From NCBI RefSeq assembly GCF_000383235.1, contig NZ_KB910933.1:1-64000 (forward strand): a DNA stretch of 64,000 nucleotides, read 5' to 3'. Position numbers and translations under genes: made by a program. Each line of letters opens with the position of its first letter. Position 1 is the first letter of the stretch. Under the pieces are notes generated by a model that did not search any database, was not told where the DNA came from, and was given only the letters and a program-made list of their open reading frames with translations. The DNA comes from Bacillus sp. 123MFChir2 (GTDB taxonomy: Bacteria; Bacillota; Bacilli; Bacillales; Bacillaceae_G). This document shows, in pieces, positions 1 to 64,000 of the stretch.

Positions 1-1
1 A

Positions 2-262
2 TTTTCGTGTTATCAACGTGTAGAAAAAGATTTGGAAATCGCAGTGTTCTTTGCCGATCCTTATTCTTCCTGGCAACGTGGGAGTAACGAAAATGCAAAT
101 GGTCTATTACGTGAGTTTTACCCGAAAAAAACAGATTTGAGCCTTGTTTCACAAGAACAATTAAATCGAGCACTACTTCTTATAAATCAAAGACCAAGAA
201 AATGTTTAGGTTGGAAAACTGCCCACGAAGCGTTTCAGGAGGAGCTGTCGCACTTAGATTGA
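2..262 (+). CDS. IS30-family transposase, C-terminal end (5' cut by window edge)
   Basis: The frame is open from base 2, so the gene begins outside the window; only about the last 86 residues are seen. The segment YSSWQRGSNENANGLLREF followed by FPKKTDL-like residues is the conserved end of the IS30 DDE domain. The glutamate of the GSNEN motif would be the third catalytic residue. The remainder (LNRALLLINQRPRKCLGWKT, then HEAF) is the usual IS30 C-terminus. It would act as a cut/copy-and-paste transposase if the missing part is intact, which cannot be judged here. The stop is followed immediately by an interspersed repeat. Family assignment is firm; completeness is unknown. Confidence 0.85.
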   Translation, partial: FSCYQRVEKDLEIAVFFADPYSSWQRGSNENANGLLREFYPKKTDLSLVSQEQLNRALLLINQRPRKCLGWKTAHEAFQEELSHLD

Positions 263-284
263 CAAACCGTCATATAGAAAAAAG

Positions 285-450
285 ACTTAAAAGCCCCTTT
301 TTTTTAGGGGGACGAGAGCAACTGGCCGTGCGTAGAAGCGGTCAGGGCCTGTTTCTGCCACGGGCAATGGTTTAAAACATAGAGAGAAAGCGAGTGGGCA
401 GGTTATGCTTTCTTCTGCATGGCAGCGACTTATAGGCTGAAAAAATTAAA
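285..450 (-). repeat. Interspersed repeat, copy 1
   Basis: This copy contains the family core (on the minus strand: GGCCCTGACCGCTTCTACG, then GGCCAG and CTCTCG) and the far-end segment GCATGGCAGCGACTTATAGG. It begins about 20 bp after the stop of the IS30 transposase. It accounts for most of the 350-bp gap before mogR. The family resembles the short interspersed repeats (bcr type) described in the B. cereus group; which numbered class cannot be stated from sequence alone. Confidence 0.75.
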
Positions 451-507
451 ATGGACTTATCTATATTATATTTTTATACTTTTTATATATTTTTTTATGT
501 AAATTAA

Positions 508-537
508 TTGACATATAATTTACATATATTATATGAT
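508..537 (+). promoter_or_regulatory. Candidate SigA promoter of mogR
   Basis: TTGACA (508-513) and TATGAT (532-537) are separated by 18 bp in a very AT-rich stretch, about 70 bp before the mogR start. This is a pattern match only. The region also has runs of T and A resembling half of a MogR operator, but no full TTTT-N6-AAAA site was found. Confidence 0.45.
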
Positions 538-610
538 TAATATGTAAAATTTACTATTTTTACAAGTGATAAGGGAGCTATTTAAGGCAATAAGGGGAGT
601 GCGATAGGAG

Positions 611-1558
611 ATGGCACAAGACAGCGCAGTTTTCGTTTTAAAGAAGTTACAAGAGTTACTGAAAAAGAAAGATAGAATTAAAAATATGGAAGAAGAATTC
701 AGAAAAATAGCAAAAAAATTCCATGTGAGATTTGAAGAAGTATTGGATTTGTATAATAAAATGTTTCTTTTTCAAATGGATGTAGAAAAAGTTGGTGGTT
801 TTGAAGTATACGAACAGTCAGATATAGCATGGTTGAAGTCTGAGCTAGCATTATTACAAGAAGTTTATCAATTTTGTCAGCAGAACGGTCTGAACATTTT
901 GGAGATTTCTGATTGGATAAGTAAGGAAAAGCTACAACTGTTTCTTAAAACACCTAGTCAATTGCAAAATACGTATTATAAATTAAGAAAAGAAGAAATT
1001 GGCCTAGAAAATATAAAAAAACAAAAACCAGGTCGAAAACGAAAAACTACTTTTATAAAACAATTACCTTTTAAGAAGGAAGAGTATAAAAAAGAAGTAA
1101 AAATAAAAGAAGAAAGTCTCAAAATAGATAATAATCTTGTTACTGTATTATCTGGAATTGTTAATAATTTTCAATTGATAGATGGAAAAGATGAACAAAA
1201 TGCAACTGGGTTGTATCGTTTTATGGATGGAATTTATAAGTTGTCTAGCATGGCTGCAGAGTATGTTAAAGATGAACAAGATATTGCTGGATTTAGAAAA
1301 GAGATTACGGCGTTACACAGTGAGACAGAGCGCTTACGAAGAGAAAAAGAGGAACTTGTAGCAGATATGAGAGAAATGACAAATAATATGATTCGCTTTA
1401 TTACAAGTTCTGATGTAGAACAGATTCGTACCTTGCCGTATTTCGTAAATATGTGCAAACAAGACTTGTATAAACTTGGACTATATAGTGGTATAACAGA
1501 AGGGCAATTAAAAGTCATGATTGATCAAAGTGGACAGGTTGTGTCAGTGGTGAAATAA
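611..1558 (+). CDS. mogR: MogR motility gene repressor
   Basis: A 315-residue protein that matches Listeria MogR (about 306 aa) in layout. Residues ~65-120 hold the helical DNA-binding core with the hallmark TPSQLQNTYYKL, followed by a PGRKRKT basic tail (~137-143). A linker of mixed charge follows, then a C-terminal coiled coil (~220-265, rich in E/R/K heptads). MogR binds AT-rich TTTT-N6-AAAA sites upstream of flagellar genes and represses motility. Its place beside flagellin genes and upstream of the flagellar export operon fits that role. The start ATG at 611 follows a weak purine-rich site (ataggag). A Rho-independent terminator follows. Confidence is high because the DNA-binding segment is distinctive. 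Confidence 0.92.
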   Translation: MAQDSAVFVLKKLQELLKKKDRIKNMEEEFRKIAKKFHVRFEEVLDLYNKMFLFQMDVEKVGGFEVYEQSDIAWLKSELALLQEVYQFCQQNGLNILEISDWISKEKLQLFLKTPSQLQNTYYKLRKEEIGLENIKKQKPGRKRKTTFIKQLPFKKEEYKKEVKIKEESLKIDNNLVTVLSGIVNNFQLIDGKDEQNATGLYRFMDGIYKLSSMAAEYVKDEQDIAGFRKEITALHSETERLRREKEELVADMREMTNNMIRFITSSDVEQIRTLPYFVNMCKQDLYKLGLYSGITEGQLKVMIDQSGQVVSVVK

Positions 1559-1560
1559 GA

Positions 1561-1591
1561 GAAGTCATCCGGAAACGGACGACTTCTTTTT
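1561..1591 (+). terminator. Terminator of mogR
   Basis: GAAGTC...GACTTC stem with inner TCCG/CGGA pairing and a T-run, directly after the mogR stop. Confidence 0.8.
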
Positions 1592-1615
1592 ACTATATAA
1601 ATATACATTGGAAAA

Positions 1616-1750
1616 TAAAATACCCTCTCTTTTTTTGAGGAGGAGAGCATTTGACTATACATCGAAGGAGTTAGGACCTGCCGTTTCTAATACATGCAAG
1701 GTTTAGAGAAAGTGAGTGCAGATCATGTTATTTATGTATAACATAGACTT
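1616..1750 (-). repeat. Interspersed repeat, degenerate copy 2
   Basis: Weak but collinear match to the family (GGAGAGCATTTGACTATACAT, TAGGACCTGCCG, ACATGCAAGG). It occupies the gap between the mogR terminator and the flagellin remnant, in the same orientation to mogR as other copies have to their upstream genes. Confidence 0.55.
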
Positions 1751-1786
1751 ATACTATTTAAAATTATTTCAACATATTATATAGAT

Positions 1787-2613
1787 TTACTTATTTAGAA
1801 GCTTAATAAGCATTTGTGGAATTTGATTAGCTTGTGAAACCATACTTAATGAAATTTCTGTAAGTAGCTTATACTTTACAAATTCACTCATCTCTTTTGC
1901 CATATACGTATCTTCAATACGAGAAGCACTGTCTGCCATGTTAGTGGCTTGATTGTTTAAATTTTCAATATTAAATTGTAAGCGGTTTATCATCGAACCT
2001 ATATCCGTACGGTGCAATAAAATATTTTGCATGATCGTGTCTATTTTGGCAATGGCTTGATTTGCATCCTGTGTTGTTGAAATTTTCATATTGTTCGTTG
2101 GAGCGGGGGGGACTTTGATTAGATTGGAACTCATTTATAGATGAAAAGGAAAATTCTATCGTATCGCCAAGGTCATCCATTGGAATAATAAGCCTTCTAT
2201 TCCCCACAAACAATGGATTATCATTAAATTCAGCTGTATCTTGCATATAGCCAATTTGTTCTGCAAGCCGTTGAAATTCTTGGTCTAGCATTTCTTAATT
2301 CTCACTGGAGTTTGTACCATTTGCTGATTGGACTGAAAGGTCACGCATTCGAATTAATATGTTTATCATAGTTTGCAAAGAAGACTCAGCTGTATGGAGC
2401 ATTGAAATTGTATCTCCATTATTTTGAATAGCAACGCATTCCGATTTCTCTAGCACGCATCCGCGTTACGATCGTAAGCCCAGCGGCAGCATCAACAGCA
2501 CTGTTGATGCATGTCCCTGTTGATAAACGTTCCATTGCTTTGTTCATATGCTGTTCGTTCTTATATAGTGAATGTAGTGCTTTCATACTGGGAATATTTG
2601 TGTTAATTCGCAT
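1787..2613 (-). pseudogene. Decayed flagellin gene
   Basis: Three overlapping reading frames together spell a flagellin. The N-terminal D0/D1 region (MRINTNIPSMKALHSLYKNE then LSTGTCINSAVDAAAGLTI) starts at 2613. A middle piece reads LDQEFQRLAEQIGYMQDTA then EFNDNPLF. The C-terminal D1/D0 piece reads NIENLNNQATNMADSASRIE then SMVSQANQIPQ, ending at 1787. The frames are broken by at least two frameshifts, and part of the segment after the N-terminal piece is also degraded. The variable centre is short. The ends are about as long as in the intact flagellin at 5818-6633, so this is a former paralogue that has lost function. A full-length flagellin cannot be made from it. Confidence 0.88.
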
Positions 2614-3059
2614 TTGAATGTAGACTAACTATATTTTATTGGTTATATATTACGTTATACTGTAAAAATGGTTTATTACTATAAATTGCGAGTGATAGAA
2701 TCCTTCTTTCCCTGTTGGATAAAGAATAAAACCGTATTGAGAAACTCCTTTTAACGCGGGATAAAACTTTTGACCATCTTAGATAGAGCTCTACAAAGAT
2801 GAATTTGATAAAGATTTATCTATTTAGAAAATTATTTTTTCATATCTCTAAATATAAAATTATCTAATTGCATAATGGCAATCCTAAGTTACGTTGAGGA
2901 ACTACAAAAATGTAATTTAAATGTATATTATTACACTGGAAAATAAGGAATAATAAAAATATAAAATCATTTCATAAAAATATTAAAAAAAACACAAAAT
3001 GATAATATAATGATTATAGGATTATATATTTTTATAAATAAAGGAGTAAAAAAATTATT
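2614..3059. other. Intergenic gap with no gene
   Basis: Very AT-rich, with no convincing coding region. Around 2750-2770 there is a TTAACGCGGGATAAAA segment also seen near 45120, marking a fragment of a second, hairpin-type repeat. At 3029-3042 the sequence TTTTTATAAATAAA is one base from the MogR operator pattern, just before the glycosyltransferase. The ribosome-binding site AAAGGAG lies at 3039-3045. Confidence 0.5.
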
Positions 3060-4955
3060 ATGAAACCTTTTCTATCAGCATGTTTAATTGTAAAAAATGA
3101 AGAAGATATGTTACGAAGATGTTTAGAATCTCTGCAAGATGGAGTAGATGAGATTATCATTGTTGATACAGGCTCGACAGATAACACAAAGAAAATTGCA
3201 AATGAGTTTACAGATAAAGTATACAATTTTGAATGGACAAATGATTTTGCTGAAGCACGTAATTTTGCTGGTTCTAAGGCAAGTGGTGAATGGATTTTAG
3301 CAGTTGATGCAGATGAATGTGTGGAGAAAGGGAATATAGAAGTAGCTATAAAAGAAATGAAGTTAAATGGAGCGAAATATAATACTTATAATGTAGAAAT
3401 TATTAGCTTTTTAGGAGAAGATGGACAAAATACAACGGCACATAAAATGAATCGAATATACAAAAATAACGGGGAAATTCGTTTTAATGGGGCAATTCAT
3501 GAACAATTAGTAGCTGTGTCTGGAACACAAAAATTCGGGTTATCCTCACTTACATTGTACCATTATGGTTATTTAGCACATATAATTGAAAAACAAGACA
3601 AAAAGAATCGAAATTTAAAAATAATAAAACAAGATTTAAAATCAGGAAAGAATAAAGGATTTTCATATTTTAATTATGGACAAGAATTACGTAGCCTAAA
3701 AAAGACAAAAGAGGCACTAGATACTTTTATAAAAGCATATAAACTTAAAGAAAGTATAGATGAAGGATGGGTACGTACATGTCTATTTTTTATCATAGAA
3801 AGTTTAATGGAATTAAAGCGATATGAAGATGCATTGAAGATTGTTGAGGATGCTGAAATAATGTGGCCATCAGTTCCAGATTTTATCTTTTCAAAAGGAG
3901 ATATTTATCTTTTACAAAATCGTTTCGATGATGCGAAACAAGTTTATCAAGCTATTTTAGCAAATCAGGAAGCATATAGTGAAGTAGTTCTTCATTTTGA
4001 TCGTAAATCTTTCTTGCCTCAGGAACGACTGGGGCAAATTTATGAAATCGAAAAAAATGATGAAGAAGCATTGAAACATTATATTAAAGCTTTAAATGAA
4101 AATGCGTCATCACTTCCTATTATTAATAGTATAGTGCGAGTTTTAAGTGAATATCATACAGCAAAAGAAGTTTATGGGTTTTTATTAAACCAAAACATTG
4201 TTAAAACAGATACAATTCGTTTAGATGTCATCAAATATCTTCTAAATGAAGGAAATGCTGATTTGGTTGTAGAGTTAGCAAATGATTTAGAAGCGGGAAA
4301 TAAAAGACTAATAAATGTAATTAATTTAAAAGGAAGTATGATTGCTAGTTCACCGAACGAAGATGAAACATTAATTATTGAGAAACATGATGTATTATTA
4401 GGGATTCAAGAAGGAATATTTGACCTCGCTGATTTATGTGTTTTATATCACATTACAAAAGATGAATTTATAGCAGAAAAGATTAAAAGTTCGAAATTCA
4501 AGTATATATTTACATGTTTATTCGAAGAATTGAAACGTTCTAAAAAGATGAAGCAAGAGGAATATTTAGCAATTTTAAGAAGAGCACTTTGTTATAAGCA
4601 AGTAGATTTTGTTGAAAACCTTATTTCATTAAAGGAAAGAGTTCATAAAGATATTGATGCGAAAATTGCAGATTTATTTTATGAGAATGGTTATGAGGAT
4701 ATTGCGATAGATTTTTATGAACGGTTAGATCGAAATCAAATCACGAAACAAGGTTATGTGAACATGATTGAATGGTTTATTTCTCAACACGCATTTGAAG
4801 AAGCACATCTATTGGCGATAGAAGCAATAGATAAGTTTAAAAAAGATTTTCGTTTTTATAAGTATGCTATTGAAACAACACAAAGTAATCGAGGAGCAAT
4901 TGTGACGAAAGGACTTTGTGAATTTCCGGATAGTAACTGGTTAAAACTTAAATAG
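3060..4955 (+). CDS. TPR-containing family 2 glycosyltransferase (probable flagellin glycosyltransferase)
   Basis: A 631-residue cytosolic enzyme. Residues 1-~200 are a GT-A/GT2 domain: SACLIVKNEEDMLRRCLESL (nucleotide-binding strand), IIIVDTGSTDNT, and the metal-binding DADE motif in ILAVDADECVEKG. Residues ~205-360 contain tetratricopeptide-like helices. The C-terminal ~250 residues are helical without a recognised domain. Similar GT2-TPR proteins are found in flagellin clusters of the B. cereus group, where flagellins are O-glycosylated. The gene sits between a dead and a live flagellin, so transfer of a sugar to flagellin is the likely role, but the donor and acceptor are inferred. It is followed by a strong inverted repeat. 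The start ATG at 3060 has AAAGGAG about 15 bp upstream. Confidence 0.8.
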   Translation: MKPFLSACLIVKNEEDMLRRCLESLQDGVDEIIIVDTGSTDNTKKIANEFTDKVYNFEWTNDFAEARNFAGSKASGEWILAVDADECVEKGNIEVAIKEMKLNGAKYNTYNVEIISFLGEDGQNTTAHKMNRIYKNNGEIRFNGAIHEQLVAVSGTQKFGLSSLTLYHYGYLAHIIEKQDKKNRNLKIIKQDLKSGKNKGFSYFNYGQELRSLKKTKEALDTFIKAYKLKESIDEGWVRTCLFFIIESLMELKRYEDALKIVEDAEIMWPSVPDFIFSKGDIYLLQNRFDDAKQVYQAILANQEAYSEVVLHFDRKSFLPQERLGQIYEIEKNDEEALKHYIKALNENASSLPIINSIVRVLSEYHTAKEVYGFLLNQNIVKTDTIRLDVIKYLLNEGNADLVVELANDLEAGNKRLINVINLKGSMIASSPNEDETLIIEKHDVLLGIQEGIFDLADLCVLYHITKDEFIAEKIKSSKFKYIFTCLFEELKRSKKMKQEEYLAILRRALCYKQVDFVENLISLKERVHKDIDAKIADLFYENGYEDIAIDFYERLDRNQITKQGYVNMIEWFISQHAFEEAHLLAIEAIDKFKKDFRFYKYAIETTQSNRGAIVTKGLCEFPDSNWLKLK

Positions 4956-4970
4956 GTGGATCATTTTTAA

Positions 4971-5013
4971 ACAACAATAAACTTTGTTCGTTGAAAACAG
5001 AGTTTATTGTTGT
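4971..5013 (+). terminator. Inverted repeat / terminator after glycosyltransferase
   Basis: A 13-bp stem (ACAACAATAAACT with AGTTTATTGTTGT) begins 15 bp after the stop. It lacks a clear T-tract on the plus strand. Confidence 0.55.
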
Positions 5014-5015
5014 GA

Positions 5016-5231
5016 TTAAGAGAATATAATGCAATAGTTAAATATTATACTAAAGTTATTCCGATCTACATGTGATTCTGCTATAAAATTAATCATATTA
5101 TCAATATCACTTTTAATAAATTTGTAATTTGAGATGTTCTTAAAATTATTGGGATTTTTTAAATTATCCGCATAGGTAGGGGCATCTAAATTGGACAATT
5201 TAATAAGTTGAACCTTTTTTCCGTAAAGCAA
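5016..5231 (-). pseudogene. Remnant of rmlB (dTDP-glucose 4,6-dehydratase)
   Basis: On the minus strand a short frame reads KLSNLDAPTYADNLKNP, then YKFIKSDI, then INFIAESHVDRN. These match the N-terminal Rossmann region of RmlB (NLDALTYAGNL, Y-F-KGDI, VNFAAESHVDRS). About 20-30 residues between the second and third blocks are missing, and nothing follows after AESHVDR. It lies directly after the rmlA remnant, in the natural order of a dTDP-sugar operon. The fragment is non-functional. Confidence 0.72.
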
Positions 5232-5234
5232 CTT

Positions 5235-5598
5235 GCTGGAGGAGGGGAGTTAAGTCCTGACTGTAAAAATATTGGCTTCTAAAATAAGTGCAACATTATC
5301 ATTACCAATGAAACCTTCTCCGATTAGAAACGCTTGTACTAATCCTTCGGAGACTACTGCACGGCATATGATAAATAAATCCCCAAATTTTCCTCATCAT
5401 CGAAATTTTTTTTGAATCGCTGAATATCTTATGGCGTCGAAATAATTAAAATATCTGTAATTCCGGCTAGCAATTAAGACGGATAAAGGATAATAAATCA
5501 TCGGTTTTTCGTATATAAGTAATAATTGTTTTGAAATCATTTTTGATAGTGGATAAAGGTTTCTACGACTATCGCCTGCAAGAATAATACCTTTCATG
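5235..5598 (-). pseudogene. Remnant of rmlA (glucose-1-phosphate thymidylyltransferase)
   Basis: Starts at an ATG (5598) with a GGAGCGAG site: [20 protein letters not shown], then [20 protein letters not shown]. This is the N-terminus of RmlA, where GGSGTRLYP is normal; here the GSGTR loop that binds the nucleotide is altered to DSRRN. After a frameshift the other frame continues with [11 protein letters not shown], then [15 protein letters not shown] and, further on, IGNDNVAL-like residues interrupted by four stops. The C-terminal half is absent. It once supplied dTDP-glucose for rhamnose-type sugars and is now dead. Confidence 0.78.
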
Positions 5599-5766
5599 TT
5601 GTACTCGCTCCTAAATATCTTCATTTTGAGTTGTATTTGTAGATATAAATATATTGGTAATTTTGTTAGTATTTTATATTTATAGAAGGAATGATATTGA
5701 AAATTAAATAAGAGAAAAGAGGAAAGAAGAGTGGTTATAGTAATGAATGTGACAAATACAGAATAT

Positions 5767-5801
5767 AAAAAAACACATCCCATAAAGAGATGTGTTTTTT
5801 T
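5767..5801 (-). terminator. Terminator of the flagellin gene
   Basis: Perfect 13-bp stem AAAAAAACACATC / GATGTGTTTTTTT, 17 bp after the flagellin stop; it can work in both directions. Confidence 0.88.
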
Positions 5802-5817
5802 ATATTACACAAATGAA

Positions 5818-6633
5818 TTATTGTAATAATTTGCTGATCATTTGTGGAGTTTGGTTTGCTTGAGAAAGCATGCTGATACCAGCTTCGTTTAAGATTTTGA
5901 ATTTTGTCATTTCAGACATTTCTTTTGCCATATCAGCGTCTTCGATTTGAGAAGCAGAAGCTGCCATGTTGATAGCTTGGTTGTTTAAGTTTTCTACGTT
6001 GAAGCCTAAACGGTTTTGTGTAGCACCAAGGTCAGCGCGTTTTCCAGCAACAAATGCAAGAGCGTCATCAATGCTCTTAACAGATGCTAAAGCGTCAGCT
6101 TCAGTATCGATTTTAGATGCATTAACAGTGATTGAAGTTGTATCGATTTTAGATAAAACTACTTTAATTTGTTGACCAGCAGTAGAACCGTCAAGTGTTT
6201 CGATGTTAACAGTTTGGTCAGCATCTAATAAATGTTTGTCGTTAAACTCTGTATTAGCAGAAATGTAATCGATTTGGTCTTTTAAAGCTGTGAATTCTTT
6301 GTTTAAATCTGCTTGGTTACCAGTGTTGTTCGTACCGTTTGCAGATTGAACAGCAAGATCACGCATACGAGTTAAGATGTTAGATACAGAGCTTAAAGCA
6401 GATTCTGCAGTACGGATCATAGAAATACCGTCTTGTGTATTTTGAGTAGCTTTTCCTAAACCACTCTCACGAGCACGCATACGAGTAGCGATTGCTAAAC
6501 CAGCTGCATCGTCAGCTGCAGTGTTGATGCGTTTACCACTTGATAAACGGTTCATAGAAGTGTTCATTTTGTCTTGGCTTTGGCGCATGTACTCTTGAGT
6601 ACGCATGCTGTTGATGTTAGTGTTAATTCTCAT
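5818..6633 (-). CDS. Flagellin
   Basis: A 271-residue flagellar filament subunit. The N-terminal D0/D1 (MRINTNINSMRTQEYMRQSQ, then LSSGKRINTAADDAAGLAIA) and C-terminal D1/D0 (RLGFNVENLNNQAINMAASA, SQIEDADMAKEMSE, SQANQTPQMISKLLQ) are intact. The variable centre is short, about residues 130-200, as in other short Bacillus flagellins. I chose the ATG at 6633 (MRIN), since GGGGG lies 8 bp upstream and the N-terminus matches the family; an upstream in-frame ATG at 6648 would add five residues. A SigA-like promoter lies at 6724-6752 and a strong terminator follows. It is the only complete flagellin in view; others may lie outside. The neighbouring glycosyltransferase probably modifies it. Confidence 0.95.
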   Translation of the reverse strand: MRINTNINSMRTQEYMRQSQDKMNTSMNRLSSGKRINTAADDAAGLAIATRMRARESGLGKATQNTQDGISMIRTAESALSSVSNILTRMRDLAVQSANGTNNTGNQADLNKEFTALKDQIDYISANTEFNDKHLLDADQTVNIETLDGSTAGQQIKVVLSKIDTTSITVNASKIDTEADALASVKSIDDALAFVAGKRADLGATQNRLGFNVENLNNQAINMAASASQIEDADMAKEMSEMTKFKILNEAGISMLSQANQTPQMISKLLQ

Positions 6634-6723
6634 AATTAAAACCCCCAAATTTTTTTGTTTTTGTTAATTGATATCTCCTTGAATCTTTTTATTAAGATAT
6701 GCGGATCAATCAACCACAACCTT

Positions 6724-6752
6724 ATTGTAATCTGTATTTTATAATATGTCAA
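6724..6752 (-). promoter_or_regulatory. SigA-type promoter of flagellin
   Basis: On the minus strand TTGACA (6752-6747) and TACAAT (6729-6724) are separated by exactly 17 bp, giving a leader of about 85 nt. Most flagellins elsewhere use SigD/Sigma-28 promoters, and no such sequence is visible. This fits the known absence of sigD from the B. cereus group. Confidence 0.65.
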
Positions 6753-6894
6753 CACTTTATCGGAATAAATGAATATAAAAATACTAAATATAAAAATCAT
6801 AGTAATAGAACTCGGTTTAACCCTTATATATCAAGGGTTTTGAGAACAAAGAGAATAAATAACTTCACATATTTTTATGTAATGTAAGTGGTAG

Positions 6895-7165
6895 AATTGA
6901 TAAATTTAATAAAAAAACTTAAAAAAAGATGAATTTCTTAAATTAATATAGAGAAAAAATCTATGTACATTCATTTTGATTATTCAACATATCAGTGCTA
7001 TGCAGAATACAGCATCATCCGCACTTGCTTTTTCCTTTTTTAAACTTGGCACGTGGGAGAAATAGGTCCTGATCGATTCCATGCATGGCTAGATACTCTT
7101 GCCCATCCAAAAAAGAGAGGCTTTTTGCCGTTTTTTCAATTTATATATATGAAGGAAAAGGAAAT
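6895..7165 (+). repeat. Interspersed repeat, copy 3
   Basis: Full-looking but diverged member: the left arm GATGAATTTCTTAAATTAAT, then GCTATGCAGAATACAGCATC, the core GTCCTGATCGATTCCATGCA and TGGCTAGATACTCTTGCCC, and the right arm AGGCTTTTTGCC. Confidence 0.7.
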
Positions 7166-7524
7166 GGTATGAGATTTTTCATTTTATTCATCGACTACAT
7201 TTTACTGTTGTTTCAAGCGATCTGATTATAGATAAGGGTAATCTTTTATGTTTTCGATGAATTATTATAGGGGAACTACTATTAATAGGTAGAAGTTAAA
7301 TTAATTCCATGAGAGGCACGTGTGATTTTTGTTTCAAATATATATATACCTGAATTATTCACCGCAATCTAAAAAGTTAGGGATTTCATGAGATTTATAG
7401 TGCTAAGGCAAATTTGTACCAAGAAAATAGGCGAATGAAAGAAGATTTGAAACGAGTCTAGGAAGAAAACCGATTTTTAGACAGACTCCTCCCTTGGTGC
7501 GGATTCGTTTTTTTTTAGGGCTAT
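7166..7524. other. Gap with a possible coding remnant
   Basis: No intact gene. On the plus strand around 7405-7493 one frame reads AKANLYQENRRMKEDLKRV, a stop, then EENRFLDRLL. This has the look of a coiled-coil segment from a decayed IS3-type OrfA, but it is too short to assign. The rest is AT-rich sequence up to the 3' end of the IS1380 transposase. Confidence 0.3.
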
Positions 7525-8840
7525 TTAATTGAATGTTAGCTGCTGCACCCGGGTCAGCACGTCCCAAAAGAAGCGTTCATAGACAAAACTCGAGGACAGC
7601 TTGAAATACAATGAGCGCCCAGATTTCACCAACTTGCTTGCCACTTTAATCAGTCGTGTTCGAATGGTTTGGATTTGAATGCCTTTATACTTGTTCGGGA
7701 AACTCAGTGTGCGTAGCCAGTTTGTAAAATTATAGGCAAGCAGACTCAACATCATGCGTGCTTCATTGACGAGAAAATCATGACTTTTCATCTGATCAAA
7801 GCCAAAGCCATCTTTTGCTTCTTTGATAAAATTCTCCATTGTTCCGCGCTGTTTGTAGGATTGCACAATGGCTTGTGGTGAGAAGCTTTCACTGAGATTC
7901 GTCACAAAAAAAGCATGCGAAAAGAACAGTTCACCTGCTAGGCGCGTGGATTGAATCACAATGCGACGAGGAATCGACCAAGAGGACGCTTGATAAATCG
8001 ACTCTTCCACATAGTTTTCTGTCACGGACACATCACGAATTTCATGTGTTGGGTGTAGTTCTTCCGCAAGTGCCTTTAACTTGGCGTTTGCTTTTAAACG
8101 AATGATATAGTAGACCGATTCCTTTTCGCACAATTTATATAGATCAGGCACCGCGAAGCCACTATCGCCACGGACAAGATAAGACTTTTCAGGGAAAACT
8201 TCGTTATAGTGTTCGATGAGTGGGCGCATAAAATCTACGACACCGTTGGAAGTATAAACGTTTCCCGGGCGCAATTGAGCTTTCAAGAAATCACCTGTTA
8301 GCCCATCAAATGCGACTAGTGGATGAAAGCCCATTGTACGATAATGTGCATTGTAGGATGAATTTTCTTGCTTTCCATATGTATCGGCATGTGTGGAATC
8401 AAGTCGAAAATGAGTGCCTTTGATTGCCTAGCATGATAAACTCGATCAAGTAACGCCTGATTCGCCGCTTGAAGTTGGCTGAGTGCTTGCGTGTCAAAGC
8501 GTTTAAAAAATTGTGATAACGACGGTTGAGAAGCAAGTGAAGATTTACCAAGAACTTGTGTAAAAATTGGATCATGTGTTAAACGATCCGCTGCATCATC
8601 CTCATGATAGCCAGCGATCAGCTGATAGATTTTTTGACAAAGTAACTGTTCATTCTTATGAATGCAATACGTGCGTTCATCTTTTAATTGGAGATGTTTT
8701 GAGATTGTTTGAGAGAAGCTGATTTTTTCATCAAACTCACGAAAAATTAATTCTCCAGTGTCAGAAGAAAGCACGCCTCCATCATTAGATAATTTAATTG
8801 AACGGTTGAAATGTAGAGTATTTTGAGTTAAAGTAGCCAT
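7525..8840 (-). pseudogene. IS1380-family transposase, frameshifted
   Basis: Two frames that together make about 440 residues, the usual length of an IS1380 transposase. The first (8840-8316) carries the N-terminus, with SNDGGVLSSDTGELIFREFD and YHEDDAADRLTHDPIF. The second (8334-7525) carries the core, with VAFDGLTGDFLKAQLRPGNV, LVRGDSGFAVPDLY and RGTMENFIKEAKDGFG. The break is near 8399-8401: inserting one base there restores FDLDSTHADTYG, the first catalytic aspartate region. So a single-base loss inactivates the gene unless frameshifting occurs. Terminal inverted repeats could not be identified with confidence. The element probably interrupted an interspersed-repeat cluster, because the repeat copy to its right lacks its left end. 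Confidence 0.88.
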
Positions 8841-8928
8841 TAGAAGAATCCTTTCTCTTTTGGTTGTTTCTTGGTCGTTATAACCTTAACAGAAATGGAT
8901 TCTTTTTTCATCTTTTAAATGAAGAGAG

Positions 8929-8973
8929 AATCCCACGGAAAGGCTGACAAGTCAGCTTTTTCGTGGGATTTTG
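8929..8973. terminator. Strong inverted repeat beside the IS1380 element
   Basis: AATCCCACG ... CGTGGGATTTTG with an inner GCTGAC/GTCAGC arm. It has T-runs and could be a terminator protecting the transposase from read-through. Confidence 0.5.
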
Positions 8974-8999
8974 TGTTGGACGGTGAATAATCTGGGATA

Positions 9000-9200
9000 T
9001 AAATATCAATTTTAATTTTCCTACATATAAGTTGCTGTTATGCAGACTGCAACACGACCTGTACTCACTTGCGCTCTTTGTTTTAAAACATTACATGTGG
9101 CAGGAAAAGGCCCTGACTACTACTATACATAGCCAGTCCCTCAGGGCCACTTAAAAAAATGCTTTTCTATCGGTTTTTCATAGAGTGACTGAGTAGTTAC
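9000..9200 (+). repeat. Interspersed repeat / MITE, 5'-truncated copy 4
   Basis: The right half is the MITE type, ending in TGACTGAGTAGTTAC at 9200, the same terminal repeat as at 31717 and 58023. The matching left terminal repeat is missing; the sequence merges into the IS1380 flank. The core GGCAGGAAAAGGCCCTGACT is present. Confidence 0.7.
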
Positions 9201-9660
9201 ATAAAAAGATTTTAAAAAAAGTGAATTCCCTAAGTTAATATAGGAGAAAAAAGCTGCATAAACCCACTTTAATTTTTCAGTACTATGTAGAATAAACCAT
9301 AACCGTTATCTTTTTACGATTACAAAATCTTTAGACCTAATTTTTAAAAACATGTGATGTCGTTACTTCATTTAAGTGCTCCGAAAAAATGTTTAAGTAA
9401 TAAAAAAATAGCTGCGATTTGTTTTTTGCTTCTATATATGCTCTTATTAAATTGACATACTACATAATATACAGTTGTTTAAAGTTTTTTACATACCAGT
9501 CGTTACTATGCACAATGCAATATGATCTGCATTCGTTTTTTTTTTTTGGTTAAACAAAACATTGCATGTGGCAGAAAAAGGCCCTGACCGCTTCTACGCA
9601 TGGCCAGACGCTCTCGCCCACATAAAAAGAAAAGGGTTTTTATGTTAGTTTTTTAAGCAG
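9201..9660 (+). repeat. Interspersed repeat fragments, copy 5
   Basis: Positions 9215-9300 hold only the left arm (GTGAATTCCCTAAGTTAATA, then a GTACTATGTAGAATA stretch). About 180 bp of unassigned AT-rich DNA follows. Positions 9490-9645 hold a well-conserved core and right arm (GCATGTGGCAGAAAAAGGCC, CTGACCGCTTCTACGCATGG, ACGCTCTCGCCCAC). No gene is seen between 8973 and 9832. Confidence 0.7.
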
Positions 9661-9831
9661 TGTTTTCAATTTATATCTATATAAAATGTAAAAAATATCC
9701 GTTATTACTTATTTTTAGTGGGAAATTTAAATTAATCTTATTAATTATCCGTATTTTTTTTTAAGATTATTGCAAAGTTTTATAAAAAACTCTAATATTA
9801 AGTTATCTCTATTTAATTAAAAGGTGATATT

Positions 9832-10539
9832 ATGATAATTGGAAATGTAGTAAAAGAAGTTCTTTCTTATAGAAAAGGGCAGATAGAGAAAAAGCTAAGT
9901 AGTCCAAAAGCTTTTATGAGTAGTTCATTTGGAGTGGCACTTCAAAATGAAACTGCAAAGGAAGTGAAAATGGATAAGAAACTTTCTCAAGTAAGAGAGA
10001 ATCAAAATGTAGTAACTGAGATGGACGTGAAAAATGCGGAACCTTTGCAGGTTGCTCAGCAGGAGTTTACACGTCGCTTTTCTGATGTAACAAGCACGGA
10101 TATGGATACGTGGGGATTAACGAAAAAGTATAATATTCAAAATGTACGATTTAAAAATGAAGGGAAGTATGCGGATATTATTCAAAACGTAAGTAATACA
10201 TATGGTATTCCAAAAACGTTAATTCAAAAAATAATCGAAGTAGAATCGGATTATAATCCAAATACAGTCTCTTCAGCAGGCGCAATGGGGTTAATGCAGC
10301 TTATGCCAGATAATGTGAAGGAACAAGGCGTGAAAAATCCATTTTCACCTGCTGAAAGCATCGAAGGTGGTGTGAAGGAATTAACGGGATATTTAAAAAA
10401 ATATAATGGGGATCTCGTATTGGCACTTGCAGCTTATAATGCAGGGCCAGGAAATGTGAAAAAGTATGGGGGTGTACCACCGTTTCAAGAAACAGAAAAA
10501 TATATTAAAAAAATATTAAACGTTGATGTTTCCAAATAA
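9832..10539 (+). CDS. Flagellar-operon lytic transglycosylase (SLT domain)
   Basis: A 235-residue protein. The N-terminal ~105 residues are polar and without a recognised domain or signal peptide. Residues ~112-230 form a soluble lytic transglycosylase (GH23-like) domain: IIEVESDYNP with the probable catalytic Glu138, then SAGAMGLMQLMP and LALAAYNAGPGNVKKYGG. Such enzymes open peptidoglycan, and one in a flagellar operon would make room for the rod. Because no secretion signal is evident it may be exported by the flagellar apparatus, as SLT domains linked to rod assembly are; this is inference. It is the first gene of the operon that runs to flgG. An AAAAGGTGAT site precedes the ATG. Confidence 0.88.
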   Translation: MIIGNVVKEVLSYRKGQIEKKLSSPKAFMSSSFGVALQNETAKEVKMDKKLSQVRENQNVVTEMDVKNAEPLQVAQQEFTRRFSDVTSTDMDTWGLTKKYNIQNVRFKNEGKYADIIQNVSNTYGIPKTLIQKIIEVESDYNPNTVSSAGAMGLMQLMPDNVKEQGVKNPFSPAESIEGGVKELTGYLKKYNGDLVLALAAYNAGPGNVKKYGGVPPFQETEKYIKKILNVDVSK

Positions 10540-10592
10540 AGTTTCTTATATAAAATAGAAATTTTGTAAACACGATATGGGAGTTGCTAGAG

Positions 10593-10817
10593 ATGAAATT
10601 ACATGATGATATTCCACTAACAATTCATTTTGAAATTGGAAAGACGAAAAAGAAGATTGATGATCTGCTTCACATTACAAAAGGAACATTGTATCGCCTT
10701 GAACATTCCAAGAAAAATACAGTGCGTATTATGTTAGAAAATGAAGAAATTGGAACCGGCAAAATTTTGACGAAAAGCGGTAAAATGTACGTTGAAGTTG
10801 TCGAGTTGAAGAAATAA
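10593..10817 (+). CDS. Small SpoA-domain flagellar switch protein (FliN-like)
   Basis: A 74-residue protein that is essentially one SpoA (surface presentation of antigens) domain: PLTIHFEIGKTKKKIDDLL, GTLYRLEHS, then IGTGKILTKSGKMYVEVVEL. This is the beta fold of FliN/FliM C-termini that builds the C-ring of the flagellar motor. I chose ATG 10593 because GGGAG sits nine bases upstream; the TTG at 10584 would lie directly against it. It is followed 14 bp later by fliM and then another FliN-type protein, giving three SpoA proteins in tandem. Which of the two small proteins is the true FliN cannot be decided by sequence alone. Confidence 0.8.
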   Translation: MKLHDDIPLTIHFEIGKTKKKIDDLLHITKGTLYRLEHSKKNTVRIMLENEEIGTGKILTKSGKMYVEVVELKK

Positions 10818-10831
10818 GAAAGGGGATTTTC

Positions 10832-11818
10832 ATGAGCGGTGATAAATTAAGTCAAGAGCAAATTGACGCGCTGTTAAAGGCGATGGATGAAGGGGCAGAA
10901 ATGCCAGATTTTGCGCAGGAAGCAGAGAAACAAGGCAAGTTTCAAGAATATGATTTTAATAGACCAGAGAAATTTGGTGTGGAGCACTTACGAAGTTTAC
11001 AAACGATCGCGACGAACTTTGGGAAACAGACGGCTCAAGCGCTTGCAGCTCGAATACGTATTCCAATGGAGCTTGATCCGTCGACAGTGGAGCAAGTTCC
11101 ATTTACGAGTGAGTATGTAGAAAAAATGCCGAAAGACTATTATTTATATTGTGTTGTTGATCTAGGTTTACCAAACCTTGGTGAGATTGTTATTGAAATG
11201 GACTTAGCATTCATCATTTATATCCATGAATGCTGGCTTGGCGGAGAACCGAAGCGTGATTTTACACTTCGTAGACCGTTAACATCGTTTGAATTTATAA
11301 CATTAGATAATGTATTTTCTATTCTTTGCGATAATTTAAAACGATCGTTTGAAAGCATAATTGAGATCCAACCGCACCTGGTGGCAACAGAAACAGATCC
11401 AAATGTTCTTAAAATTACAACGGCAAGTGACATTATTTCGTTGTTAAATGTGGATATGAAAACGGATTATTGGAATACAACAGTGCGACTAGGCATTCCG
11501 TTTTTATCTGTTGAAGAGATTATGGATAAGTTAACGTCAGAGAATATTGTTGAACATTCTTCTGATAAACGAAAAACATATTCTACAGAAGTGGAAACAG
11601 AAGTACAAAAAGTTCGTAAACCGATACATATTGCGATTGGTGAAGAGAAGATTACAATCGGCAACCTAGAGCAGTTTGAGGAAGGCGATATTATCCCATT
11701 ACATACAAAAGTAACAGATCAATTACGTGGGTATGTTGATGGGAAACATAAATTTAATTGTTTTATCGGAAAAGATGGACAGCGTAAAGCATTTTTATTT
11801 AAAAGCTTTGTAGAGTAA
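10832..11818 (+). CDS. fliM: Flagellar motor switch protein FliM
   Basis: A 328-residue cytosolic C-ring protein. The N-terminal LSQEQIDALLKAM is the conserved CheY-P-binding peptide of FliM. A central FliM domain (~45-230, with DFNRPEKFGVEHLRSLQTIA) is followed by a C-terminal SpoA domain (~255-328: VRKPIHIAIGEEKITIGNLE, then GDIIPLHTKVTDQLRGYVDG). The CheY-binding peptide shows that the switch still takes input from chemotaxis. It is preceded by AAAGGGGA and followed 17 bp later by fliN. Length and order are normal for the family. Confidence 0.93.
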   Translation: MSGDKLSQEQIDALLKAMDEGAEMPDFAQEAEKQGKFQEYDFNRPEKFGVEHLRSLQTIATNFGKQTAQALAARIRIPMELDPSTVEQVPFTSEYVEKMPKDYYLYCVVDLGLPNLGEIVIEMDLAFIIYIHECWLGGEPKRDFTLRRPLTSFEFITLDNVFSILCDNLKRSFESIIEIQPHLVATETDPNVLKITTASDIISLLNVDMKTDYWNTTVRLGIPFLSVEEIMDKLTSENIVEHSSDKRKTYSTEVETEVQKVRKPIHIAIGEEKITIGNLEQFEEGDIIPLHTKVTDQLRGYVDGKHKFNCFIGKDGQRKAFLFKSFVE

Positions 11819-11835
11819 GAGAGGGAGAGTAGGAT

Positions 11836-12183
11836 ATGAAGCATGAAGTATCTTCTGTTATGTTAGTAGATTTAGATGAAGTTGTAAAAGAGTATAATGA
11901 GCAATCAAAAGCTCATATTGAAACAGTTTCAGATATCTCTATTGAACTTGGTGTGCGACTTGGCAGGAAAAGTGTAACACTAGCTGATGTGAAAAAACTG
12001 AAGGTTGGTGATATTTTAGAGGTAGAAAAAAACTTAGGGCATAAAGTCGATGTATATTTAAGTGATGAAAAAGTGGGAATTGGTGAAGCAATTGTGATGG
12101 ACGGGAATTTTGGAATTATCATTTCTGAAATTCAGGCCGATAAGAAAAAGGCGATATTAGCTGCGGCGAATGAGAATGAATAG
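11836..12183 (+). CDS. fliN: Flagellar motor switch protein FliN
   Basis: A 115-residue protein with a C-terminal SpoA domain (~38-108: VSDISIELGVRLGRKSVTLA, LKVGDILEVEKNLGHKVDVY, VGIGEAIVMDGNFGIIISEI). This is the typical FliN organisation, a short N-terminal leader plus SpoA. FliN forms the lower part of the C-ring and docks export cargo through FliH. It lies between fliM and the fliO-like gene with a GGGAGAG site, in the usual switch-then-export order. Confidence 0.88.
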   Translation: MKHEVSSVMLVDLDEVVKEYNEQSKAHIETVSDISIELGVRLGRKSVTLADVKKLKVGDILEVEKNLGHKVDVYLSDEKVGIGEAIVMDGNFGIIISEIQADKKKAILAAANENE

Positions 12184-12195
12184 AGGAGGTGTCAT

Positions 12196-12519
12196 ATGAG
12201 TTATATGACAACCTTAGTGCAAGTTGTATTATTATTTGGTGCTCTCGGATATGGTGCTTTTTATATGATGAAAAAGACGAGAAAACATCAGTTTTATAAG
12301 CAAGGGGAAAATGGTTTGATTCAAGTGAAAGATGGCTTGTATGTCAACCATCAAACGAGTGCATTCTTATTTGAAGTAGATGGTAAGCAAGTGTTTACTG
12401 TTATAGGTAATAACGGCAGTCATTCCATCCAGTTGTCAGGCAATCAGTTTCATAAAGTATTAGAAGAAGTGATAAAAGAGGAAAAAATTCAGCAGGAAAA
12501 AGTAGAGGATGCATCATGA
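12196..12519 (+). CDS. fliO: FliO-like flagellar export protein
   Basis: A 107-residue protein with one N-terminal membrane segment (~6-24: TLVQVVLLFGALGYGAFYMM) and a small cytosolic domain (~30-100) with KDGLYVNHQTSAFLFEVDGK. Sequence similarity to FliO is weak, as is common for this family. Position directly before fliP, one membrane anchor and size support it. FliO helps assemble the FliP/FliQ/FliR export gate. The stop overlaps the fliP start (ATGA). GAGGAGG lies before the ATG. Confidence 0.65.
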   Translation: MSYMTTLVQVVLLFGALGYGAFYMMKKTRKHQFYKQGENGLIQVKDGLYVNHQTSAFLFEVDGKQVFTVIGNNGSHSIQLSGNQFHKVLEEVIKEEKIQQEKVEDAS

Positions 12520-13274
12520 AAATTAAAAAAATTATATCTTCTATTAGTGTTATTTTTGCATTTTCTATTGTTTTTTGCATTATTTTTGCAAATACAGCGT
12601 ACGCAGAACCAAATGGGTTTATCCATTTTGAAAATGGAAAAGAGTTTACGAATAACTCGAGTGTTCAACTTTTCCTACTTGTAACGCTATTATCGTTATC
12701 TTCGTCTATTGTGCTTTTGTTTACACACTTTACTTATTTTATGATTGTTCTTGGAATTACACGTCAAGGACTGGGGGTTATGAACTTACCACCTAACCAA
12801 GTACTTGTTGGCTTAGCTTTGTTTTTATCGTTATTTACGATGCAGCCTGTTTTGGGGCATTTAAAAAGCGATGTCTGGGATCCGATGACGAAGGATAAGA
12901 TTACAGTGAGTCAGGCAGCCGCGAAGACAGAACCGATTATGAAAGATTACATGGCAAAGCATACGTATAAACATGATTTGAAAATGATGTTAAAAGTTCG
13001 AAATGAAGAGTTGCCAAAAGATGTGAAAGATATTTCATTATTTACTCTCGTTCCGTCTTTTACATTGACTCAAATTCAAAAAGGCTTATTAACAGGGATG
13101 TTTATTTATTTAGCGTTTGTTTTTATTGATTTAATCGTTAGTACATTACTAATGTATCTTGGAATGATGATGGTGCCACCGATGATTTTAAGTTTACCAT
13201 TTAAAATACTCGTTTTTGTATATTTAGGTGGATATACGAAAATCGTCGATATTATGTTTAAAACGGTTGCTTAA
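12516..13274 (+). CDS. fliP: Flagellar export gate protein FliP
   Basis: A 252-residue inner-membrane protein. It has an N-terminal cleavable signal (~1-30, ending NTAYA-E), membrane segments at ~50-75, ~90-110, ~190-215 and ~220-245, and an extracytoplasmic loop between the second and third. The signatures ITRQGLGVMNLPPNQVLVGL and MGMMMVPPMILSLPFKILVF are FliP hallmarks. FliP is the main subunit of the export gate. It overlaps the upstream gene by four bases. No anomalies. Confidence 0.95.
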   Translation: MKIKKIISSISVIFAFSIVFCIIFANTAYAEPNGFIHFENGKEFTNNSSVQLFLLVTLLSLSSSIVLLFTHFTYFMIVLGITRQGLGVMNLPPNQVLVGLALFLSLFTMQPVLGHLKSDVWDPMTKDKITVSQAAAKTEPIMKDYMAKHTYKHDLKMMLKVRNEELPKDVKDISLFTLVPSFTLTQIQKGLLTGMFIYLAFVFIDLIVSTLLMYLGMMMVPPMILSLPFKILVFVYLGGYTKIVDIMFKTVA

Positions 13275-13330
13275 GAGCCGATTAAAGGAAGAAATTTATT
13301 TGTACAATACGTGATAGGAGTCATATTTGC

Positions 13331-13606
13331 ATGAATATATCACCGATAACAGAAATATTTCAAACTTTTTTCTATAAAGGTTTTGAAATTTTACTTCCGG
13401 TTGCGGGAGTAAGTATGATTGTTGTTATCATTCTTGCGGTATTAATGGCAATGATGCAAATACAAGAACAGACGCTTACGTTTTTACCTAAGATGGCAAG
13501 TATTGTTCTTGTTCTCATCATACTTGGTCCGTGGATGTTTCAAGAAATTACAACATTAGTTTTAGATTTATTTGACAAAATTCCGACGTTGCTGCGTTCG
13601 TACTGA
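13331..13606 (+). CDS. fliQ: Flagellar export gate protein FliQ
   Basis: A 91-residue protein with two membrane helices (~17-40 and ~55-75) joined by MQIQEQTLTFLPKMASIV, the conserved FliQ linker. FliQ wraps the FliP/FliR gate. It follows fliP after a 56-bp gap with GATAGGAG. Size and motif are normal. Confidence 0.92.
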   Translation: MNISPITEIFQTFFYKGFEILLPVAGVSMIVVIILAVLMAMMQIQEQTLTFLPKMASIVLVLIILGPWMFQEITTLVLDLFDKIPTLLRSY

Positions 13607-13622
13607 AAAAAGGTGACGGAAA

Positions 13623-14384
13623 ATGAATATGGACTTATGGGTTGCAACGTTTTTTGCATTTTGCCGTATTACGTCATTTTTGTATTTCTTGCCCTTTTTT
13701 TCAGGGCGATCCATGCCAGCGATGGTGAAAATTACATTTGGACTCGGATTATCGGTTACAGTCGCTGATAAAGTGGATATTTCTCATATTGAGACGATTT
13801 GGGATATTGTCGGTTATGCGGGTACACAAATTGTAATTGGATTAACACTTTCAAAAATTGTCGAGTTTTTATGGAACATTCCCAAAATGGCGGGACATAT
13901 TTTAGATTTCGATATTGGTTTATCACAAGCGAGTTTGTTTGATGTGAATGCTGGCTCGCAGTCCACATTGATTTCGACAATGTTTGATGTGTTTTTTACA
14001 ATTATTTTTATTGCGCTTGGCGGAATGGATTATTTTATTGCGACAATTTTGAAGTCGTTTCAATATACAGAAGCAATTTCACAACTATTAACCAAGAGTT
14101 TTTTAGATAGTTTATTAGCAACGTTATTATTTGCAATTACGTCTGCAGTAGAAATTGCCCTTCCGCTTATGGGCTGTTTATTCATTATAAACTTCGTATT
14201 AATTTTAATTGCAAAAAATGCACCGCAGCTTAATATTTTTGCGAATGCATACGTTTTAAAAATTACGTGCGGCATTTTATTTATTGCAATGAGTGTACCG
14301 ATGTTTGGATATGTATTTAAAAATTTGACAAACGAATTACTTGATAAATATACGAAACTATTTGACTTTTTGTTAACGAAATAG
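13623..14384 (+). CDS. fliR: Flagellar export gate protein FliR
   Basis: A 253-residue inner-membrane protein with about six hydrophobic segments. ATFFAFCRITSFLYFLPFFS at the N-terminus and GFDIGLSQASLF-like residues (here FDIGLSQASLFDVNAGSQST) are typical of FliR. It completes the FliP5-FliQ4-FliR1 gate. It lies 16 bp after fliQ with AAAGGTGA and just before flhB, to which FliR is fused in some clostridia; here they are separate. Confidence 0.92.
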   Translation: MNMDLWVATFFAFCRITSFLYFLPFFSGRSMPAMVKITFGLGLSVTVADKVDISHIETIWDIVGYAGTQIVIGLTLSKIVEFLWNIPKMAGHILDFDIGLSQASLFDVNAGSQSTLISTMFDVFFTIIFIALGGMDYFIATILKSFQYTEAISQLLTKSFLDSLLATLLFAITSAVEIALPLMGCLFIINFVLILIAKNAPQLNIFANAYVLKITCGILFIAMSVPMFGYVFKNLTNELLDKYTKLFDFLLTK

Positions 14385-14394
14385 AGGGACGGTT

Positions 14395-15441
14395 ATGGCA
14401 AAAGATAATAAAACAGAAAAAGCCACCCCGCAGAAGATTAAAAAAGCACGCGAAGAAGGGAACATTGCCAAGAGTAAAGATTTAAATAACTTGTTTTCTG
14501 TGCTTGTTTTAGCAACAGTTATTTATTTTTTCGGTAATCGTTTGGGGTATGATATTGCCAATTCTGTTGCAGTGCTATTTGATCAAATTGGAAAAAAAGC
14601 TGATACAACCGAGTACTTTTATTTAATGGGTATGCTTCTATTAAAAATATCAATACCTATTCTTGTGCTCGTTTACGCGTTTCATATGATGAATTATATG
14701 ATACAAGTACGTTTTTTATTTTCAGCAAAAATTATTAAACCGAAAGCATCTCGTATTAATCCGAAAAGCTATTTTACGAGATTGTTTAGTAGAAGAAGTA
14801 TTGTTGATATTTTAAAGTCTTTATTTTATATGATTCTTCTTGGCTATGTGGCATATGTCATAGTTAAGCGGAATTTAGAAAAACTTGTGAGCATGATTGG
14901 GTTTAATTGGAGTGCGTCACTTGTTGAAATTATGAAGCAAATTAAATACGTATTTTTAGCCATTTTGATTATTCTTGTTGTTGTTTCTATTATTGATTTC
15001 ATTTATCAGAAGTGGGAGCATGCACAAGATTTAAAAATGAAAAAAGAAGAAGTGAAAAAAGAGCATAAAGATAACGAGGGAGATCCAGAAGTAAAAGGGA
15101 AGCGGAAAAGCTTTATGCATGCGATTTTGCAGGGAGCAATTGCAAAAAAGATGGACGGTGCAACCTTTATTGTGAATAACCCAACTCACATTTCTGTTGC
15201 TCTTCGTTACAATAAGCTAGTTGATGCAGCGCCAATTGTTGTAGCAAAAGGTGAAGATGAGCTGGCATTATTTATGCGAACGTTAGCGCGTGAACAAGAT
15301 ATACCAATGGTGGAAAATCGTCCACTAGCACGTTCGTTATATTATCAAGTTGAGGAAAATGAAACGATTCCGGAAGATTTATATGTTGCTGTTATTGAAG
15401 TTATGCGCTATTTAATTCAAACGAAACAAATTGAAGTATAG
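14395..15441 (+). CDS. flhB: Flagellar export switch protein FlhB
   Basis: A 348-residue protein. It begins with the KTEKATPQKIKKAREEGNIA signature, has four membrane segments (~30-50, ~80-105, ~140-160, ~180-205), and a cytosolic domain with the autocleavage motif NPTH (Asn262-Pro-Thr-His265) followed by ISVALRYN. Self-cleavage between Asn and Pro switches export from hook/rod to filament substrates. The motif is intact, so the switch should work. It lies 10 bp after fliR. Confidence 0.95.
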   Translation: MAKDNKTEKATPQKIKKAREEGNIAKSKDLNNLFSVLVLATVIYFFGNRLGYDIANSVAVLFDQIGKKADTTEYFYLMGMLLLKISIPILVLVYAFHMMNYMIQVRFLFSAKIIKPKASRINPKSYFTRLFSRRSIVDILKSLFYMILLGYVAYVIVKRNLEKLVSMIGFNWSASLVEIMKQIKYVFLAILIILVVVSIIDFIYQKWEHAQDLKMKKEEVKKEHKDNEGDPEVKGKRKSFMHAILQGAIAKKMDGATFIVNNPTHISVALRYNKLVDAAPIVVAKGEDELALFMRTLAREQDIPMVENRPLARSLYYQVEENETIPEDLYVAVIEVMRYLIQTKQIEV

Positions 15442-15464
15442 GGCGCGTTTGGAGGAGATTTTGT

Positions 15465-17531
15465 TTGTTTAAGATAGATTCAGCTAAAACTTATTTTTCT
15501 ATCTTTTTAGCAGTGTCGTTTATTGTAGCACTTTTAATTCCATTGCCGCCATTTATACTTGATGTCATTATCGTCTTTTTACTTGGGATGGCAGTGCTCG
15601 TATATATGCGAGCAACAAGTATTAAAGAGTGGGATGAGTTAAAGTCATTCCCAACGTTATTGTTGTTAATTGGGATTTTCCGTGTTTCGATTAACGTTTC
15701 GACGACGCGGGCCATTTTAACGAATGGGAATGCTGGTCATGTTATTGAAGAATTCGGTCAGTTTGTTATTGGTGGAAACTTATTAATTGGTATTGTTATT
15801 TTTATCGTACTGATTATCTTCCAGTTTATTGTTGCAAACGGTTCTTCTCGTACAGCAGAAGTTGCGGCACGTTTTACACTTGATTCTTTGCCAGGGAAAC
15901 AGATGTCAATTGATGCGGATTTAAATCAGCGCATTATTACAGACACAGAAGCAAAAGACAAGCGTAAGAAATTAAATATGGAAACAGAGTTTTACGGTGC
16001 AATGGACGGTGCCGGGAAATTTGTAAAAGGCGACGTTATATTTAGTATCGTTATCTTATTCGTAAATATTATTTTTGGTTTAATTGTTGGGATGATGCAG
16101 CAAGGAATGGGATTCCAAGAAGCTGCCTATCATTTTACAAAATTAACAATTGGCGATGGAATCGTGAACCAAATTGGTTCGCTATTACTAGCTATTTCGA
16201 CAGGGATTATTGTTACACGTGTATTTGATGGTTCAGACGATACAGTGAACGAAGGCATTTATAAAGAATTAATGGCCCATGACGTTGTTGTATATGCGCT
16301 TGGAGGCTTATTTATTGCAATGGGTGTATTTTCACCGCTACCACTTATCCCGTTCTTAATTGTGGGCGGAGGAATTATTTTCTTAGGATACACCAATAAG
16401 CAGCGTTTGAAGAAAGAAAAAGAAGAAGAGATGCAAAAAGAATTAGAGATGATTCAAAGTGATGAAGATCAAATGAAGAAAGTAGAAGATTCATTTGGTG
16501 TCTTTACGGATAAATATCCAATTATTGTTGAACTTGGTCTTGATTTAGCAGCACTTGTGAAACAAAAAATTAACGGGGAAACAGCGCGAGATAAAGTTGT
16601 ATTAATGCGAAAATCAATTATTACAGATTTAGGTATTAATGTCCCTGGAATTAACTTCAAAGATAATACGAGTTTCAGACCACGCGGGCGGTATGTGATT
16701 CGTATTAAAGGAGCGAAGGTAGCAGAAGGTGTTTTAAAATCAGGTTATTTATTAGCGCTGAAAACACCAAATGTTATGGCTGATTTAGATGCTGAACCAG
16801 CAAAAGATCCAATCTTTGGAGAAGATGGTTACTGGATTTTAGAGCATGTTGTACAAGATGCACAAATGAAAGGCTATCAAGTATTAGAACCGCTAAGTAT
16901 TTTAATTACCCATTTAGATGTAGTGATTCGTCGTAATGTGCATGAGCTGCTGCAACGTCAGCATGTAAAAGATTTAATCCAATCTTTAGAAAACGATCAT
17001 GGCGTATTATTGGAAGAAATTAAGAAGAAGGAAATCGATTTATCTCTTATTCAAAATGTCGTGAAGCAACTGTTAAAAGAAGGTATTTCCATTCGAGATT
17101 TACCAACTATTATGGAAGGTATTATTGACGGAAAAGAGATTTATCAAAATCAAGCAGACGGTGTTACTGCTTTTGTACGGGAATGTATTTCAAAAGTAAT
17201 TTGTGAACATGCGAAAAACTCTGATGGGAAAATTTATGCAGCGTTGTTCTCAGATGCAATTGAACTTGATGCTGACGTCGTAAATAACTCGTATCAAGGA
17301 TATCTATTAAACTGGGATTTAGAGCAAGAAACACGTGTTATTGATCAAATTCAAAACATTTTTAAACAGTCTCGTTTAATGGGACGAGATCCAGTTTTAT
17401 TAACCCGTCGTAAAGATTTCCGCTTCGGTATCGTAAGGTTACTTGACCGTTATCAAATAGAAGCGAAGGTACTATGCATAAGTGAATTGGCACCTGAAAT
17501 TGCGGTAGACCAAATTGCATATATTGAGTAA
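15465..17531 (+). CDS. flhA: Flagellar export protein FlhA
   Basis: A 688-residue protein with an N-terminal membrane domain of about eight helices (~1-305), including the FHIPEP-type region ETEFYGAMDGAGKFVKGD, and a C-terminal cytosolic domain (~330-688) that forms the nonameric ring receiving chaperone-cargo complexes. The TTG at 15465 has GGAGGAG eight bases upstream and gives the expected FKIDSAKTYFS start. FlhA uses the proton gradient to drive export. Complete and normal in length. Confidence 0.95.
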   Translation: MFKIDSAKTYFSIFLAVSFIVALLIPLPPFILDVIIVFLLGMAVLVYMRATSIKEWDELKSFPTLLLLIGIFRVSINVSTTRAILTNGNAGHVIEEFGQFVIGGNLLIGIVIFIVLIIFQFIVANGSSRTAEVAARFTLDSLPGKQMSIDADLNQRIITDTEAKDKRKKLNMETEFYGAMDGAGKFVKGDVIFSIVILFVNIIFGLIVGMMQQGMGFQEAAYHFTKLTIGDGIVNQIGSLLLAISTGIIVTRVFDGSDDTVNEGIYKELMAHDVVVYALGGLFIAMGVFSPLPLIPFLIVGGGIIFLGYTNKQRLKKEKEEEMQKELEMIQSDEDQMKKVEDSFGVFTDKYPIIVELGLDLAALVKQKINGETARDKVVLMRKSIITDLGINVPGINFKDNTSFRPRGRYVIRIKGAKVAEGVLKSGYLLALKTPNVMADLDAEPAKDPIFGEDGYWILEHVVQDAQMKGYQVLEPLSILITHLDVVIRRNVHELLQRQHVKDLIQSLENDHGVLLEEIKKKEIDLSLIQNVVKQLLKEGISIRDLPTIMEGIIDGKEIYQNQADGVTAFVRECISKVICEHAKNSDGKIYAALFSDAIELDADVVNNSYQGYLLNWDLEQETRVIDQIQNIFKQSRLMGRDPVLLTRRKDFRFGIVRLLDRYQIEAKVLCISELAPEIAVDQIAYIE

Positions 17532-17548
17532 GGCAGAGGTGAGAGAAT

Positions 17549-18820
17549 ATGGAAAGTGCAGCAAAGAATGAGAGCATGAAGCGAATTCAAGCGTATTCTA
17601 AAAACGAATTGTATCATAAACTTTTTGAAGAACACGGCAATGACTATTACTATGTTGTGGCTGAAACAGCAAAGCGAAAGATGCCGTTCTTTTGGAAAAA
17701 GCAATATGAAATGATTGTGAAATTTCCTGAGAAAAATGAAGGAAAACAAGAACAAGTTGCTACAGAAGTAAAAGAAGAACAATCACAAGAGACGATTCAG
17801 AAGCAGAAGATACAATCGATTTTACATGACCTTGAGAATGTAACGCATAATATTCCGTATAAGCCAAAGCCATTTGCTCAAAGTGAAGAGTGGGTGGAGA
17901 AGAAGCAAAAATTACTACAAGTGTTTGATAAAGGACTTGTTGTAATGAAAACTGTAGAAAAACAAGCAGAAAAAGTAGAAGTAACCACTCATGTTGCAAA
18001 TCGGGCAGTACAAGAAACTGAGCAAGGTACATCGGTGCCGTTTATTATAAAAAAAGTACTACGTACACTTGAGCAAAATGAAGTGGAAGAACATTTCTTA
18101 GCAGTATATGAAAAGAAACTGCGAGCAAAGTTTGAACACACTTCGTTGATTACAGAAGAAGAAGTTTTGCAATTTATTTTTGAAGATATGAGTGAATATT
18201 TTCATACAGAAAATGTGTTTGAGAAGGAAGTACAAACGATTGCGTTAATCGGACCGACAGGTGTTGGAAAGACGACAACACTTGCAAAGATTGCTTGGCA
18301 GTTATATGAGCAAAATAAAACGGTTGGATTTATTACAACAGATCATTCACGGGTTGGAACGGTTCAGCAACTGCAAGAGAATGTAAAAAAAATTGGAGCA
18401 GAAGTTTTGGCAGTGCGTGATACAGCAGGAATATCGCAAGCACTTTCCTATTTTAAAGAGGAAGCACCAGTCGACTATATTTTAATCGATACAGCTGGTA
18501 GAAATTATCGTACGTTAGAATCTGTACAAAGTATGGTTGAAATCATGGAACAAGTTCAACCAGATTATATTTGCTTAACGTTATCAGCTTCAATGAAAAG
18601 TAAAGATATGGTCGAGATTATTACAAACTTCAAAGATGTGCGTATCGATGGATTTATCTTTACGAAGTTTGATGAAACAGCAAGTAGCGGTGAGCTACTA
18701 AAGATTCCAGCTGTTTCATCTGCACCAATTGTCCTTACAACAGATGGACAAAATGTTACCCAAAACTTGCATATCGCAACAGCTGAACATTTAGCAAAAC
18801 AAATGTTATATATATCATAA
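17549..18820 (+). CDS. flhF: Flagellar biosynthesis GTPase FlhF
   Basis: A 423-residue SRP-type GTPase. The N-terminal ~120-residue basic/acidic region is variable. A helical N domain spans ~165-220. The G domain (~228-423) has GPTGVGKTTT at ~234, DTAGRNYRT (G3) and TKFDETASSGELL (G4). FlhF controls the number and position of flagella; in the B. cereus group it has been linked to flagellar arrangement and secretion. It follows flhA by 17 bp. FlhG (MinD-like), its usual partner, is not next to it: flgG comes instead. Confidence 0.93.
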   Translation: MESAAKNESMKRIQAYSKNELYHKLFEEHGNDYYYVVAETAKRKMPFFWKKQYEMIVKFPEKNEGKQEQVATEVKEEQSQETIQKQKIQSILHDLENVTHNIPYKPKPFAQSEEWVEKKQKLLQVFDKGLVVMKTVEKQAEKVEVTTHVANRAVQETEQGTSVPFIIKKVLRTLEQNEVEEHFLAVYEKKLRAKFEHTSLITEEEVLQFIFEDMSEYFHTENVFEKEVQTIALIGPTGVGKTTTLAKIAWQLYEQNKTVGFITTDHSRVGTVQQLQENVKKIGAEVLAVRDTAGISQALSYFKEEAPVDYILIDTAGRNYRTLESVQSMVEIMEQVQPDYICLTLSASMKSKDMVEIITNFKDVRIDGFIFTKFDETASSGELLKIPAVSSAPIVLTTDGQNVTQNLHIATAEHLAKQMLYIS

Positions 18821-18836
18821 TAGAGAGTGAGGTGAA

Positions 18837-18858
18837 GAATAAGGTTTTTGCCTTATTC
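18837..18858 (+). promoter_or_regulatory. Hairpin between Shine-Dalgarno and start of flgG
   Basis: GAATAAGG-TTTTTG-CCTTATTC, a perfect 8-bp stem. The only good ribosome-binding site (GAGGTGA, 18829-18835) lies about 31 bp before the ATG, too far by normal rules. Folding the hairpin leaves about 10 nt between them, which is near ideal. Confidence 0.6.
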
Positions 18859-18866
18859 ATTACAGT

Positions 18867-19640
18867 ATGAATGGTTTATATGTTGGTTCTATGGGAATGA
18901 TGAACTATATACAGCACATAAATGTGCATGCAAATAACATCGCTAATGCCCAAACAGTAGGATTTAAAGCAGATCAAATGACATCAAGAGTTTTTGATAC
19001 ACATGAAACGTACCGTCAAGTAAATAGAAGTGAAACTGCAATTGGAACAGTTGATTATGCAGTTGTACCAGCTGCCACACATGTAAATTTGGCTCAAGGT
19101 CCAGTACAAATTACAAATAGTGCTACTGATTTTGCTTTAGAAGATGGAAATACGGGTGCGGCTTCCTTCTTTGTCGTTTCAAAAAATAATCAAACGTATA
19201 TGACAAAAGATGGTCATTTTAATGTAAATGCAGATCGCTACTTACAAACAACATCTGGTGCATATGTACTGGATAGTAATAATAATCATATTCGTATTCC
19301 AGAAGGTGCGAAACTCTCTGTGAAGCAAGATGGAACTCTTTATAATGAAGAAACGGGCCAAGCTATTGGACGTTTACAAACAAAGTCAGTTGATGCTAAC
19401 TTGAAAGCACGTCTTGTAAAGCATGAAGATAAAGGCCTTACAATAGATGGAACGAACATTGCTGATTTACCAAATGGAACGTCAGTTGTTCGCAATTACA
19501 TGTTAGAAAACTCTAACGTTGATATGGCGAAAGAATTGGTAGATGTGATGACGAACCAAAGAATGGTTCAATCATCGCAACGTGTGATGACAACATTTGA
19601 TAAAGTGTATGATAAAGAATCGAATGAGTTATTAAGATAA
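18867..19640 (+). CDS. flgG: Flagellar distal rod / basal-body protein FlgG
   Basis: A 257-residue rod-type protein. The N-terminus NGLYVGSMGMMNYIQHINVH then ANNIANAQTVGFKAD is the axial-protein signature (ANNxAN), and the C-terminus NYMLENSNVDMAKELVDVMT then NQRMVQSSQRVMTTFDKVYD pairs with it to form the D0 coiled coil. Exported by the gate encoded just upstream. Paralogues FlgF and FlgG are hard to tell apart; size and lone position favour FlgG. Last gene of the operon, followed by a strong terminator. Its ribosome-binding site is separated from the start by a hairpin. Confidence 0.88.
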   Translation: MNGLYVGSMGMMNYIQHINVHANNIANAQTVGFKADQMTSRVFDTHETYRQVNRSETAIGTVDYAVVPAATHVNLAQGPVQITNSATDFALEDGNTGAASFFVVSKNNQTYMTKDGHFNVNADRYLQTTSGAYVLDSNNNHIRIPEGAKLSVKQDGTLYNEETGQAIGRLQTKSVDANLKARLVKHEDKGLTIDGTNIADLPNGTSVVRNYMLENSNVDMAKELVDVMTNQRMVQSSQRVMTTFDKVYDKESNELLR

Positions 19641-19670
19641 AGAAATGCCCCCAAAGGGCATTTCTTTTTT
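19640..19670 (+). terminator. Terminator of the flagellar operon
   Basis: AAGAAATGCCC-CCAAA-GGGCATTTCTTTTTT, immediately after the flgG stop. Confidence 0.92.
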
Positions 19671-19681
19671 GGTGTTAAAAT

Positions 19682-19950
19682 ATAACTATGCAGTTACTTT
19701 ATGAAAAACCGACAGAAAAGCATTTTTTTAAATGGGATAGAGGGACTGGCGATGCATAAGAGCGGTCAGGTCCTTTTCCTGCCACGTGCAAGGTTTGAAA
19801 ACAAAAGTAGCCAAACTGTGCAGGCTCCTGCCCTGTTTGCATGACAGCAGTCTATATGCAAAAAAATGAATTTATAAGTAATCGAGAGACACACCTTCAC
19901 TAGAATCATCCCCTTTTCTAAATTTCTAAAAGGTATAGCTGAGTAGTTAT
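19682..19950 (-). mobile_element. Complete MITE, copy C
   Basis: A 269-bp non-coding element with imperfect terminal inverted repeats (ATAACTATGCAGTTA at the left, GCTGAGTAGTTAT at the right), compared with GTAACTACTCAGTCA in copies A and B. It is flanked by a perfect 8-bp direct repeat GTTAAAAT (19674-19681 and 19951-19958). Internally it matches the interspersed-repeat core on the minus strand and the GAATCAT...CTTTCTAAA-like arm of copy A. It codes for nothing. Confidence 0.85.
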
Positions 19951-19980
19951 GTTAAAATAAGGAAGAGGAGAGTGGGGGGA

Positions 19981-20667
19981 ATGAAATTAGATATTGAAAG
20001 AGTTGTATTTATTGGCCGGACCTATGAAGAGTACTGTGACATGTTCCAATTGCGTGATGAGGACATACAAAATAACAAAATATTAGATTGCCCAGCTGGT
20101 GCTTGTTCATTTACTGCAGTCGCAAATGCAAAGGGCGGAGATGTCACAGCTTGTGATGTTGTATATCAATTTAATGGAGAAGCTTTATATGAAAAGGGAT
20201 TACAAGATGTAGTACATACGATGGAGCATATGGAAAAGGCAAAAGATAATTACATATGGAATTACTTTTCGAGTGTAGAAGATTTAAAGAAACACCGTTT
20301 AGAAGCACTTCAAGTTTGCGGAGCGGATATGAAGCATAATCCAGAGAAGTATGTGTATGCTACGTTACCTAACATCCCTTTTCAAGATGAAGAATTTGAT
20401 ATAGCTTTATCAGCACACTTTTTATTCATGTATAGTGATCGCTTCGATTACGACTTCCATGTTGAGACGATTACAGAATTGCTCCGCGTTGCGAAACAAG
20501 AAATTAGAATTTTCCCATGTATCGATTTAAAAGGTGAACGATATGAATTTTTAGACGAGCTCATAGAAAACTTACGAAACAAAGGATGCGAAGTAGCAGA
20601 AGTACAAGTCCCATATGAATTTCAAAAGAATGGGAATACGATGCTGCAAATTAAGAAGGGCTGTTAG
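19981..20667 (+). CDS. Class I SAM-dependent methyltransferase-like protein
   Basis: A 228-residue cytosolic protein. ILDCPAGACSFTAVANAKGG resembles motif I of Rossmann methyltransferases (hh-D-x-G-x-G), with D and G/A changes. VTACDVVYQF would be the acidic loop of motif II, and FDIALSAHFLFMYS motif IV. No substrate domain is recognised. The ATG at 19981 is preferred over the in-frame GTG at 19972 since the purine-rich AGAGGAGAG fits it. It is a single-gene unit with its own terminator, and its job is unknown. Cysteines near the cofactor loop (LDCPAGAC) are notable. Confidence 0.7.
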   Translation: MKLDIERVVFIGRTYEEYCDMFQLRDEDIQNNKILDCPAGACSFTAVANAKGGDVTACDVVYQFNGEALYEKGLQDVVHTMEHMEKAKDNYIWNYFSSVEDLKKHRLEALQVCGADMKHNPEKYVYATLPNIPFQDEEFDIALSAHFLFMYSDRFDYDFHVETITELLRVAKQEIRIFPCIDLKGERYEFLDELIENLRNKGCEVAEVQVPYEFQKNGNTMLQIKKGC

Positions 20668-20720
20668 TAAAAAAGTGTCTGTTTTGTGTAAGTAACAGAA
20701 TATCGATATACAGAAATCAA

Positions 20721-20764
20721 AAAGAAGATAATTTCCTGAATAGTAGGTGGTTATCTTCTTTTTT
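20721..20764 (+). terminator. Terminator of methyltransferase gene
   Basis: AAAGAAGATAA / TTATCTTCTTTTTT stem with an 18-nt loop. Confidence 0.82.
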
Positions 20765-20805
20765 CTTTTAATGTCTTTTTGTTTAATTTAAAATTCAGAA
20801 TATTG

Positions 20806-20834
20806 TTGACTTGGTGAGGATCTTTCCTTATATT
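20806..20834 (+). promoter_or_regulatory. SigA promoter of azlCD
   Basis: TTGACT (20806-20811), exactly 17 bp, TATATT (20829-20834). It is about 140 bp before azlC, implying a structured leader of about 130 nt. Confidence 0.65.
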
Positions 20835-20868
20835 AGTAGGTATATCTATAACTACTAAAGAGGTAAGG

Positions 20869-20952
20869 GTGAAACAGAAGGAGTTTATTTCTGCATAGAA
20901 GAGATTAGGGGGGATGAAAAAGTATGATTCAGCTTTAGTTCATCCTATATAA
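20869..20952 (+). other. azlC leader with two tiny candidate ORFs
   Basis: Inside the leader, a GTG at 20869 behind GAGGTAAGG opens a 9-codon frame (MKQKEFISA, stop 20896-20898). An ATG at 20914 behind AGGGGGG opens a 12-codon frame (MKKYDSALVHPI, stop 20950-20952). Short hairpins flank them (TAGTAG...CTACTA; CAGAA...TTCTG). This could be a translational attenuator for branched-chain amino acid export. No T-box or known riboswitch motif was recognised. Evidence is limited to the start signals. Confidence 0.3.
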
Positions 20953-20974
20953 GGATAAAGGGGGCGTATAGGGA

Positions 20975-21694
20975 GTGGAGCGAGCAACAGTATTACAGTC
21001 GCAAGATGACACGTTTATACAAGGCGTGAAAGATTGTTTGCCGACAGTTCTTGGTTATTTGAGTATCGGGGTTGCATCGGGTGTTATTGAAAAAACAGCA
21101 GGATTTTCATTAACAGAAATTGCACTTATTTCATTACTGATTTATGCAGGCTCAGCACAATTCATTATGGCTGGAATGTTTGTAGCAGGTGCACCAGCTT
21201 CTACTATTATTTTTACAGTTTTCTTCGTAAACTTAAGACACTTTTTAATGAGCGCAGCATTAGCTCCCTATTTAAAAAAGGTATCATTTTTGAAAAACAT
21301 AGTAATCGGTTCGCAAATTACTGATGAAACATTTGGCGTTGCAGCTCAGCATGTTACAGGAAAGCAATATATAAGTGAGAAATGGATACTCGGTTTAAAC
21401 TTAACAGGTTATATAAACTGGGTAATTGCAAATATCATTGGCGGCATTTTAGGAGACTGGATACCAGATCCGCACACATACGGGATGGATTATGCAATAC
21501 CGGCGATGTTTATCGGTTTATTTGTTTTACAACTTGTAAGCAGTCGTCCGAAGTTATTTGTTCATCTTTGCGTTGCCATTGTATCAATGATTATTGCATA
21601 TGGAGCTCATTTCTTTGTATCAAATAGCGTAGCTGTTATTATTGCCACACTTGCAGCAGCGACAATAGGGGTGGTGATTGAAAAATGGAAGTAA
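20975..21694 (+). CDS. azlC: Branched-chain amino acid exporter large subunit AzlC
   Basis: A 239-residue membrane protein with about six hydrophobic segments. DCLPTVLGYLSIGVASGVIE, then YAGSAQFIMAGMFVAGAP and FFVNLRHFLMSAALAPYLKK, are the AzlC signatures. With AzlD it forms an exporter for branched-chain or azaleucine-type amino acids. The GTG at 20975 is the start; the next gene overlaps its 3' end by 10 bp. The leader upstream suggests regulation after transcription start. Confidence 0.92.
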   Translation: MERATVLQSQDDTFIQGVKDCLPTVLGYLSIGVASGVIEKTAGFSLTEIALISLLIYAGSAQFIMAGMFVAGAPASTIIFTVFFVNLRHFLMSAALAPYLKKVSFLKNIVIGSQITDETFGVAAQHVTGKQYISEKWILGLNLTGYINWVIANIIGGILGDWIPDPHTYGMDYAIPAMFIGLFVLQLVSSRPKLFVHLCVAIVSMIIAYGAHFFVSNSVAVIIATLAAATIGVVIEKWK

Positions 21695-22005
21695 GATGGG
21701 ATTTGTTACTTGTTGTAATCGGGTGTGCAATTGTTACATTGCTTCCAAGAATTATTCCACTACTTGTATTAAGTAAAGTAGAAATTCCAGAATGGGGATT
21801 AAGATGGCTTAATCATATTCCAATTGCAATATTAGCGGCATTGTTAGCACAAGCGTTATTTATGCATGAAACGATGAAAGTAGATTATTTAGTAGCAGCT
21901 ATTCCGACGTTCCTTGTTGCGATTTTCACGAGAAGTTTGCTCGGTGCTGTACTAACCGGAGTTATAGCGGTGTTTTTGTTGCGTTTCTTTCTGTCAGTTT
22001 CATAA
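21685..22005 (+). CDS. azlD: Branched-chain amino acid exporter small subunit AzlD
   Basis: A 106-residue protein with four hydrophobic segments and the AzlD pattern TLLPRIIPLLVLSKVEIPEW, then RWLNHIPIAILAALLAQALF. It overlaps azlC and is translationally coupled to it. AzlD is the obligate partner of AzlC. Complete. Confidence 0.92.
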   Translation: MEVRWDLLLVVIGCAIVTLLPRIIPLLVLSKVEIPEWGLRWLNHIPIAILAALLAQALFMHETMKVDYLVAAIPTFLVAIFTRSLLGAVLTGVIAVFLLRFFLSVS

Positions 22006-22122
22006 TTGGAAATAGAATTGACCAGAAAAAATGCTCAATAATGTAAGTTTCATAGTTTAGAAAAAGGAGTATCTCATATTGCATCGAACTTTGTAGTATA
22101 ACGATTGCAAAGGGAGGTTGCC

Positions 22123-22335
22123 ATGTTCATTTTAACAATTGCTGTTGTTACGTTTACAATGTTGTTATTTGTTATTATTGGGCTTACAACATATAAAATG
22201 CTTGTTCAAAAAGTGACGCCTCAAATTTACTACACACCGTTTGATTCTATTAGCGCACAATCACGTGTGGAGTTTCATAAAGAGCAAGAAGACAAAGGAA
22301 GAAATGCAGATAAAGGTAATGGTAATGAGAAATAA
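22123..22335 (+). CDS. Small membrane protein, DUF3951-like
   Basis: A 70-residue protein with one N-terminal membrane helix (~1-25, MFILTIAVVTFTMLLFVIIG) and a polar cytosolic tail. TPFDSISAQSRVEFHKEQ fits the DUF3951 family of Bacillus. The start ATG at 22123 has AGGGAGG eight bases upstream; the in-frame TTG at 22105 lies before that site. Function unknown. It follows azlD but has its own upstream space and a strong terminator. Confidence 0.7.
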   Translation: MFILTIAVVTFTMLLFVIIGLTTYKMLVQKVTPQIYYTPFDSISAQSRVEFHKEQEDKGRNADKGNGNEK

Positions 22336-22352
22336 ATGGAAGAATCATAGGG

Positions 22353-22407
22353 AAAAACCGCTACATCCAAATTCAATTTTATTGGAATTTGAGCGTAGCG
22401 GTTTTTT
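22353..22407 (+). terminator. Long-stem terminator after the DUF3951-like gene
   Basis: AAAAACCGCTAC / GTAGCGGTTTTTT, with a second inner stem CAAATTC / GGAATTTG. Confidence 0.88.
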
Positions 22408-22440
22408 ATAGTGGATTGTAAGTAGGTTTGTGTAAAAATA

Positions 22441-22460
22441 AGTTAGTTATTCAACTAACT
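22441..22460. promoter_or_regulatory. Perfect palindrome AGTTAGTT-N4-AACTAACT
   Basis: Eight-base arms with a four-base centre, lying between two convergent terminators. No function is evident. Confidence 0.35.
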
Positions 22461-22476
22461 CATAAAGAAGTTGCTG

Positions 22477-22512
22477 AAAGAGCGCCCCTTTTTAAAGAAA
22501 GAAGGGCTCTTC
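22477..22512 (-). terminator. Terminator of the DUF4240/WGR unit
   Basis: On the minus strand GGAAGAGCCCTTC...GGGGCGCTCTTT, just after the stop at 22531. Confidence 0.65.
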
Positions 22513-22530
22513 CTATATACTTATAGAGCA

Positions 22531-23058
22531 TTACCACTCTAGCGGATTATCACCATAAGCTTCCCATAAACCTGGAAACATCGCTTTTAATCTTTCTTCG
22601 TCATCTTCATTCCAATCAAACTCTATATCCGCATCCTCAAATGTCTCATCTGACAATACATGGTATAAAGTAAAGTATGTATCGTCGTCAATTCCTGTTT
22701 TTTCTTCATACACTGTTTGTCCATAATATAGTGTGAGTTCTTCTATTTGTGGAAAATCATTTTCTTCCAATGATTCTAATACAGGTAATAAGCGTTCTGG
22801 ATTTTGAATACATGCTTCATATGTTTCTTTTCCTTGAAATAAAAGCCATCCGCGGAAATAATCAAAGCAATCATCTGAACATCCCCCCATAATGATATAG
22901 GCAGCTGCCCATAACTGTGATGTGTAGGAGGATTTTATATTCCGATGTAAATGAGTGTCAAACGCCACAATTTCATGCACAGTTCGTTTAGACAAATGTG
23001 AGGTTAACCACTCCAATTGCTCCTCTTGATCCTCCCCTTTCGTTCTAGCAAGGTCCAA
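22531..23058 (-). CDS. DUF4240 domain (3' part of a frameshifted WGR-DUF4240 gene)
   Basis: About 175 residues with the DUF4240 pattern: HEIVAFDTHLHRNIKSSY, LWAAAYIIMGGCSDDCFDYF, then GWLLFQGKETYEAC and DIEFDWNEDDEERLKAMFPG. In-frame codons just upstream of the first TTG give ITEEQFWELLDLARTK, the normal beginning of this domain, where the methionine would be ATG but is ATA. Adding one base to a 10-base poly-T/poly-A run (23088-23097) joins this frame to the WGR domain upstream as YIKKKTITEEQFWELL. So the two frames are very likely one gene of about 260 codons. The molecular role of DUF4240 is unknown; WGR domains bind nucleic acid ends in PARPs and occur in bacterial toxin or immunity-linked proteins. 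Confidence 0.75.
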   Translation of the reverse strand: MDLARTKGEDQEEQLEWLTSHLSKRTVHEIVAFDTHLHRNIKSSYTSQLWAAAYIIMGGCSDDCFDYFRGWLLFQGKETYEACIQNPERLLPVLESLEENDFPQIEELTLYYGQTVYEEKTGIDDDTYFTLYHVLSDETFEDADIEFDWNEDDEERLKAMFPGLWEAYGDNPLEW

Positions 23059-23081
23059 GAGTTCCCAAAACTGTTCTTCAG

Positions 23082-23321
23082 TTATTGTTTTTTTTTTATA
23101 TAACTTTCCCCGTCTGCAGAATCCACATATCCTTTTTTTCGTTTCGAAGCGATCAGTTTATTGGCTTCTTTTTGACATACTTCCTCTGATTCAAATTCTT
23201 TCGCTTTTACACTACCAGCTGTTCCAATCTTGCCGTAAAATACAACATATTCTTTTTCTTTTACTATGATTTTCCAAAACTTATTCGATGTTTCATTTTG
23301 CTGAACTAATAACGTTTCCAT
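23082..23321 (-). CDS. WGR domain (5' part of a frameshifted WGR-DUF4240 gene)
   Basis: About 79 residues forming one WGR domain: NKFWKIIVKEKEYVVFYGKI, GTAGSVKAKEFESEEVCQKE, then KLIASKRKKGYVDS. The signature W-x-V-x-[FW]-G-x-[IR]-G appears as FYGKIGTAG, with the W and R replaced. The start ATG at 23321 has GGGGGT upstream; an ATG at 23333 is also possible. The frame runs into the poly-A tract and stops (KKKQ). It should be read together with the DUF4240 piece. Confidence 0.75.
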   Translation of the reverse strand: METLLVQQNETSNKFWKIIVKEKEYVVFYGKIGTAGSVKAKEFESEEVCQKEANKLIASKRKKGYVDSADGESYIKKKQ

Positions 23322-23333
23322 TCGTACCCCCAT

Positions 23334-23633
23334 TATGTTTCTCTATTGTTCTCCGTGATTGTATCACATGTATTTTCACTTGTAATGACAAAAAACATCA
23401 TTTTGACAATTTCATTTTGTACTGCATACTTTCTCGTTTACTAGAAAGAGGGAGGTGTTTTTAAATATATAGTTATTCTTTCTGTTGAAGACGTTTTGCC
23501 ATATGATTGTCACAAGTAAGATAGTATGTATATAAAGATTCGAAAGCTCATTTTTTGTTGCAAAATGACCATATCACAATCATTTCGCGTGATGGATAAT
23601 GATAATATAAACGGAATGAAATATAAGTAGGTG
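23334..23633. other. Intergenic region, no gene seen
   Basis: About 300 bp with promoter-like AT stretches upstream of the WGR gene on the minus strand. No repeat core, terminator or coding remnant was recognised. Confidence 0.4.
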
Positions 23634-24230
23634 TTACTTCTCTGTTATGTCTTGAAGAAAAGAGCGTACAATCTCATACCCTTGAGTTGTAGCTTCTTTG
23701 TTGTACGCTTTAGAAAATGGATCAAGAAAACCATGTTCTCCGTTAAGTTGTTTTATTTTTAAAAATGGATGACCTTTACTTTGCAAGCTTTCAATCAAAG
23801 CAGAAACTGAAAAACTAATTTCGTTTGCTGGGAATAATAAAAGCGTCGGGCATTTCGGTACAATATTTATGTAATCACGAATACGTGAACCGTAGCATCC
23901 AATTACAAAATCAATTCTAGAATCTTCACTACAAACCCAAGCAATTGTTGCGCCGACGCTAAATCCAAGAATTCCAACAGAAGCATAGTTATTTCGTAGT
24001 TCTGTGAGCAAACTGTCAATTTGTTGTTTTCCCTTTTTAAAACCAATGTTATTTATAAAATGTAAGTATGCTTCTGTTTCCTGATCGTAATGAAAAGGGG
24101 AGGAGCGCTGTAATAAATTTGGACAAACCACGTCTATAGCCGAGGATGAAAATGTTTGAATGACATGCTCCATATGTTGATTGATTCCGTATATTTCATG
24201 TAGAAGAAGAAGTGCAGTTTTCTGTTTCAT
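23634..24230 (-). CDS. Dienelactone-hydrolase-family alpha/beta hydrolase
   Basis: A 198-residue cytosolic hydrolase. LLLLHEIYGINQHMEHVIQ gives the oxyanion/Glu-containing HEIYG typical of dienelactone hydrolases, GFSVGAT is the nucleophile elbow (Ser in place of the family's usual Cys), and NGEHGFLDP holds the catalytic His. The acid is likely in the LLLFPANE strand region. It follows the ABM monooxygenase gene by three bases on the same strand, so they form an operon. Substrate unknown. Confidence 0.82.
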   Translation of the reverse strand: MKQKTALLLLHEIYGINQHMEHVIQTFSSSAIDVVCPNLLQRSSPFHYDQETEAYLHFINNIGFKKGKQQIDSLLTELRNNYASVGILGFSVGATIAWVCSEDSRIDFVIGCYGSRIRDYINIVPKCPTLLLFPANEISFSVSALIESLQSKGHPFLKIKQLNGEHGFLDPFSKAYNKEATTQGYEIVRSFLQDITEK

Positions 24231-24233
24231 AGA

Positions 24234-24554
24234 TTAAGATTCTCCCTTTGTAATACGATACTCTCTTTCAACGAGACAAATTCTCGTATGGAATTGTTCA
24301 TACCACTGTTCTCGTCCTCTTTTTTTAGCAACTGTATGGGCAGCGTTTTCTTTCCACTGCTTAATTGCTTCAAGCGATTCCCAGTATGAAATAGTAATAC
24401 CAAATCCAGTCTCAGTACGGACACTTTCAACATTGATAAAGCCAGGTTGCTCAGCAGCTAGCTTTACCATTTCATCTGCAACAATTTCGTAATCGTCAGT
24501 TTCAGATGATAGCTGGGAAGTGAAGATGACGGCATAGTATGGAGCTTTGTTCAT
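24234..24554 (-). CDS. Antibiotic biosynthesis monooxygenase (ABM) domain protein
   Basis: A 106-residue dimeric alpha-beta barrel protein: YYAVIFTSQLSSETDDYEIV, MVKLAAEQPGFINVESVRTE, ITISYWESLEAIKQWKENAA. This is the ABM/YgiN fold, whose members include cofactor-free monooxygenases and haem-degrading enzymes. The asparagine and tryptophan of IsdG-type haem oxygenases are not placed clearly here, so a general ABM protein is the safer call. First gene of a two-gene unit with the hydrolase. GGGGGG precedes the ATG. Confidence 0.8.
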   Translation of the reverse strand: MNKAPYYAVIFTSQLSSETDDYEIVADEMVKLAAEQPGFINVESVRTETGFGITISYWESLEAIKQWKENAAHTVAKKRGREQWYEQFHTRICLVEREYRITKGES

Positions 24555-24639
24555 TGTATTTTCCCCCCTTACTATAAAATTTTTCTTTTTAGTTTATCAT
24601 AAAACCTGAATAGTATGTCATTTCGTTTTAAAAAAATAT

Positions 24640-24870
24640 TAATTTCACTTACCGTAATGAATGTAATGTTAAACAATAAAGAGAAGTATACATAAATCCA
24701 TTTTAATTTTTCGACATCTTTGTCTAGCTCTGCCTATACAGTCGGCTCCGATTTTCTATTTAAGTCGCTGCTTTGTAGAATACATCATGACTGCTTCTAC
24801 ACATGGCCAGACGCTCTCGCCCACCTAAAAAGAAAAGGGTTTTTAGGTTGATTTTTAAATTGGATACATA
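24640..24870 (+). repeat. Interspersed repeat, copy 7
   Basis: The left arm (ATACATAAATCCATTTTAAT), an unusual ~50-bp internal segment (24718-24765, CTAGCTCTGCCTATACAGTC) absent from other copies, then GTAGAATACATCATGAC, a shortened core (the GGCAG...GGCCC part is deleted), and ACGCTCTCGCCCACC with the right arm. It lies after the sspH terminator. Confidence 0.7.
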
Positions 24871-24880
24871 AGGGGAAAAT

Positions 24881-24924
24881 ATAAGAACGCCCACTTCAAA
24901 ATAAAATGAAGTGGGCGTTCTTAT
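24881..24924 (-). terminator. Terminator of sspH
   Basis: A 17-bp perfect stem (ATAAGAACGCCCACTTC / GAAGTGGGCGTTCTTAT). It overlaps the sspH stop codon. Confidence 0.85.
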
Positions 24925-25100
24925 ATTTCCTCTAAGCTATTAACGGGAACGGTAAGTTCACGATTTGGGTTTGTTGCCTCGTATATGCGCGCAGTTTCAT
25001 TTGTTTCATCGACATGTTGAATCATAACAGACATGCCTTGAAATGTTACATTTGTTTGGTCCATTGATTCTGAAATTTCTTTTGCTCTTTGAATGTTCAT
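24921..25100 (-). CDS. sspH: Small acid-soluble spore protein, H type
   Basis: A 59-residue protein: MNIQRAKEISESMDQTNVTF, MSVMIQHVDETNETARIY, then VPVNSLEE. This matches SspH of Bacillus (MNIQRAKEI start, IQHV, TARIY). SASP-H proteins are made in the forespore and accumulate in the spore core. The ATG at 25100 has GAGAGGAG nine bases upstream. It is a single-gene unit ending in a very strong hairpin. No clear SigG promoter could be assigned by eye. Confidence 0.9.
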   Translation of the reverse strand: MNIQRAKEISESMDQTNVTFQGMSVMIQHVDETNETARIYEATNPNRELTVPVNSLEEI

Positions 25101-25206
25101 TTTTAAACTCCTCTCTGTATCCGATTGGTAAATCATCAAGATGGAAGTTTTCTTGTACTATTATTTTTCCTTAAAGAAAGGGGAAATATACCAATCGATA
25201 GAGAGT

Positions 25207-26421
25207 TTAAAGCTTTTGAATCATTTGTAATGTTTCTTCAGTGAAAGAAGAGAACATCGGAGTATGGTAGCTTTGCATAGCATTGTGTGCTTGTTTTGCT
25301 TCATACAGTGCTTGTTTTTTATTTTCTAAGTGCATATAGCATAGTGCACGAAAAGAGCCAGCTGTAGTTAGTAATGCTAGGTCTATTGGATGGTGCGTAT
25401 AAGTAGGAATTGTCACTTGTTGCAGAGACTGTAATGCTTCATGATAACGTTTTAAACCATATAACGCTTTTCCTTTTTCTAGATAATAGTACCCATCTTT
25501 TTCAGGGCCTAGTACCTGTATAGATTGTTCCCCATATGCTTCAATATGTGAAAGTGCGATCTCATATTGTCCCGATAACATATTGTGAAAGTAAGCTTGT
25601 AATATATGGAGAACAGTTTTTGATACAGGATTTTCTGTGAATATAGCAAATTGTTCTGCTTTCTTTAAATAGTATAAGTAACCCTCAGTATCTTTAGAGA
25701 ATGTGGCTTGATAGGATAAAATCCGATAAAAATCATCTGTTTTATAGTACACTTGGTTCTCTTTAGAAAAAGCAAGTGCTTGTAAAATTGTTTTCTTGCA
25801 GTCGTCATAATTTCCGATTGCCAATAAAATGATTGCCTCGTCGAAAAAAAGTTCAATTTGCAAAATTAAATCCATTTCTAAATGTTTTTCATTATATTCA
25901 TCATGAATAGACGTAAGTAATTGTAAACACTCGTTATATTCTTTTTTGAGAAACAATAATTTAAAGAAGAGGAGCTTTGTTTTTGTACTTTCTCGATATA
26001 AAGCATATTTTTCAAAAATTATTGTTGCTTTCTCAATATACGTATGTACATCGTAATCTTTCATATTAAGTGCTGCCTGGACGTATCGTTTATATAAGCG
26101 TGCAGTATCTATGGTAGATGGTAGCACATCATGCACAATAGGATGGAGGGTTTCATAGATATCTTTAAAGCGCATATCTTGTACATATTGTTCCATCTTT
26201 TGTACAAGAGCAGTAAGTTCATTCGCGTCTTCTTCTAATAAAAAACTTGCATCGCAGCCGAGTTTGTTAGCAAGATAATGCAATGTTTTCATAGAAGGAG
26301 TCGCTTTCCCATTTTCGATTTGACTGAGCATGCTTTTTGTTAGTTCTATCCCAGCAAGTTCAGATTGGGTAAGTTTTTTTTCTTTTCGTAATGTCCGTAT
26401 TTTTTCTCCGAGAGTAGCCAT
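25207..26421 (-). CDS. XRE-family regulator with TPR-like C-terminal domain
   Basis: A 404-residue protein. Residues ~5-60 form a Xre/Cro helix-turn-helix (GEKIRTLRKEKKLTQSELAG, TKSMLSQIENGKATPSMKTL). The remaining ~330 residues are repeated helices of the RRNPP/RNPP-like TPR type (e.g. YLEKGKALYGLKRYHEALQS). TPR regulators often sense a small peptide or protein partner, which is not visible here. The gene is divergent from an MFS exporter, and two near-identical 21-bp operators lie between them, so it probably controls itself and the exporter. The ATG at 26421 has AAGGAGA upstream; the frame extends seven codons further, without a site. Confidence 0.85.
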   Translation of the reverse strand: MATLGEKIRTLRKEKKLTQSELAGIELTKSMLSQIENGKATPSMKTLHYLANKLGCDASFLLEEDANELTALVQKMEQYVQDMRFKDIYETLHPIVHDVLPSTIDTARLYKRYVQAALNMKDYDVHTYIEKATIIFEKYALYRESTKTKLLFFKLLFLKKEYNECLQLLTSIHDEYNEKHLEMDLILQIELFFDEAIILLAIGNYDDCKKTILQALAFSKENQVYYKTDDFYRILSYQATFSKDTEGYLYYLKKAEQFAIFTENPVSKTVLHILQAYFHNMLSGQYEIALSHIEAYGEQSIQVLGPEKDGYYYLEKGKALYGLKRYHEALQSLQQVTIPTYTHHPIDLALLTTAGSFRALCYMHLENKKQALYEAKQAHNAMQSYHTPMFSSFTEETLQMIQKL

Positions 26422-26442
26422 GGAACTTCTCCTTTTATACAA

Positions 26443-26463
26443 AAGTTAAATATAATTAAACTT
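26443..26463. promoter_or_regulatory. Operator 1 between XRE regulator and MFS exporter
   Basis: AAGTTAAAT, 4 bp (ATAA), TTAAACTT: an inverted repeat. The reverse complement of operator 2 matches this site except for the central four bases. Confidence 0.7.
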
Positions 26464-26497
26464 TTCGTTGTCAAATTCTGAAAATTGATTATATAAT

Positions 26498-26518
26498 AAG
26501 TTTAACACAATTTAACTT
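26498..26518. promoter_or_regulatory. Operator 2 between XRE regulator and MFS exporter
   Basis: AAGTTTAA, 4 bp (CACA), ATTTAACTT: the same half-sites as operator 1 in opposite order, centred 55 bp away, about five helical turns. It lies 20 bp before the MFS start, where it would block the promoter. Confidence 0.7.
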
Positions 26519-26537
26519 TTAAGGGGAGAGTGAGTGT

Positions 26538-27812
26538 ATGGAGGGTGTATTAAAAAATCAAGATGATACACGATTGAAAATGGCAACGCGAAATATCGTA
26601 TTGATGATGATTGGAAAATTATCATCAATACTTGGCGCAAATATTTATACGTTCGCAATGGGGTTATACGTTTTAAAAACGACAGGATCTGGAATGGGAT
26701 TCGCGATTACGCTTGTTTGTGGATCCATTCCGCGTTTAATTTGTGGGCCCATTGCCGGAGCAGCAGCAGACCGAATGAACCGGAAGAAGCTTGCTGTTGG
26801 AGCAGATATATTAAGTGCTTTTATTATGTTCACCATGTTTTTACTTTCAACCTCATTTGGACTTTCAGTAATCTTCATCTATGTATCTGCTGCACTGTTA
26901 TCAATATGTGCAAGTTTTTTCTCTATTGCATTAACATCTTCAATTCCATCTCTAGTTGATACAACACGTATTCAAAAAGCAAATTCATTAAATCAAACAG
27001 CTACATCGCTTGCAACGATTTTAGGACCAGTTATTGGTGGTTTAGTATACGGATTATTTTCGATAAAATTCTTTTTCTTACTAAATGGTATTACCTTTGC
27101 TCTTGCAGCGCTGGTAGAAGTATTTATGGTCTTTGATTTGTATAAAACAAACAAAACAGAAGAGAAAGGTCATTTTTTAACGAGCATAAAAGAAGGTTTT
27201 GTATATGTGAAAGAGAAAAGTGACATCTTTTCGATGGTAAAACTTTCATTTTGGCTAAATTTCTTTTTTTGTGCAGTTAACGTTTCACTACCATATATAA
27301 TCGTTCAAAAATTAGCACTTTCCTCTCAGCAATTTGGAGTCATAGAAGGAATGTTTGCGGTTGGAATGCTAATTGCTTCTATTATTTTATCCGTTCGAGC
27401 AGAGACAACAAATAAGTTTCAGACGATTCGCAGGAACCTTTTCATATTATCAGCCTTATTGTTTTGCATTGGATTGCCAATGTTTCTTTCATTATCTAAT
27501 ACAATGATTTTCATATATTACATTACCCTTATGATTCTTTTTGGAGTGAATTTAATTGCAATTAATGTTCCAATGCAAGTATATGTTCAAAAAACGACAG
27601 CACCTGAATATTTAGGACGTGTATTTGGGTTAATTGAAACGATTGCAACAGCAATTGTCCCACTTGGAACGCTTTTGTATGGTGTGCTTTTAGACTATAT
27701 ACCAGCATACATTGTTATTTTTATATCAACAATCGGACTGTTTGTTGTTGTTTCCTTTGGAACGAAGCAATGGAAGGATATTAGGCATCAAGAGGGAGTG
27801 TCTATGTCTTAA
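26538..27812 (+). CDS. MFS exporter (macrolide-efflux-like)
   Basis: A 424-residue membrane protein with 12 predicted helices. The loop 2-3 signature appears as GPIAGAAADRMNRKKLAVGA, and helix 5 has GPVIGGLVYGLFS, typical of MFS-1 drug exporters of the MefA/YfmO type. It faces an XRE-TPR regulator with twin operators between them, so expression is probably inducible by the signal that regulator reads. Substrate unknown. ATG 26538 is preceded by AAGGGGAGA. Confidence 0.85.
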   Translation: MEGVLKNQDDTRLKMATRNIVLMMIGKLSSILGANIYTFAMGLYVLKTTGSGMGFAITLVCGSIPRLICGPIAGAAADRMNRKKLAVGADILSAFIMFTMFLLSTSFGLSVIFIYVSAALLSICASFFSIALTSSIPSLVDTTRIQKANSLNQTATSLATILGPVIGGLVYGLFSIKFFFLLNGITFALAALVEVFMVFDLYKTNKTEEKGHFLTSIKEGFVYVKEKSDIFSMVKLSFWLNFFFCAVNVSLPYIIVQKLALSSQQFGVIEGMFAVGMLIASIILSVRAETTNKFQTIRRNLFILSALLFCIGLPMFLSLSNTMIFIYYITLMILFGVNLIAINVPMQVYVQKTTAPEYLGRVFGLIETIATAIVPLGTLLYGVLLDYIPAYIVIFISTIGLFVVVSFGTKQWKDIRHQEGVSMS

Positions 27813-27909
27813 AAATGAACAGTCATTGTTACAAAAATATGAACTTCCTACATTTGGAGAAAAAAAGGAGTATACTAATATCATAATCCAATTACAAGGA
27901 AGTGTCGGA

Positions 27910-28071
27910 ATGAGTACGGTTAGTGTTGTATATGGAGTTATTCTTTCTTCTCTTTTTGTTTCTTTCGTTATAGGCGTAACACATTATATTCGGAAATGGA
28001 AAAAAGGAATTGCGAAGCTAAACCATATTGAAGAAGAAGTAAGTGATTTCATGTTACATCACGGGAAATAA
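27910..28071 (+). CDS. Small single-pass membrane protein (possibly DUF4083-like)
   Basis: A 53-residue protein with one membrane helix (~5-27: VVYGVILSSLFVSFVIGV), a basic patch (HYIRKWKKGIAKL) and a short acidic amphipathic helix (NHIEEEVSDFM). The layout resembles DUF4083 proteins of Bacillus, but I am not certain. AAGGAAG lies before the ATG. The frame is open much further upstream, yet that part overlaps the MFS gene. It has its own terminator. Confidence 0.5.
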   Translation: MSTVSVVYGVILSSLFVSFVIGVTHYIRKWKKGIAKLNHIEEEVSDFMLHHGK

Positions 28072-28130
28072 TTTTATAAAGTTTATTATCCGTAACATTT
28101 TTAATCTTATAATTTTATTATGTAAACAAT

Positions 28131-28165
28131 AAAGCATGGTGTTTGAATAAAACATCATGCTTTTT
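28131..28165 (+). terminator. Terminator after the small membrane protein
   Basis: AAAGCATGGTGTTT / AAACATCATGCTTTTT. Confidence 0.85.
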
Positions 28166-28194
28166 GCTAAGTAAAGTATGATACCATTAAACTT

Positions 28195-28300
28195 ATATAA
28201 GTACAGTTTACAAATGATATAGGAACCCTTTTTGGGTAAGGGAATGAGAGCAACTAGCTATGCATTGAAGCGAGTTATATGTTGAAAAAATAATAAATAA
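28195..28300 (-). repeat. Interspersed repeat, internally deleted copy 8
   Basis: Ends of the family only: GGAACCC...GGGAATGAGAGCAACTAG and GCATTGAAGCGAGTTATATG then TTGAAAAAATAA. The central GGTCAGGGCC part is missing. Confidence 0.6.
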
Positions 28301-28318
28301 AGTAAAGGGGACAAGGGA

Positions 28319-28891
28319 ATGACTACTATTTATTTTGTACGGCACGCACATTCTACATATACACCTGATGAGAGGGAAAGACCGTTATCTGAGAAAGGTT
28401 GGCAAGATGCAGAAAGAGTGACAGAAATATTGAAAAATGAACAGATAGATGTTGTCATTGCTAGTCCATATAAGAGAGCTACTCAAACGGTAGAAGGGGT
28501 TGCCAAGCATTTTCAATTATCAATTGAGTTAGAGGAAGGCATAAGAGAGCGTTTATTAAGTTTGCAGCCTGTTCAAGATTTTGAACAAGCTATTACAAAA
28601 GTATGGGAAGATCCCTCGTTTCATTTAGAAGGTGGAGAATCGAACGTTATTGCTCAGGAGCGCGGAGTTTCTTGTATCATGAAAATCTTGGAGAAATATA
28701 AAGGGAAAAATATTGTAATCGGAACACATGGAAATATTATGGCTCTTATCATGAATTATTTCGATTCCAAATATGATTTTTCATTTTGGAAGGAACTACA
28801 GATGCCTGACATATATAAGCTGACATTTACAGAAAGCCAACTAGTTCAAGTAAATCAAATTTGGAAAGAAGATTTTGTAAAGAATGTATGA
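28319..28891 (+). CDS. Histidine phosphatase family protein
   Basis: A 190-residue cytosolic phosphatase. It begins with the catalytic RHAHS motif (YFVRHAHSTYTPDE; RHG in most members), has ASPYKRATQT with the second arginine, EEGIRERLL with the acid, and GTHGNIMAL with the second histidine. This is the phosphoglycerate-mutase-like branch-1 fold. Substrate unknown. AAAGGGGACA lies before the ATG. Confidence 0.88.
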   Translation: MTTIYFVRHAHSTYTPDERERPLSEKGWQDAERVTEILKNEQIDVVIASPYKRATQTVEGVAKHFQLSIELEEGIRERLLSLQPVQDFEQAITKVWEDPSFHLEGGESNVIAQERGVSCIMKILEKYKGKNIVIGTHGNIMALIMNYFDSKYDFSFWKELQMPDIYKLTFTESQLVQVNQIWKEDFVKNV

Positions 28892-28980
28892 AGATTGATG
28901 AAAAGAGCAGGAGATGATAAAGCGTTTATAGAAATAAATGGCTGGAATACAAAAGCTTTTAATAAAAGGAGGCTGTTCAT

Positions 28981-29370
28981 ATGTTCGAGAAAAACAATCG
29001 ATTTTCATCCATGCCAGGAGAAGTTGTAGAAGTTCATAATGTGTATGAGATTTTACCACCTGACGGAACAATTATTGGTATGGCAACACCTGAAGAAATG
29101 GAAATTGCTGCAGAACTAGAACTAAAACATTATGCCTTTTCACGTTTAATGGAAGCAAATATTCAATTAGACGGTGCCTCCTATAAAGAGATGCTAGAAG
29201 AATTTGAAGAATATGAAAGAAAGTCAATGGCTTTTTGGCGGGCATTGCATGAAAGATTATCTGTACCATGGGCGTGGGTATTACGTGTTGATGTCGCAAA
29301 CGGCCCGATTCATGTGAGTACTGGGAACTTGTTTTATGATGTAGAAGAGTTAGAAGAAGACTTTGAATAA
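28981..29370 (+). CDS. Hypothetical protein
   Basis: A 129-residue acidic cytosolic protein with no recognised domain. The centre (~40-90, EMEIAAELELKHYAFSRLME, YKEMLEEFEEYERKSMAFW) is likely helical. The end (~95-129, WAWVLRVDVANGPIHVSTGN) looks like beta strands. It has a good start (AAAGGAGG, then ATG) and a strong terminator, so it is very likely a real gene. Function not known. Confidence 0.75.
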   Translation: MFEKNNRFSSMPGEVVEVHNVYEILPPDGTIIGMATPEEMEIAAELELKHYAFSRLMEANIQLDGASYKEMLEEFEEYERKSMAFWRALHERLSVPWAWVLRVDVANGPIHVSTGNLFYDVEELEEDFE

Positions 29371-29375
29371 AAGAG

Positions 29376-29411
29376 AGAGGAAAGCAGTGTTTTTATTGCT
29401 TTCCTCTTTTT
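29376..29411 (+). terminator. Terminator of the hypothetical gene
   Basis: AGAGGAAAGCA / TGCTTTCCTCTTTTT. Confidence 0.85.
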
Positions 29412-29545
29412 ATATAACCAAATTATGATCCGCACTCGCTATCTCCCTTTGTATTAAACCTTGTATGTGGCAGAAAAAGGCCCTGACCGATTTATACATG
29501 GCCAGATGCTCTCGTCCATCTAAGAAGAAAGGTTTTTTTATGTCC
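29412..29545 (+). repeat. Interspersed repeat, copy 9
   Basis: Core and right arm (TGTGGCAGAAAAAGGCCCTG, CATGGCCAGATGCTCTCGTC); the left arm is absent. It abuts the 3' end of the alpha/beta hydrolase gene. Confidence 0.72.
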
Positions 29546-29559
29546 ATTTTAATTTATAT

Positions 29560-30462
29560 TTATACGTTCTGCGTATGTGTGATTAGTTTTGCCGCTTCTA
29601 TTATTATATCAGGTCGGTCTACCTCAATAGAGTGTCCCGATTTAGTAGCAACAATAAGTTGACTTTGTTTTGAAAGTGTAGTTTGTTCATGAATTAGTTC
29701 TTGCCATACAGTTTCTAAGGCTACTGCTTCTTCATAAGGAATGCCATCTTGAATAGCTTGTTGGATAGAATGATGGGCATCTCTTCCCATAATTATTAAT
29801 GGTATGTTAGGGAATGGTTGCATACTCTTCATCTTTTGAGCACAATCTTTCCAATGAATGATTTCCGAGGAAACGGCTTTATAAAGGGCTGGAGAGATTG
29901 GAAAAGTTAGCAATCGTTTTTGTATTTCGATAGGTAATGTTGCTTGTGCAGTTGTTAGTTTTGGGAATACTTCTTGTTGTAATTGGGCGGTGTTTAAATT
30001 GGCATAGAATAAACATTTTTCAATCCATTTTTCATCTGAATCTGTCTCATCTAAAGTAGGTAAGTGGAGTTCATCTAAGCGGTGCAAATTCATAGACGTT
30101 GAATCTACAAGAACAAGCGCAGTAACTTGTTCTGGATAGAGCATCGTAAAATGTTGTGCGCATAAACCACCATAAGAATGTCCAACTAAAATAAACGGTT
30201 CTTGAATGTGTAAAACATGTAACAATTCTCGCAATTCATACACGGTTTGCTCAGTTGTCCGCTCTTTCCCATTTAATTCGCTAGTCCCGTAGCCAGGGCG
30301 ATGAAATAAAACAACTTTGTAGTATGAAGAAAGTTCGTTTGCAATTTCAATCCAATTGTAAAAGGAGCAAAACATTCCGGTTTGAATCACAACGGTTTGT
30401 TTCCCTTGTCCTGTTATCAGTACTTCAACTTTTTTTCCGAAAACATCTACATGTGTAATCAA
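29560..30462 (-). CDS. Alpha/beta hydrolase
   Basis: A 300-residue hydrolase. VVIQTGMFCSFYNWIEIANE gives the oxyanion region (HG replaced by TG), GHSYGGLCAQHF the nucleophile elbow with Ser, IIMGRDAHH the acid and ATKSGHSIEVDRP the catalytic His. Substrate unknown. It is the last of three minus-strand genes (MarR, DUF3147, hydrolase) with 12-bp spacing from DUF3147, so MarR control is likely. It ends inside or next to a repeat. Confidence 0.88.
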   Translation of the reverse strand: MITHVDVFGKKVEVLITGQGKQTVVIQTGMFCSFYNWIEIANELSSYYKVVLFHRPGYGTSELNGKERTTEQTVYELRELLHVLHIQEPFILVGHSYGGLCAQHFTMLYPEQVTALVLVDSTSMNLHRLDELHLPTLDETDSDEKWIEKCLFYANLNTAQLQQEVFPKLTTAQATLPIEIQKRLLTFPISPALYKAVSSEIIHWKDCAQKMKSMQPFPNIPLIIMGRDAHHSIQQAIQDGIPYEEAVALETVWQELIHEQTTLSKQSQLIVATKSGHSIEVDRPDIIIEAAKLITHTQNV

Positions 30463-30474
30463 AATAACGCCCCC

Positions 30475-30804
30475 TTAAGCTTGAAAAAATCTCTGACACA
30501 CCAATAATATTCCCCATACTCCTATACCGAATAAAATTGAAGTGCTAAGTGAAAATGAGGTGCGAAGCCCTAAATAAACGATGAATAATAATAAGGCTGA
30601 TGCAGGAAACCCACATAACACGCCAAGTGCAAAATCACTTAATTTTTCTTTAGAACCTCCTTCAACAGAAATCCAGAATAAACTGAGCAAGCTAATTAAC
30701 GGAAGTGCGGCAATGAAGCCGCCAAGTGTACTATAGTGTTTTGCAATCTCTGTAACGCCCCCAATAATAAGTGCAGAGACGATTACCTTAATGAGAAAAG
30801 ACAT
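30475..30804 (-). CDS. DUF3147 membrane protein
   Basis: A 109-residue integral membrane protein with four hydrophobic segments (e.g. IKVIVSALIIGGVTEIAKH, LSDFALGVLCGFPASALLLF). It matches the DUF3147 family in length and in the N-terminal GGVTEIAK pattern. Function unknown. The start overlaps the marR stop by 17 bp, implying coupling. GGAGG lies upstream. Confidence 0.8.
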   Translation of the reverse strand: MSFLIKVIVSALIIGGVTEIAKHYSTLGGFIAALPLISLLSLFWISVEGGSKEKLSDFALGVLCGFPASALLLFIVYLGLRTSFSLSTSILFGIGVWGILLVCQRFFQA

Positions 30805-31195
30805 CGTAAGCCTCCTTTGCTAATAATTCGAATGCAGATTGAATTAGCTTTTTTTCTTCTTCGGATAATTTCTCTTCTATTTGTTTTAGTTTTACTTCAT
30901 CGAGTAGTGTGTGTGTAGCTAGTGCTTGCTGTCCTTTTTCTGTGAGCTTTACAATTACAACTCGCTCATCTTGTTGGCTACGTTCTTTTAATACAAATTC
31001 TTTTTGAATTAATCGTTTAATATGTTCAGAAGCAGTGTTATGTGAGAGTTTCAGCTTTGCTGCAATTGCACTAATGGTTTGTGCCTCTTGACGAGATATC
31101 ATTTGTAAAATGCGAATGGCTTGGTGAGTTAAATTTTCTTCATATTCATAACGTAGATAAAAATAAATTGTTTCCCAATGTTTGTTGATTAGCAT
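30788..31195 (-). CDS. MarR-family transcriptional regulator
   Basis: A 135-residue winged-helix regulator: ILQMISRQEAQTISAIAAKL, SHNTASEHIKRLIQKEFVLK (recognition helix) and RSQQDERVVIVKLTEKGQQA (wing). The ATG at 31195 (MLINKHWETIYF) has AGAGGTG upstream; the frame is open 36 codons further back, but that part falls in repeat DNA. It heads a three-gene unit with DUF3147 and a hydrolase. MarR proteins usually repress their own unit and respond to small aromatic or oxidising compounds. Confidence 0.9.
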   Translation of the reverse strand: MLINKHWETIYFYLRYEYEENLTHQAIRILQMISRQEAQTISAIAAKLKLSHNTASEHIKRLIQKEFVLKERSQQDERVVIVKLTEKGQQALATHTLLDEVKLKQIEEKLSEEEKKLIQSAFELLAKEAYDVFSH

Positions 31196-31229
31196 AATTG
31201 CACCTCTTTTTTTAAAATCGTACAACACG

Positions 31230-31423
31230 ATATAATCGTTTGTAAAGATATATATAAATTCAATTTTCCTTTCCAACATACAAATCATCGCCATGCTAAG
31301 CAAACAATACCCTCATACTTTCTTTCCTCTTTGTTTGAACATCGCATGTGGCAGAGAAAGGCCCTGACCGCTTCTACTTATGGCCAGACGCTCTCGTCCA
31401 TCTAAAAAGAAAAGGGTTTTTAT
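31230..31423 (+). repeat. Interspersed repeat, copy 10
   Basis: Well-conserved core (GCATGTGGCAGAGAAAGGCC, TGGCCAGACGCTCTCGTCC) and right arm GGGTTTTTATG. A MITE (copy A) has inserted in its tail. Confidence 0.75.
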
Positions 31424-31431
31424 GTAATTTT

Positions 31432-31717
31432 GTAACTACTCAGTCATACATTTCGTTTAGAAGTTTGGTAAGGAGTATGATTCCAGCGAAAATACGCCCC
31501 GCCCCTTATTGCATATAGAAAGTTATTTTTATTTTTCAGCATATAGATTACTGTCATGGAGATAGAAACGGGCCTACACCTCGCTACCTCTCTTTGTTTT
31601 AAAACTTTGCGCGTGGCAGGAAAAGGCCCTGACCGCTTCTATGCATAGCCAGTCCCTCTCGACCATTTTAAAAAAATGTTTTTCTGTCGGTTTTTCAAAG
31701 AGTAACTGAGTAGTTAC
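31432..31717 (+). mobile_element. Complete MITE, copy A
   Basis: A 286-bp non-coding element. The terminal inverted repeats GTAACTACTCAG (31432) and CTGAGTAGTTAC (to 31717) are perfect over at least 12 bp. It is flanked by a perfect 8-bp duplication GTAATTTT (31424-31431 and 31718-31725). It is nearly identical to copy B (57752-58023) over most of its length. The central core is related to the shorter interspersed repeats. No coding capacity. An 8-bp duplication with ends beginning GTAA is the pattern of IS66-family elements, so mobilisation by such a transposase is plausible. Confidence 0.9.
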
Positions 31718-31728
31718 GTAATTTTTTT

Positions 31729-31762
31729 AATTTGGACATATATAGTTTGATATGTCCAAATT
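31729..31762. promoter_or_regulatory. Perfect 13-bp inverted repeat upstream of the PP2C-like gene
   Basis: AATTTGGACATAT, 8 bp, ATATGTCCAAATT. It could be an operator or a terminator; it lies about 75 bp before the next gene. Confidence 0.45.
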
Positions 31763-31838
31763 TTTCTTTGAAAAAGTATCTTTTTTTTAGTAGATACTAT
31801 AAGCTTATCTTATAATCATAATGAAACGAGGGATGGGG

Positions 31839-32600
31839 ATGAAGGCTGTACATACCTTTAAATGGATTGGTAATGATAAAGCGTATTTAAATGAAATTCA
31901 TGTTGAAGAGCTAGGTCCTCTTTCTATCGGATTATATAGCGGGAATACAAATGAAGATGCTGTTCTTGCTTGGTGTGATCCACACGGTTCATGGGAATTT
32001 GTGATGATTTTTGAAGCTGAACATACAACTGAAAGAGCAAAGTTTATTATAGAGATAATTTGTGAAAGAAAAGAGAAATTACTACAACTGTTTTCCTATC
32101 CAAATCATTTAGTTTTTCATCATACGCATATGTATTTATTATCGCTATTTACAGATGAAACATTTATTAAAGAAAGTGAAAAGATGCAAGGGCAAACAGA
32201 TTGTCTCATTTGTCTTCGGAGAGACCAGTTTGTGTATTGGTTGTCAGTAGGAGAGTGCTTCATTTATTTATTTCAACCAGAGTCAGAGCAATGCAAACAG
32301 GGCCGTTTAAATGAACAACAGTTTTATGAGCGAATTGGTAGACCGAATGTTTTTGCAGCAGCAACGCCTTGTTTTACATCTGGAGTTCGTGAATTACAGA
32401 AAGGAACCAATCATCTTGTGGTAGTAACAGATGGAATCATTACATGTGGCGAACGAATGTTTACAGATGATTATTTATTATACCAATCATTGTTTAATGT
32501 TGGATCTATACTAGAAAAGATGAATGTTTGGAAAGAACAAAATAGTGCCGCAATGATAGGTTGGACCGTGGATATAAATTGTCAAACTGAAAATAATTAA
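31839..32600 (+). CDS. PP2C-like protein (degenerate protein phosphatase 2C fold)
   Basis: A 253-residue cytosolic protein. Weak PP2C features include GNTNEDAVLAWCDPHGSW near the N-terminus (where GxxNEDA-D is usual), QTDCLICLRRDQFVYWLSVG-ECF in place of A-NVGDSR, and LVVVTDGI near the end (cf. L-L-ASDGL). The metal-binding aspartates are only partly kept, so it may be inactive or atypical. The start is taken as ATG 31839, with GGATGGGG upstream; an in-frame ATG at 31821 is possible. It has its own terminator. Function unknown. Confidence 0.62.
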   Translation: MKAVHTFKWIGNDKAYLNEIHVEELGPLSIGLYSGNTNEDAVLAWCDPHGSWEFVMIFEAEHTTERAKFIIEIICERKEKLLQLFSYPNHLVFHHTHMYLLSLFTDETFIKESEKMQGQTDCLICLRRDQFVYWLSVGECFIYLFQPESEQCKQGRLNEQQFYERIGRPNVFAAATPCFTSGVRELQKGTNHLVVVTDGIITCGERMFTDDYLLYQSLFNVGSILEKMNVWKEQNSAAMIGWTVDINCQTENN

Positions 32601-32631
32601 AACAAATATAATGAAAGATATGCCATTTTAC

Positions 32632-32668
32632 AAAACGCAGAAGAAAAAACATTCTTCTGCGTTTTTCT
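32632..32668 (+). terminator. Terminator of the PP2C-like gene
   Basis: AAAACGCAGAAG / CTTCTGCGTTTTT. Confidence 0.88.
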
Positions 32669-32809
32669 TTATGATAATAGCCTAGATTGTTATTGGTATG
32701 TCAATGCTCAAAATAAAATATGAATCTTTTTTATTTACCATCATACATATATATAATGTGGCCACAAAACGTTCATGCAGTAAAGTGTCGAAAGGAGTTT
32801 GGAAAAAGA

Positions 32810-32995
32810 ATGAGTTATGGGCTTCGTTATGCTGTAGAGAAAAGGAAGAAACAATTAATTGAGAAGTTAATTGATGTAGGAATATATAAAGTATTAAATA
32901 AACAGTTGTATGAATTAACTTTAGGTGAATTAGAAAAAGAGTATGAGGATCTTTTAAAATATGAAGGTGTGAAAGCCTCTGTATATACTATATAA
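32810..32995 (+). CDS. FbpA-like small basic protein
   Basis: A 61-residue protein: LRYAVEKRKKQLIEKLIDVG, then NKQLYELTLGELEKEYEDLL. This matches the Fur-regulated basic protein A family of Bacillus (AVEKRK-LI-KLI, QLYELTLSELE). In B. subtilis FbpA works with the iron-sparing small RNA FsrA. AAAGGAG lies 12 bases before the ATG. No clear Fur box was found upstream, but the large iron block starts only 900 bp away. A repeat fragment starts right after the stop. Confidence 0.75.
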   Translation: MSYGLRYAVEKRKKQLIEKLIDVGIYKVLNKQLYELTLGELEKEYEDLLKYEGVKASVYTI

Positions 32996-32996
32996 A

Positions 32997-33043
32997 GCTG
33001 TGCATAGAAGCGGTCAAGGCTAATTCCTCTCAGTGCAGAAAAC
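32997..33043 (-). repeat. Interspersed repeat fragment, copy 12
   Basis: GCTGTGCATAGAAGCGGTCA followed by AGGCTAATTCCTCTC: the core only. It lies between fbpA and a GNAT gene that has lost its N-terminus. Confidence 0.6.
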
Positions 33044-33520
33044 TTGAAATTACTAATTGATAATCCAAAGAAAATGGAACTAAGGTTATCTTTGAGTGAA
33101 TCAAATAGATTTCTTAGCCTGGAGCTTAAACAAGCTATGGAAACAAGGCTTTCAAAGCTGTTAATTGATGAGGGGAATTATATATGGTATACCAATTGGT
33201 TAATTGTGTCGAAAGATAAAAATTGTAGTGTTGGAGGAATCATGTTAAAAGGTCTTCCAAATGAAACTGGTGAAGTAGTAATTGGTTATTATACTTTTCC
33301 TGAATATCAAGGAAACGGCTATATGACGGGAACAATTCATACTATGAAAAACTGGTTGTTAAATCAGAACGGTGTTATGTACGTTATTGCTGATACTGAT
33401 AAAGACAATATCCCATCGCACAGGGTATTACAAAAATCAGGTGCGGAAATGTATAAAGAAACAGATGAATTATATTTTTGGAGATTTGGCCGGAATCAGT
33501 TCCCTGAAAAAAATAGTTAA
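33044..33520 (+). pseudogene. GNAT-family N-acetyltransferase, N-terminus probably lost
   Basis: About 158 codons from a TTG that has no ribosome-binding site. The body is a good GNAT domain: WLIVSKDKNCSVGGIMLKGL, GEVVIGYYTFPEYQGNGYMT (acetyl-CoA loop Q-x-N-G-x-M), then HRVLQKSGAEMYKETDELYF. Family members start with a short strand and helix (typically an ETERLxL-type segment) before LLIDNPKKME; here that part is replaced by repeat DNA. So the insertion or recombination of a repeat seems to have removed roughly 20 codons and the promoter. It may be silent. Confidence 0.6.
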
Positions 33521-33678
33521 GAGTCATCTTCTTATAGTGATGGTCCTTAGTTAAGGCATTAGTGCAAAGTTGATCAATAAAATTGCAAAAACTTGTTCAA
33601 TTAACGAATGCCTCAGTTGAACAAAAAAACAAAAAATGATTAAACTTTTTATAAAAGAGTGATACATTAAAATAGTTT

Positions 33679-33722
33679 AAGAGCGTGTTTTGATTAAATT
33701 TTTCAAAACACGCTCTTTCTTT
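33679..33722. terminator. Inverted repeat / terminator
   Basis: AAGAGCGTGTTTTGA / TCAAAACACGCTCTT with flanking T-run. It separates the GNAT remnant from the siderophore block. Confidence 0.75.
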
Positions 33723-33724
33723 TG

Positions 33725-33900
33725 GGTCGTTTATTCATATAAAACCCTGCTATGCAGAATACAACATGACCTGCACTCTCATCCTCCTTTTGTTTTAAAC
33801 CTCGCATGTGGTAGGAAAGGGCCCTGACCGTCTCTATGCACAGCCAGATTCTCTCATCCCCTTAAAAAGAAAGGGTTTTTATGCCAGTTTTAAACTTGTA
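33725..33900 (+). repeat. Interspersed repeat, copy 13
   Basis: Full core (GCTATGCAGAATACAACATG, TAGGAAAGGGCCCTGACCG) and right arm AAAGGGTTTTTATGCC. It ends a few bases from the stop of the first NIS synthetase. Confidence 0.75.
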
Positions 33901-33906
33901 TATATT

Positions 33907-35886
33907 TCAATCACATAATGGATTTTTAACTTTTACATAAAAATAAGCATGAGCTTCTCCCATCATCCGCATAAGGGTTAAAGCTTTATAATCTACTTGA
34001 TCTGCAAAAAAGACAGCATAGTCAGATATTGCACATTCTTTGTAGTTAGGATCCTCTTGTAAATCTACAAATATATTATGTAAGACTCGTTTTACTATAT
34101 TCCATAGCAGTTGTTCATCTAATTCATAGAACTGACTGATATGTAAAAATAATTCGCCAAAGTGATTTTGCATTACAGAGTAAAATACTTTATTACGCAT
34201 ACTTTTTTCATCGTCTACTAAAATTCTTGATTTATGATGAAACATGTTTAAATCAAACCCTGCATTTTGTAAACGGTTACGATGAACACGAATACCTTCC
34301 CAATCACGCACGAGTAATCGATCCGGTGTACCATCTTTTTTAAAGACAGGGACTGTGTTTTGCAGGTGACCTTCTAAGCCAATGCCGTATTTCACCATGA
34401 GCGGAATAAAACCGGTAAGAGCATTTGTTACATATTTCTCAATAAACATAACAATTGCATCGTGTAATGGTAGGTTATGGTTCTCCTTATATAGTTCAAT
34501 TAGTTCTACTATGAATGGTTTATTTGTACCGTGTACGGAAGCGACAAGGGCAGATCCGACAATAGCCCATTCATCTTGATTCACATAAGCATGGATATTA
34601 TCACGTATGACGCAAGCAAGATTTTCACTTCGTAATGTTTGGAATTCTTCGTCTACGTCATTTGGATGAAGAAAATGAGCACCAGCCCGCTCCAAAATAG
34701 GAACAAAACGAGTATCGTCAATCATTGTATCTTGCGTAACAATTTGTTTTAAAATGTTGCTCATAATTGGCCCGTTGTGAATCGTTTGTTCTGATAAAGT
34801 TCGTACTTCCCCAGTTAAATGAATATTAGTTGTTAGTTTATAATGTGGTCTAATCGTATCATACTGGGCGGGAAAGATTGTGCGAAATGACATCCCCGCT
34901 AAATATTTTGCTTTATAGTCCAATAAAATAATATCTTGTTTCTCAAGTTCAGTACTATAAATTTCACGTAACGTATGAGTAGCTTGCCATGGATGAATTG
35001 GTAATAGAATATAGTCGTCTAGCTTATCACCGATTTTTAGTTCAGCTTCTACTTGTAGTGCAGGTTCAAAAGAAAATATTATTTCATTCCAATTTTGGTC
35101 TTCCATAAAAGCTGAGCTTACGTAATTTTGGTGTACTGCTACGAAGCGGAGTGGAATCGTATTCTTAAACTCTGCTGAATAAGCTAATGTTTCTTCTGGG
35201 CTTAAACCCTTCCTCATTTTGGCACCAGGGTGACAAGGGTGTCCTTCTATAACGAGCTGTTCGAAAAAGGCATAGGAATCGCGGGCCTGAGAAGCAGCTT
35301 GTAGCGCCTTCGTATTCTCAGTTTGTTCATGAAATGTATAAGCAAGAGCCAAATTAGCAGCACTATTTGTAACATCGTCTTCAAACATCTGAAAATAGGA
35401 AGAAGGCCCTTGCCAATCTTCCTGTATTAGCAGTGCTAATGCCTCATTCGGATGCGTAATTTCTTTTTCAGTAGAAGGTGATACAAGAAGATACGGCCCA
35501 CTGATAACTGGTCGTTCAAAAGCATATATGTGCCGAATAGGTATAAGCAAGTATGTGTTTTGCTTCTTAAAATATAGTCCTTGTACTATTGAAAACTCGT
35601 TAAATTGCTGTGTATGAGTATTTATATAATCTAGTAAAAAGTCTGGACAGCACTGTTCTGAAAATGAAACAAATACTCCTTTATGTTTACGAAGCAAAAT
35701 CCCGGTCTCTGTCATGTTACATATATTTTCACGAATGAAGGAAGAGAGTAATCGTTCAAGTATACCAGCTCGTCCTTTTTGAATCATTTGTTGATAGGTT
35801 TCATGTAGTGGTGCGTAATGTTGCTGTAAAAAAGAAAGCAAGTTTTGTTCCTCTAATTCTAATGTTTGAACTTTATTGAGTTGCAT
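33907..35886 (-). CDS. NIS siderophore synthetase, SfaD-like
   Basis: A 659-residue IucA/IucC-type, NRPS-independent siderophore synthetase. Motifs are EGHPCHPGAKMRKGLSPEE (~215), LPIHPWQATH, MSFRTIFPAQYDT, NGPIMSN, GLEGHLQNTVPVFKKDG and VRDWEGIRVHRNRL, followed by the FhuF-like C-terminal region. These enzymes adenylate a carboxylate, usually citrate, and join it to an amine. It is divergent from an exporter, a second synthetase and a racemase, the order of sfaD and sfaABC in staphylococci, where SfaD makes the first citrate-D-ornithine bond. The ATG at 35886 has AAAGGTGG upstream; the TTG at 35904 lies before that site. A Fur box lies 68 bp upstream. Substrate assignment is by context. Confidence 0.85.
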   Translation of the reverse strand: MQLNKVQTLELEEQNLLSFLQQHYAPLHETYQQMIQKGRAGILERLLSSFIRENICNMTETGILLRKHKGVFVSFSEQCCPDFLLDYINTHTQQFNEFSIVQGLYFKKQNTYLLIPIRHIYAFERPVISGPYLLVSPSTEKEITHPNEALALLIQEDWQGPSSYFQMFEDDVTNSAANLALAYTFHEQTENTKALQAASQARDSYAFFEQLVIEGHPCHPGAKMRKGLSPEETLAYSAEFKNTIPLRFVAVHQNYVSSAFMEDQNWNEIIFSFEPALQVEAELKIGDKLDDYILLPIHPWQATHTLREIYSTELEKQDIILLDYKAKYLAGMSFRTIFPAQYDTIRPHYKLTTNIHLTGEVRTLSEQTIHNGPIMSNILKQIVTQDTMIDDTRFVPILERAGAHFLHPNDVDEEFQTLRSENLACVIRDNIHAYVNQDEWAIVGSALVASVHGTNKPFIVELIELYKENHNLPLHDAIVMFIEKYVTNALTGFIPLMVKYGIGLEGHLQNTVPVFKKDGTPDRLLVRDWEGIRVHRNRLQNAGFDLNMFHHKSRILVDDEKSMRNKVFYSVMQNHFGELFLHISQFYELDEQLLWNIVKRVLHNIFVDLQEDPNYKECAISDYAVFFADQVDYKALTLMRMMGEAHAYFYVKVKNPLCD

Positions 35887-35953
35887 AGAAACCACCTTTC
35901 TCAAGTTTTCTGTCTTTACAGATAAAAAAGAATAATTTATATTATTTTACATA

Positions 35954-35972
35954 GATAATGATAATCAATATC
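35954..35972. promoter_or_regulatory. Fur box in the sfaD/sfaA divergent region
   Basis: GATAATGATAATCAATATC matches the 19-bp Fur consensus at 17 of 19 positions. It sits between the two divergent starts and could control both. Confidence 0.85.
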
Positions 35973-36015
35973 AATTATAAAGAGTGCATGTGAAAATGCA
36001 ACAAAAAGTTTCGGG

Positions 36016-37209
36016 GTGGTTTTTATTCGTAAACTATTTTTTAGTAGTTCATTTTTCTTATTTATGGGGAATTGGCTTGGAATGACTGCAATCAATTGGT
36101 ACGTCTATGACTTGTATCATAGTGCCACGTATTTAGGATGGATCAACTTTGTACGGCTGATTCCTATTGCGTTGTTTAGTGTATATGCAGGGAAGCTTTG
36201 TGATCTGTATCCACGTATTAAGTTGATGAAGACCTATTCATTCTGGGGGCTAGTAGTTACAACTCTACTTGCCATGTATGTTGTGTTTATTACTCCTTCT
36301 TTTTTTATTTTTCTTCTATTCTCATTTATAAGAGGAGTAATTAGTGCATTAGAAACACCAAATCGAAATACGCTTCTCTCAGATATCGATACGAACCAGC
36401 AAATTAGTAAATTGATATCTATGAACTCATTTGTGATGAATGTTTGCCGCTCAACAGGGCCAGCTGTTGCTGGTTTTTTGATTGCAGGAGGACATATTGA
36501 GGTGACGTTTATGATGCAGGCAATTTGTTCATTTGTTGCATTTATTCTCGTATTACCAATGAAAGATCGAGAGATGAAAAAACGAAAGGAAAAGAAAAAA
36601 GCAAGTTGGGAACAAATTGTTCAATATTTTTCCCATGATCAAATGGGAAGAAATATATTTATGACATCGATGATCACAATGGCTTTTGGCTTCTCTTATA
36701 CGTCTGTACTGCCTGTACTCGTTTCTCATCAATTTACTGGAAAAGCGGAAATATTCGGCATTGCGATGTCTGCGGCAGCAATTGGGGCCATTATAGCAAC
36801 GATTATTCTTCCTAGAATACTAGAGTATATTTCAGAAATTAAGATTTATTACATGAGTTTACTTTTGTTTTCTATTAGTATACCGCTCCTAGTTATTAGT
36901 AATACATTTGTGTTTTTTATACTTCTATTCTCTATCGGACTTTTTGGACAGTTGTTACGTTCTAGTAACCGTGTTTATTTTCAAAACAATGTTCGTGAAG
37001 AAGAACGAGGTCTCATGCTTAGTGTTGTATTAATGGACCGAGGAATGATTCCGCTCGGTTCAATTATAGTAAGTTACGCAATTGAGTATGTGGGGATTTC
37101 TGAAACATTTGTGATGATGGGGATTTTATGTATGATCCCATTTGTATTGCAATACATAAAAGTGAAAAAACAAAATAGGAAGGTGAAGAGTTTTGTCCAT
37201 TCAAAATAA
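36016..37209 (+). CDS. MFS siderophore exporter, SfaA-like
   Basis: A 397-residue membrane protein with about 12 helices. KLFFSSSFFLFMGNWLGMTA and the loop YAGKLCDLYPRIKLMKTYS fit the MFS-3/EntS-type exporters, and LETPNRNTLLSD is typical of them. It is the first gene of the plus-strand set and overlaps the second synthetase by 17 bp. This is where staphyloferrin A loci keep the exporter. The start is uncertain: the GTG at 36016 opens the frame, but GGGGTGG overlaps it; a non-ATG codon a few bases later is possible. Role as siderophore exporter is inferred from position. Confidence 0.8.
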   Translation: MVFIRKLFFSSSFFLFMGNWLGMTAINWYVYDLYHSATYLGWINFVRLIPIALFSVYAGKLCDLYPRIKLMKTYSFWGLVVTTLLAMYVVFITPSFFIFLLFSFIRGVISALETPNRNTLLSDIDTNQQISKLISMNSFVMNVCRSTGPAVAGFLIAGGHIEVTFMMQAICSFVAFILVLPMKDREMKKRKEKKKASWEQIVQYFSHDQMGRNIFMTSMITMAFGFSYTSVLPVLVSHQFTGKAEIFGIAMSAAAIGAIIATIILPRILEYISEIKIYYMSLLLFSISIPLLVISNTFVFFILLFSIGLFGQLLRSSNRVYFQNNVREEERGLMLSVVLMDRGMIPLGSIIVSYAIEYVGISETFVMMGILCMIPFVLQYIKVKKQNRKVKSFVHSK

Positions 37210-38998
37210 ACAATCCAATCGAGTACAAGCAGAATATCGTATTTTAAATCGTTTTTGTAATGCGTTAATTCGTGAAAAAATTTTATTAGAAAGTTGTGCT
37301 GTGCTAAAGCATGAGCATGGTATTGAAATTATAGATAGTATGAATGAAGCAGAATTATTACTACAAGTGCAACAAGAAGGGGCATTTGAACGATATGAAT
37401 TTTCTTTCCCACTTCGCTTTAAAGTAAGAGGGCATATTAGATGGATTGATTCATTACAAGTGTTTTTTGAAGAGGTAGCACCATTCTTTCAGCTCCATGT
37501 TTCAGATGCTCTGCAAAATGAATTACAGAACAGCGTTGAGAACTTAGAACTGGCTTATGAGGCATGGGAACAAAAACAGGAATGGGTAAAGCAACAGCTC
37601 GAAACAAACATGATGTTTTATGCGAAATACAAACCAAATAATCTATATCAATTCTTCGAAGAGTCAAAAAGATGTACGTCGTTTGATGAACTCTTATATA
37701 CAGAGTCATTAGTAATTGAAGGACATCCACTGCACCCTTCAACAAAAACAAAACTTGGTTTATCGAAAGAAGAAGTAAAGCGCTATGCACCTGAATTTGA
37801 ACAAGTTGTTCCGTTATATGTATTACTTGTTCATAAAGATGTAATAACAGTTACAGGAGAGCGTTTTGACAAAAAATTATTATATACAGCTCTGCTAGAT
37901 TTATATGAAACAGCATATGAAACACTAATAAATCAAAGAAAACAAATGGAGGATTATTATCCATTTCTTGTTCATCCATGGCAATATGAACATGTGCTAA
38001 CCAAAGAGTATGAGACCGATTTAGCGGAAGGGCGCATCATTCCAATTCCGTATCAACTTCTGTCCCGGGCGACGCTTTCATTTCGAACGATGAATCTACT
38101 AGAACTGCCGTACCATGTCAAGCTTCCGGTACGCGCGCAAGCTACGAGTGCGGTCAGAACGGTATCACCAGAAATAACTGTAAACGGACCGGTTCTTTCT
38201 TCGTTATTTGATACCATTTACGCAAATGAGAAAGAGTTAGCACAGTCGGTGGTTGTTGTTCGTGAACGAGTTGGGGCTACTTTTACGAAAAATGGTAATG
38301 TTGATTTAGGACGGAATCTCGCATTTATTTTACGAGAAAGCCCACATGTATATAAGCAAGAAGGAGAATTACTATGGGTTGGAGCTAGTTTAACAGCAAG
38401 TAATCCATTAAAAGAAGATGAACCAGTTATTGTAGATATAATGCGCACATATTTTGAAACAGAAACGATTGGCAAAAAAGAGGTATTTCATTATGTTGCT
38501 CATTATACAGAGAAAGTTATGATTCCTTTACTACAGCTTGTTTTACAATATGGAATTGCATTAGAAGGGCATATGCAAAACTCTATTATTGTTACAAAGG
38601 GCGGAGCAATCCAACGAATTTTTGTGCGTGATTTAGGAGGCGTGCGAATTCATAAGAAGACATTAGCGAAGGTAGTAGATATTGCGAATCTGAAAGAAGC
38701 AGTTGTATTTACAGATGATAGAAATGAAGTTTATAACAAATTTATTCATTCTGTATTGCAAAACCACTTTGGAGATGTGTTATTTACGTTAGCTCTTGCG
38801 ATAGACGACGTACAGGAAAAAGAATTATGGAGAATTGTTGCTGCGATTGTGAAAGAGTATATGGTAGATGCAACAGAAGAGCAAAAAGCAGCAATATTTG
38901 CAGATCAAATTGAAACAAAAGCATTGTTTTCTATGAGAATAGAAGATCAAGCGAAAGCTTATTTGTATACAAAGTTTCATAATCCGCTTTGTATATAA
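37193..38998 (+). CDS. NIS siderophore synthetase, SfaB-like
   Basis: A 601-residue IucA/IucC-type synthetase. EGHPLHPSTKTKLGLSKEEV, FLVHPWQYEHVL, SFRTMNLLELPYHVKLPV, NGPVLSS, ALEGHMQNSIIVTKGG and VRDLGGVRIHKKTLAK are in the usual order. It differs from the divergent synthetase along most of its length, as SfaB and SfaD do. In staphyloferrin A synthesis SfaB adds the second citrate. The TTG at 37193 has AGGTGAAG six bases upstream. It overlaps the exporter gene, so the two are coupled. It is separated from the racemase gene by an interspersed repeat. Confidence 0.86.
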   Translation: MSIQNKQSNRVQAEYRILNRFCNALIREKILLESCAVLKHEHGIEIIDSMNEAELLLQVQQEGAFERYEFSFPLRFKVRGHIRWIDSLQVFFEEVAPFFQLHVSDALQNELQNSVENLELAYEAWEQKQEWVKQQLETNMMFYAKYKPNNLYQFFEESKRCTSFDELLYTESLVIEGHPLHPSTKTKLGLSKEEVKRYAPEFEQVVPLYVLLVHKDVITVTGERFDKKLLYTALLDLYETAYETLINQRKQMEDYYPFLVHPWQYEHVLTKEYETDLAEGRIIPIPYQLLSRATLSFRTMNLLELPYHVKLPVRAQATSAVRTVSPEITVNGPVLSSLFDTIYANEKELAQSVVVVRERVGATFTKNGNVDLGRNLAFILRESPHVYKQEGELLWVGASLTASNPLKEDEPVIVDIMRTYFETETIGKKEVFHYVAHYTEKVMIPLLQLVLQYGIALEGHMQNSIIVTKGGAIQRIFVRDLGGVRIHKKTLAKVVDIANLKEAVVFTDDRNEVYNKFIHSVLQNHFGDVLFTLALAIDDVQEKELWRIVAAIVKEYMVDATEEQKAAIFADQIETKALFSMRIEDQAKAYLYTKFHNPLCI

Positions 38999-38999
38999 A

Positions 39000-39138
39000 T
39001 ACAAAGTGGAAAAAAGACGTAAAAGAATCCTTTCTTTTAGGGGGATGAGAGCAACTGGCCGTGCATAGAAGCGGTCAGGGCCTTTTCTTGCCACATGCAA
39101 AGGTAAAACAAAGATGTCGAAAAATTAAAGTGTATTCA
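39000..39138 (-). repeat. Interspersed repeat, copy 14, inside the siderophore set
   Basis: AGGGGGATGAGAGCAACTGG, CCGTGCATAGAAGCGGTCAG and GGCCTTTTCTTGCCACATGC. It occupies nearly the whole gap between the SfaB-like and racemase-like genes. Confidence 0.75.
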
Positions 39139-39157
39139 TGTAGTAGGAGGAGTGAGC

Positions 39158-40255
39158 ATGCTACCTATTATGAAAGTAAATCTTTCAAAATTGAAGCATA
39201 ATGCCATGATGATGAAGCAATTATGTGAGCGCTCAAATATGATATGTTTTCCGGTGACAAAAGGAGTCGGCGCTGTAAAAGAAGTAGTTGAAACGCTTCA
39301 ATCAGCAAAGTATACAAGATTTGCTGATTCTAGATTACAGCATCTTCATCACATTCGTTCTATCGTTGGAAAAGAAGCTGAGCTCTTATTGATTCGTACG
39401 CCAGCTTTGTCGGAAGTAGAAGAAACGGTTCTATGTGCTGATATTAGTTTGAATTCTGAGCTATGTATTATAGAGGCATTAGGAAGAGCAGCGAGAACAT
39501 ATGGGAAAGTACATCGTGTCATTTTAATGGTTGATTTAGGTGATCTTCGCGAAGGAATGCTGCCGCATCAGGTAGTAGAAACAGCGCAAAGAGTATCGAA
39601 TATACCGGGAATTGTACTTGATGGTATTGGAGCAAATTTCACTTGCTTTAGCGGTGTCATTCCAACTGAGAGTACTTTGCAAGAGTTAACACAATTAGCA
39701 AAGTTAGTAGAGAAAACAATAGGGATACAGCTCCGATTTATCTCGGGAGGGAATTCAAGTTCGTTACCACTTATTATGCAAAAGAAACAAATTGGGCGCG
39801 TCAATTCTTTACGGATTGGAGAAGCAATTTTTCTAGGAAAAGAAACAGCATACGGAAAAAATATTCCCTTTATGTATCAAGATGTATTTTCAATTGAAGC
39901 AGAAATTATTGAAATAAAAAGAAAGCCGTCTATGCCAAGGGGAGTCATTGGAAGAGATGCGTTTGGTCAAGTTCCCTCTTTTGAAGATAAAGGGGAGCGA
40001 CTACGAGCAATTGTTGCAATTGGAAGACAAGACCTTGATATTAACGGTTTAAGAGTCTCTAATAAGAATATTGAAATTCTTGGTGGAAGTAGTGATCATT
40101 TAATTGTTGATATAACGGATAGTACACCACACCGCATAGGGGACAAAATGACATTTGTTCCAGCATATAGTGCATTGCAAAGCGGTATGGTTTCATCACT
40201 CGTACGAAAACAATATGTGTATGATGAGGTGCTGCAAAAAGCGCTTATTTTATAA
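39158..40255 (+). CDS. Alanine/ornithine racemase-like PLP enzyme, SfaC-like
   Basis: A 365-residue fold-type III PLP enzyme. VTKGVGAVKEV (~37) holds the probable PLP lysine, VILMVDLGDLREGMLP and ISGGNSSSLP are barrel motifs of the alanine/ornithine racemase family, and NSLRIGEAIFLGKE lies near the phosphate site. SfaC in staphylococci is the racemase that provides D-ornithine for staphyloferrin A; this context fits. The ATG at 39158 has AGGAGG seven bases upstream; the GTG at 39152 is an alternative. A hairpin follows the stop. Substrate is inferred; ornithine is favoured by neighbours. Confidence 0.82.
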   Translation: MLPIMKVNLSKLKHNAMMMKQLCERSNMICFPVTKGVGAVKEVVETLQSAKYTRFADSRLQHLHHIRSIVGKEAELLLIRTPALSEVEETVLCADISLNSELCIIEALGRAARTYGKVHRVILMVDLGDLREGMLPHQVVETAQRVSNIPGIVLDGIGANFTCFSGVIPTESTLQELTQLAKLVEKTIGIQLRFISGGNSSSLPLIMQKKQIGRVNSLRIGEAIFLGKETAYGKNIPFMYQDVFSIEAEIIEIKRKPSMPRGVIGRDAFGQVPSFEDKGERLRAIVAIGRQDLDINGLRVSNKNIEILGGSSDHLIVDITDSTPHRIGDKMTFVPAYSALQSGMVSSLVRKQYVYDEVLQKALIL

Positions 40256-40298
40256 AGTGAAACTTTCATTAGCGGGGCTATTTACTGCCCATGAGTCA

Positions 40299-40324
40299 TT
40301 TCCAAAAAATATTTTTTTTGGAAA
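40299..40324 (+). terminator. Hairpin after the racemase gene
   Basis: TTTCCAAAAAA...TTTTTTGGAAA, weak terminator-like palindrome separating synthesis and uptake genes. Confidence 0.45.
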
Positions 40325-40364
40325 AATGATAGACAATTTCTAAAATTATGCTATCATATTAAAT

Positions 40365-40383
40365 GAAAATGATTATCAATATT
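40365..40383. promoter_or_regulatory. Fur box of the siderophore uptake operon
   Basis: GAAAATGATTATCAATATT matches the Fur consensus at 16 of 19 positions, 22 bp before the binding-protein start. A TATCAT-like -10 lies just upstream, so Fur would sit on the promoter. Confidence 0.85.
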
Positions 40384-40404
40384 GCTTGTATGGGGGATTA
40401 CATA

Positions 40405-41367
40405 ATGAACAAGAAAAAAATGAGTACTTTACTTGTAGCGATGACATTAGCGGTGGGAGCGCTTGCTGGCTGCAGTGGAGGAGCAAAAGAAACAGCTAAA
40501 AAAGAAGATAAAGCGGAAGCGAAAAATCAAGCAGGATCAGTGAAAATTAAACATGAGTGGGGAGAAACAGAGTTAAAAGAGACACCAAAAAACATTGTAA
40601 CTCTCGACTTTTCATTTATCGATACATTAGTAGATTTAGGTGTTACACCAGTTGCAAATGCTGGAGTGGGGAAAACAAAAGTTCCAGAATATTTACAAGA
40701 TAAAGCATCGAAAGTTAAAGATGTTGGAGAGCGAAAAGCACCAAACTTAGAAGTGATTTCATCTGTGAAACCAGATTTAATTATTGCGAGTAAAGATCGC
40801 CACAATATGATTCAAAAAGAATTAAAAGATATTGCGCCAACAATTGCATTCGATGATAACAGTTATGACGAAGTAATGAAGAATATGGATACCATTGCGA
40901 AAGCAGTTGGAAAAGAAGAGCAAGCGAAAAAGATTCGTACAGAATTACAAGATAAAATTTCAAAAGCAAAAGAGAAAATAAAAGGAAATCCAACAATACT
41001 TGTTATTGGTGCCTTTGATGATGAGTTTTCTGTATGGATTAAAGATTCATTTATCGGTTCTTTAATGACAAATGTTGGTGTGAAGTACGCATATGAAGGG
41101 AAAAAAGAAAAAACAGAAGGTAAAGCAGAAATTGCTAAAATTACGATGGAACGTCTAAATGAAATCAATCCTGACTATATCTTCCTATATGGAGAAAATG
41201 TAGAGAAGTTTAAAAATAATCCGCTATACAATAACTTAAAAGCAGTAAAAGAAAAGCATGTCATTGATGTGGATCGTAATCTTTGGGCACGTGGGCGCGG
41301 ACCAATTGCAGCAGATAAAATTTTAGATGAGGCACTTCCAGCATTAACGGGTCAGTCTTCTAGATAA
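40405..41367 (+). CDS. Siderophore-binding lipoprotein of an ABC importer, HtsA-like
   Basis: A 320-residue lipoprotein. The signal peptide ends at LAGC (~22), giving an acylated cysteine on the outer face of the membrane. The FecB/periplasmic-binding fold has TPKNIVTLDFSFIDTLVDLG, LEVISSVKPDLIIASKDRH and NEINPDYIFLYGE. The ATG at 40405 has GGGGGAT upstream. It heads a four-gene uptake operon behind a Fur box, directly after the synthesis genes. HtsA binds ferric staphyloferrin A in staphylococci; that this protein binds the same type of compound is inference from context. Confidence 0.88.
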   Translation: MNKKKMSTLLVAMTLAVGALAGCSGGAKETAKKEDKAEAKNQAGSVKIKHEWGETELKETPKNIVTLDFSFIDTLVDLGVTPVANAGVGKTKVPEYLQDKASKVKDVGERKAPNLEVISSVKPDLIIASKDRHNMIQKELKDIAPTIAFDDNSYDEVMKNMDTIAKAVGKEEQAKKIRTELQDKISKAKEKIKGNPTILVIGAFDDEFSVWIKDSFIGSLMTNVGVKYAYEGKKEKTEGKAEIAKITMERLNEINPDYIFLYGENVEKFKNNPLYNNLKAVKEKHVIDVDRNLWARGRGPIAADKILDEALPALTGQSSR

Positions 41368-41380
41368 GGAGTTGGAGACT

Positions 41381-42412
41381 TTGTATCAAATACAAACTAG
41401 AAGCAGACGGGCATTACACCCGTATGCTTCTTCTACTTTGCAATTTATTTTCTTTTTTCTACTATTAGTAATGGTTGGAGCTCTCTCCGCATTATTTCGT
41501 GTAAAAGGATTATCATTTCATAACATATCGGAAGTATTTGAAACGGATACAAAAAATTTAATTTACTATACAGTATGGCAAGTACGTGTACCGCGTGTCA
41601 TGCTGGGAGCTTTACTTGGCGCGGCATTAGCTGTTGCCGGGTGTCTATTACAAGGGATTACGCGAAATCCGTTATCTGATCCAGAAAATATGGGAATAAA
41701 TCAAGGAGCTTCTTGTTTTGTTGTCATTGCCCTTTTACTATTTGGAGAAAAGGATACGAGTTTCGTTATTTTACTAGCAGCTTTTCTAGGGGCTGCTGCA
41801 GGTGGAAGTGTGATTTATTCATTAGCATTTCGCGGTGAATATACACCTTCACGTCTTGTGCTTGCTGGCATTGCGATGAGCCTATTCCTTGGATCATTAA
41901 CGACAGGAGCAATATTGTTATACGAAACACAATTAACAGAAATTTTATATTGGATGGCCGGAAAGTTATCAGGGGCAAACTGGCAAGATATAAAAATGAT
42001 GTTAGTTTCGGCAGTTCCTGTTATGATTCTTGTGTTTTTTCTAGCAAATCAATTGAATATTTTATCTCTTGGTGAAGAGACAGCACGTGGACTTGGTGTA
42101 AATGTACTTTGGATTCGGAGACTATTTGCGTTTTTAATTGTTATTCTTGTCGGTAGTGCGGTTGCGGTAGCAGGACCGATTGGATTTATCGGACTCATAG
42201 TTCCGCATATCGCAAGAAAACTAGTTGGTCAAGATTATCGCATTATTATACCGTTTTCGGCATTGCTTGGTGCTAATCTTCTTGTTATAGCAGATTTTGC
42301 GGCGCAATGGGTGTCTTATCCAGCAGATACACCTGTTGGCGTTATTACAGCACTTTTAGGTACACCATTCTTCATTTATTTAATGAGAAGGAAGAGAGGT
42401 GCTGTGAAATGA
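41381..42412 (+). CDS. Siderophore ABC importer permease 1, HtsB-like
   Basis: A 343-residue FecCD-type permease with about nine helices. RVPRVMLGALLGAALAVAGC, QGITRNPLSDPENMGINQGA and GPIGFIGLIVPHIARKLVGQ are the family signatures; the last contacts the ATPase. The TTG at 41381 is favoured, with AAGGAG eight bases upstream. Its stop overlaps the next start (ATGA). It pairs with the next permease. Confidence 0.92.
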   Translation: MYQIQTRSRRALHPYASSTLQFIFFFLLLVMVGALSALFRVKGLSFHNISEVFETDTKNLIYYTVWQVRVPRVMLGALLGAALAVAGCLLQGITRNPLSDPENMGINQGASCFVVIALLLFGEKDTSFVILLAAFLGAAAGGSVIYSLAFRGEYTPSRLVLAGIAMSLFLGSLTTGAILLYETQLTEILYWMAGKLSGANWQDIKMMLVSAVPVMILVFFLANQLNILSLGEETARGLGVNVLWIRRLFAFLIVILVGSAVAVAGPIGFIGLIVPHIARKLVGQDYRIIIPFSALLGANLLVIADFAAQWVSYPADTPVGVITALLGTPFFIYLMRRKRGAVK

Positions 42413-43386
42413 AGAAGTTTGGCCGGTTTACAATGGTTATAATAGTAGGTTTTTTATTGTTAATTGCAGTTTCTCTATTAAGCTTGCGTCTTGGCGCTGT
42501 ACCAACACCACTTGCTGACATTATAGAAGGGTTGATGACAGGAGAAGGTGTTGTATTAAAATATCGTTTACCACGTCTTATCATCGCAATTTTAGTTGGG
42601 ATTAACATGGCATTATCAGGATCTATTTTACAAAGTGTTACACGAAATCCACTTGCAGCACCTGATATTATTGGGGTTTCTGCTGGTGGAGGATTAGCAG
42701 CTGTTATTATGCTCCTTATGTTTCCGAGTGTGCCGGCAATTATGCTTCCAGTGGCTGCATTTGTCGGGGCAATGATTGCGAGCTTGCTTGTGTATGTATT
42801 ATCGTATCAAAAAGGAGGAGTAAAGCCAGAACGTCTTGCACTATGCGGCGTTGCTATTTCTACAGGTTTACAGGCGCTTATTACATTTATTATTGTGAAA
42901 TTTGCGGTTGATTCCTCACAAGCTCTTGTATGGCTAAAGGGAAGTTTATATGCAAGGTCTTGGGAACATGTTGATATGCTATGGCCATGGACGATCATTG
43001 GAGCGGTCATTACATTTGCAAGTTATAAGCAAATGAATCTGTTATTATTAAATGAAGAAACAGTAAAAGGTTTAGGTATGCGTATTCATGTTGTTCGTCT
43101 TGTGCTGATTGGCGTAGCTGTTGCTTTAGCTGCAAGTTCAGTAGCAGTAGCAGGGACAATTAGTTTTGTAGGCCTCGTTATCCCACATGCGGCGCGTTTA
43201 CTTGTTGGATCAGATAGTAGATTGTTTTTGCCAGTTTCAGCGTTATTTGGTGCATTACTTGTTACGAGTGCAGATATGGTGGGAAGAATTATTATTCCGC
43301 CAATTGAAATACCAGCTGGTATTATCACAGCTCTTATTGGCGCACCGTATTTTATATATTTACTCGTGATTAGAAAAAGAACATAG
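42409..43386 (+). CDS. Siderophore ABC importer permease 2, HtsC-like
   Basis: A 325-residue FecCD-type permease. YRLPRLIIAILVGINMALSG, QSVTRNPLAAPDIIGVSAGG and GTISFVGLVIPHAARLLVGS are typical. The ATG at 42409 overlaps the previous stop, and GAGAGG lies before it. It forms a heterodimer with permease 1. Confidence 0.92.
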   Translation: MKKFGRFTMVIIVGFLLLIAVSLLSLRLGAVPTPLADIIEGLMTGEGVVLKYRLPRLIIAILVGINMALSGSILQSVTRNPLAAPDIIGVSAGGGLAAVIMLLMFPSVPAIMLPVAAFVGAMIASLLVYVLSYQKGGVKPERLALCGVAISTGLQALITFIIVKFAVDSSQALVWLKGSLYARSWEHVDMLWPWTIIGAVITFASYKQMNLLLLNEETVKGLGMRIHVVRLVLIGVAVALAASSVAVAGTISFVGLVIPHAARLLVGSDSRLFLPVSALFGALLVTSADMVGRIIIPPIEIPAGIITALIGAPYFIYLLVIRKRT

Positions 43387-43419
43387 TCTTCTATAAATAA
43401 CAAATAAGGGGTGAATAAA

Positions 43420-44241
43420 ATGACAAGTTTACATACGGAGCAGTTAGAGCTTACGTACGGAAATCAAACCATTATTAATCATCTTGATTTATATATTCCA
43501 GAAGGGAAAATTACGGCATTAGTTGGCCGAAATGGATGCGGGAAATCAACAATTTTAAAATCTTTAGCACGGCTGCTGCAACCAACTAAGGGTCACGTAT
43601 ATTTAGATGGTAAAGCAATTCATACGATGCCAACAAAAGAAGTATCAAAGAAATTGGCAATATTACCACAGTCACCGACGGCACCTGAAGGATTAACGGT
43701 AGAAGGTCTTGTTTGGCATGGTCGTTACCCGCACCAACGTCTACTTGGAAAGCGAACAGAGAAAGATCATGAAATGGTAAACTGGGCGCTTGAAGTAACG
43801 GGAATGAATCAATTTACAGATCGTACATTAGACGAACTGTCAGGTGGACAGCGGCAACGCGTTTGGATTGCGATGGCACTTGCACAAGATACGGAGTTAT
43901 TATTATTAGATGAACCGACGACGTATTTAGATATGGCCCACCAGTTAGAAGTATTAGAGTTATTGAAAAAGTTAAATGAAGAAGAAAATCGAACGGTTGT
44001 TATGGTTGTACATGATTTAAATCATGCCGCAAAATATGCACATCATATTGTTGCGATTAAAGATGGAGATAAAGTGATGGAAGGAGCACCAAGTGATATT
44101 TTAAATGATGAATTGTTTGAAACCGTGTTTGGTGTGAAAGCGCGTGTTGTATACGATCCAGTTGCAAAGACGTATATGTGTACACCGTATGCGTTACTTT
44201 CAGAGAAAAAAGAAAAGCTCGAAGAAAGAATTGTTGGGTGA
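43420..44241 (+). CDS. Siderophore ABC importer ATPase
   Basis: A 273-residue FepC/FhuC-type ATPase. It has Walker A GRNGCGKST, Q-loop LPQSPTAPEG, signature LSGGQRQRVW, Walker B LLLLDEPTTYLD and H-loop VVHDLNH. The ATG at 43420 has AAGGGGTG upstream. In Staphylococcus the hts transporter lacks its own ATPase and borrows FhuC; here a dedicated one closes the operon. A strong terminator follows. Confidence 0.93.
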   Translation: MTSLHTEQLELTYGNQTIINHLDLYIPEGKITALVGRNGCGKSTILKSLARLLQPTKGHVYLDGKAIHTMPTKEVSKKLAILPQSPTAPEGLTVEGLVWHGRYPHQRLLGKRTEKDHEMVNWALEVTGMNQFTDRTLDELSGGQRQRVWIAMALAQDTELLLLDEPTTYLDMAHQLEVLELLKKLNEEENRTVVMVVHDLNHAAKYAHHIVAIKDGDKVMEGAPSDILNDELFETVFGVKARVVYDPVAKTYMCTPYALLSEKKEKLEERIVG

Positions 44242-44277
44242 AAAACTGTTGAGAGAAGATTCTCAGCAGTTTTTTTA
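44242..44277 (+). terminator. Terminator of the uptake operon
   Basis: AAAACTGTTGAGA / TCTCAGCAGTTTTTTT. Confidence 0.9.
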
Positions 44278-44403
44278 TTAGGAATTTTAGCTCGCTATTT
44301 AGAATCTCAGGACGGAGAAAGAAGTGCAAATAATAAAGTTATTTCATTTTATTTTAGATTCTTTTCTCAAAGAGTGTTGTTTTTGTAACATAAAACATAA
44401 AAA

Positions 44404-44417
44404 AGAACATACGTTTC
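44404..44417. promoter_or_regulatory. LexA (SOS) box of the dinB-like gene
   Basis: AGAACATACGTTTC fits the Gram-positive SOS box CGAACRNRYGTTYC at all positions but the first. It overlaps the -35 region of a promoter whose TATAAT lies at 44438-44443. Confidence 0.75.
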
Positions 44418-44475
44418 AGTCTCTTGGGATTTTATGTTATAATTATATTAACTTAATTTAGAAAGAGGGATTCAT

Positions 44476-44979
44476 TTGAGTGAAGTGAAAAATATAATTC
44501 ATCATTTTAATCATTATTCATCTTGGTTAACCACTTTAAAAGAAATCGATGAAACATTATGGTTTAAACCGATAGCTGATGGTAAATGGTCTGTAAGTGA
44601 GATAATAGCACATATTATGAATTGGGATAATCATTTATTAACAGAAGTCCTCCCATCTGTACAAAATGAAAAGGGAATGAAGTTTCCTGATTTTGATACA
44701 CATAATAAAAAGGCGTCAAACTACGCAAAATCAGGTATACCACATTCAAAACTTCTTGAAGAAGCAAAAAATACAAGGGAATTACTTGTAAGAGAACTTA
44801 ACGAGCTACCAATCGAAACGTTAAAAAAGCCATTAACTGCAAACGGTGTAACTCATTGTCCACATACTGGAACTCCTTATTCACTTATATATATTGTAAA
44901 GGAATTTACAGACCACGATAACTATCACCAAAGACAAATTATACAATTCCTAGGGGAAAACAGCCTATTTATAAAATAA
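44476..44979 (+). CDS. DinB-family (DinB/YfiT-like) damage-inducible protein
   Basis: A 167-residue four-helix-bundle protein: HFNHYSSWLTTLKEIDETLW, GKWSVSEIIAHIMNWDNHLL with the first His, and FTDHDNYHQRQIIQFLG with the second and third His. Such His-triad bundles bind a metal ion. The family was named for dinB of B. subtilis, a DNA-damage-inducible gene, and is unrelated to polymerase IV. Some members are thiol transferases. The TTG at 44476 has GAAAGAGGGA upstream. The SOS box gives direct support for LexA control. Exact function unknown. Confidence 0.82.
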   Translation: MSEVKNIIHHFNHYSSWLTTLKEIDETLWFKPIADGKWSVSEIIAHIMNWDNHLLTEVLPSVQNEKGMKFPDFDTHNKKASNYAKSGIPHSKLLEEAKNTRELLVRELNELPIETLKKPLTANGVTHCPHTGTPYSLIYIVKEFTDHDNYHQRQIIQFLGENSLFIK

Positions 44980-45052
44980 GGGTGTAGCTTAAAATTAGGC
45001 TTGATTAAAAGTGGTCCTCAAAACTGGATTGTACGACAAAATAAAGTGAAGG

Positions 45053-45132
45053 CATTAACGGGCAATTATCCCCAACCTATCTTCTTTGCTTCCCTCTGAA
45101 TCTTGATGTGGGGGTCTTACCGCCCGTTAATG
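45053..45132. repeat. Hairpin repeat, CATTAACGGGC arms
   Basis: Perfect 11-bp arms CATTAACGGGC and GCCCGTTAATG, 58 bp apart, followed by GCGGGATAAAA. Parts of this unit recur at about 2752, 40270 and 52318, so it is a second dispersed repeat type. It accounts for part of the 560-bp gap between the dinB-like gene and nhaC. Confidence 0.6.
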
Positions 45133-45275
45133 CGGGATAAAAAGAAGCCATTTTGAAAAAGCCTAGTCGAAATGGTTTTCATTTTTGAAATTAGATTTTT
45201 GGTTTTATAAAAAAGTTGATTATTTATATTTATTTGATTAAATGCATCATACAAACTTTTGGAAGTTGAGAATAT

Positions 45276-45319
45276 AAAAAGAAACTATTTCTATCAATTT
45301 TAAAATAGTTTCTTTTTTT
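45276..45319. terminator. Terminator-like hairpin
   Basis: AAAAAGAAACTATTT / AAATAGTTTCTTTTTTT. No gene directly precedes it, so it may block read-through into nhaC. Confidence 0.7.
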
Positions 45320-45540
45320 GAATTGGATTGAATATTAATGAAATAAGAAAAATTAATGTATTTTTTCAAATTAACATTGCGAAATGCAGGCTGTACTTTT
45401 ACAATAAAAAGGTCGTATATTTATTATACTAAAAAAACAAATCGGAATAATGTGAATATTTATGTTTTATCTAGTTATATTTATGTAAAAATAACTAAAC
45501 GACATGCATCATGTTATTGCTTCATAAGGAGAGAAGAAAT

Positions 45541-46944
45541 TTGAAAAGTGTAAGATTACCATCGATGATTGAAATCATCATTCTTTTGTTGTTATTTTTA
45601 GGCGTTGTCTTTTCATTTCAGGCAATTTTTGATTTACCGATTCAACTTGCGTTATTTATTTCATGGTTTCTTGTCATTGCGCTTGGATTAAAACTTGGGT
45701 TTCGTTATCAAGAATTACAAGATGCAATTACAAAAGGAATTTCGAATGGACTTGAAGCCATTTTAATATTAGTAGCGGTTGGTTCTCTTATTGGAACTTG
45801 GATTGCTGGCGGTGTTGTGCCAACACTAATTTATTATGGTTTAGAATTTATTCACCCGAGTATCTTTCTATTAGCGACATTAATTATTTGTTCGATTACA
45901 TCTATCGCAACAGGGACTTCTTGGGGGACGGTAGGTACAGCTGGTATTGCCATGATGGCAATCGGGGAAGGACTTGGATTACCACTTCCTCTTGTAGCTG
46001 GTGCAGTTCTGTCCGGTGCGTATTTCGGAGATAAATTATCACCATTATCTGATAGCACTGTACTTGCAGCTTCTATGGCGAAAGTAGATGTTATTGCGCA
46101 CGTTCGTGCTATGTTGTATTTAGATGTTCCAGCTTATATTATTACTGGTAGTATGTTTACAGTTGCCGGCTGGATATATGGCGGAAAGAATGTAGATTTA
46201 GAAAAAGTAGATTTCCTAAAGGCATCATTACTAAAGCAATTTGATATTCACATTTGGATGCTTGTTCCAGCGGTCGTTGTCATTATACTGTTAGCGATGA
46301 AACGTCCATCTATGCCTACAATTGCAATGGGTGCTCTTCTTGGTGCGATCTGGGCAGCTCTGTTCCAAGGTATGCCATTTGGGGAAGCGATTGGTACAGC
46401 TTACAAAGGGTTTTCTATTGATTCCGGTATCGATTTCATTGATAAGTTATTGAATCGCGGCGGAATTGAAGGAATGCTCGGTTCAGTTGCAGTAATTATT
46501 TTCGGGCTTGGTTTTGGTGGTTTACTAGAAAAGCTTGGTGTTTTGAAAGTTATTGTTTCGAAGTTTGAGAAAAAATTAACTTCTGCAGGCAATGTAACAC
46601 TTTCGACTTTAATTGTTGCATTTTTAGCAAACGTATTTGGCTGTGCGATGTATGTATCGTTAATTTTAACGCCAAAAATTATGGAAGAAAGCTATGATAA
46701 ATTAAAATTAGATCGCCGCATTTTAGCTCGTAACTCCGAAGTCGGCGGAACGCTTACATCAGGGATGGTTCCATGGTCTGATAACGGGATCTTTATGGCG
46801 GGTATTTTAGGTGTTTCAACACTATCTTATCTACCATTTATGTGGCTGAGCTTTGTATCATTAGCGCTCGCTGTCATTTATGGATATACAGGTAAATTTA
46901 TTTGGTATGTAGATGACGTTGAGAAAGAAAAGCAAGTATCATAG
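45541..46944 (+). CDS. nhaC: Na+/H+ antiporter NhaC
   Basis: A 467-residue membrane protein with about 11-12 helices. SGAYFGDKLSPLSDSTVLAA (ion-site loop), ATGTSWGTVGTAGIAMMAIG and SEVGGTLTSGMVPWSDNGIF are NhaC signatures. It exchanges sodium for protons, or malate/lactate in the MleN branch. The TTG at 45541 has AAGGAGAG upstream; a longer frame lies before that site. A gene for fumarase follows, so the MleN (malate-Na/lactate-H) reading is worth keeping in mind. Confidence 0.88.
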   Translation: MKSVRLPSMIEIIILLLLFLGVVFSFQAIFDLPIQLALFISWFLVIALGLKLGFRYQELQDAITKGISNGLEAILILVAVGSLIGTWIAGGVVPTLIYYGLEFIHPSIFLLATLIICSITSIATGTSWGTVGTAGIAMMAIGEGLGLPLPLVAGAVLSGAYFGDKLSPLSDSTVLAASMAKVDVIAHVRAMLYLDVPAYIITGSMFTVAGWIYGGKNVDLEKVDFLKASLLKQFDIHIWMLVPAVVVIILLAMKRPSMPTIAMGALLGAIWAALFQGMPFGEAIGTAYKGFSIDSGIDFIDKLLNRGGIEGMLGSVAVIIFGLGFGGLLEKLGVLKVIVSKFEKKLTSAGNVTLSTLIVAFLANVFGCAMYVSLILTPKIMEESYDKLKLDRRILARNSEVGGTLTSGMVPWSDNGIFMAGILGVSTLSYLPFMWLSFVSLALAVIYGYTGKFIWYVDDVEKEKQVS

Positions 46945-46948
46945 TATG

Positions 46949-46989
46949 AAAAATCATCCTTTCGCTTATAGAGGGGATGTTTTTTTTGT
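46949..46989 (+). terminator. Weak terminator of nhaC
   Basis: AAAATCATCC...GGGGATGTTTTTTTT. Confidence 0.55.
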
Positions 46990-47068
46990 TTCCGGTGGTA
47001 ATATTTGTTATTTTCTATGTTTTCGGTAAAATGTAAGAGAAGGTATTTAATACTAAGGGGATGAAAAC

Positions 47069-48457
47069 ATGGAATATAGAATTGAAAGAGATACATTAGG
47101 AGAAATGAAAGTTCCAGCTGATAAATTATGGGCAGCGCAAACGCAGCGTAGTAAGGAGAACTTTCCGATTGGAACAGAGCGCATGCCTCTTGAAATTGTT
47201 CGAGCATTTGCAATTTTAAAGAAAAGTGCGGCACTTAGTAATCAAAAGTTAGGGAAGTTAGCAGAAGAAAAGGTTAATGCAATTGTAGGAGCGGTTGATG
47301 AAATTTTATCGGGAAAATGGGATGATCATTTTCCGCTTGTTGTTTGGCAGACTGGAAGTGGGACACAGTCTAATATGAATGTGAATGAAGTGATCGCCAA
47401 CCGCGGAAATCAAATTTTAAGAGAAAAAGGACTAGATCTTCATATTCATCCGAACGATGACGTGAATATGTCTCAAAGCTCAAATGATACATTTCCAACA
47501 GCACTTCATATTGCGTGTGTAGTAGCTGTAGAAGAGCAAGTATTACCAGCAGTAGCAAAATTAAAAGACACGTTACAAGAAAAAGTAAACGAGTTCGCTC
47601 ATATTATTAAAATTGGTCGTACTCATTTGCAAGATGCAACACCATTAACGTTAGGACAAGAAGTGAGCGGATGGCATTGTATGCTTGAAAAGACAGAGCG
47701 GATGATTAGAGAAAGCAGTACATATATGAAAGAACTTGCAATTGGTGGTACTGCGGTTGGAACAGGGATTAATGCCCATCCAAAATTCGGTGAAATGGTT
47801 GCAGAAGAAATTAGTCATTTCACAGGAAAACAATTTGTATCGGCGCCAAATAAATTTCATGCGTTAACAAGTCATGATGAAGTTGTTTATACGCACGGGG
47901 CTTTAAAAGCGTTAGCCGCTGATGTAATGAAAATTGCAAACGATGTCCGTTGGCTTGCAAGTGGACCGCGCAGCGGTCTTGGGGAAATTACGATTCCAGC
48001 AAACGAACCAGGGAGCTCTATTATGCCAGGAAAAGTAAATCCAACGCAAAGTGAAGCTATAACGATGGTCGCAGCGCAAGTTATGGGAAATGATGCAACG
48101 ATTGGCTTTGCGGCAAGTCAAGGAAACTTTGAATTAAACGTCTTTAAGCCGGTCATTGCTTATAATTTCTTACAATCTGCTCGATTATTAGCAGATGCAA
48201 TAATTTCATTTAATGATAAATGTATAGTAGGTATTGAAGCAAATGAAGAAATTATTGGGCAGCACTTAAATAACTCGTTAATGCTTGTAACAGCACTAAA
48301 TCCGCATATTGGTTATGAAAATGCAGCAAAGATTGCCAAGCATGCACATAAAGCAGGATTAACATTAAAAGAAGCAGCACTGCAATCAGGGTTATTAACA
48401 GAAGAACAATTTGATGAAATTGTAGATCCGAAGCAAATGATTGAGCCGAAGGAATGA
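47069..48457 (+). CDS. fumC: Class II fumarate hydratase
   Basis: A 462-residue iron-free fumarase. It has [55 protein letters not shown] and the family signature [11 protein letters not shown] (~315-325) with the catalytic Ser. It interconverts fumarate and malate in the TCA cycle as a tetramer. The ATG has AAGGGGATG upstream. Full length; followed by a terminator. Confidence 0.96.
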
Positions 48458-48470
48458 AAAATTGTATAAA

Positions 48471-48502
48471 AGATAGGATTCTCAAGTGAGGATCCTATTT
48501 TT
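48471..48502 (+). terminator. Terminator of fumC
   Basis: AGATAGGATTCTC / GAGGATCCTATTTTTT. Confidence 0.85.
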
Positions 48503-48519
48503 TGGGTCTATAAAGGAAT

Positions 48520-48712
48520 CATATATTAATATAAAGTGAAAAACCTTTTTCTTTTTTGCGGGGGCGAGAGCAACTGGCCATGCATAGAAAGCGGTCAGGG
48601 ACTTTTCCTGCCACTTGCAATGTAAACTTGGGAGGAAAGCGAGTGTCGGTCATGTTTTGTTCTTTATACGAGCGACTTATATGTTGAAAAAATAAAATGG
48701 ATTTGTATTTAA
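48520..48712 (-). repeat. Interspersed repeat, copy 15
   Basis: Complete member: GGGGGCGAGAGCAACTGGCC, AGCGGTCAGGGACTTTTCC, TGCCACTTGCAATG and the far-end segment AGCGACTTATATGTTGAAAA. Confidence 0.78.
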
Positions 48713-48814
48713 AAATATCTTTTTTTGTCAAAAAATACAAAATTACTTCACAAATTCCACACAATTGTTTGTTATCCTTCATATAGGTCGACTGATATTT
48801 GAGGAGATTGCTAT

Positions 48815-50092
48815 ATGAAAATAACTCGAGTTTTTTTTCTCTTTTGTATCATTTTTTTAAGTTGTTCATTCCATACTTATGCACAGGATACGTTGCAATC
48901 TCAAATTGACGCTGCTCCTGAATATGGGATTGTAAAAATACCGAGTGGTAATTATGATGAAGCAATCGTTCTTTCAAAGCCTGTTACTTTGGAAGGGACG
49001 GGAGAAGTTACTGTTCGCTCTTGTCGTAAAGAACCCGTTATTACGGTAAAAGGGCAATCTGTCACCTTAAAGCATATAAAGGTAGAACAATGCAGTAGTA
49101 GTGCAGATACGGAAGCTATTCATGTTACTGGTAAGAATCATCGGTTGAAAAATCTTCAAATCTACACAAAGCAGTTCGGGATTAAATTAAATAGGGCGAG
49201 TGGTACGGTTGTAGAAGGCGGTTTGATTAAAGGGAATTCTAAAGGAAATGGAATTGACTTATGGGAATCAAATAATAATATGATTCAAGGAGTCGAGATT
49301 GATAAAGTAAGAGATGGCATTTATATAGAAAATAGTCATTTTAATCGAATAACTCGTAATGCTATCGGAAATTCTCGTTATGGAATACATATTATGTTTT
49401 CCAATCACATAACCGTACAAAATAACAAGTCTTACAACAATATTACAGGTGCCATGGTGATGGGAACAAAAGACACAAAAATTGAAAGGAACGAGTTAAC
49501 TTTCAATAATAGGAATGTCAACGCACAGGGATTATTGCTGTTTGATGCAGAGAAAACAGAAGCGATTGGCAATCGAATTTCTTATAATCGTGTTGGGATG
49601 TATGTGGAAAATGCGAATAACAACCGTATTTCAGACAATGAAGTAAACGGGAATTTTATTGGTATGCAATTTAAAAATGCGAATGAAAATCATGTGTCTA
49701 ACAATGGCTTTGTTGGAAATGTAAATGAGTCTCAAGCGATAAACAGCACTGAAAACAAAATTATACATAATTATTGGGACACATCCTTGAAGCTGGATAC
49801 AAAGGGGAATGGTATTAGTAGCATTCCACATAGAGCAGATCCGTTTTTTCTAACACTAACAAATGAAGTCCCTGAATATCAGTTGTTTTTCCAAGCACCT
49901 GGTATGATTGTACTCCAAACATTGTTGAAAAGTCCTGAAAATCAAGTTTTAACTGATTATGAGCCTATGATGACAATCAGAGGAAAGAAGGAAGAAAACA
50001 AATCCTCATTTAAGATGCAAATCGGAATGATCAGTGTGAGTATGTTAGCAATAAGTATCACTTTATTTAAAATTGGGAGGAAAAGAAGATGA
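48815..50092 (+). CDS. nosD: NosD-like beta-helix protein (copper-site assembly)
   Basis: A 425-residue secreted or membrane-anchored protein. It has a signal peptide (~1-23, ending TYAQD), then a right-handed beta-helix from ~40 to ~330 with NosD-type coils (IENSHFNRITRNAIGNSRYG, HIMFSNHITVQNNKSYNN, YNRVGMYVENANNNRISDNE), and one C-terminal membrane helix (~400-420). NosD works with NosF and NosY in building the CuZ cluster of nitrous oxide reductase. The order nosD-nosL-nosY-nosF fits, but nosZ is not in this window. AGGAG lies before the ATG. The stop overlaps nosL (ATGA). Confidence 0.85.
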   Translation: MKITRVFFLFCIIFLSCSFHTYAQDTLQSQIDAAPEYGIVKIPSGNYDEAIVLSKPVTLEGTGEVTVRSCRKEPVITVKGQSVTLKHIKVEQCSSSADTEAIHVTGKNHRLKNLQIYTKQFGIKLNRASGTVVEGGLIKGNSKGNGIDLWESNNNMIQGVEIDKVRDGIYIENSHFNRITRNAIGNSRYGIHIMFSNHITVQNNKSYNNITGAMVMGTKDTKIERNELTFNNRNVNAQGLLLFDAEKTEAIGNRISYNRVGMYVENANNNRISDNEVNGNFIGMQFKNANENHVSNNGFVGNVNESQAINSTENKIIHNYWDTSLKLDTKGNGISSIPHRADPFFLTLTNEVPEYQLFFQAPGMIVLQTLLKSPENQVLTDYEPMMTIRGKKEENKSSFKMQIGMISVSMLAISITLFKIGRKRR

Positions 50093-50607
50093 AATGGAAA
50101 GGTTTATTTATTACAATAGTTGCAGCTCTTTTGTTGACAGTAGTTGGCTGCGGGAAAAAGGAAGTTAAGCCAGTAGCAATTGACGAGAAAAATGATAAAT
50201 GTGCAAACTGTAATATGCTTGTGACGAACGATCAATTCGGAACAGAGGTCATTCTTGAAAATGGTAAATCATTGAAATTTGATGATCTTGGTTGTATGTA
50301 TAAATGGATGAATAAAAATAAGAATGAAAAGTTACAAGCGAAATTTGTACGTGATTACAATACAAAAGATTGGATTGAAGTAGACAAAGCGACTTATGTT
50401 TATGAAAAAGATATTAAAACGCCAATGGCTTATAATGTGATTTCTTTCAAAGAGAAAAAAGATGCGGAAAGCTTTGTGTCTAAAAATAAAGGTGAAGTAT
50501 TAACGGCAAAAGATTTGGAAAAGCATGAATGGAAAAAGAACACAGATATGATGATGAAAATAAAAGAAGAGAATGCAAAGAAAAAGGATATGAATCATTC
50601 TCATTAA
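50089..50607 (+). CDS. nosL: NosL copper-binding lipoprotein
   Basis: A 172-residue lipoprotein with lipobox VVGC (~21). KCANCNMLV (C-x2-C-x-M) is the NosL copper(I) site, followed by FDDLGCMYKWM and DYNTKDWIEVDKATYVYEKD, with TPMAYNVISFKEKKDA. NosL delivers Cu(I) to the NosDFY complex. A His/Met-rich tail (ending MNHSH) may add copper sites. It overlaps nosD and is followed by a terminator that separates it from nosY. Confidence 0.88.
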   Translation: MKWKGLFITIVAALLLTVVGCGKKEVKPVAIDEKNDKCANCNMLVTNDQFGTEVILENGKSLKFDDLGCMYKWMNKNKNEKLQAKFVRDYNTKDWIEVDKATYVYEKDIKTPMAYNVISFKEKKDAESFVSKNKGEVLTAKDLEKHEWKKNTDMMMKIKEENAKKKDMNHSH

Positions 50608-50608
50608 T

Positions 50609-50641
50609 AAAAAAGGACAACCGCTCCGGTTGTCCTTTTTT
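50609..50641 (+). terminator. Terminator between nosL and nosY
   Basis: AAAAAAGGACAACCG / CGGTTGTCCTTTTTT. It lies inside the gene set, so nosY-nosF may be expressed at a lower level than nosD-nosL, or from their own promoter. Confidence 0.88.
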
Positions 50642-50658
50642 GTGGAAAGAGGGGTACT

Positions 50659-51471
50659 ATGTGGCACATTTGGCAATCTGAGTGGCGGATCACGATAAGA
50701 CAACGTTCATCCTATACATTTGTAATCCTTTGGACGAGTGTCATGTCGTTACTATTTTTATTAGCGCGAAATACACCTGTTATAACAGGTTACACAAATA
50801 TGACAGGCACAATGGCAAATATAGTGCTGTATGTTATACCGCTATTTATGCTTATTATCAGTTCTTTTTCGATTGCGAATGAAATGGAAAACGGACAGTG
50901 GCGCTTATTAAGTACGTATCCCATTTCTAGTGTTGCTTACGTAATGGGAAAAGCATTTGGACAATTTACAGCGCAACTCATTATTTTTACACTTAGTTAT
51001 GGTATAAGTCTTATAATCGGCCTTATTAGTGGAAGTATATTATCTATGAAATGGGTGCTGGCTCTTTATGTATTCGGGGTAGTATTAATGCTTTTCTTTC
51101 TAATAATCGGTGTTGTGATCGGTTCTTTTGTCATAACAAGATGGCAGGCGTTAACAATATCTGTTGGGGTTTGGTTTTTCTTCATTATGATTTGGCCTAC
51201 TGCGCTTATCTCTGTTCTTAGCTTTGTTCCGTATCCGATGATTGCTGTGCTTCTAAAAATAGCTTTGTTTATTAATCCAGCTGAATTGCTTCGCATTGTA
51301 TTTGTTGTTCAATTAGGCGGCGGTGCGATATTTGGACAAGCATATGATACTCTCATTACTTTCTTACAATCTGAGGCGGCGTGGGGAGTTCTCATTTTAT
51401 ATACACTAATCTATATGGCTTTTGGTTTCACTCTCTCTGCATGGAAGCTAGAAAGGAGAAAAATGCAATGA
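50659..51471 (+). CDS. nosY: NosY-like ABC permease
   Basis: A 270-residue ABC-2 type permease with six hydrophobic segments. EWRITIRQRSSYTFVILWTS and GQWRLLSTYPISSVAYVMGK (the NosY G-x-L-x-L-L-x-P variant), and FINPAELLRIVFVV near the end, support NosY. It pairs with the ATPase that follows, and in the Nos system the complex uses ATP to move NosD for copper loading. AAAGAGGGG lies before the ATG. The stop overlaps nosF. Confidence 0.85.
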   Translation: MWHIWQSEWRITIRQRSSYTFVILWTSVMSLLFLLARNTPVITGYTNMTGTMANIVLYVIPLFMLIISSFSIANEMENGQWRLLSTYPISSVAYVMGKAFGQFTAQLIIFTLSYGISLIIGLISGSILSMKWVLALYVFGVVLMLFFLIIGVVIGSFVITRWQALTISVGVWFFFIMIWPTALISVLSFVPYPMIAVLLKIALFINPAELLRIVFVVQLGGGAIFGQAYDTLITFLQSEAAWGVLILYTLIYMAFGFTLSAWKLERRKMQ

Positions 51472-52166
51472 CACTTCTACAAGTTACAGAGGTTTCAAAA
51501 GAATATAAGACAAAACAAGCACTTTCTCACTTTTCACTTCAAGTAGACGAAGGAACGTGCATTGTGCTATGCGGCGGGAACGGTGCAGGAAAAAGTACAC
51601 TTCTTCATATATTGGCAGGTATTTTAAAACCGACAGAAGGTACGATCGTCTTAAATGGTATTACTCTCCATGAAAACAGGAATAAATACGTGTCGCAAAT
51701 TGGATATATGCCAGATGATTTTCATGCGCAGGAAATGATGACTGTGCATGAATTTCTTACTTTTTATGGTGTGTTACGAAAGATAAGTCAAAAGCAAATA
51801 CAAGAGATTTTAGAAAAGATCGGTTTGATTGAAAAAAGAGATGAACTTGTAAAACATTTATCGAAAGGAATGCGGCAACGCTTAGTATTTGGACAAGCAT
51901 TGTTAGGGAAACCGAAACTATTATTATTAGATGAACCAACAAATGGTTTGGATCCATTTTGGGTCAATGCATTCGTTGAGATTTTACAAGACATCAAGAA
52001 AAATGGGACAATTGTTATTTTTTCCACACATATGATGGACGTGGCAGCGGAGATAGGAGATTGTATTTTGTTTATGAAAGATGGGGTTGTGACAAAACGT
52101 ATTGAACATAAAGGGAGTAAAGAGGAGAAAACACTACACTTGTTGCAATTGCACAGGCAGGGATGA
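51468..52166 (+). CDS. nosF: NosF-like ABC ATPase
   Basis: A 232-residue ATPase. It has Walker A GGNGAGKST, Q-loop IGYMPDD, signature LSKGMRQRLV, Walker B LLLLDEPTNGLDP and H-loop IFSTHMMD. The ATG at 51468 overlaps the nosY stop, and GAAAGGAG lies upstream; the longer open frame overlaps nosY coding. Energises NosY. Followed by an 18-bp stem terminator. Confidence 0.9.
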   Translation: MTLLQVTEVSKEYKTKQALSHFSLQVDEGTCIVLCGGNGAGKSTLLHILAGILKPTEGTIVLNGITLHENRNKYVSQIGYMPDDFHAQEMMTVHEFLTFYGVLRKISQKQIQEILEKIGLIEKRDELVKHLSKGMRQRLVFGQALLGKPKLLLLDEPTNGLDPFWVNAFVEILQDIKKNGTIVIFSTHMMDVAAEIGDCILFMKDGVVTKRIEHKGSKEEKTLHLLQLHRQG

Positions 52167-52206
52167 AGAAAAATAATTTCCTATAAAAGAAAAGTTTAAT
52201 AGCGTT

Positions 52207-52252
52207 AATAACAAATAGGACTAGACTGGTAGCTAGTCCTATTTGTTATTTT
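52207..52252 (+). terminator. Terminator of the nos set
   Basis: AATAACAAATAGGACTAG / CTAGTCCTATTTGTTATT, an 18-bp stem and T-run. Confidence 0.92.
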
Positions 52253-52385
52253 ATCTTCATGACAGCAGTCTATATAAATACAAACTAAAAAACCGACATA
52301 AAACCATTCTTTTCCGGTGGGCGATAAACTGCCCGTAAAAGCCCGATTGGTTCAACTAATAATCAGTGGGGGATGAATCGTTTGT
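52253..52385. repeat. Composite of two repeat fragments
   Basis: 52256-52312 is the outer part of the main repeat (CATGACAGCAGTCTATATAA and AAAAAACCGACATAAAACC). 52318-52380 matches the hairpin-type repeat (GGGCGATAAACTGCCCGTAA, then AATCAGTGGGGGATGAA). It directly precedes the TnpB element. Confidence 0.6.
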
Positions 52386-52400
52386 TTTTTTGTATATATA

Positions 52401-52414
52401 GAAACGTATGTTCT
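52401..52414. promoter_or_regulatory. SOS-box-like palindrome before TnpB 1
   Basis: GAAACGTATGTTCT; its reverse complement AGAACATACGTTTC is identical to the SOS box of the dinB-like gene at 44404-44417. It lies 46 bp before the TnpB start. Confidence 0.65.
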
Positions 52415-52460
52415 TATTTGGTGTACTTTGTGTATACCAAATAAGAAAGGAGTGTGTCCA

Positions 52461-53495
52461 ATGAAAAAAGCATATTTTTCAATTCGTATCTATAAGAATG
52501 CACTGAATCCGAAGTATGTTGAAGCTATTGGACATGCTCTTTTCGTGTTTAACCGTGCGAAACATTTCGCTTTTCAAACGCAAGTGTTAGAAAAACGTTC
52601 TGATAGTATGCAAATTGCTGTGAAATCACGATTTAGTTTGAATGACTATTATGCAAATAGTGCCGTGCAGAAAGCAAATGCACTATTTTCTTCTCAGACA
52701 GAATTGAAGAAATTGTATATCGAAAATAAAAATGAACAAATAAAAGCTGTAAAAAAGAAGATGAAGAAAACCAAGTCAGATTTGACAGTGCTGAATAAAA
52801 TGAAAACATCTTTTATCAAAGGGAAGCCAACGTTCAATAAAACGTCTAAAGAACAACAAAGGGGACAATATTTTGTTGTGCAATTTAAAAAGAGAACGGA
52901 TATTTACTACCATGCCTATCAATTTGAGCATGAATATTTAGATGTGCGTATTCAAACCCTTCGTTCTCGTTTAGGTAGCCTGGAATTTCGGTTGGATAGA
53001 CTTCAAAAACTACTTCATAGTTTAAAAAACAAAGTTTCTTCTGTTGTATTTGGAAGTAAAAAACTTTTCAAAGCACAACATACTGTAGATACTTATGTTC
53101 AAAATCATACACTTTGGGTGCAAGATTTTGAACAGGCTCGTTACAATCAAATGTTGATTTCAGGTCGAAAAGACGCAAAATCAGGAAACTTTGTATTTAC
53201 ATACAATACAGAAACACAATCTTTACATTTTACAACACCAAACGCTGTTGCAGTTGAAATTCCTAATCTTACGTTTCCGTATGGACAAGAACAAGTGAAT
53301 GTAGCTGTTCAAAAGCAATGGAAGTGGCTGTCTGGCATCCTATCTGATTTGCGTGTTCACACATTCTATCAGATAGAGCTTTCGAACCATAACAAGATTT
53401 GTTCTATGAAAGAACTTTTCCCTCCAAGGGCTCTTACAGACTTGGAAGTAAAAGGTTTGTCTAAGTTTGAAAGCAGAAAAACCATACCTTGTTGA
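52461..53495 (+). pseudogene. TnpB-family RNA-guided nuclease, catalytic core deleted
   Basis: A 344-codon frame. About the first 285 residues look like the N-terminal (REC/WED) part of a TnpB of the IS605/IS1341 type: KKAYFSIRIYKNALNPKYVE, FNRAKHFAFQ, SFIKGKPTFNKTSKEQQRGQ, then FTTPNAVAVEIPNLTFPYGQ and EQVNVAVQKQ. The next parts should be the RuvC aspartate, the glutamate and the zinc ribbon; instead about 55 unrelated residues lead to a stop. So an internal deletion removed the nuclease centre and fused the coding part to the 3' non-coding RNA end. The ATG at 52461 has AAAGGAG. It cannot cut DNA. No TnpA (Y1) transposase is adjacent. Confidence 0.7.
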
Positions 53496-53585
53496 ATGGG
53501 TATGGTCTGCGAAGCATTTTGTCTTCGTTGTCCCTTTTGGGAATCCTCTTCCTCAAAAATCTGTAGGATTTTAGATGGGGATAGT
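53400..53585 (+). ncRNA. Putative omega-RNA / right end of the TnpB element
   Basis: Stacked short hairpins: CCATACC...GGTATGG (53481-53506), CGAAGCATTTTGTCTTCG, CCCTTTTGGG and AATCCT...AGGATT (53542-53570). TnpB elements encode their guide RNA scaffold at this place, overlapping the gene end, with the guide taken from flanking DNA. The exact end is not defined; homology of the downstream gene resumes near 53590. Confidence 0.4.
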
Positions 53586-53589
53586 TCAA

Positions 53590-53885
53590 TAGGGTTAGAT
53601 AAGAAATTGACAGGTTTAACAGATTTGCAGAAGAAGATGCTTCAGTTCTTTCATATGGGTTTAAACGATAAAGAAATCGTAAAGGAAATGGACGGTGGAA
53701 GCACTTCAACAATTCGCAATCATCGTTTTACATTAAGGGAGAAGATGAAGCAGGCAAAGGTGTTTCTTGCGCTTATGGAGTTGTCGGAAGAAAAAACAAC
53801 AAATCAATCTAAAGTTCTCCCCATTCATCGTACAGCAACGATGGTTGATCAGCGGTATAACATTACCGAAGAGGAAATTGAATAG
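53590..53885 (+). pseudogene. LuxR-type HTH regulator fragment (DUF2087-type gene, both ends lost)
   Basis: The frame reads GLDKKLTGLTDLQKKMLQFF, then HMGLNDKEIVKEMDGGSTST and IRNHRFTLREKMKQAKVF: a LuxR-like helix-turn-helix. It continues through VLPIHRTATMVDQRYNITEE to a stop at 53885. From family knowledge these B. cereus-group proteins have an N-terminal domain and a C-terminal DUF2087 domain; both are absent. The N-terminal part ends where the TnpB element begins, so the insertion removed it. The C-terminal part seems lost by deletion, because the next gene starts at once. Confidence 0.65.
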
Positions 53886-54233
53886 AAGAGAAGAATTAAA
53901 ACAAGTGTATAAAGAAACCGAAATTGAAGGGGGGATTTATTGCATTCGAAATACAAAGAACGAAAAAGTGTATGTAGAGAGTACAAGAAATTTCAAAACG
54001 ATGAGTGGAAGACGACTTTTACTTAATATGGGCTCTCATACGAATAAGGCATTGCAAGATGATTGGAAGGAATACGGGGCAGATGTTTTTGAGTTTGAAA
54101 TATTAGAAGTGTTGAAAAAAACGATACTGGATATTTTAACGAAAAAGAAGAGTTGAAAAAATTAGAAGAGAAGTGGTTAGAGAAATTGCAGCCGTTTGGA
54201 GAGCGAGGATATAATCGCGACATTTCTCGATAA
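53878..54233 (+). pseudogene. GIY-YIG nuclease-domain protein, frameshifted
   Basis: Starts at TTG 53878 overlapping the previous stop, with GAAGAGGA upstream: NRREELKQVYKETEIEGGIY, CIRNTKNEKVYVESTRNFKT, then LNMGSHTNKALQDDWKEYGA. The GIY motif and the V-YVE strand (YIG replaced by YVE) are seen; the Y-V-G-x-S loop glycine is lost. In a 7-base A run (54115-54121) the frame shifts; adding one A restores NDTGYFNEKEELKKLEEKWL and a good C-terminus (LQPFGERGYNRDISR) to the stop at 54231-54233. As it stands the protein ends early at 54156. Nuclease activity is doubtful. Confidence 0.7.
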
Positions 54234-54248
54234 AAGGGGTTATGAAAC

Positions 54249-55625
54249 TTGAAAATAACTGAAGAAGGAACAGAAAATAAACCAATATGGCGTTCTATGG
54301 CTATGTTTCTCATTCCTTTACTGCTAAGTAATGTATTGCAGTCACTTGGACAATTGTTTGGTATGGTAGTGGTAGGACGTTGGCTTGGAATTAATGAATT
54401 AGCTGCTATTTCCGCTTTCTTTCCATTGTTTTTTCTACTCATTTCATTTGTAATTGGGATTGGTTCTGGTAGCTCGATTTTAATTGGGCAGGCTTTTGGA
54501 GCTCAGAATGAAGACCGCTTAAAAGCCATTGTCGGTACTACGTTGACATTTACGTTTGTACTTGGAGCAATTTTAGCAGTAGTGGGTAGTATGTTTGCAA
54601 TGGATATTATGCGTCTTGTTGGTACACCGGAAAATATTATTCATATAAGTGTTCACTATGCACGAATTTTATTTATTTCCATGCCAGTACTATTTTTGTA
54701 TTTTGCATATACAACATTTATGCGCGGGGCAGGAGACTCTAAAACACCGTTTTATTTTTTAATTGTTAGTACAGGACTAAATATGGCATTATTACCTATT
54801 CTTATATTTGGTTGGCTTGGCCTGTCGAAACTAGGTGTGTACGGTGCAGCATATGCTTCTGTTATATCAACAATTGTTACATTTATTATTCTGTTAGTTT
54901 ATTTAAGAAGAACGAAACATCCATTGCAATTTGATGCAACAGTTCGAAAGTATCTTCGCATGGATGGGGAGTTGTTAAAATTATTATTACGTCTTGGCAT
55001 TCCAGCAAGTATTAATATGATACTTGTTTCATTATCAGAGATTGCCGTTATTTCGTTTGTAAATCGCTTCGGATCAGATGCAACGGCAGCGTACGGAGTA
55101 GTGAACCAAGTGGCAAGTTATGTACAGATGCCAGCAGTGAGCCTTGGAATTACCGTCTCCATATTTGCAGCGCAGTCCATTGGCGCAAATCAATTTGATC
55201 GCCTGCAAAAAGTAATTAGGGCAGGACTTATTATGAACTATGTAATTGGTGGAATATTAATCTCTTTTATTTATTTGTTCTCAAAACAAATTTTAGCGCT
55301 CTTTTTAACGAGTCAGAATACGATTGATATTGCACATAGTCTCATTATGATTACGTTATGGAGTTACTTAATTTTCGGTCATGCGCAAATTATTGGGGCA
55401 ACAATGCGAGCGAGCGGAACGGTATTGTGGCCGACTATTTTTGCGGTTATTTCAATTTGGCTTGTAGAAGTTCCAGTAGCCTATTTCCTTTCGTATCATA
55501 CGAGCCTTGGAATAAAAGGAATATGGGTTGGGTATCCGGCTGCGTTTATTGTGAGTTTGCTCCTGCAATACGGATATTACAGGCTATCGTGGAAGAAGAA
55601 GCGGATTACGCGTCTTATAAGTTAG
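54249..55625 (+). CDS. MATE-family efflux transporter
   Basis: A 458-residue membrane protein with 12 helices in two similar halves. PLLLSNVLQSLGQLFGMVVV and IGIGSGSSILIGQAFGAQNE in the first half, and FVNRFGSDATAAYGVVNQVA in the second, are MATE/NorM-DinF signatures. It exports cationic drugs using Na+ or H+. The TTG at 54249 is the only fitting start (AAAAGGGG upstream). Complete; a terminator follows. Confidence 0.9.
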   Translation: MKITEEGTENKPIWRSMAMFLIPLLLSNVLQSLGQLFGMVVVGRWLGINELAAISAFFPLFFLLISFVIGIGSGSSILIGQAFGAQNEDRLKAIVGTTLTFTFVLGAILAVVGSMFAMDIMRLVGTPENIIHISVHYARILFISMPVLFLYFAYTTFMRGAGDSKTPFYFLIVSTGLNMALLPILIFGWLGLSKLGVYGAAYASVISTIVTFIILLVYLRRTKHPLQFDATVRKYLRMDGELLKLLLRLGIPASINMILVSLSEIAVISFVNRFGSDATAAYGVVNQVASYVQMPAVSLGITVSIFAAQSIGANQFDRLQKVIRAGLIMNYVIGGILISFIYLFSKQILALFLTSQNTIDIAHSLIMITLWSYLIFGHAQIIGATMRASGTVLWPTIFAVISIWLVEVPVAYFLSYHTSLGIKGIWVGYPAAFIVSLLLQYGYYRLSWKKKRITRLIS

Positions 55626-55644
55626 AATGAAAGACGTAGATAGG

Positions 55645-55682
55645 AGCGCCCCTTCAGATAAGCAATCTGAAAGGGCGTTTTG
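55645..55682 (+). terminator. Terminator of the MATE gene
   Basis: GCGCCCCTTCAGAT / AATCTGAAAGGGCGTTTTG. Confidence 0.82.
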
Positions 55683-55703
55683 TGGTTCTAGATAAGGAAT
55701 AAA

Positions 55704-55729
55704 GAACTATTCAGTCATACATTTTCTTG
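55704..55729 (+). repeat. Solo left end of the MITE
   Basis: GAACTATTCAGTCATACATT resembles the first 20 bases of MITE copies A and B. The rest of the element is gone. It lies three bases from the stop of the HAD gene. Confidence 0.5.
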
Positions 55730-55731
55730 TA

Positions 55732-56427
55732 CTACTCCGCAATCGTACTCGTTTGTGGAAAATAACTTAATAATCTATCAAAAGAATGGATCTCGGCATA
55801 TGGTTTTATTTCGGTATCATTCTCGATCATATAGGGATTGAACCAAATGCCCTTTATATTTGCATTCTGACAACCACCGATATCCTTTTCTATGTCATCT
55901 CCAACGAATAATACGTCTTCTGGTTGCACATTAAGCTTATTTAATGCTAATTCAAATATGCGTTTGTCAGGTTTACTAAATCCCACTTCTTCAGAAATAA
56001 TGATTATATCAAAACAACTATTTAAATTCGTGTTCATTATTTTAGCTTTTTGTCTCTGAGTTAGGCCGTTTGTTATAATCGCAACTTTAACATGCATCTT
56101 TAGAGTATTTACGATATTTATAGTATTTTGGTTTATAGAAAAACAATGAGGAAAATTATTATTCCAAAAATCTTGAATGTAATGGCGTGGCAATCTATAT
56201 TTTGGTGGGAATTCATCAAAAAATAATTCCAAAACTGTTGTTTTATCACCATAGCCGTAGCTTTTTTTATCGTATTCTTTGAATTTCTGTAGCATTTCGT
56301 TTTTTACTGAATGTTTAACATCCTCATAACACTTTTCTAAAATCATTAAAAACATGTTATCTACTGCCTTATCCCTATTAAGTAAGGTATCATCTAAATC
56401 AAATAGCATTGCTTTATAACCTCTCAA
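55732..56427 (-). CDS. HAD-superfamily hydrolase (YjjG/YfnB-like)
   Basis: A 231-residue phosphatase. Motif I is MLFDLDDTLL (nucleophile Asp), motif II IITNGLTQRQKAK, motif III SKPDKRIF and motif IV VLFVGDDIEKDIGGC. The helical cap lies between ~20 and ~95. Such enzymes hydrolyse nucleotides or sugar phosphates. The TTG at 56427 gives the usual RGYKAMLFDLDDT start. The last few residues (after FPQTS) meet the MITE remnant and may be altered. Confidence 0.87.
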   Translation of the reverse strand: MRGYKAMLFDLDDTLLNRDKAVDNMFLMILEKCYEDVKHSVKNEMLQKFKEYDKKSYGYGDKTTVLELFFDEFPPKYRLPRHYIQDFWNNNFPHCFSINQNTINIVNTLKMHVKVAIITNGLTQRQKAKIMNTNLNSCFDIIIISEEVGFSKPDKRIFELALNKLNVQPEDVLFVGDDIEKDIGGCQNANIKGIWFNPYMIENDTEIKPYAEIHSFDRLLSYFPQTSTIAE

Positions 56428-56585
56428 ATAACTTCACAACCTTTCTCGTATTATATAAATAATCCCTAGTTTGTACCTTCAAACTTTTGTTTTATCAAAA
56501 AAACGTTATCTTCAATTATCACGCCCGATAATTGAAGATAAGAAAAACTGAGTTTTCAATTGGCAACCAGTTCTTAAAATCAAAT

Positions 56586-57599
56586 TTATCTTAACGGGGT
56601 TGGAGCATTAATTAGTCGGTCAAAATTTATTTCTAAAAGTTGTCCAGCGTGAACCAAACCAGATCCAAAACCGTACATAAGAACTCGGTCCCCACTTTTG
56701 ACTTTTCCTTCACGGATTCCAAGGTCAAGAGCTAAAGGAATTGTAGCAGCAGAGGTATTTCCAAAGTTGACCAAGCTATAAAGGGTTTTCTCCAATGGGT
56801 ATTTTAATTTTTCGCAAATTGGCTCTATCAGCCTTAAGTTAGCGCTATGAGGTATAAACCAATCAACTTGATCTAAACTCGTTTGTGTTTTTTCTAGAAG
56901 CTGTCTTATATTATTAGGAACATTCCTTACAACCCATCGAAAAACTTCGCTACCATTTTGTACAAGATACTGAGTATCGATTAACTCAATCCCATTGATC
57001 TTTTTCGATAGTCCAGGCCGATATACATGTTGTGCTCCTCTTCCGTCACTTCCTAGGTGAAATCCAATAAAACTGTTTGATTGTTCATCCCTTTCAATTA
57101 ATACTGCACCAGCACCATCACCAAATAGAACACATGTACTTCTATCGGTATAATCGGTAATTTTTGAGAGTGTGTCTGCCCCGATAACGAGTACCTTTTT
57201 GTGGAGACCAGAAGAAATTAAACTGTGCGCCGTATGCAATGCGTAAACAAATCCTGCACACGCTGCACTTAAATCTATAGCACCTGTTTGGGAAATATTT
57301 AATCGGTCCTGTATGATACTGGAGACAGAGGGGAATGGGAAATCTGGCGTGCTTGTTGCCACAATAATCATATCTACATCTTCGACTTTTTTATTATACC
57401 TGCGCATTAAATCTTCTACAGCAGATACACATAAATCACTGGTAAATTCATCAGGCCGAGTTATTCTACGTTCATGAATACCTGTTCTTTGAATAATCCA
57501 CTCATTGTTTGTTTCAACCATTTGCTCAAGCTCAAAGTTTGTTAACTTTTTTTCAGGTACATAGGTACCAATAGCTGTAATTCGTGTTTTTGCACTCAT
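56586..57599 (-). CDS. Beta-ketoacyl-ACP synthase III (FabH-type)
   Basis: A 337-residue thiolase-fold enzyme. The catalytic Cys114 lies in AACAGFVYAL, His in WFIPHSANLRLIE and Asn in VNFGNTSAATIP, so the triad is complete; EVFRWVVRNVP and MYGFGSGLVHAGQLLE follow. FabH starts fatty acid synthesis by joining acyl-CoA to malonyl-ACP. No other fatty acid genes are adjacent, so it is likely an accessory copy, perhaps for branched starters or a special acyl chain. GGAGG lies before the ATG. A MITE lies upstream of its promoter region. Confidence 0.92.
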   Translation of the reverse strand: MSAKTRITAIGTYVPEKKLTNFELEQMVETNNEWIIQRTGIHERRITRPDEFTSDLCVSAVEDLMRRYNKKVEDVDMIIVATSTPDFPFPSVSSIIQDRLNISQTGAIDLSAACAGFVYALHTAHSLISSGLHKKVLVIGADTLSKITDYTDRSTCVLFGDGAGAVLIERDEQSNSFIGFHLGSDGRGAQHVYRPGLSKKINGIELIDTQYLVQNGSEVFRWVVRNVPNNIRQLLEKTQTSLDQVDWFIPHSANLRLIEPICEKLKYPLEKTLYSLVNFGNTSAATIPLALDLGIREGKVKSGDRVLMYGFGSGLVHAGQLLEINFDRLINAPTPLR

Positions 57600-57751
57600 T
57601 TATTTTCCTCCTTTACCATTTTGATACCTGCTTATATAATTTAATATTAGTAGTAGATGCTAATGTGTGTCAATAATTTAAAATGAAAATAATGGCAATT
57701 AATTGACGCTTGAGAAAATATAAACAGGAGAGGGATTTATGTTCAATATTC

Positions 57752-58023
57752 GTAACTACTCAGTCATACATTTCATTTAGAAGTTTGGTAAGGAGTATGA
57801 TTCCAGTGAAAATACGCCCATTGTTACCTATAGAAAGTTATTTTCATTCTTCAGCATATAGATTGCTGCCATGAAGTTAAAAATGGATCTACACCTTGCT
57901 ACCTCTCTTTGTTTTAAAACGTTGCGCGTGGCAGGAAAAGGCCCTGACCGCTCCTATACATAGCCAGTCCCATTTAAAAAAATGCTTTTCTGTCGGTTTT
58001 TCATAGAGTGACTGAGTAGTTAC
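57752..58023 (+). mobile_element. Complete MITE, copy B
   Basis: A 272-bp non-coding element with GTAACTACTCAGTCA (57752) and TGACTGAGTAGTTAC (to 58023), perfect 15-bp terminal inverted repeats. It is nearly identical to copy A apart from short gaps. The flanks CAATATTC and CTATATTA agree at six of eight bases, so the target duplication is decayed. It lies between divergent promoters of fabH-like and SMP-30 genes. Confidence 0.88.
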
Positions 58024-58100
58024 CTATATTAAACAAATTAAAGAATTTATTCCAAATTATTACCTGTTCTTATTAGTGGACCGTATTCTTGAAATTGGTA

Positions 58101-58124
58101 TATTGTGGTTTCAAATCCACAATA
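58101..58124. promoter_or_regulatory. Palindrome TATTGTGG-N8-CCACAATA
   Basis: Perfect 8-bp arms, about 78 bp before the SMP-30 gene. Possible operator; no regulator is identified. Confidence 0.45.
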
Positions 58125-58201
58125 ATGTTATTAATAAAAATATAAAACCATTACATGTTATCATAAAAAGACAGAATATTCTTTAATGTGGAGGGGTTAA
58201 T

Positions 58202-59071
58202 TTGCTAGATGAATTAAAACTTGTTATTGATGCGAAGGCTACTCTTGGAGAAGGGCCTTGTTGGGATAGTAAAAAACAGCTATTGTATTGGGTTGATATT
58301 TTGGAAAAGAAGGTTCATATTTATAATCCTATTACAAATGAAGATAAGGTGATTTTTCTTGGACAGATGGTAGGATCAGTGGCCCCGAGTGAATGTGGTG
58401 AAATGATTCTAGCTTTAGAGAAGGGCTTTTATTTCTTAAATCCAGATACGGAAGAACTACAGGCTATTTGTGATCCTGAAAGTCATTTACAAGAAAATCG
58501 TTTTAACGACGGGAAATGTGACCCGGCAGGTCGTTTTTGGGCAGGCACCACAGAAGGTATTGGCATTGATGGAAAGGGAGCTCTTTACTGTTTAAATACC
58601 AATTTAACTGTAAAAAAGAAAGTAGAACATGTAAGTACTTCTAATGGATTAGCGTGGTCACCAGACCATAAGTATATGTATTTCATAGATACACCGACAA
58701 GAAAAGTAGTTCGTTTTAATTATAATATTTACACAGGAAATATTGAAAATCCACAAGATGTTGTTGCTGTGCGAAAAGAAGAAGGATTTCCTGATGGAAT
58801 GACAATTGACGAAGAAGGAATGTTGTGGATTGCTCATTGGGGCGGTTCTAAAGTATCGAGGTGGAATCCTTTGAATGGAGAGCAGCTGCTAAGTATTTCT
58901 ATCCCGGCCAAATATGTAACTTCTTGCACCTTTGGCGGAAATGACTTAAAAGATTTATACATTACGACGGCCAAAATGGATACTACAGATGCAAGCGCTG
59001 GTGGAGTATTTCGAGTAAAAACGAATATAAGAGGATGTCCTACATATCGGTTTAGTGTAGAAGTTTACTAA
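58202..59071 (+). CDS. SMP-30/gluconolactonase-family protein
   Basis: A 289-residue six-bladed beta-propeller. LGEGPCWDSKKQLLYWVDIL holds the metal-binding Glu, NRFNDGKCDPAGRFWAGTTE the N-x-D/G-K motif, STSNGLAWSPDHKYMYFIDT the Asn, and PDGMTIDEEGMLWIAHWGG the Asp. All four metal ligands seem present. The family comprises calcium- or zinc-dependent lactonases. The TTG at 58202 has GTGGAGGGG upstream. Possibly controlled through the palindrome upstream. Substrate unknown. Confidence 0.9.
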   Translation: MLDELKLVIDAKATLGEGPCWDSKKQLLYWVDILEKKVHIYNPITNEDKVIFLGQMVGSVAPSECGEMILALEKGFYFLNPDTEELQAICDPESHLQENRFNDGKCDPAGRFWAGTTEGIGIDGKGALYCLNTNLTVKKKVEHVSTSNGLAWSPDHKYMYFIDTPTRKVVRFNYNIYTGNIENPQDVVAVRKEEGFPDGMTIDEEGMLWIAHWGGSKVSRWNPLNGEQLLSISIPAKYVTSCTFGGNDLKDLYITTAKMDTTDASAGGVFRVKTNIRGCPTYRFSVEVY

Positions 59072-59084
59072 TTTAGAAGTGTAG

Positions 59085-59365
59085 GATATGTCAAAAATAA
59101 TGTATATAAATACAAATTAAAAAATGACATAAAAACCACTTTTTTTAGGGAAGGACTCCTTTTTTCGCAAAAAAATAGTAGTTTTATATTCCAAAATTTT
59201 TTTATCATATGCTGTCTGGTTACACTATCTTTGAAGTAAGGGGATTCACTCGAAATTATGTTAAACTAAGAATGGGATTTATAAAATTCTGAAAAATGTG
59301 ATTCCTATCTGAATAGCGATATTTCAATAAGTTATAACATTTATATACAGAAAAGAGGACTGAGA
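59085..59365. repeat. Repeat fragment and gap before the MFS gene
   Basis: 59100-59160 (ATACAAATTAAAAAATGACA, then TTTTTTTAGGGAAGGACTCC) matches the outer end of the interspersed repeat, as at 52276-52310. The rest up to 59366 is AT-rich with no gene. Confidence 0.5.
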
Positions 59366-60628
59366 TTGCCCCTTAAAAAAGAAAAAAGGTTTAACTCATC
59401 GTTGCCAACGAAAGAAAATAGGTGGTTATCAAAAGTTACACATTTACCTAGTTCCTATATGGTTTTTATTTCTAGTATACTGATTTCTCGACTCGGTGAC
59501 GCTCTTTATACGTTTGCTCTTCCTTGGATTGCCTATGAGTTGACAGGTTCTGCAATAGTTATGAGTTCGCTTTTTGCTACTGGTGTATTACCTATTGTAT
59601 TATTTGGTCCAATAGTTGGCGTAATGGTAGACCGATTGGATCGCCGGAAGTTGATGTGGACAGCTGATTTAGGATGTATGGTCTTGGTCGGACTAGTTCC
59701 TATTCTTCATTCCTTAAATGTACTTGAGATTTGGCACCTATATGTTATTTCTTTTATATTAGCTGTCTTATCCATGTTATTTGATGTAGCTACTGTTACA
59801 GCGATTCCGTATATTGCAGGTCAAGAGTTAACAAAAGCGAATTCAGCATACCAAATGGTTAATCAGATTGCTAGTTTAGCCGGTCCAACATTGGCAGGTA
59901 TGACAATCGCCATAATAGGAGGATTTAACGCGCTCTGGTTAAATGCTGTATCATTTGCAGCTACTGTAATTGCAGTATTACTCTTACCTGAATTAGGGGG
60001 GAATAAAGAAGGCGTTAAAGAAGGTAATGTATTACAGGGCATAGGAAGGGATTTGAAAGAAGGACTGAAATGGCTGACGAATAACCGGCTTAATCTTGCT
60101 TTATCTCTTCAAGCTATGGTTGGTAACTTTGGTGCTAGTAGCGTACTGGGAGTATTTATGTATTATTTGCTTTCAACATTACACCTATCTCCTGAACAAA
60201 GCGGTTTTAATTATACCTTAATTGGAGTTGGGGGACTTATAGGAAGTATTATTGCAGTTCCACTCGAAAGGCGCTTTCGGCGTGGAATTCTTATCCCTGT
60301 TCTTCTAGGTATAGGTGCTATTGGCCTAACTTATGCAATCTGGAGCAAATATTGGTTAGCACCCGGTATTGCCTTTGGTGTTGCGATGATCTGTAATATA
60401 GCTTGGAACACGATCGTAGCGTCAATCCGGCAAGAAACTGTGCCCACCGATATGCAAGGAAGGGTTCTAGGCTTCTCACGAGTACTTACTCGTCTTGCGA
60501 TGCCATTAGGAGCTTTAGTAGGTGGGATCATTTCTGGTTATAATCCAGTTGCAGTGTTTGTATTGGCGGCATTTGCAAAGGTAATGGAAGTTATGATTGC
60601 ACTTATTAGTCCTATCCGTAAGCTATGA
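59366..60628 (+). CDS. MFS exporter
   Basis: A 420-residue membrane protein with 12 helices. The loop 2-3 signature appears as GPIVGVMVDRLDRRKLMWTA and helix 5 as SLAGPTLAGMTIAIIGGF, as in MFS-3 exporters. The N-terminal ~25 residues are basic and polar before the first helix. The TTG at 59366 follows AGAGGACTGAGA. Substrate unknown. No regulator is adjacent. Related at family level to the other two MFS genes of this window but not a recent duplicate. Confidence 0.86.
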   Translation: MPLKKEKRFNSSLPTKENRWLSKVTHLPSSYMVFISSILISRLGDALYTFALPWIAYELTGSAIVMSSLFATGVLPIVLFGPIVGVMVDRLDRRKLMWTADLGCMVLVGLVPILHSLNVLEIWHLYVISFILAVLSMLFDVATVTAIPYIAGQELTKANSAYQMVNQIASLAGPTLAGMTIAIIGGFNALWLNAVSFAATVIAVLLLPELGGNKEGVKEGNVLQGIGRDLKEGLKWLTNNRLNLALSLQAMVGNFGASSVLGVFMYYLLSTLHLSPEQSGFNYTLIGVGGLIGSIIAVPLERRFRRGILIPVLLGIGAIGLTYAIWSKYWLAPGIAFGVAMICNIAWNTIVASIRQETVPTDMQGRVLGFSRVLTRLAMPLGALVGGIISGYNPVAVFVLAAFAKVMEVMIALISPIRKL

Positions 60629-60673
60629 AGGAGAAAAGATGATTTTTCATATGTGCAAATAGGAGGGAATACA

Positions 60674-61096
60674 ATGGCAGCATTTTTAATCATTTTAGGT
60701 ACGGGCATACTTGTATTCATCAGTCTCATTCATATGTACTGGGCATGTGGTGGATCATGGGGGAGTAAGGTTGTTCTTCCGATGAAAAAAGATAGCGGTG
60801 AATATGCTTTTATTCCGCGAAAAATAGGGACTTTTGCAGTGGCACTTGCCATTTTATGTTTTGCTATGATTTTATTAGCACAAAGTGGATACTTTCCTTT
60901 TTGGAATCCAAGTCGTTACACAAGATGGGGATGTATCGTTTTAGCTGGGATTTTCTTGTTACGTGCAGTTGGTGATATGAAGTACGTTGGATTCTTTAAA
61001 AAGGTAAAAGGGACAAAATTTTCGGTGTATGATACGTGGTTATACAGTCCGGTTTGTTTGTATATCGCATTTGTTTTTGTAGTGGGGGTTTATTGA
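60674..61096 (+). CDS. DUF3995 membrane protein
   Basis: A 140-residue protein with four membrane helices (~4-22, ~55-75, ~87-105, ~120-138). LIHMYWACGGSWGSKVVLP and RAVGDMKYVGFFKKVKGTKF, then VYDTWLYSPVCLY, are the DUF3995 pattern. Function unknown. The ATG at 60674 has AGGAGG nine bases upstream; seven more codons lie in frame before that site. Confidence 0.86.
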   Translation: MAAFLIILGTGILVFISLIHMYWACGGSWGSKVVLPMKKDSGEYAFIPRKIGTFAVALAILCFAMILLAQSGYFPFWNPSRYTRWGCIVLAGIFLLRAVGDMKYVGFFKKVKGTKFSVYDTWLYSPVCLYIAFVFVVGVY

Positions 61097-61109
61097 TAGT
61101 AGTATGTGG

Positions 61110-61144
61110 AAGGAAACCTTTCGTTAAAGGGAGGTTTTCTTTTT
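61110..61144 (+). terminator. Terminator of the DUF3995 gene
   Basis: GGAAACCTTT...AAAGGGAGGTTTTCTTTTTT. Confidence 0.7.
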
Positions 61145-61302
61145 TGTTCTGAATTTCTTTGTTATTTTTAACGATGTTTATTATAGTATATATATGCTTT
61201 TATTGAAGGGAATTGAGATTCTATACATAAAGGTCTAAATCATTCAATGAATTTATAAATTGAAAGGTTTACTTATACATAATAAGAGGATGTGGAAATA
61301 CA

Positions 61303-62550
61303 ATGTCACTACAGTCAAAATATTTAGCAGGAATTTCACTTGGAATAATGGGAGTTGGGTTTGCCGCAACAATTCCGTTTCAAGGAACGATAGCAGGTGG
61401 GATTATACAAGGCGGCTTTGAAGCTGGTTTAGTAGGCGGACTTGCCGATTGGTTTGCAGTTACGGCGCTGTTTCGTCATCCGATGGGAATCCCAATTCCG
61501 CATACAGCACTACTACCAAAAAATCGGAAACGAATTACGAAAGGACTTGTTTCCACACTGGAAAATGATTGGCTGACGAAAGAAAGTATAACAAGTAAGG
61601 CAAAAGAGATGGAGTTAGCACAAATAGTATTGCAGATTGCAGAAAGAGAGTTGCAATCGGATAGCGTGAGAAAAGGTATTGTTACAATTGCTGAAAAAGC
61701 GATTCTGCAAATTAATATTGAAAAATTAGCTACTATAATTGAAAAAGAATTAAAAACGTATTTGCACACGATTCATACAGGACATATACTGCAAGTCCTT
61801 ATTGATCAATTGGTTGCAGAAGAGTACGATGAAAAAACATTTGATTATATGTTAGTTAAAGCAAAAGAGTGGACACTTCAAGATGAAGCGCGTTATCAGC
61901 TCGGAAGTTTAGGCATGAAAGCGATGGAAAATATAAAAGTAGAGGGATTTTTACAGTTTACGCTTAAATCTTTTATGAATATGGTAGATGAAGAAAAAAT
62001 CGGAAACATTTTGCAGAAGTTTGTGATTAGTAATATTAGTAGTTTACAAAATCCTGATAATAGCACAAGACAACTTATATTAATGAAGATTCGTCAAGAA
62101 CTTATTCAAGTTAAGGGAAATGAAGCGCTATTACAGGAATTAGAGAATTGGAAAGCAAGTTTGATTGCAAATTGGGAAGTTAATGAAAAAATAGCAGGAA
62201 TGTTGGGTCAAGCACAGGAAAGAGTAGTTGCTTTTGTTAAAACAGAAGAGTTTACAAATAAATATCTTCTTTCATTTTTAAGGGCGCAAATGAATCAAGT
62301 AAAAGAAAATCCAGTAACGATTCAAAAAATGGAAGAATGGTTGCAAAAGCAAATTGTAACTCTTGTCGAAAACAATCATTCTAAAATTGGAAAGCTTGTA
62401 CAAGAAAATCTTGATAAGCTAGATGATCAAAAACTAATTGAAATGATTGAAAATAATGTAGGAAAAGATTTGCAGTGGATTCGTGTAAATGGTGCTGTTT
62501 GTGGCTTTATGATTGGGTTAGTTTTGGAAGGGATTAAAGCAATTATATAG
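61303..62550 (+). CDS. DUF445 family protein (YheB/YjiN-like)
   Basis: A 415-residue protein. The N-terminal part has two hydrophobic stretches (~7-30 and ~33-50) and the family motif EAGLVGGLADWFAVTALFRH, then PIPHTALLPKNRKRITKGL. The centre (~95-385) is long helices, probably extended, and the C-terminus ends in a membrane helix (~393-412). In Bacillus this family is linked to coat or membrane structures, but no biochemical role is settled. AAGAGGATG lies upstream of the ATG. It has a converging terminator shared with the next gene. Confidence 0.85.
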   Translation: MSLQSKYLAGISLGIMGVGFAATIPFQGTIAGGIIQGGFEAGLVGGLADWFAVTALFRHPMGIPIPHTALLPKNRKRITKGLVSTLENDWLTKESITSKAKEMELAQIVLQIAERELQSDSVRKGIVTIAEKAILQINIEKLATIIEKELKTYLHTIHTGHILQVLIDQLVAEEYDEKTFDYMLVKAKEWTLQDEARYQLGSLGMKAMENIKVEGFLQFTLKSFMNMVDEEKIGNILQKFVISNISSLQNPDNSTRQLILMKIRQELIQVKGNEALLQELENWKASLIANWEVNEKIAGMLGQAQERVVAFVKTEEFTNKYLLSFLRAQMNQVKENPVTIQKMEEWLQKQIVTLVENNHSKIGKLVQENLDKLDDQKLIEMIENNVGKDLQWIRVNGAVCGFMIGLVLEGIKAII

Positions 62551-62551
62551 G

Positions 62552-62590
62552 AAAAAACCTTCCGCATGATGAATGTGGAAGGTTTTTTTT
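62552..62590. terminator. Bidirectional terminator
   Basis: AAAAAACCTTCCGCAT / ATGTGGAAGGTTTTTTTT, between convergent genes. Confidence 0.9.
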
Positions 62591-62595
62591 ACTTC

Positions 62596-63174
62596 TTATT
62601 TTTCAAGAACACTTATGTCTATATTATAAGTTTTTTGAATGTTTAGCTGGTGTGTACCATTTCCTGTTTTTATGGTGTTTTTATACCATTGTTCTTTTTG
62701 ATTTGAATCGGGATTCTCCTCTGAAGTATTATTTTCTGTTTTCGTTAGTTCTTCTACATGTTCCCAAGGTGTACTACCATGAGAATCCTTTTGAGTGGTT
62801 ACAGCTGATAGTGTCATATCACTATCTTTTACAAGATGAACAGATACACTTGAACTTTCTTGTACAGACCAATTATTTTGCAATTGACCTGGGTAAAGAG
62901 AGAGTTCTCTTTCAGAACCACGAATTTCCACGTTTTTATTTTGCGGGAGGACAAGTGTTGCTGTCATTCGTGATTGTGAAGCGAAGAATTTATGGTAAAC
63001 AGGTAATGGTTTTAATGTCACATACATCGTTTCGCCGACTGTTTGAATCGCAATGAATTCGTCCTGCTTTAGTTTGTCTTTTTCATTTTCTTTCATAGTC
63101 ATTTCATATGTTCCTAGCAAATGTACTTTATTGCTGTTGCTTCCTTCTATCATACCTTTCGAGAGGACTCCCAC
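62596..63174 (-). CDS. Hypothetical protein, probably 5'-truncated
   Basis: A frame of about 192 codons. The middle (~60-125: MTATLVLPQNKNVEIRGSER, ELSLYPGQLQNNWSVQESSS) looks like beta-strand repeats of a DUF4097-type surface or membrane-associated protein. The tail (~135-175) is polar, rich in E/N/S. No signal peptide is present at the GTG used as start, and there is no ribosome-binding site there. The upstream DNA belongs to the second TnpB element, so its 5' part was probably removed or separated by that insertion. Function unknown. Confidence 0.5.
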   Translation of the reverse strand: MGVLSKGMIEGSNSNKVHLLGTYEMTMKENEKDKLKQDEFIAIQTVGETMYVTLKPLPVYHKFFASQSRMTATLVLPQNKNVEIRGSERELSLYPGQLQNNWSVQESSSVSVHLVKDSDMTLSAVTTQKDSHGSTPWEHVEELTKTENNTSEENPDSNQKEQWYKNTIKTGNGTHQLNIQKTYNIDISVLEK

Positions 63175-63240
63175 CTCTAAACATATGTGAAGGTGGTGAG
63201 GTGAATCGAAAAAAATATTTTATGCTTAAGTAAAACGATA

Positions 63241-63254
63241 GAAACGTACGTTCT
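63241..63254. promoter_or_regulatory. SOS-box-like palindrome before TnpB 2
   Basis: GAAACGTACGTTCT, 13 of 14 bases as in the site before TnpB 1. TAATAT at 63265-63270 could be the -10 element, so the palindrome would cover the -35 region. Confidence 0.65.
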
Positions 63255-63291
63255 TGTTTTGGTGTAATATCTTTAACAAGGAGGTGAAAAA

Positions 63292-64000
63292 ATGACAACG
63301 GAAAATCAAATACATTATAAAACTCTTCAGATTTGGATTAAAAAAGGACATCGTATGTATTCTTATTTTCAAGAATCTTGCCAAAACGCTAAAAATATGT
63401 ATAACACGACAAACTTTTATATACGACAAGTGTATACAGGTTTGACACAAGATAAGGAATTGCAACCTTTACAAAAAGAAATTTTGGATACAATTGATAA
63501 AAACATTGGGAAGATGAATCATACACAACTTCTTGCCTATCAAAAGAAATTGGAAAAAGAGAAAACAAAACCAAAAGAAAAACAAAAAGAAGTGAAATGT
63601 AATTTGTTTTCAGAACCAACTACAGAAAAACCTTATGTAGATTTTAATTTTCTGGATGCATTATTTAAAGCGATGATTCAGAAGGATTATCGTGCTTTGC
63701 CTACGCAATCTAGTCAATCAATCATGAAAAATGTATTCCGAAATTGGAAGTCTTTTTTTGCTAGTTTAAAAAATTATAAAAAGAATCCTAACAAATATAC
63801 TGGAAAACCTAGAATTCCAAAGTATATTCGTTCTTCTGAAAAGGAAATCCTGTATACAAATCAAGATTGTATCATTAAAAATGATAAGTTTTTAAAGTTT
63901 CCAAAGACAAAACTGCAATTAAACATTGGGAAATTGGGGCTTACTGAAGGTAAACTGAAGCAAGTTCGTGTGATCCCAAAATACAATGGATATGTGGTGG
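63292..64000 (+). CDS. TnpB-family RNA-guided nuclease, 5' part (cut by window edge)
   Basis: The frame is open from ATG 63292, behind AAGGAGGTG, to the end of the window: at least 236 codons. KTLQIWIKKGHRMYSYFQES, CQNAKNMYNTTNFYIRQVYT, ALPTQSSQSIMKNVFRNWKS, then GKPRIPKYIRSSEKEILYTN and YPKYNGYVV-type end are the REC/WED region of TnpB. The catalytic RuvC part lies outside. It has a leader with the same SOS-box-like palindrome as TnpB 1, and CCACCT...AGGTGG (63170-63196) may be the left-end hairpin. It is only distantly related to TnpB 1 in protein sequence. Confidence 0.82.
   Translation, partial: MTTENQIHYKTLQIWIKKGHRMYSYFQESCQNAKNMYNTTNFYIRQVYTGLTQDKELQPLQKEILDTIDKNIGKMNHTQLLAYQKKLEKEKTKPKEKQKEVKCNLFSEPTTEKPYVDFNFLDALFKAMIQKDYRALPTQSSQSIMKNVFRNWKSFFASLKNYKKNPNKYTGKPRIPKYIRSSEKEILYTNQDCIIKNDKFLKFPKTKLQLNIGKLGLTEGKLKQVRVIPKYNGYVV

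Follow-up and report, generated by a model that had tools for sequence, protein, structure and literature searches.

Staphyloferrin A has been studied as a siderophore of staphylococci; its molar mass is listed as 480.38 g/mol (PMC9352062). Its genes, sfaABCD-htsABC, comprise a divergent sfaD followed by sfaA-sfaB-sfaC, a binding protein gene and two permease genes in the same direction, as laid out in the parts of the accounts of S. shinii and S. lugdunensis that cover the locus (PMC11161930, PMC3996567). S. aureus uses FhuC, which is encoded elsewhere, according to a section of a further report (PMC10147376), and the rhizoferrin synthetase FslA is described in part of another as working with a decarboxylase (PMC7857480). 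In the window (the whole stretch of 64,000 nucleotides analysed here, from Bacillus sp. 123MFChir2), eight genes at 33907-44241 are arranged as a leftward sfaD and a rightward sfaA-sfaB-sfaC, followed by genes for a binding protein, two permeases and an ATPase. This is the order that the initial annotation had read as a staphyloferrin A-like locus, and both order and gene families are borne out by the open reading frames, all eight of which lie at the coordinates given for them beforehand, and by Pfam.

Layout and distribution of the locus

The SfaD-type NIS synthetase (33907..35904, minus strand) carries IucA_IucC and FhuF-like domains, and its true start is more likely at 35886 than at 35904. 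On the plus strand follow an SfaA-type exporter (36016..37209, MFS_1), an SfaB-type NIS synthetase (37193..38998, IucA_IucC and FhuF-like domains), an SfaC-type PLP racemase (39152..40255, Ala_racemase_N), an HtsA-like ferric-siderophore binding lipoprotein (40405..41367, Peripla_BP_2), FecCD permeases in the HtsB (41372..42412) and HtsC (42307..43386) positions, and the uptake ATPase (43411..44241, ABC_tran). The second permease probably starts at 42409, where its gene would overlap that of the first in an ATGA. A GNAT-family gene lies just outside the locus, at 33044-33520. Pfam detected no decarboxylase, hydroxylase, acetylase or NRPS domain among the eight proteins. An Rfam scan of the window returned nothing at the gathering threshold, 72,556 plasmid records held no near match to the locus, and viral contigs searched with SfaD gave no match. 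Further comparison with plasmid and phage records yielded just two hits, both to flagellin genes in Listeria records.

Predicted Fur boxes precede both operons. The best match to GATAATGATAATCATTATC, which we take to be the Fur box consensus, is at 35954..35972 in the divergent sfaD/sfaA promoter region, with one mismatch (18/19, better than the 17/19 first reported), and the second, at 40365..40383 before the uptake operon, has three (16/19, as reported). A mean of 0.10 matches is expected per whole window, and none of 100 shuffles attained the observed count. The second box overlaps the longer frame of the binding protein gene, which opens at 40363, and for this reason 40405 is the more likely start. 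Fur boxes are also predicted at both equivalent spots in all four of the other non-staphylococcal loci described below.

This eight-gene set recurs with unchanged order in three of 397 sampled Bacillales genomes (G034, G077 and G059, the last with the locus split over two contigs), and another Bacilli genome, G506, has a variant without sfaA. The divergent sfaD with sfaABC-htsABC is present in 15 of 18 staphylococcus-like loci examined, these 15 being the complete ones. They are taken as staphylococcal because their HtsA proteins are 57-73% identical to S. aureus HtsA (one scored 458 bits against the PDB) and because of the gene arrangements published for S. shinii and S. lugdunensis. No ATPase gene was detected (tblastn, E <= 1e-6) in any of the 13 complete staphylococcus-like loci whose sequence extends 1 kb or more past htsC. 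As all five non-staphylococcal loci, the window included, have one, the reliance of staphylococci on FhuC may reflect the secondary loss of an ATPase once encoded in the locus; alternatively, the gene could have been gained in the non-staphylococcal loci. The B. cereus-group setting evoked by the initial annotation is unproved, and the sequence around the locus does not support it: over 44476-48457, gene-length DNA matches in a sample of 36 genomes of one genus reached at best 79% identity for a DinB-family gene (G163), 75% for nhaC (G401) and 67-70% for fumC, and the nearest flhA among the 397 Bacillales genomes was 75% identical (G133, G070).

Synthetases and racemase

The two synthetases belong to the SfaD and SfaB clades and have an intact catalytic core. 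In a larger quick tree, the window SfaD falls in one clade with ten staphylococcus-like SfaDs (support 100, starred), and the window SfaB inside the SfaB clade (97, starred); in smaller careful trees, with tandem NIS synthetases as the sole outgroup, each clade has support of 100/100, starred. The window SfaD has all 31 core NIS positions and 17 of 37 SfaD-only positions (0-4 in 30 controls), and the window SfaB all 29 core positions and 10 of 37 SfaB-only positions (0-5 in 30 controls), the clade-specific signal being weaker in SfaB. Against the 18 staphylococcus-like proteins, SfaD scores 390-444 bits and SfaB 258-318, compared with 117 and 96 bits against the solved petrobactin synthetase AsbB (3to3). 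To IucA and IucC, SfaD scores 56 bits each and SfaB 57 and 96. The best NCBIfam model for both is FslA, at 221 and 210 bits against a cut-off of 1000. Both sfa clades exclude the AsbB-type rows (L210, recognised as such by its 427 bits to AsbB; L216 and L217, so classed by the tree alone) and the DesD/IucC-type rows (L214), and Sbn-like rows of B. badius lie elsewhere in the tree, apart from them. Thus, the grouping with petrobactin, aerobactin or schizokinen enzymes that the initial annotation had named as the outcome to refute it was absent, and its reading of two different IucA/IucC-type synthetases of Sfa type agrees with the phylogeny.

Within the clades, the branching of the window differs between analyses. 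In the quick tree its SfaD groups with all four other non-staphylococcal SfaDs (95, starred) and its SfaB with the three Bacillales SfaBs (83). In the careful SfaB tree, the three Bacillales and the staphylococcus-like sequences form a group that leaves out the window and G506 (92/98, unstarred); the SfaD data do not reject the same arrangement (p-AU 0.33). Compared with six staphylococcus-like loci, SfaD is 36-37% identical, SfaB 31-33% and SfaC 32-35%.

By sequence, SfaC belongs to the ornithine racemase family and resembles clostridial Orr more than the staphylococcus-like SfaC proteins do. Its best NCBIfam model is ornithine racemase Orr (NF040742) at 393 bits, below the curated cut-off of 480; the Orr of L002 scores 550 bits and the staphylococcus-like SfaC of L191 222. 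This model is the best one in the window, G034, G077, G506 and L191, and an Orr-family racemase is present in 5/5 non-staphylococcal loci, the window's among them, and in 18/18 staphylococcus-like ones. Like clostridial Orr, SfaC has an alanine-racemase fold (AlphaFold model, pLDDT 95.4; a sequence search found no solved Orr structure); it is 44% identical to an Acetoanaerobium Orr whose gene follows OraE, and keeps 65 of 69 positions conserved in the Orr alignment (54 rows, the poorly aligned L054 with 32/69 being retained). Unlike clostridial Orr, it adjoins NIS synthetases and not OraE. A contig profile search with the Orr alignment gave at least 80 relatives of 41-46% identity, none titled Staphylococcus among the matches listed. 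Branch order among SfaC and Orr is left unsettled by the tree. The initial annotation had called SfaC an alanine/ornithine-racemase-like PLP enzyme, and the family stands. Ornithine as the substrate cannot be read from the conserved positions, since 60-69 of the same 69 are kept in 31 relatives without an OraE gene in the flanks examined, and that line of evidence was given up as non-specific. One of these relatives is a Vibrio gene beside DUF1611.

Exporter and uptake module

SfaA is 41-45% identical to SfaA in nine of ten compared loci and 25% identical to the different MFS protein of G506. Exporters of this type also occur outside sfa loci, one of 50% identity being found in the tandem NIS locus L128. 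The first permease is 52% identical to that of G506, 39-41% to those of the three Bacillales and 33-37% to those of six staphylococcus-like loci; the corresponding values for the second are 56%, 41-44% and 36-41%. The ATPase is 53-58% identical to that of each of the four other non-staphylococcal loci.

The best PDB match of the binding protein is S. aureus HtsA (3eiw, 121 bits), followed by YfmC (119 bits). In the receptor tree, the window pairs with G506 (100/98, starred), and the HtsA clade excludes the pair (99/98, starred). A constraint that unites the two with HtsA is not rejected (p-AU 0.19), and a single clade of the five non-staphylococcal receptors, the window's included, is rejected (p-AU 0.003). 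The HtsA residues R299, W302, R304, R306 and Y239 are presumably contact positions. Contacts listed in part of one source include R104, R126 and H209 (PMC10553834). The window receptor keeps R104, R126, R299, W302, R304 and R306, and has no counterpart of Y239 or H209, the latter aligning with W in MAFFT and falling in a gap region in HMMER; the G506 receptor likewise lacks both. The C-lobe arginines R299, R304 and R306 are absent from YfmC in the alignment. The receptor's place outside the HtsA clade, the ATPase difference and the recurrence of the cassette in Bacillales were not among the points of the initial annotation.

Receptor identities run opposite to synthetase identities, which raised the question of a swap of the uptake module. 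Such a swap is not clearly demanded, because the careful SfaB tree and the SfaD topology test fit the same history as the receptors; the SfaD and SfaB groupings of the quick tree count towards it. On these sequence comparisons, a swap appears compatible with the data, which do not need it.

Proposed function and comparison with known systems

The locus probably encodes a system, regulated by iron, that makes, exports and recaptures staphyloferrin A or a dicitrate-ornithine siderophore very close to it. By analogy with the staphylococcal enzymes, Fur would leave both boxes at low iron and the operons would be transcribed; SfaC would convert L-ornithine to D-ornithine, SfaD would attach a first citrate through the side-chain amine of the latter, SfaB would add the second citrate, and SfaA would export the product. 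The lipoprotein, two permeases and the locus's own ATPase would then take the ferric complex back. We infer the reaction steps and their order, Fur control and the service of the uptake genes to this product from the same analogy.

It is unlikely that the two citrates are carried by another diamino acid such as lysine, in a different siderophore that the receptor has diverged to fit. The low identities of synthetases and racemase to the six staphylococcus-like loci make a changed substrate conceivable, the racemase family is not confined to ornithine enzymes, the receptors of the window and G506 share their separation from HtsA and the missing H209 and Y239, and corynebactin, given in part of one source as a dicitrate on L-lysine (PMC7857480), is a precedent; against this stand the Orr-family racemase of all five non-staphylococcal and all 18 staphylococcus-like loci, the retained receptor arginines and the SfaD-only positions of the window SfaD. 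The receptor's exclusion from the HtsA clade and the nearly equal score of YfmC, named as ferric-citrate-binding, would also fit staphyloferrin A biosynthesis beside a transporter for another ferric carboxylate, such as ferric citrate. This appears quite improbable given that placement with HtsA is not rejected, that the three arginines absent from YfmC are kept and that linkage to sfaC and the Fur box is conserved.

A pathway of the petrobactin, schizokinen or aerobactin type, or one resembling that for rhizoferrin as Bacillales tandem NIS loci may encode, is scarcely credible. In favour of these, all are NIS systems, the nearest relatives after the sfa synthetases are NIS pairs of lower identity (mostly 28-39%), and the exporter of one of those loci (G057) shares 50% identity with SfaA. 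Against them, the AsbB-type and DesD/IucC-type rows fall outside both sfa clades, the eight proteins lack the accessory domains sought, and L128 and L129, the tandem loci inspected, encode a PLP decarboxylase in the racemase's place and have same-strand synthetases.

It is a tentative and unlikely extension that the window and G506 represent an early-branching sfa-hts lineage whose product is an altered dicitrate siderophore, served by a private receptor that diverged along with it (the H209 and Y239 contacts lost) and not piratable through staphylococcal HtsA, and that the staphylococcal locus is derived, with its ATPase lost and its racemase reshaped. Complete same-clade loci in other Bacilli would widen the range of staphyloferrin A, their hosts being likely environmental producers and users of it, and would offer natural receptor and racemase variants for comparing specificity.

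Petrobactin (asb), schizokinen/aerobactin (iuc) and staphyloferrin B (sbn) systems share the NIS superfamily with the window, but have other accessory genes: the AsbB-type clade is separate, IucA/IucC-type synthetases are not matched, and Sbn synthetases form another clade, with sbnA, sbnB, the decarboxylase and the three Sbn synthetases not among the eight proteins. The rhizoferrin-type FslA/FslC and Bacillales tandem NIS loci share NIS chemistry and FslA as the best model, whereas the window has a racemase and no PLP decarboxylase. Staphylococcal sfa-hts shares, beyond its layout, the synthetase clades and Fur-box-like sites at both places; the window differs in encoding its own ATPase, in a receptor outside the HtsA clade and in a racemase much closer to Orr than that of L191. 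The locus is of this known staphylococcal kind, with an uptake module that differs by its dedicated ATPase and a moderately divergent receptor.

Gene content, Fur sites and synthetases

All eight ORFs that the initial annotation had placed in order in the sfa-type locus are present at 33907-44241: two NIS synthetases, an MFS exporter, an ornithine racemase (Orr)-family racemase, a binding lipoprotein, two FecCD permeases and an ATPase. Both of its Fur boxes were also recovered, one between the divergent genes sfaD and sfaA and one ahead of the uptake operon, with 0.10 such sites expected per window. Fur-box-like sites with up to three mismatches occur at both spots in all four other non-staphylococcal loci. 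In complete staphylococcus-like loci (sfa-hts loci with HtsA close to that of S. aureus), such sites are found in 9/15 sfaD/sfaA gaps and before 9/15 htsA genes, and with up to four mismatches in 10/15 and 15/15, respectively. A GNAT-family acetyltransferase gene (33044-33520) lies just outside sfaD on the opposite strand.

Window SfaD reaches phmmer scores of 390-444 bits with SfaD of the 18 staphylococcus-like loci and of 572-649 bits with SfaD of the four other non-staphylococcal loci, one of these proteins being a fragment; window SfaB scores 258-318 and 407-493 bits against the corresponding SfaB sets. The solved petrobactin-type synthetase AsbB reaches 117 bits with window SfaD and 96 with window SfaB. 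As the initial annotation had expected, the synthetases group with SfaD and SfaB rather than with petrobactin- or aerobactin-type enzymes. In a quick tree of 62 rows, window SfaD clusters first with SfaD of the four other non-staphylococcal loci (95, starred) and next with ten staphylococcus-like SfaD (100, starred), and window SfaB falls inside the SfaB clade (97, starred). Outside both clades are the L214 rows, one of them of DesD/IucC type, an AsbB-type row (L210, 427 bits to AsbB), and L216 and L217 beside L210. In smaller careful trees, whose outgroup consists of tandem NIS rows alone, both window synthetases fall in their own clades (100/100, starred). Ten staphylococcus-like SfaD share 37 invariant positions that are rare in other synthetases; 17 of these are found in window SfaD, compared with 0-4 in 30 control synthetases. 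The corresponding signature of SfaB is less pronounced, with 10/37 in the window and 0-5 in controls. Core NIS positions are all kept (SfaD 31/31, SfaB 29/29).

Occurrence and history of sfa-type loci

With SfaD as query, relatives at 48-52% were found in 3/397 Bacillales genomes (G034, G077 and G059), each carrying the full eight genes in the window's order, in G059 spread over two contigs; the genus of G034 and G077 is sampled by those two genomes only. A search of class Bacilli (398 genomes) added one non-staphylococcal locus, in G506 (SfaD 47%). Its layout is sfaD<- ->sfaB-sfaC-binding protein-permeases, followed by an MFS gene of another kind and an ATPase gene; sfaA is lacking. The genus of G189 (36 genomes; best match 36%, to a tandem pair in G215) and the family of G133 (19 genomes; matches at most 38%, to pairs) yielded no sfa-type locus. 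The class search also returned 29 genomes of 2.0-3.0 Mb with an SfaD match of 36-43% and a divergent second match, and 18 of those 29 loci make up the staphylococcus-like sample. The arrangement sfaD<- ->sfaABC-htsABC is seen in 15/18, and HtsA of these 15 is 57-73% identical to S. aureus HtsA. In the other three (L198, L207 and L208), sfaA and hts matches are absent from the stretch examined; the lack of sfaA agrees with published sfaA losses (PMC12709192).

Lower-identity SfaD matches (E below 1e-70) occur in another 41/397 Bacillales genomes, mostly to adjacent pairs. Such synthetase pairs, in many cases accompanied by an MFS gene, are common in Bacillales (L128, L129 and up to 39 other genomes). 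The two tandem loci inspected, L128 and L129, show no racemase match but carry a PLP decarboxylase, which TIGR03099 and LysA fit best and FslC fits weakly; they possibly encode a rhizoferrin-like pathway. G077 has, besides its sfa-type locus (L125), a second NIS pair, one member of which (L216) is the tree neighbor of AsbB-type L210.

Among the titles and abstract openings listed on staphyloferrin A with Bacillus or Bacillaceae, NIS phylogeny and Bacillales petrobactin, none describes a bacterial sfa locus outside Staphylococcaceae; an earlier description may exist. Fungal IucA/IucC clusters show weak similarity (score 0.13) to the staphyloferrin A cluster (PMC10700112).

Every tree (synthetases, racemase and receptor) gathers the staphylococcus-like rows in a single clade that leaves out the window, and so a recent transfer from Staphylococcus is not supported, under thin sampling and a conflicting deeper order. 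The receptors of the window and G506 fall outside a group made up of the three Bacillales plus staphylococcus-like rows, and so do their SfaB in the careful tree (92/98, not starred), a placement that the SfaD data do not reject. The larger quick tree differs: it unites SfaD of all five non-staphylococcal loci (95, starred) and groups window SfaB with SfaB of the three Bacillales (83). The Bacillus cereus group setting assumed in the initial annotation is unproved. The window gene that we take to be flhA is 75% identical to those of G133 and G070, both without an sfa-type locus, and a HAD-family gene is 87% identical to its G034 counterpart.

Repeats and other features of the window

An interspersed repeat of ~95 bases occurs on both strands; one copy has 12 matches in all, counting its match to itself, at 279-369, 9558-9651, 24788-24848, 29457-29543, 31338-31431, 33798-33883, 39011-39098, 48539-48623 and elsewhere; one copy lies between sfaB and sfaC. 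It has no match in the L088-L260 loci (E <= 1e-4) or in Rfam, the three copies folded show no unusually stable RNA fold, and positions 31300-31800, which hold one copy, have no match in plasmids or phages. The element at 45051-45143 forms a strong hairpin (z-score -3.6), with many partial or full copies, 72-87% identical, in several genomes of the G189 genus and one in locus L141, and resembles a bacterial interspersed palindrome. At 48815-52166, genes of the NosD and NosL families are followed by what are presumably a permease and an ATPase. A transposase-like gene at 7525-8840, presumably of IS4 type, is split into two slightly overlapping ORFs, as if broken.

Racemase, receptor and uptake ATPase

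The window racemase is 44% identical to Acetoanaerobium Orr, whose gene comes after that of OraE. An OraE relative is present in the flanks examined of 54/85 Orr-family loci. Of 69 positions kept in at least 95% of these 54 OraE-linked Orr, 65 are retained in the window, 55-65 in SfaC of the four other non-staphylococcal loci and 40-45 in SfaC of the 18 staphylococcus-like loci. The 31 relatives without OraE nearby keep 60-69, and thus the conserved positions mark the family, not the substrate. SfaC of the window, G506 and the other three loci are placed between staphylococcus-like SfaC and Orr, with branch order not settled. The AlphaFold model (pLDDT 95.4) predicts an alanine racemase fold (TM 0.73 to 4y2w, 0.72 to lysine racemase 4dza). 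Orr-family racemases also adjoin DUF1611 on a Vibrio plasmid (L004) and occur in Bacteroidota (L067, L087); the family is thus wider than ornithine fermentation and siderophores.

The closest solved relative of the binding protein is S. aureus HtsA (121 bits), with YfmC next (119). R299, W302, R304, R306 and Y239 are taken here to be HtsA contacts. R104, R126 and H209 are published contacts (PMC10553834). S. aureus HtsA shares 47-51% identity with the receptors of G034, G077 and G059, in which the checked contacts are conserved apart from R304; lysine replaces this residue in G034 and G077, as it does in eight staphylococcus-like loci. The window receptor keeps R104, R126, R299, W302, R304 and R306, with a gap at Y239 and tryptophan in the H209 column, an alignment-dependent column where HMMER puts a gap; the G506 receptor shows the same pattern. 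In a receptor tree of 40 rows, the two pair (100/98, starred) and the HtsA clade leaves both out (99/98, starred). Joining them with HtsA in one clade is not rejected (p-AU 0.19).

All five non-staphylococcal loci, the window's included, encode an ATPase of their own; none was found in the 13 complete staphylococcus-like loci that extend 1 kb or more past htsC. S. aureus relies on FhuC from outside the locus (PMC10147376), whereas the window encodes an ATPase within the locus itself.
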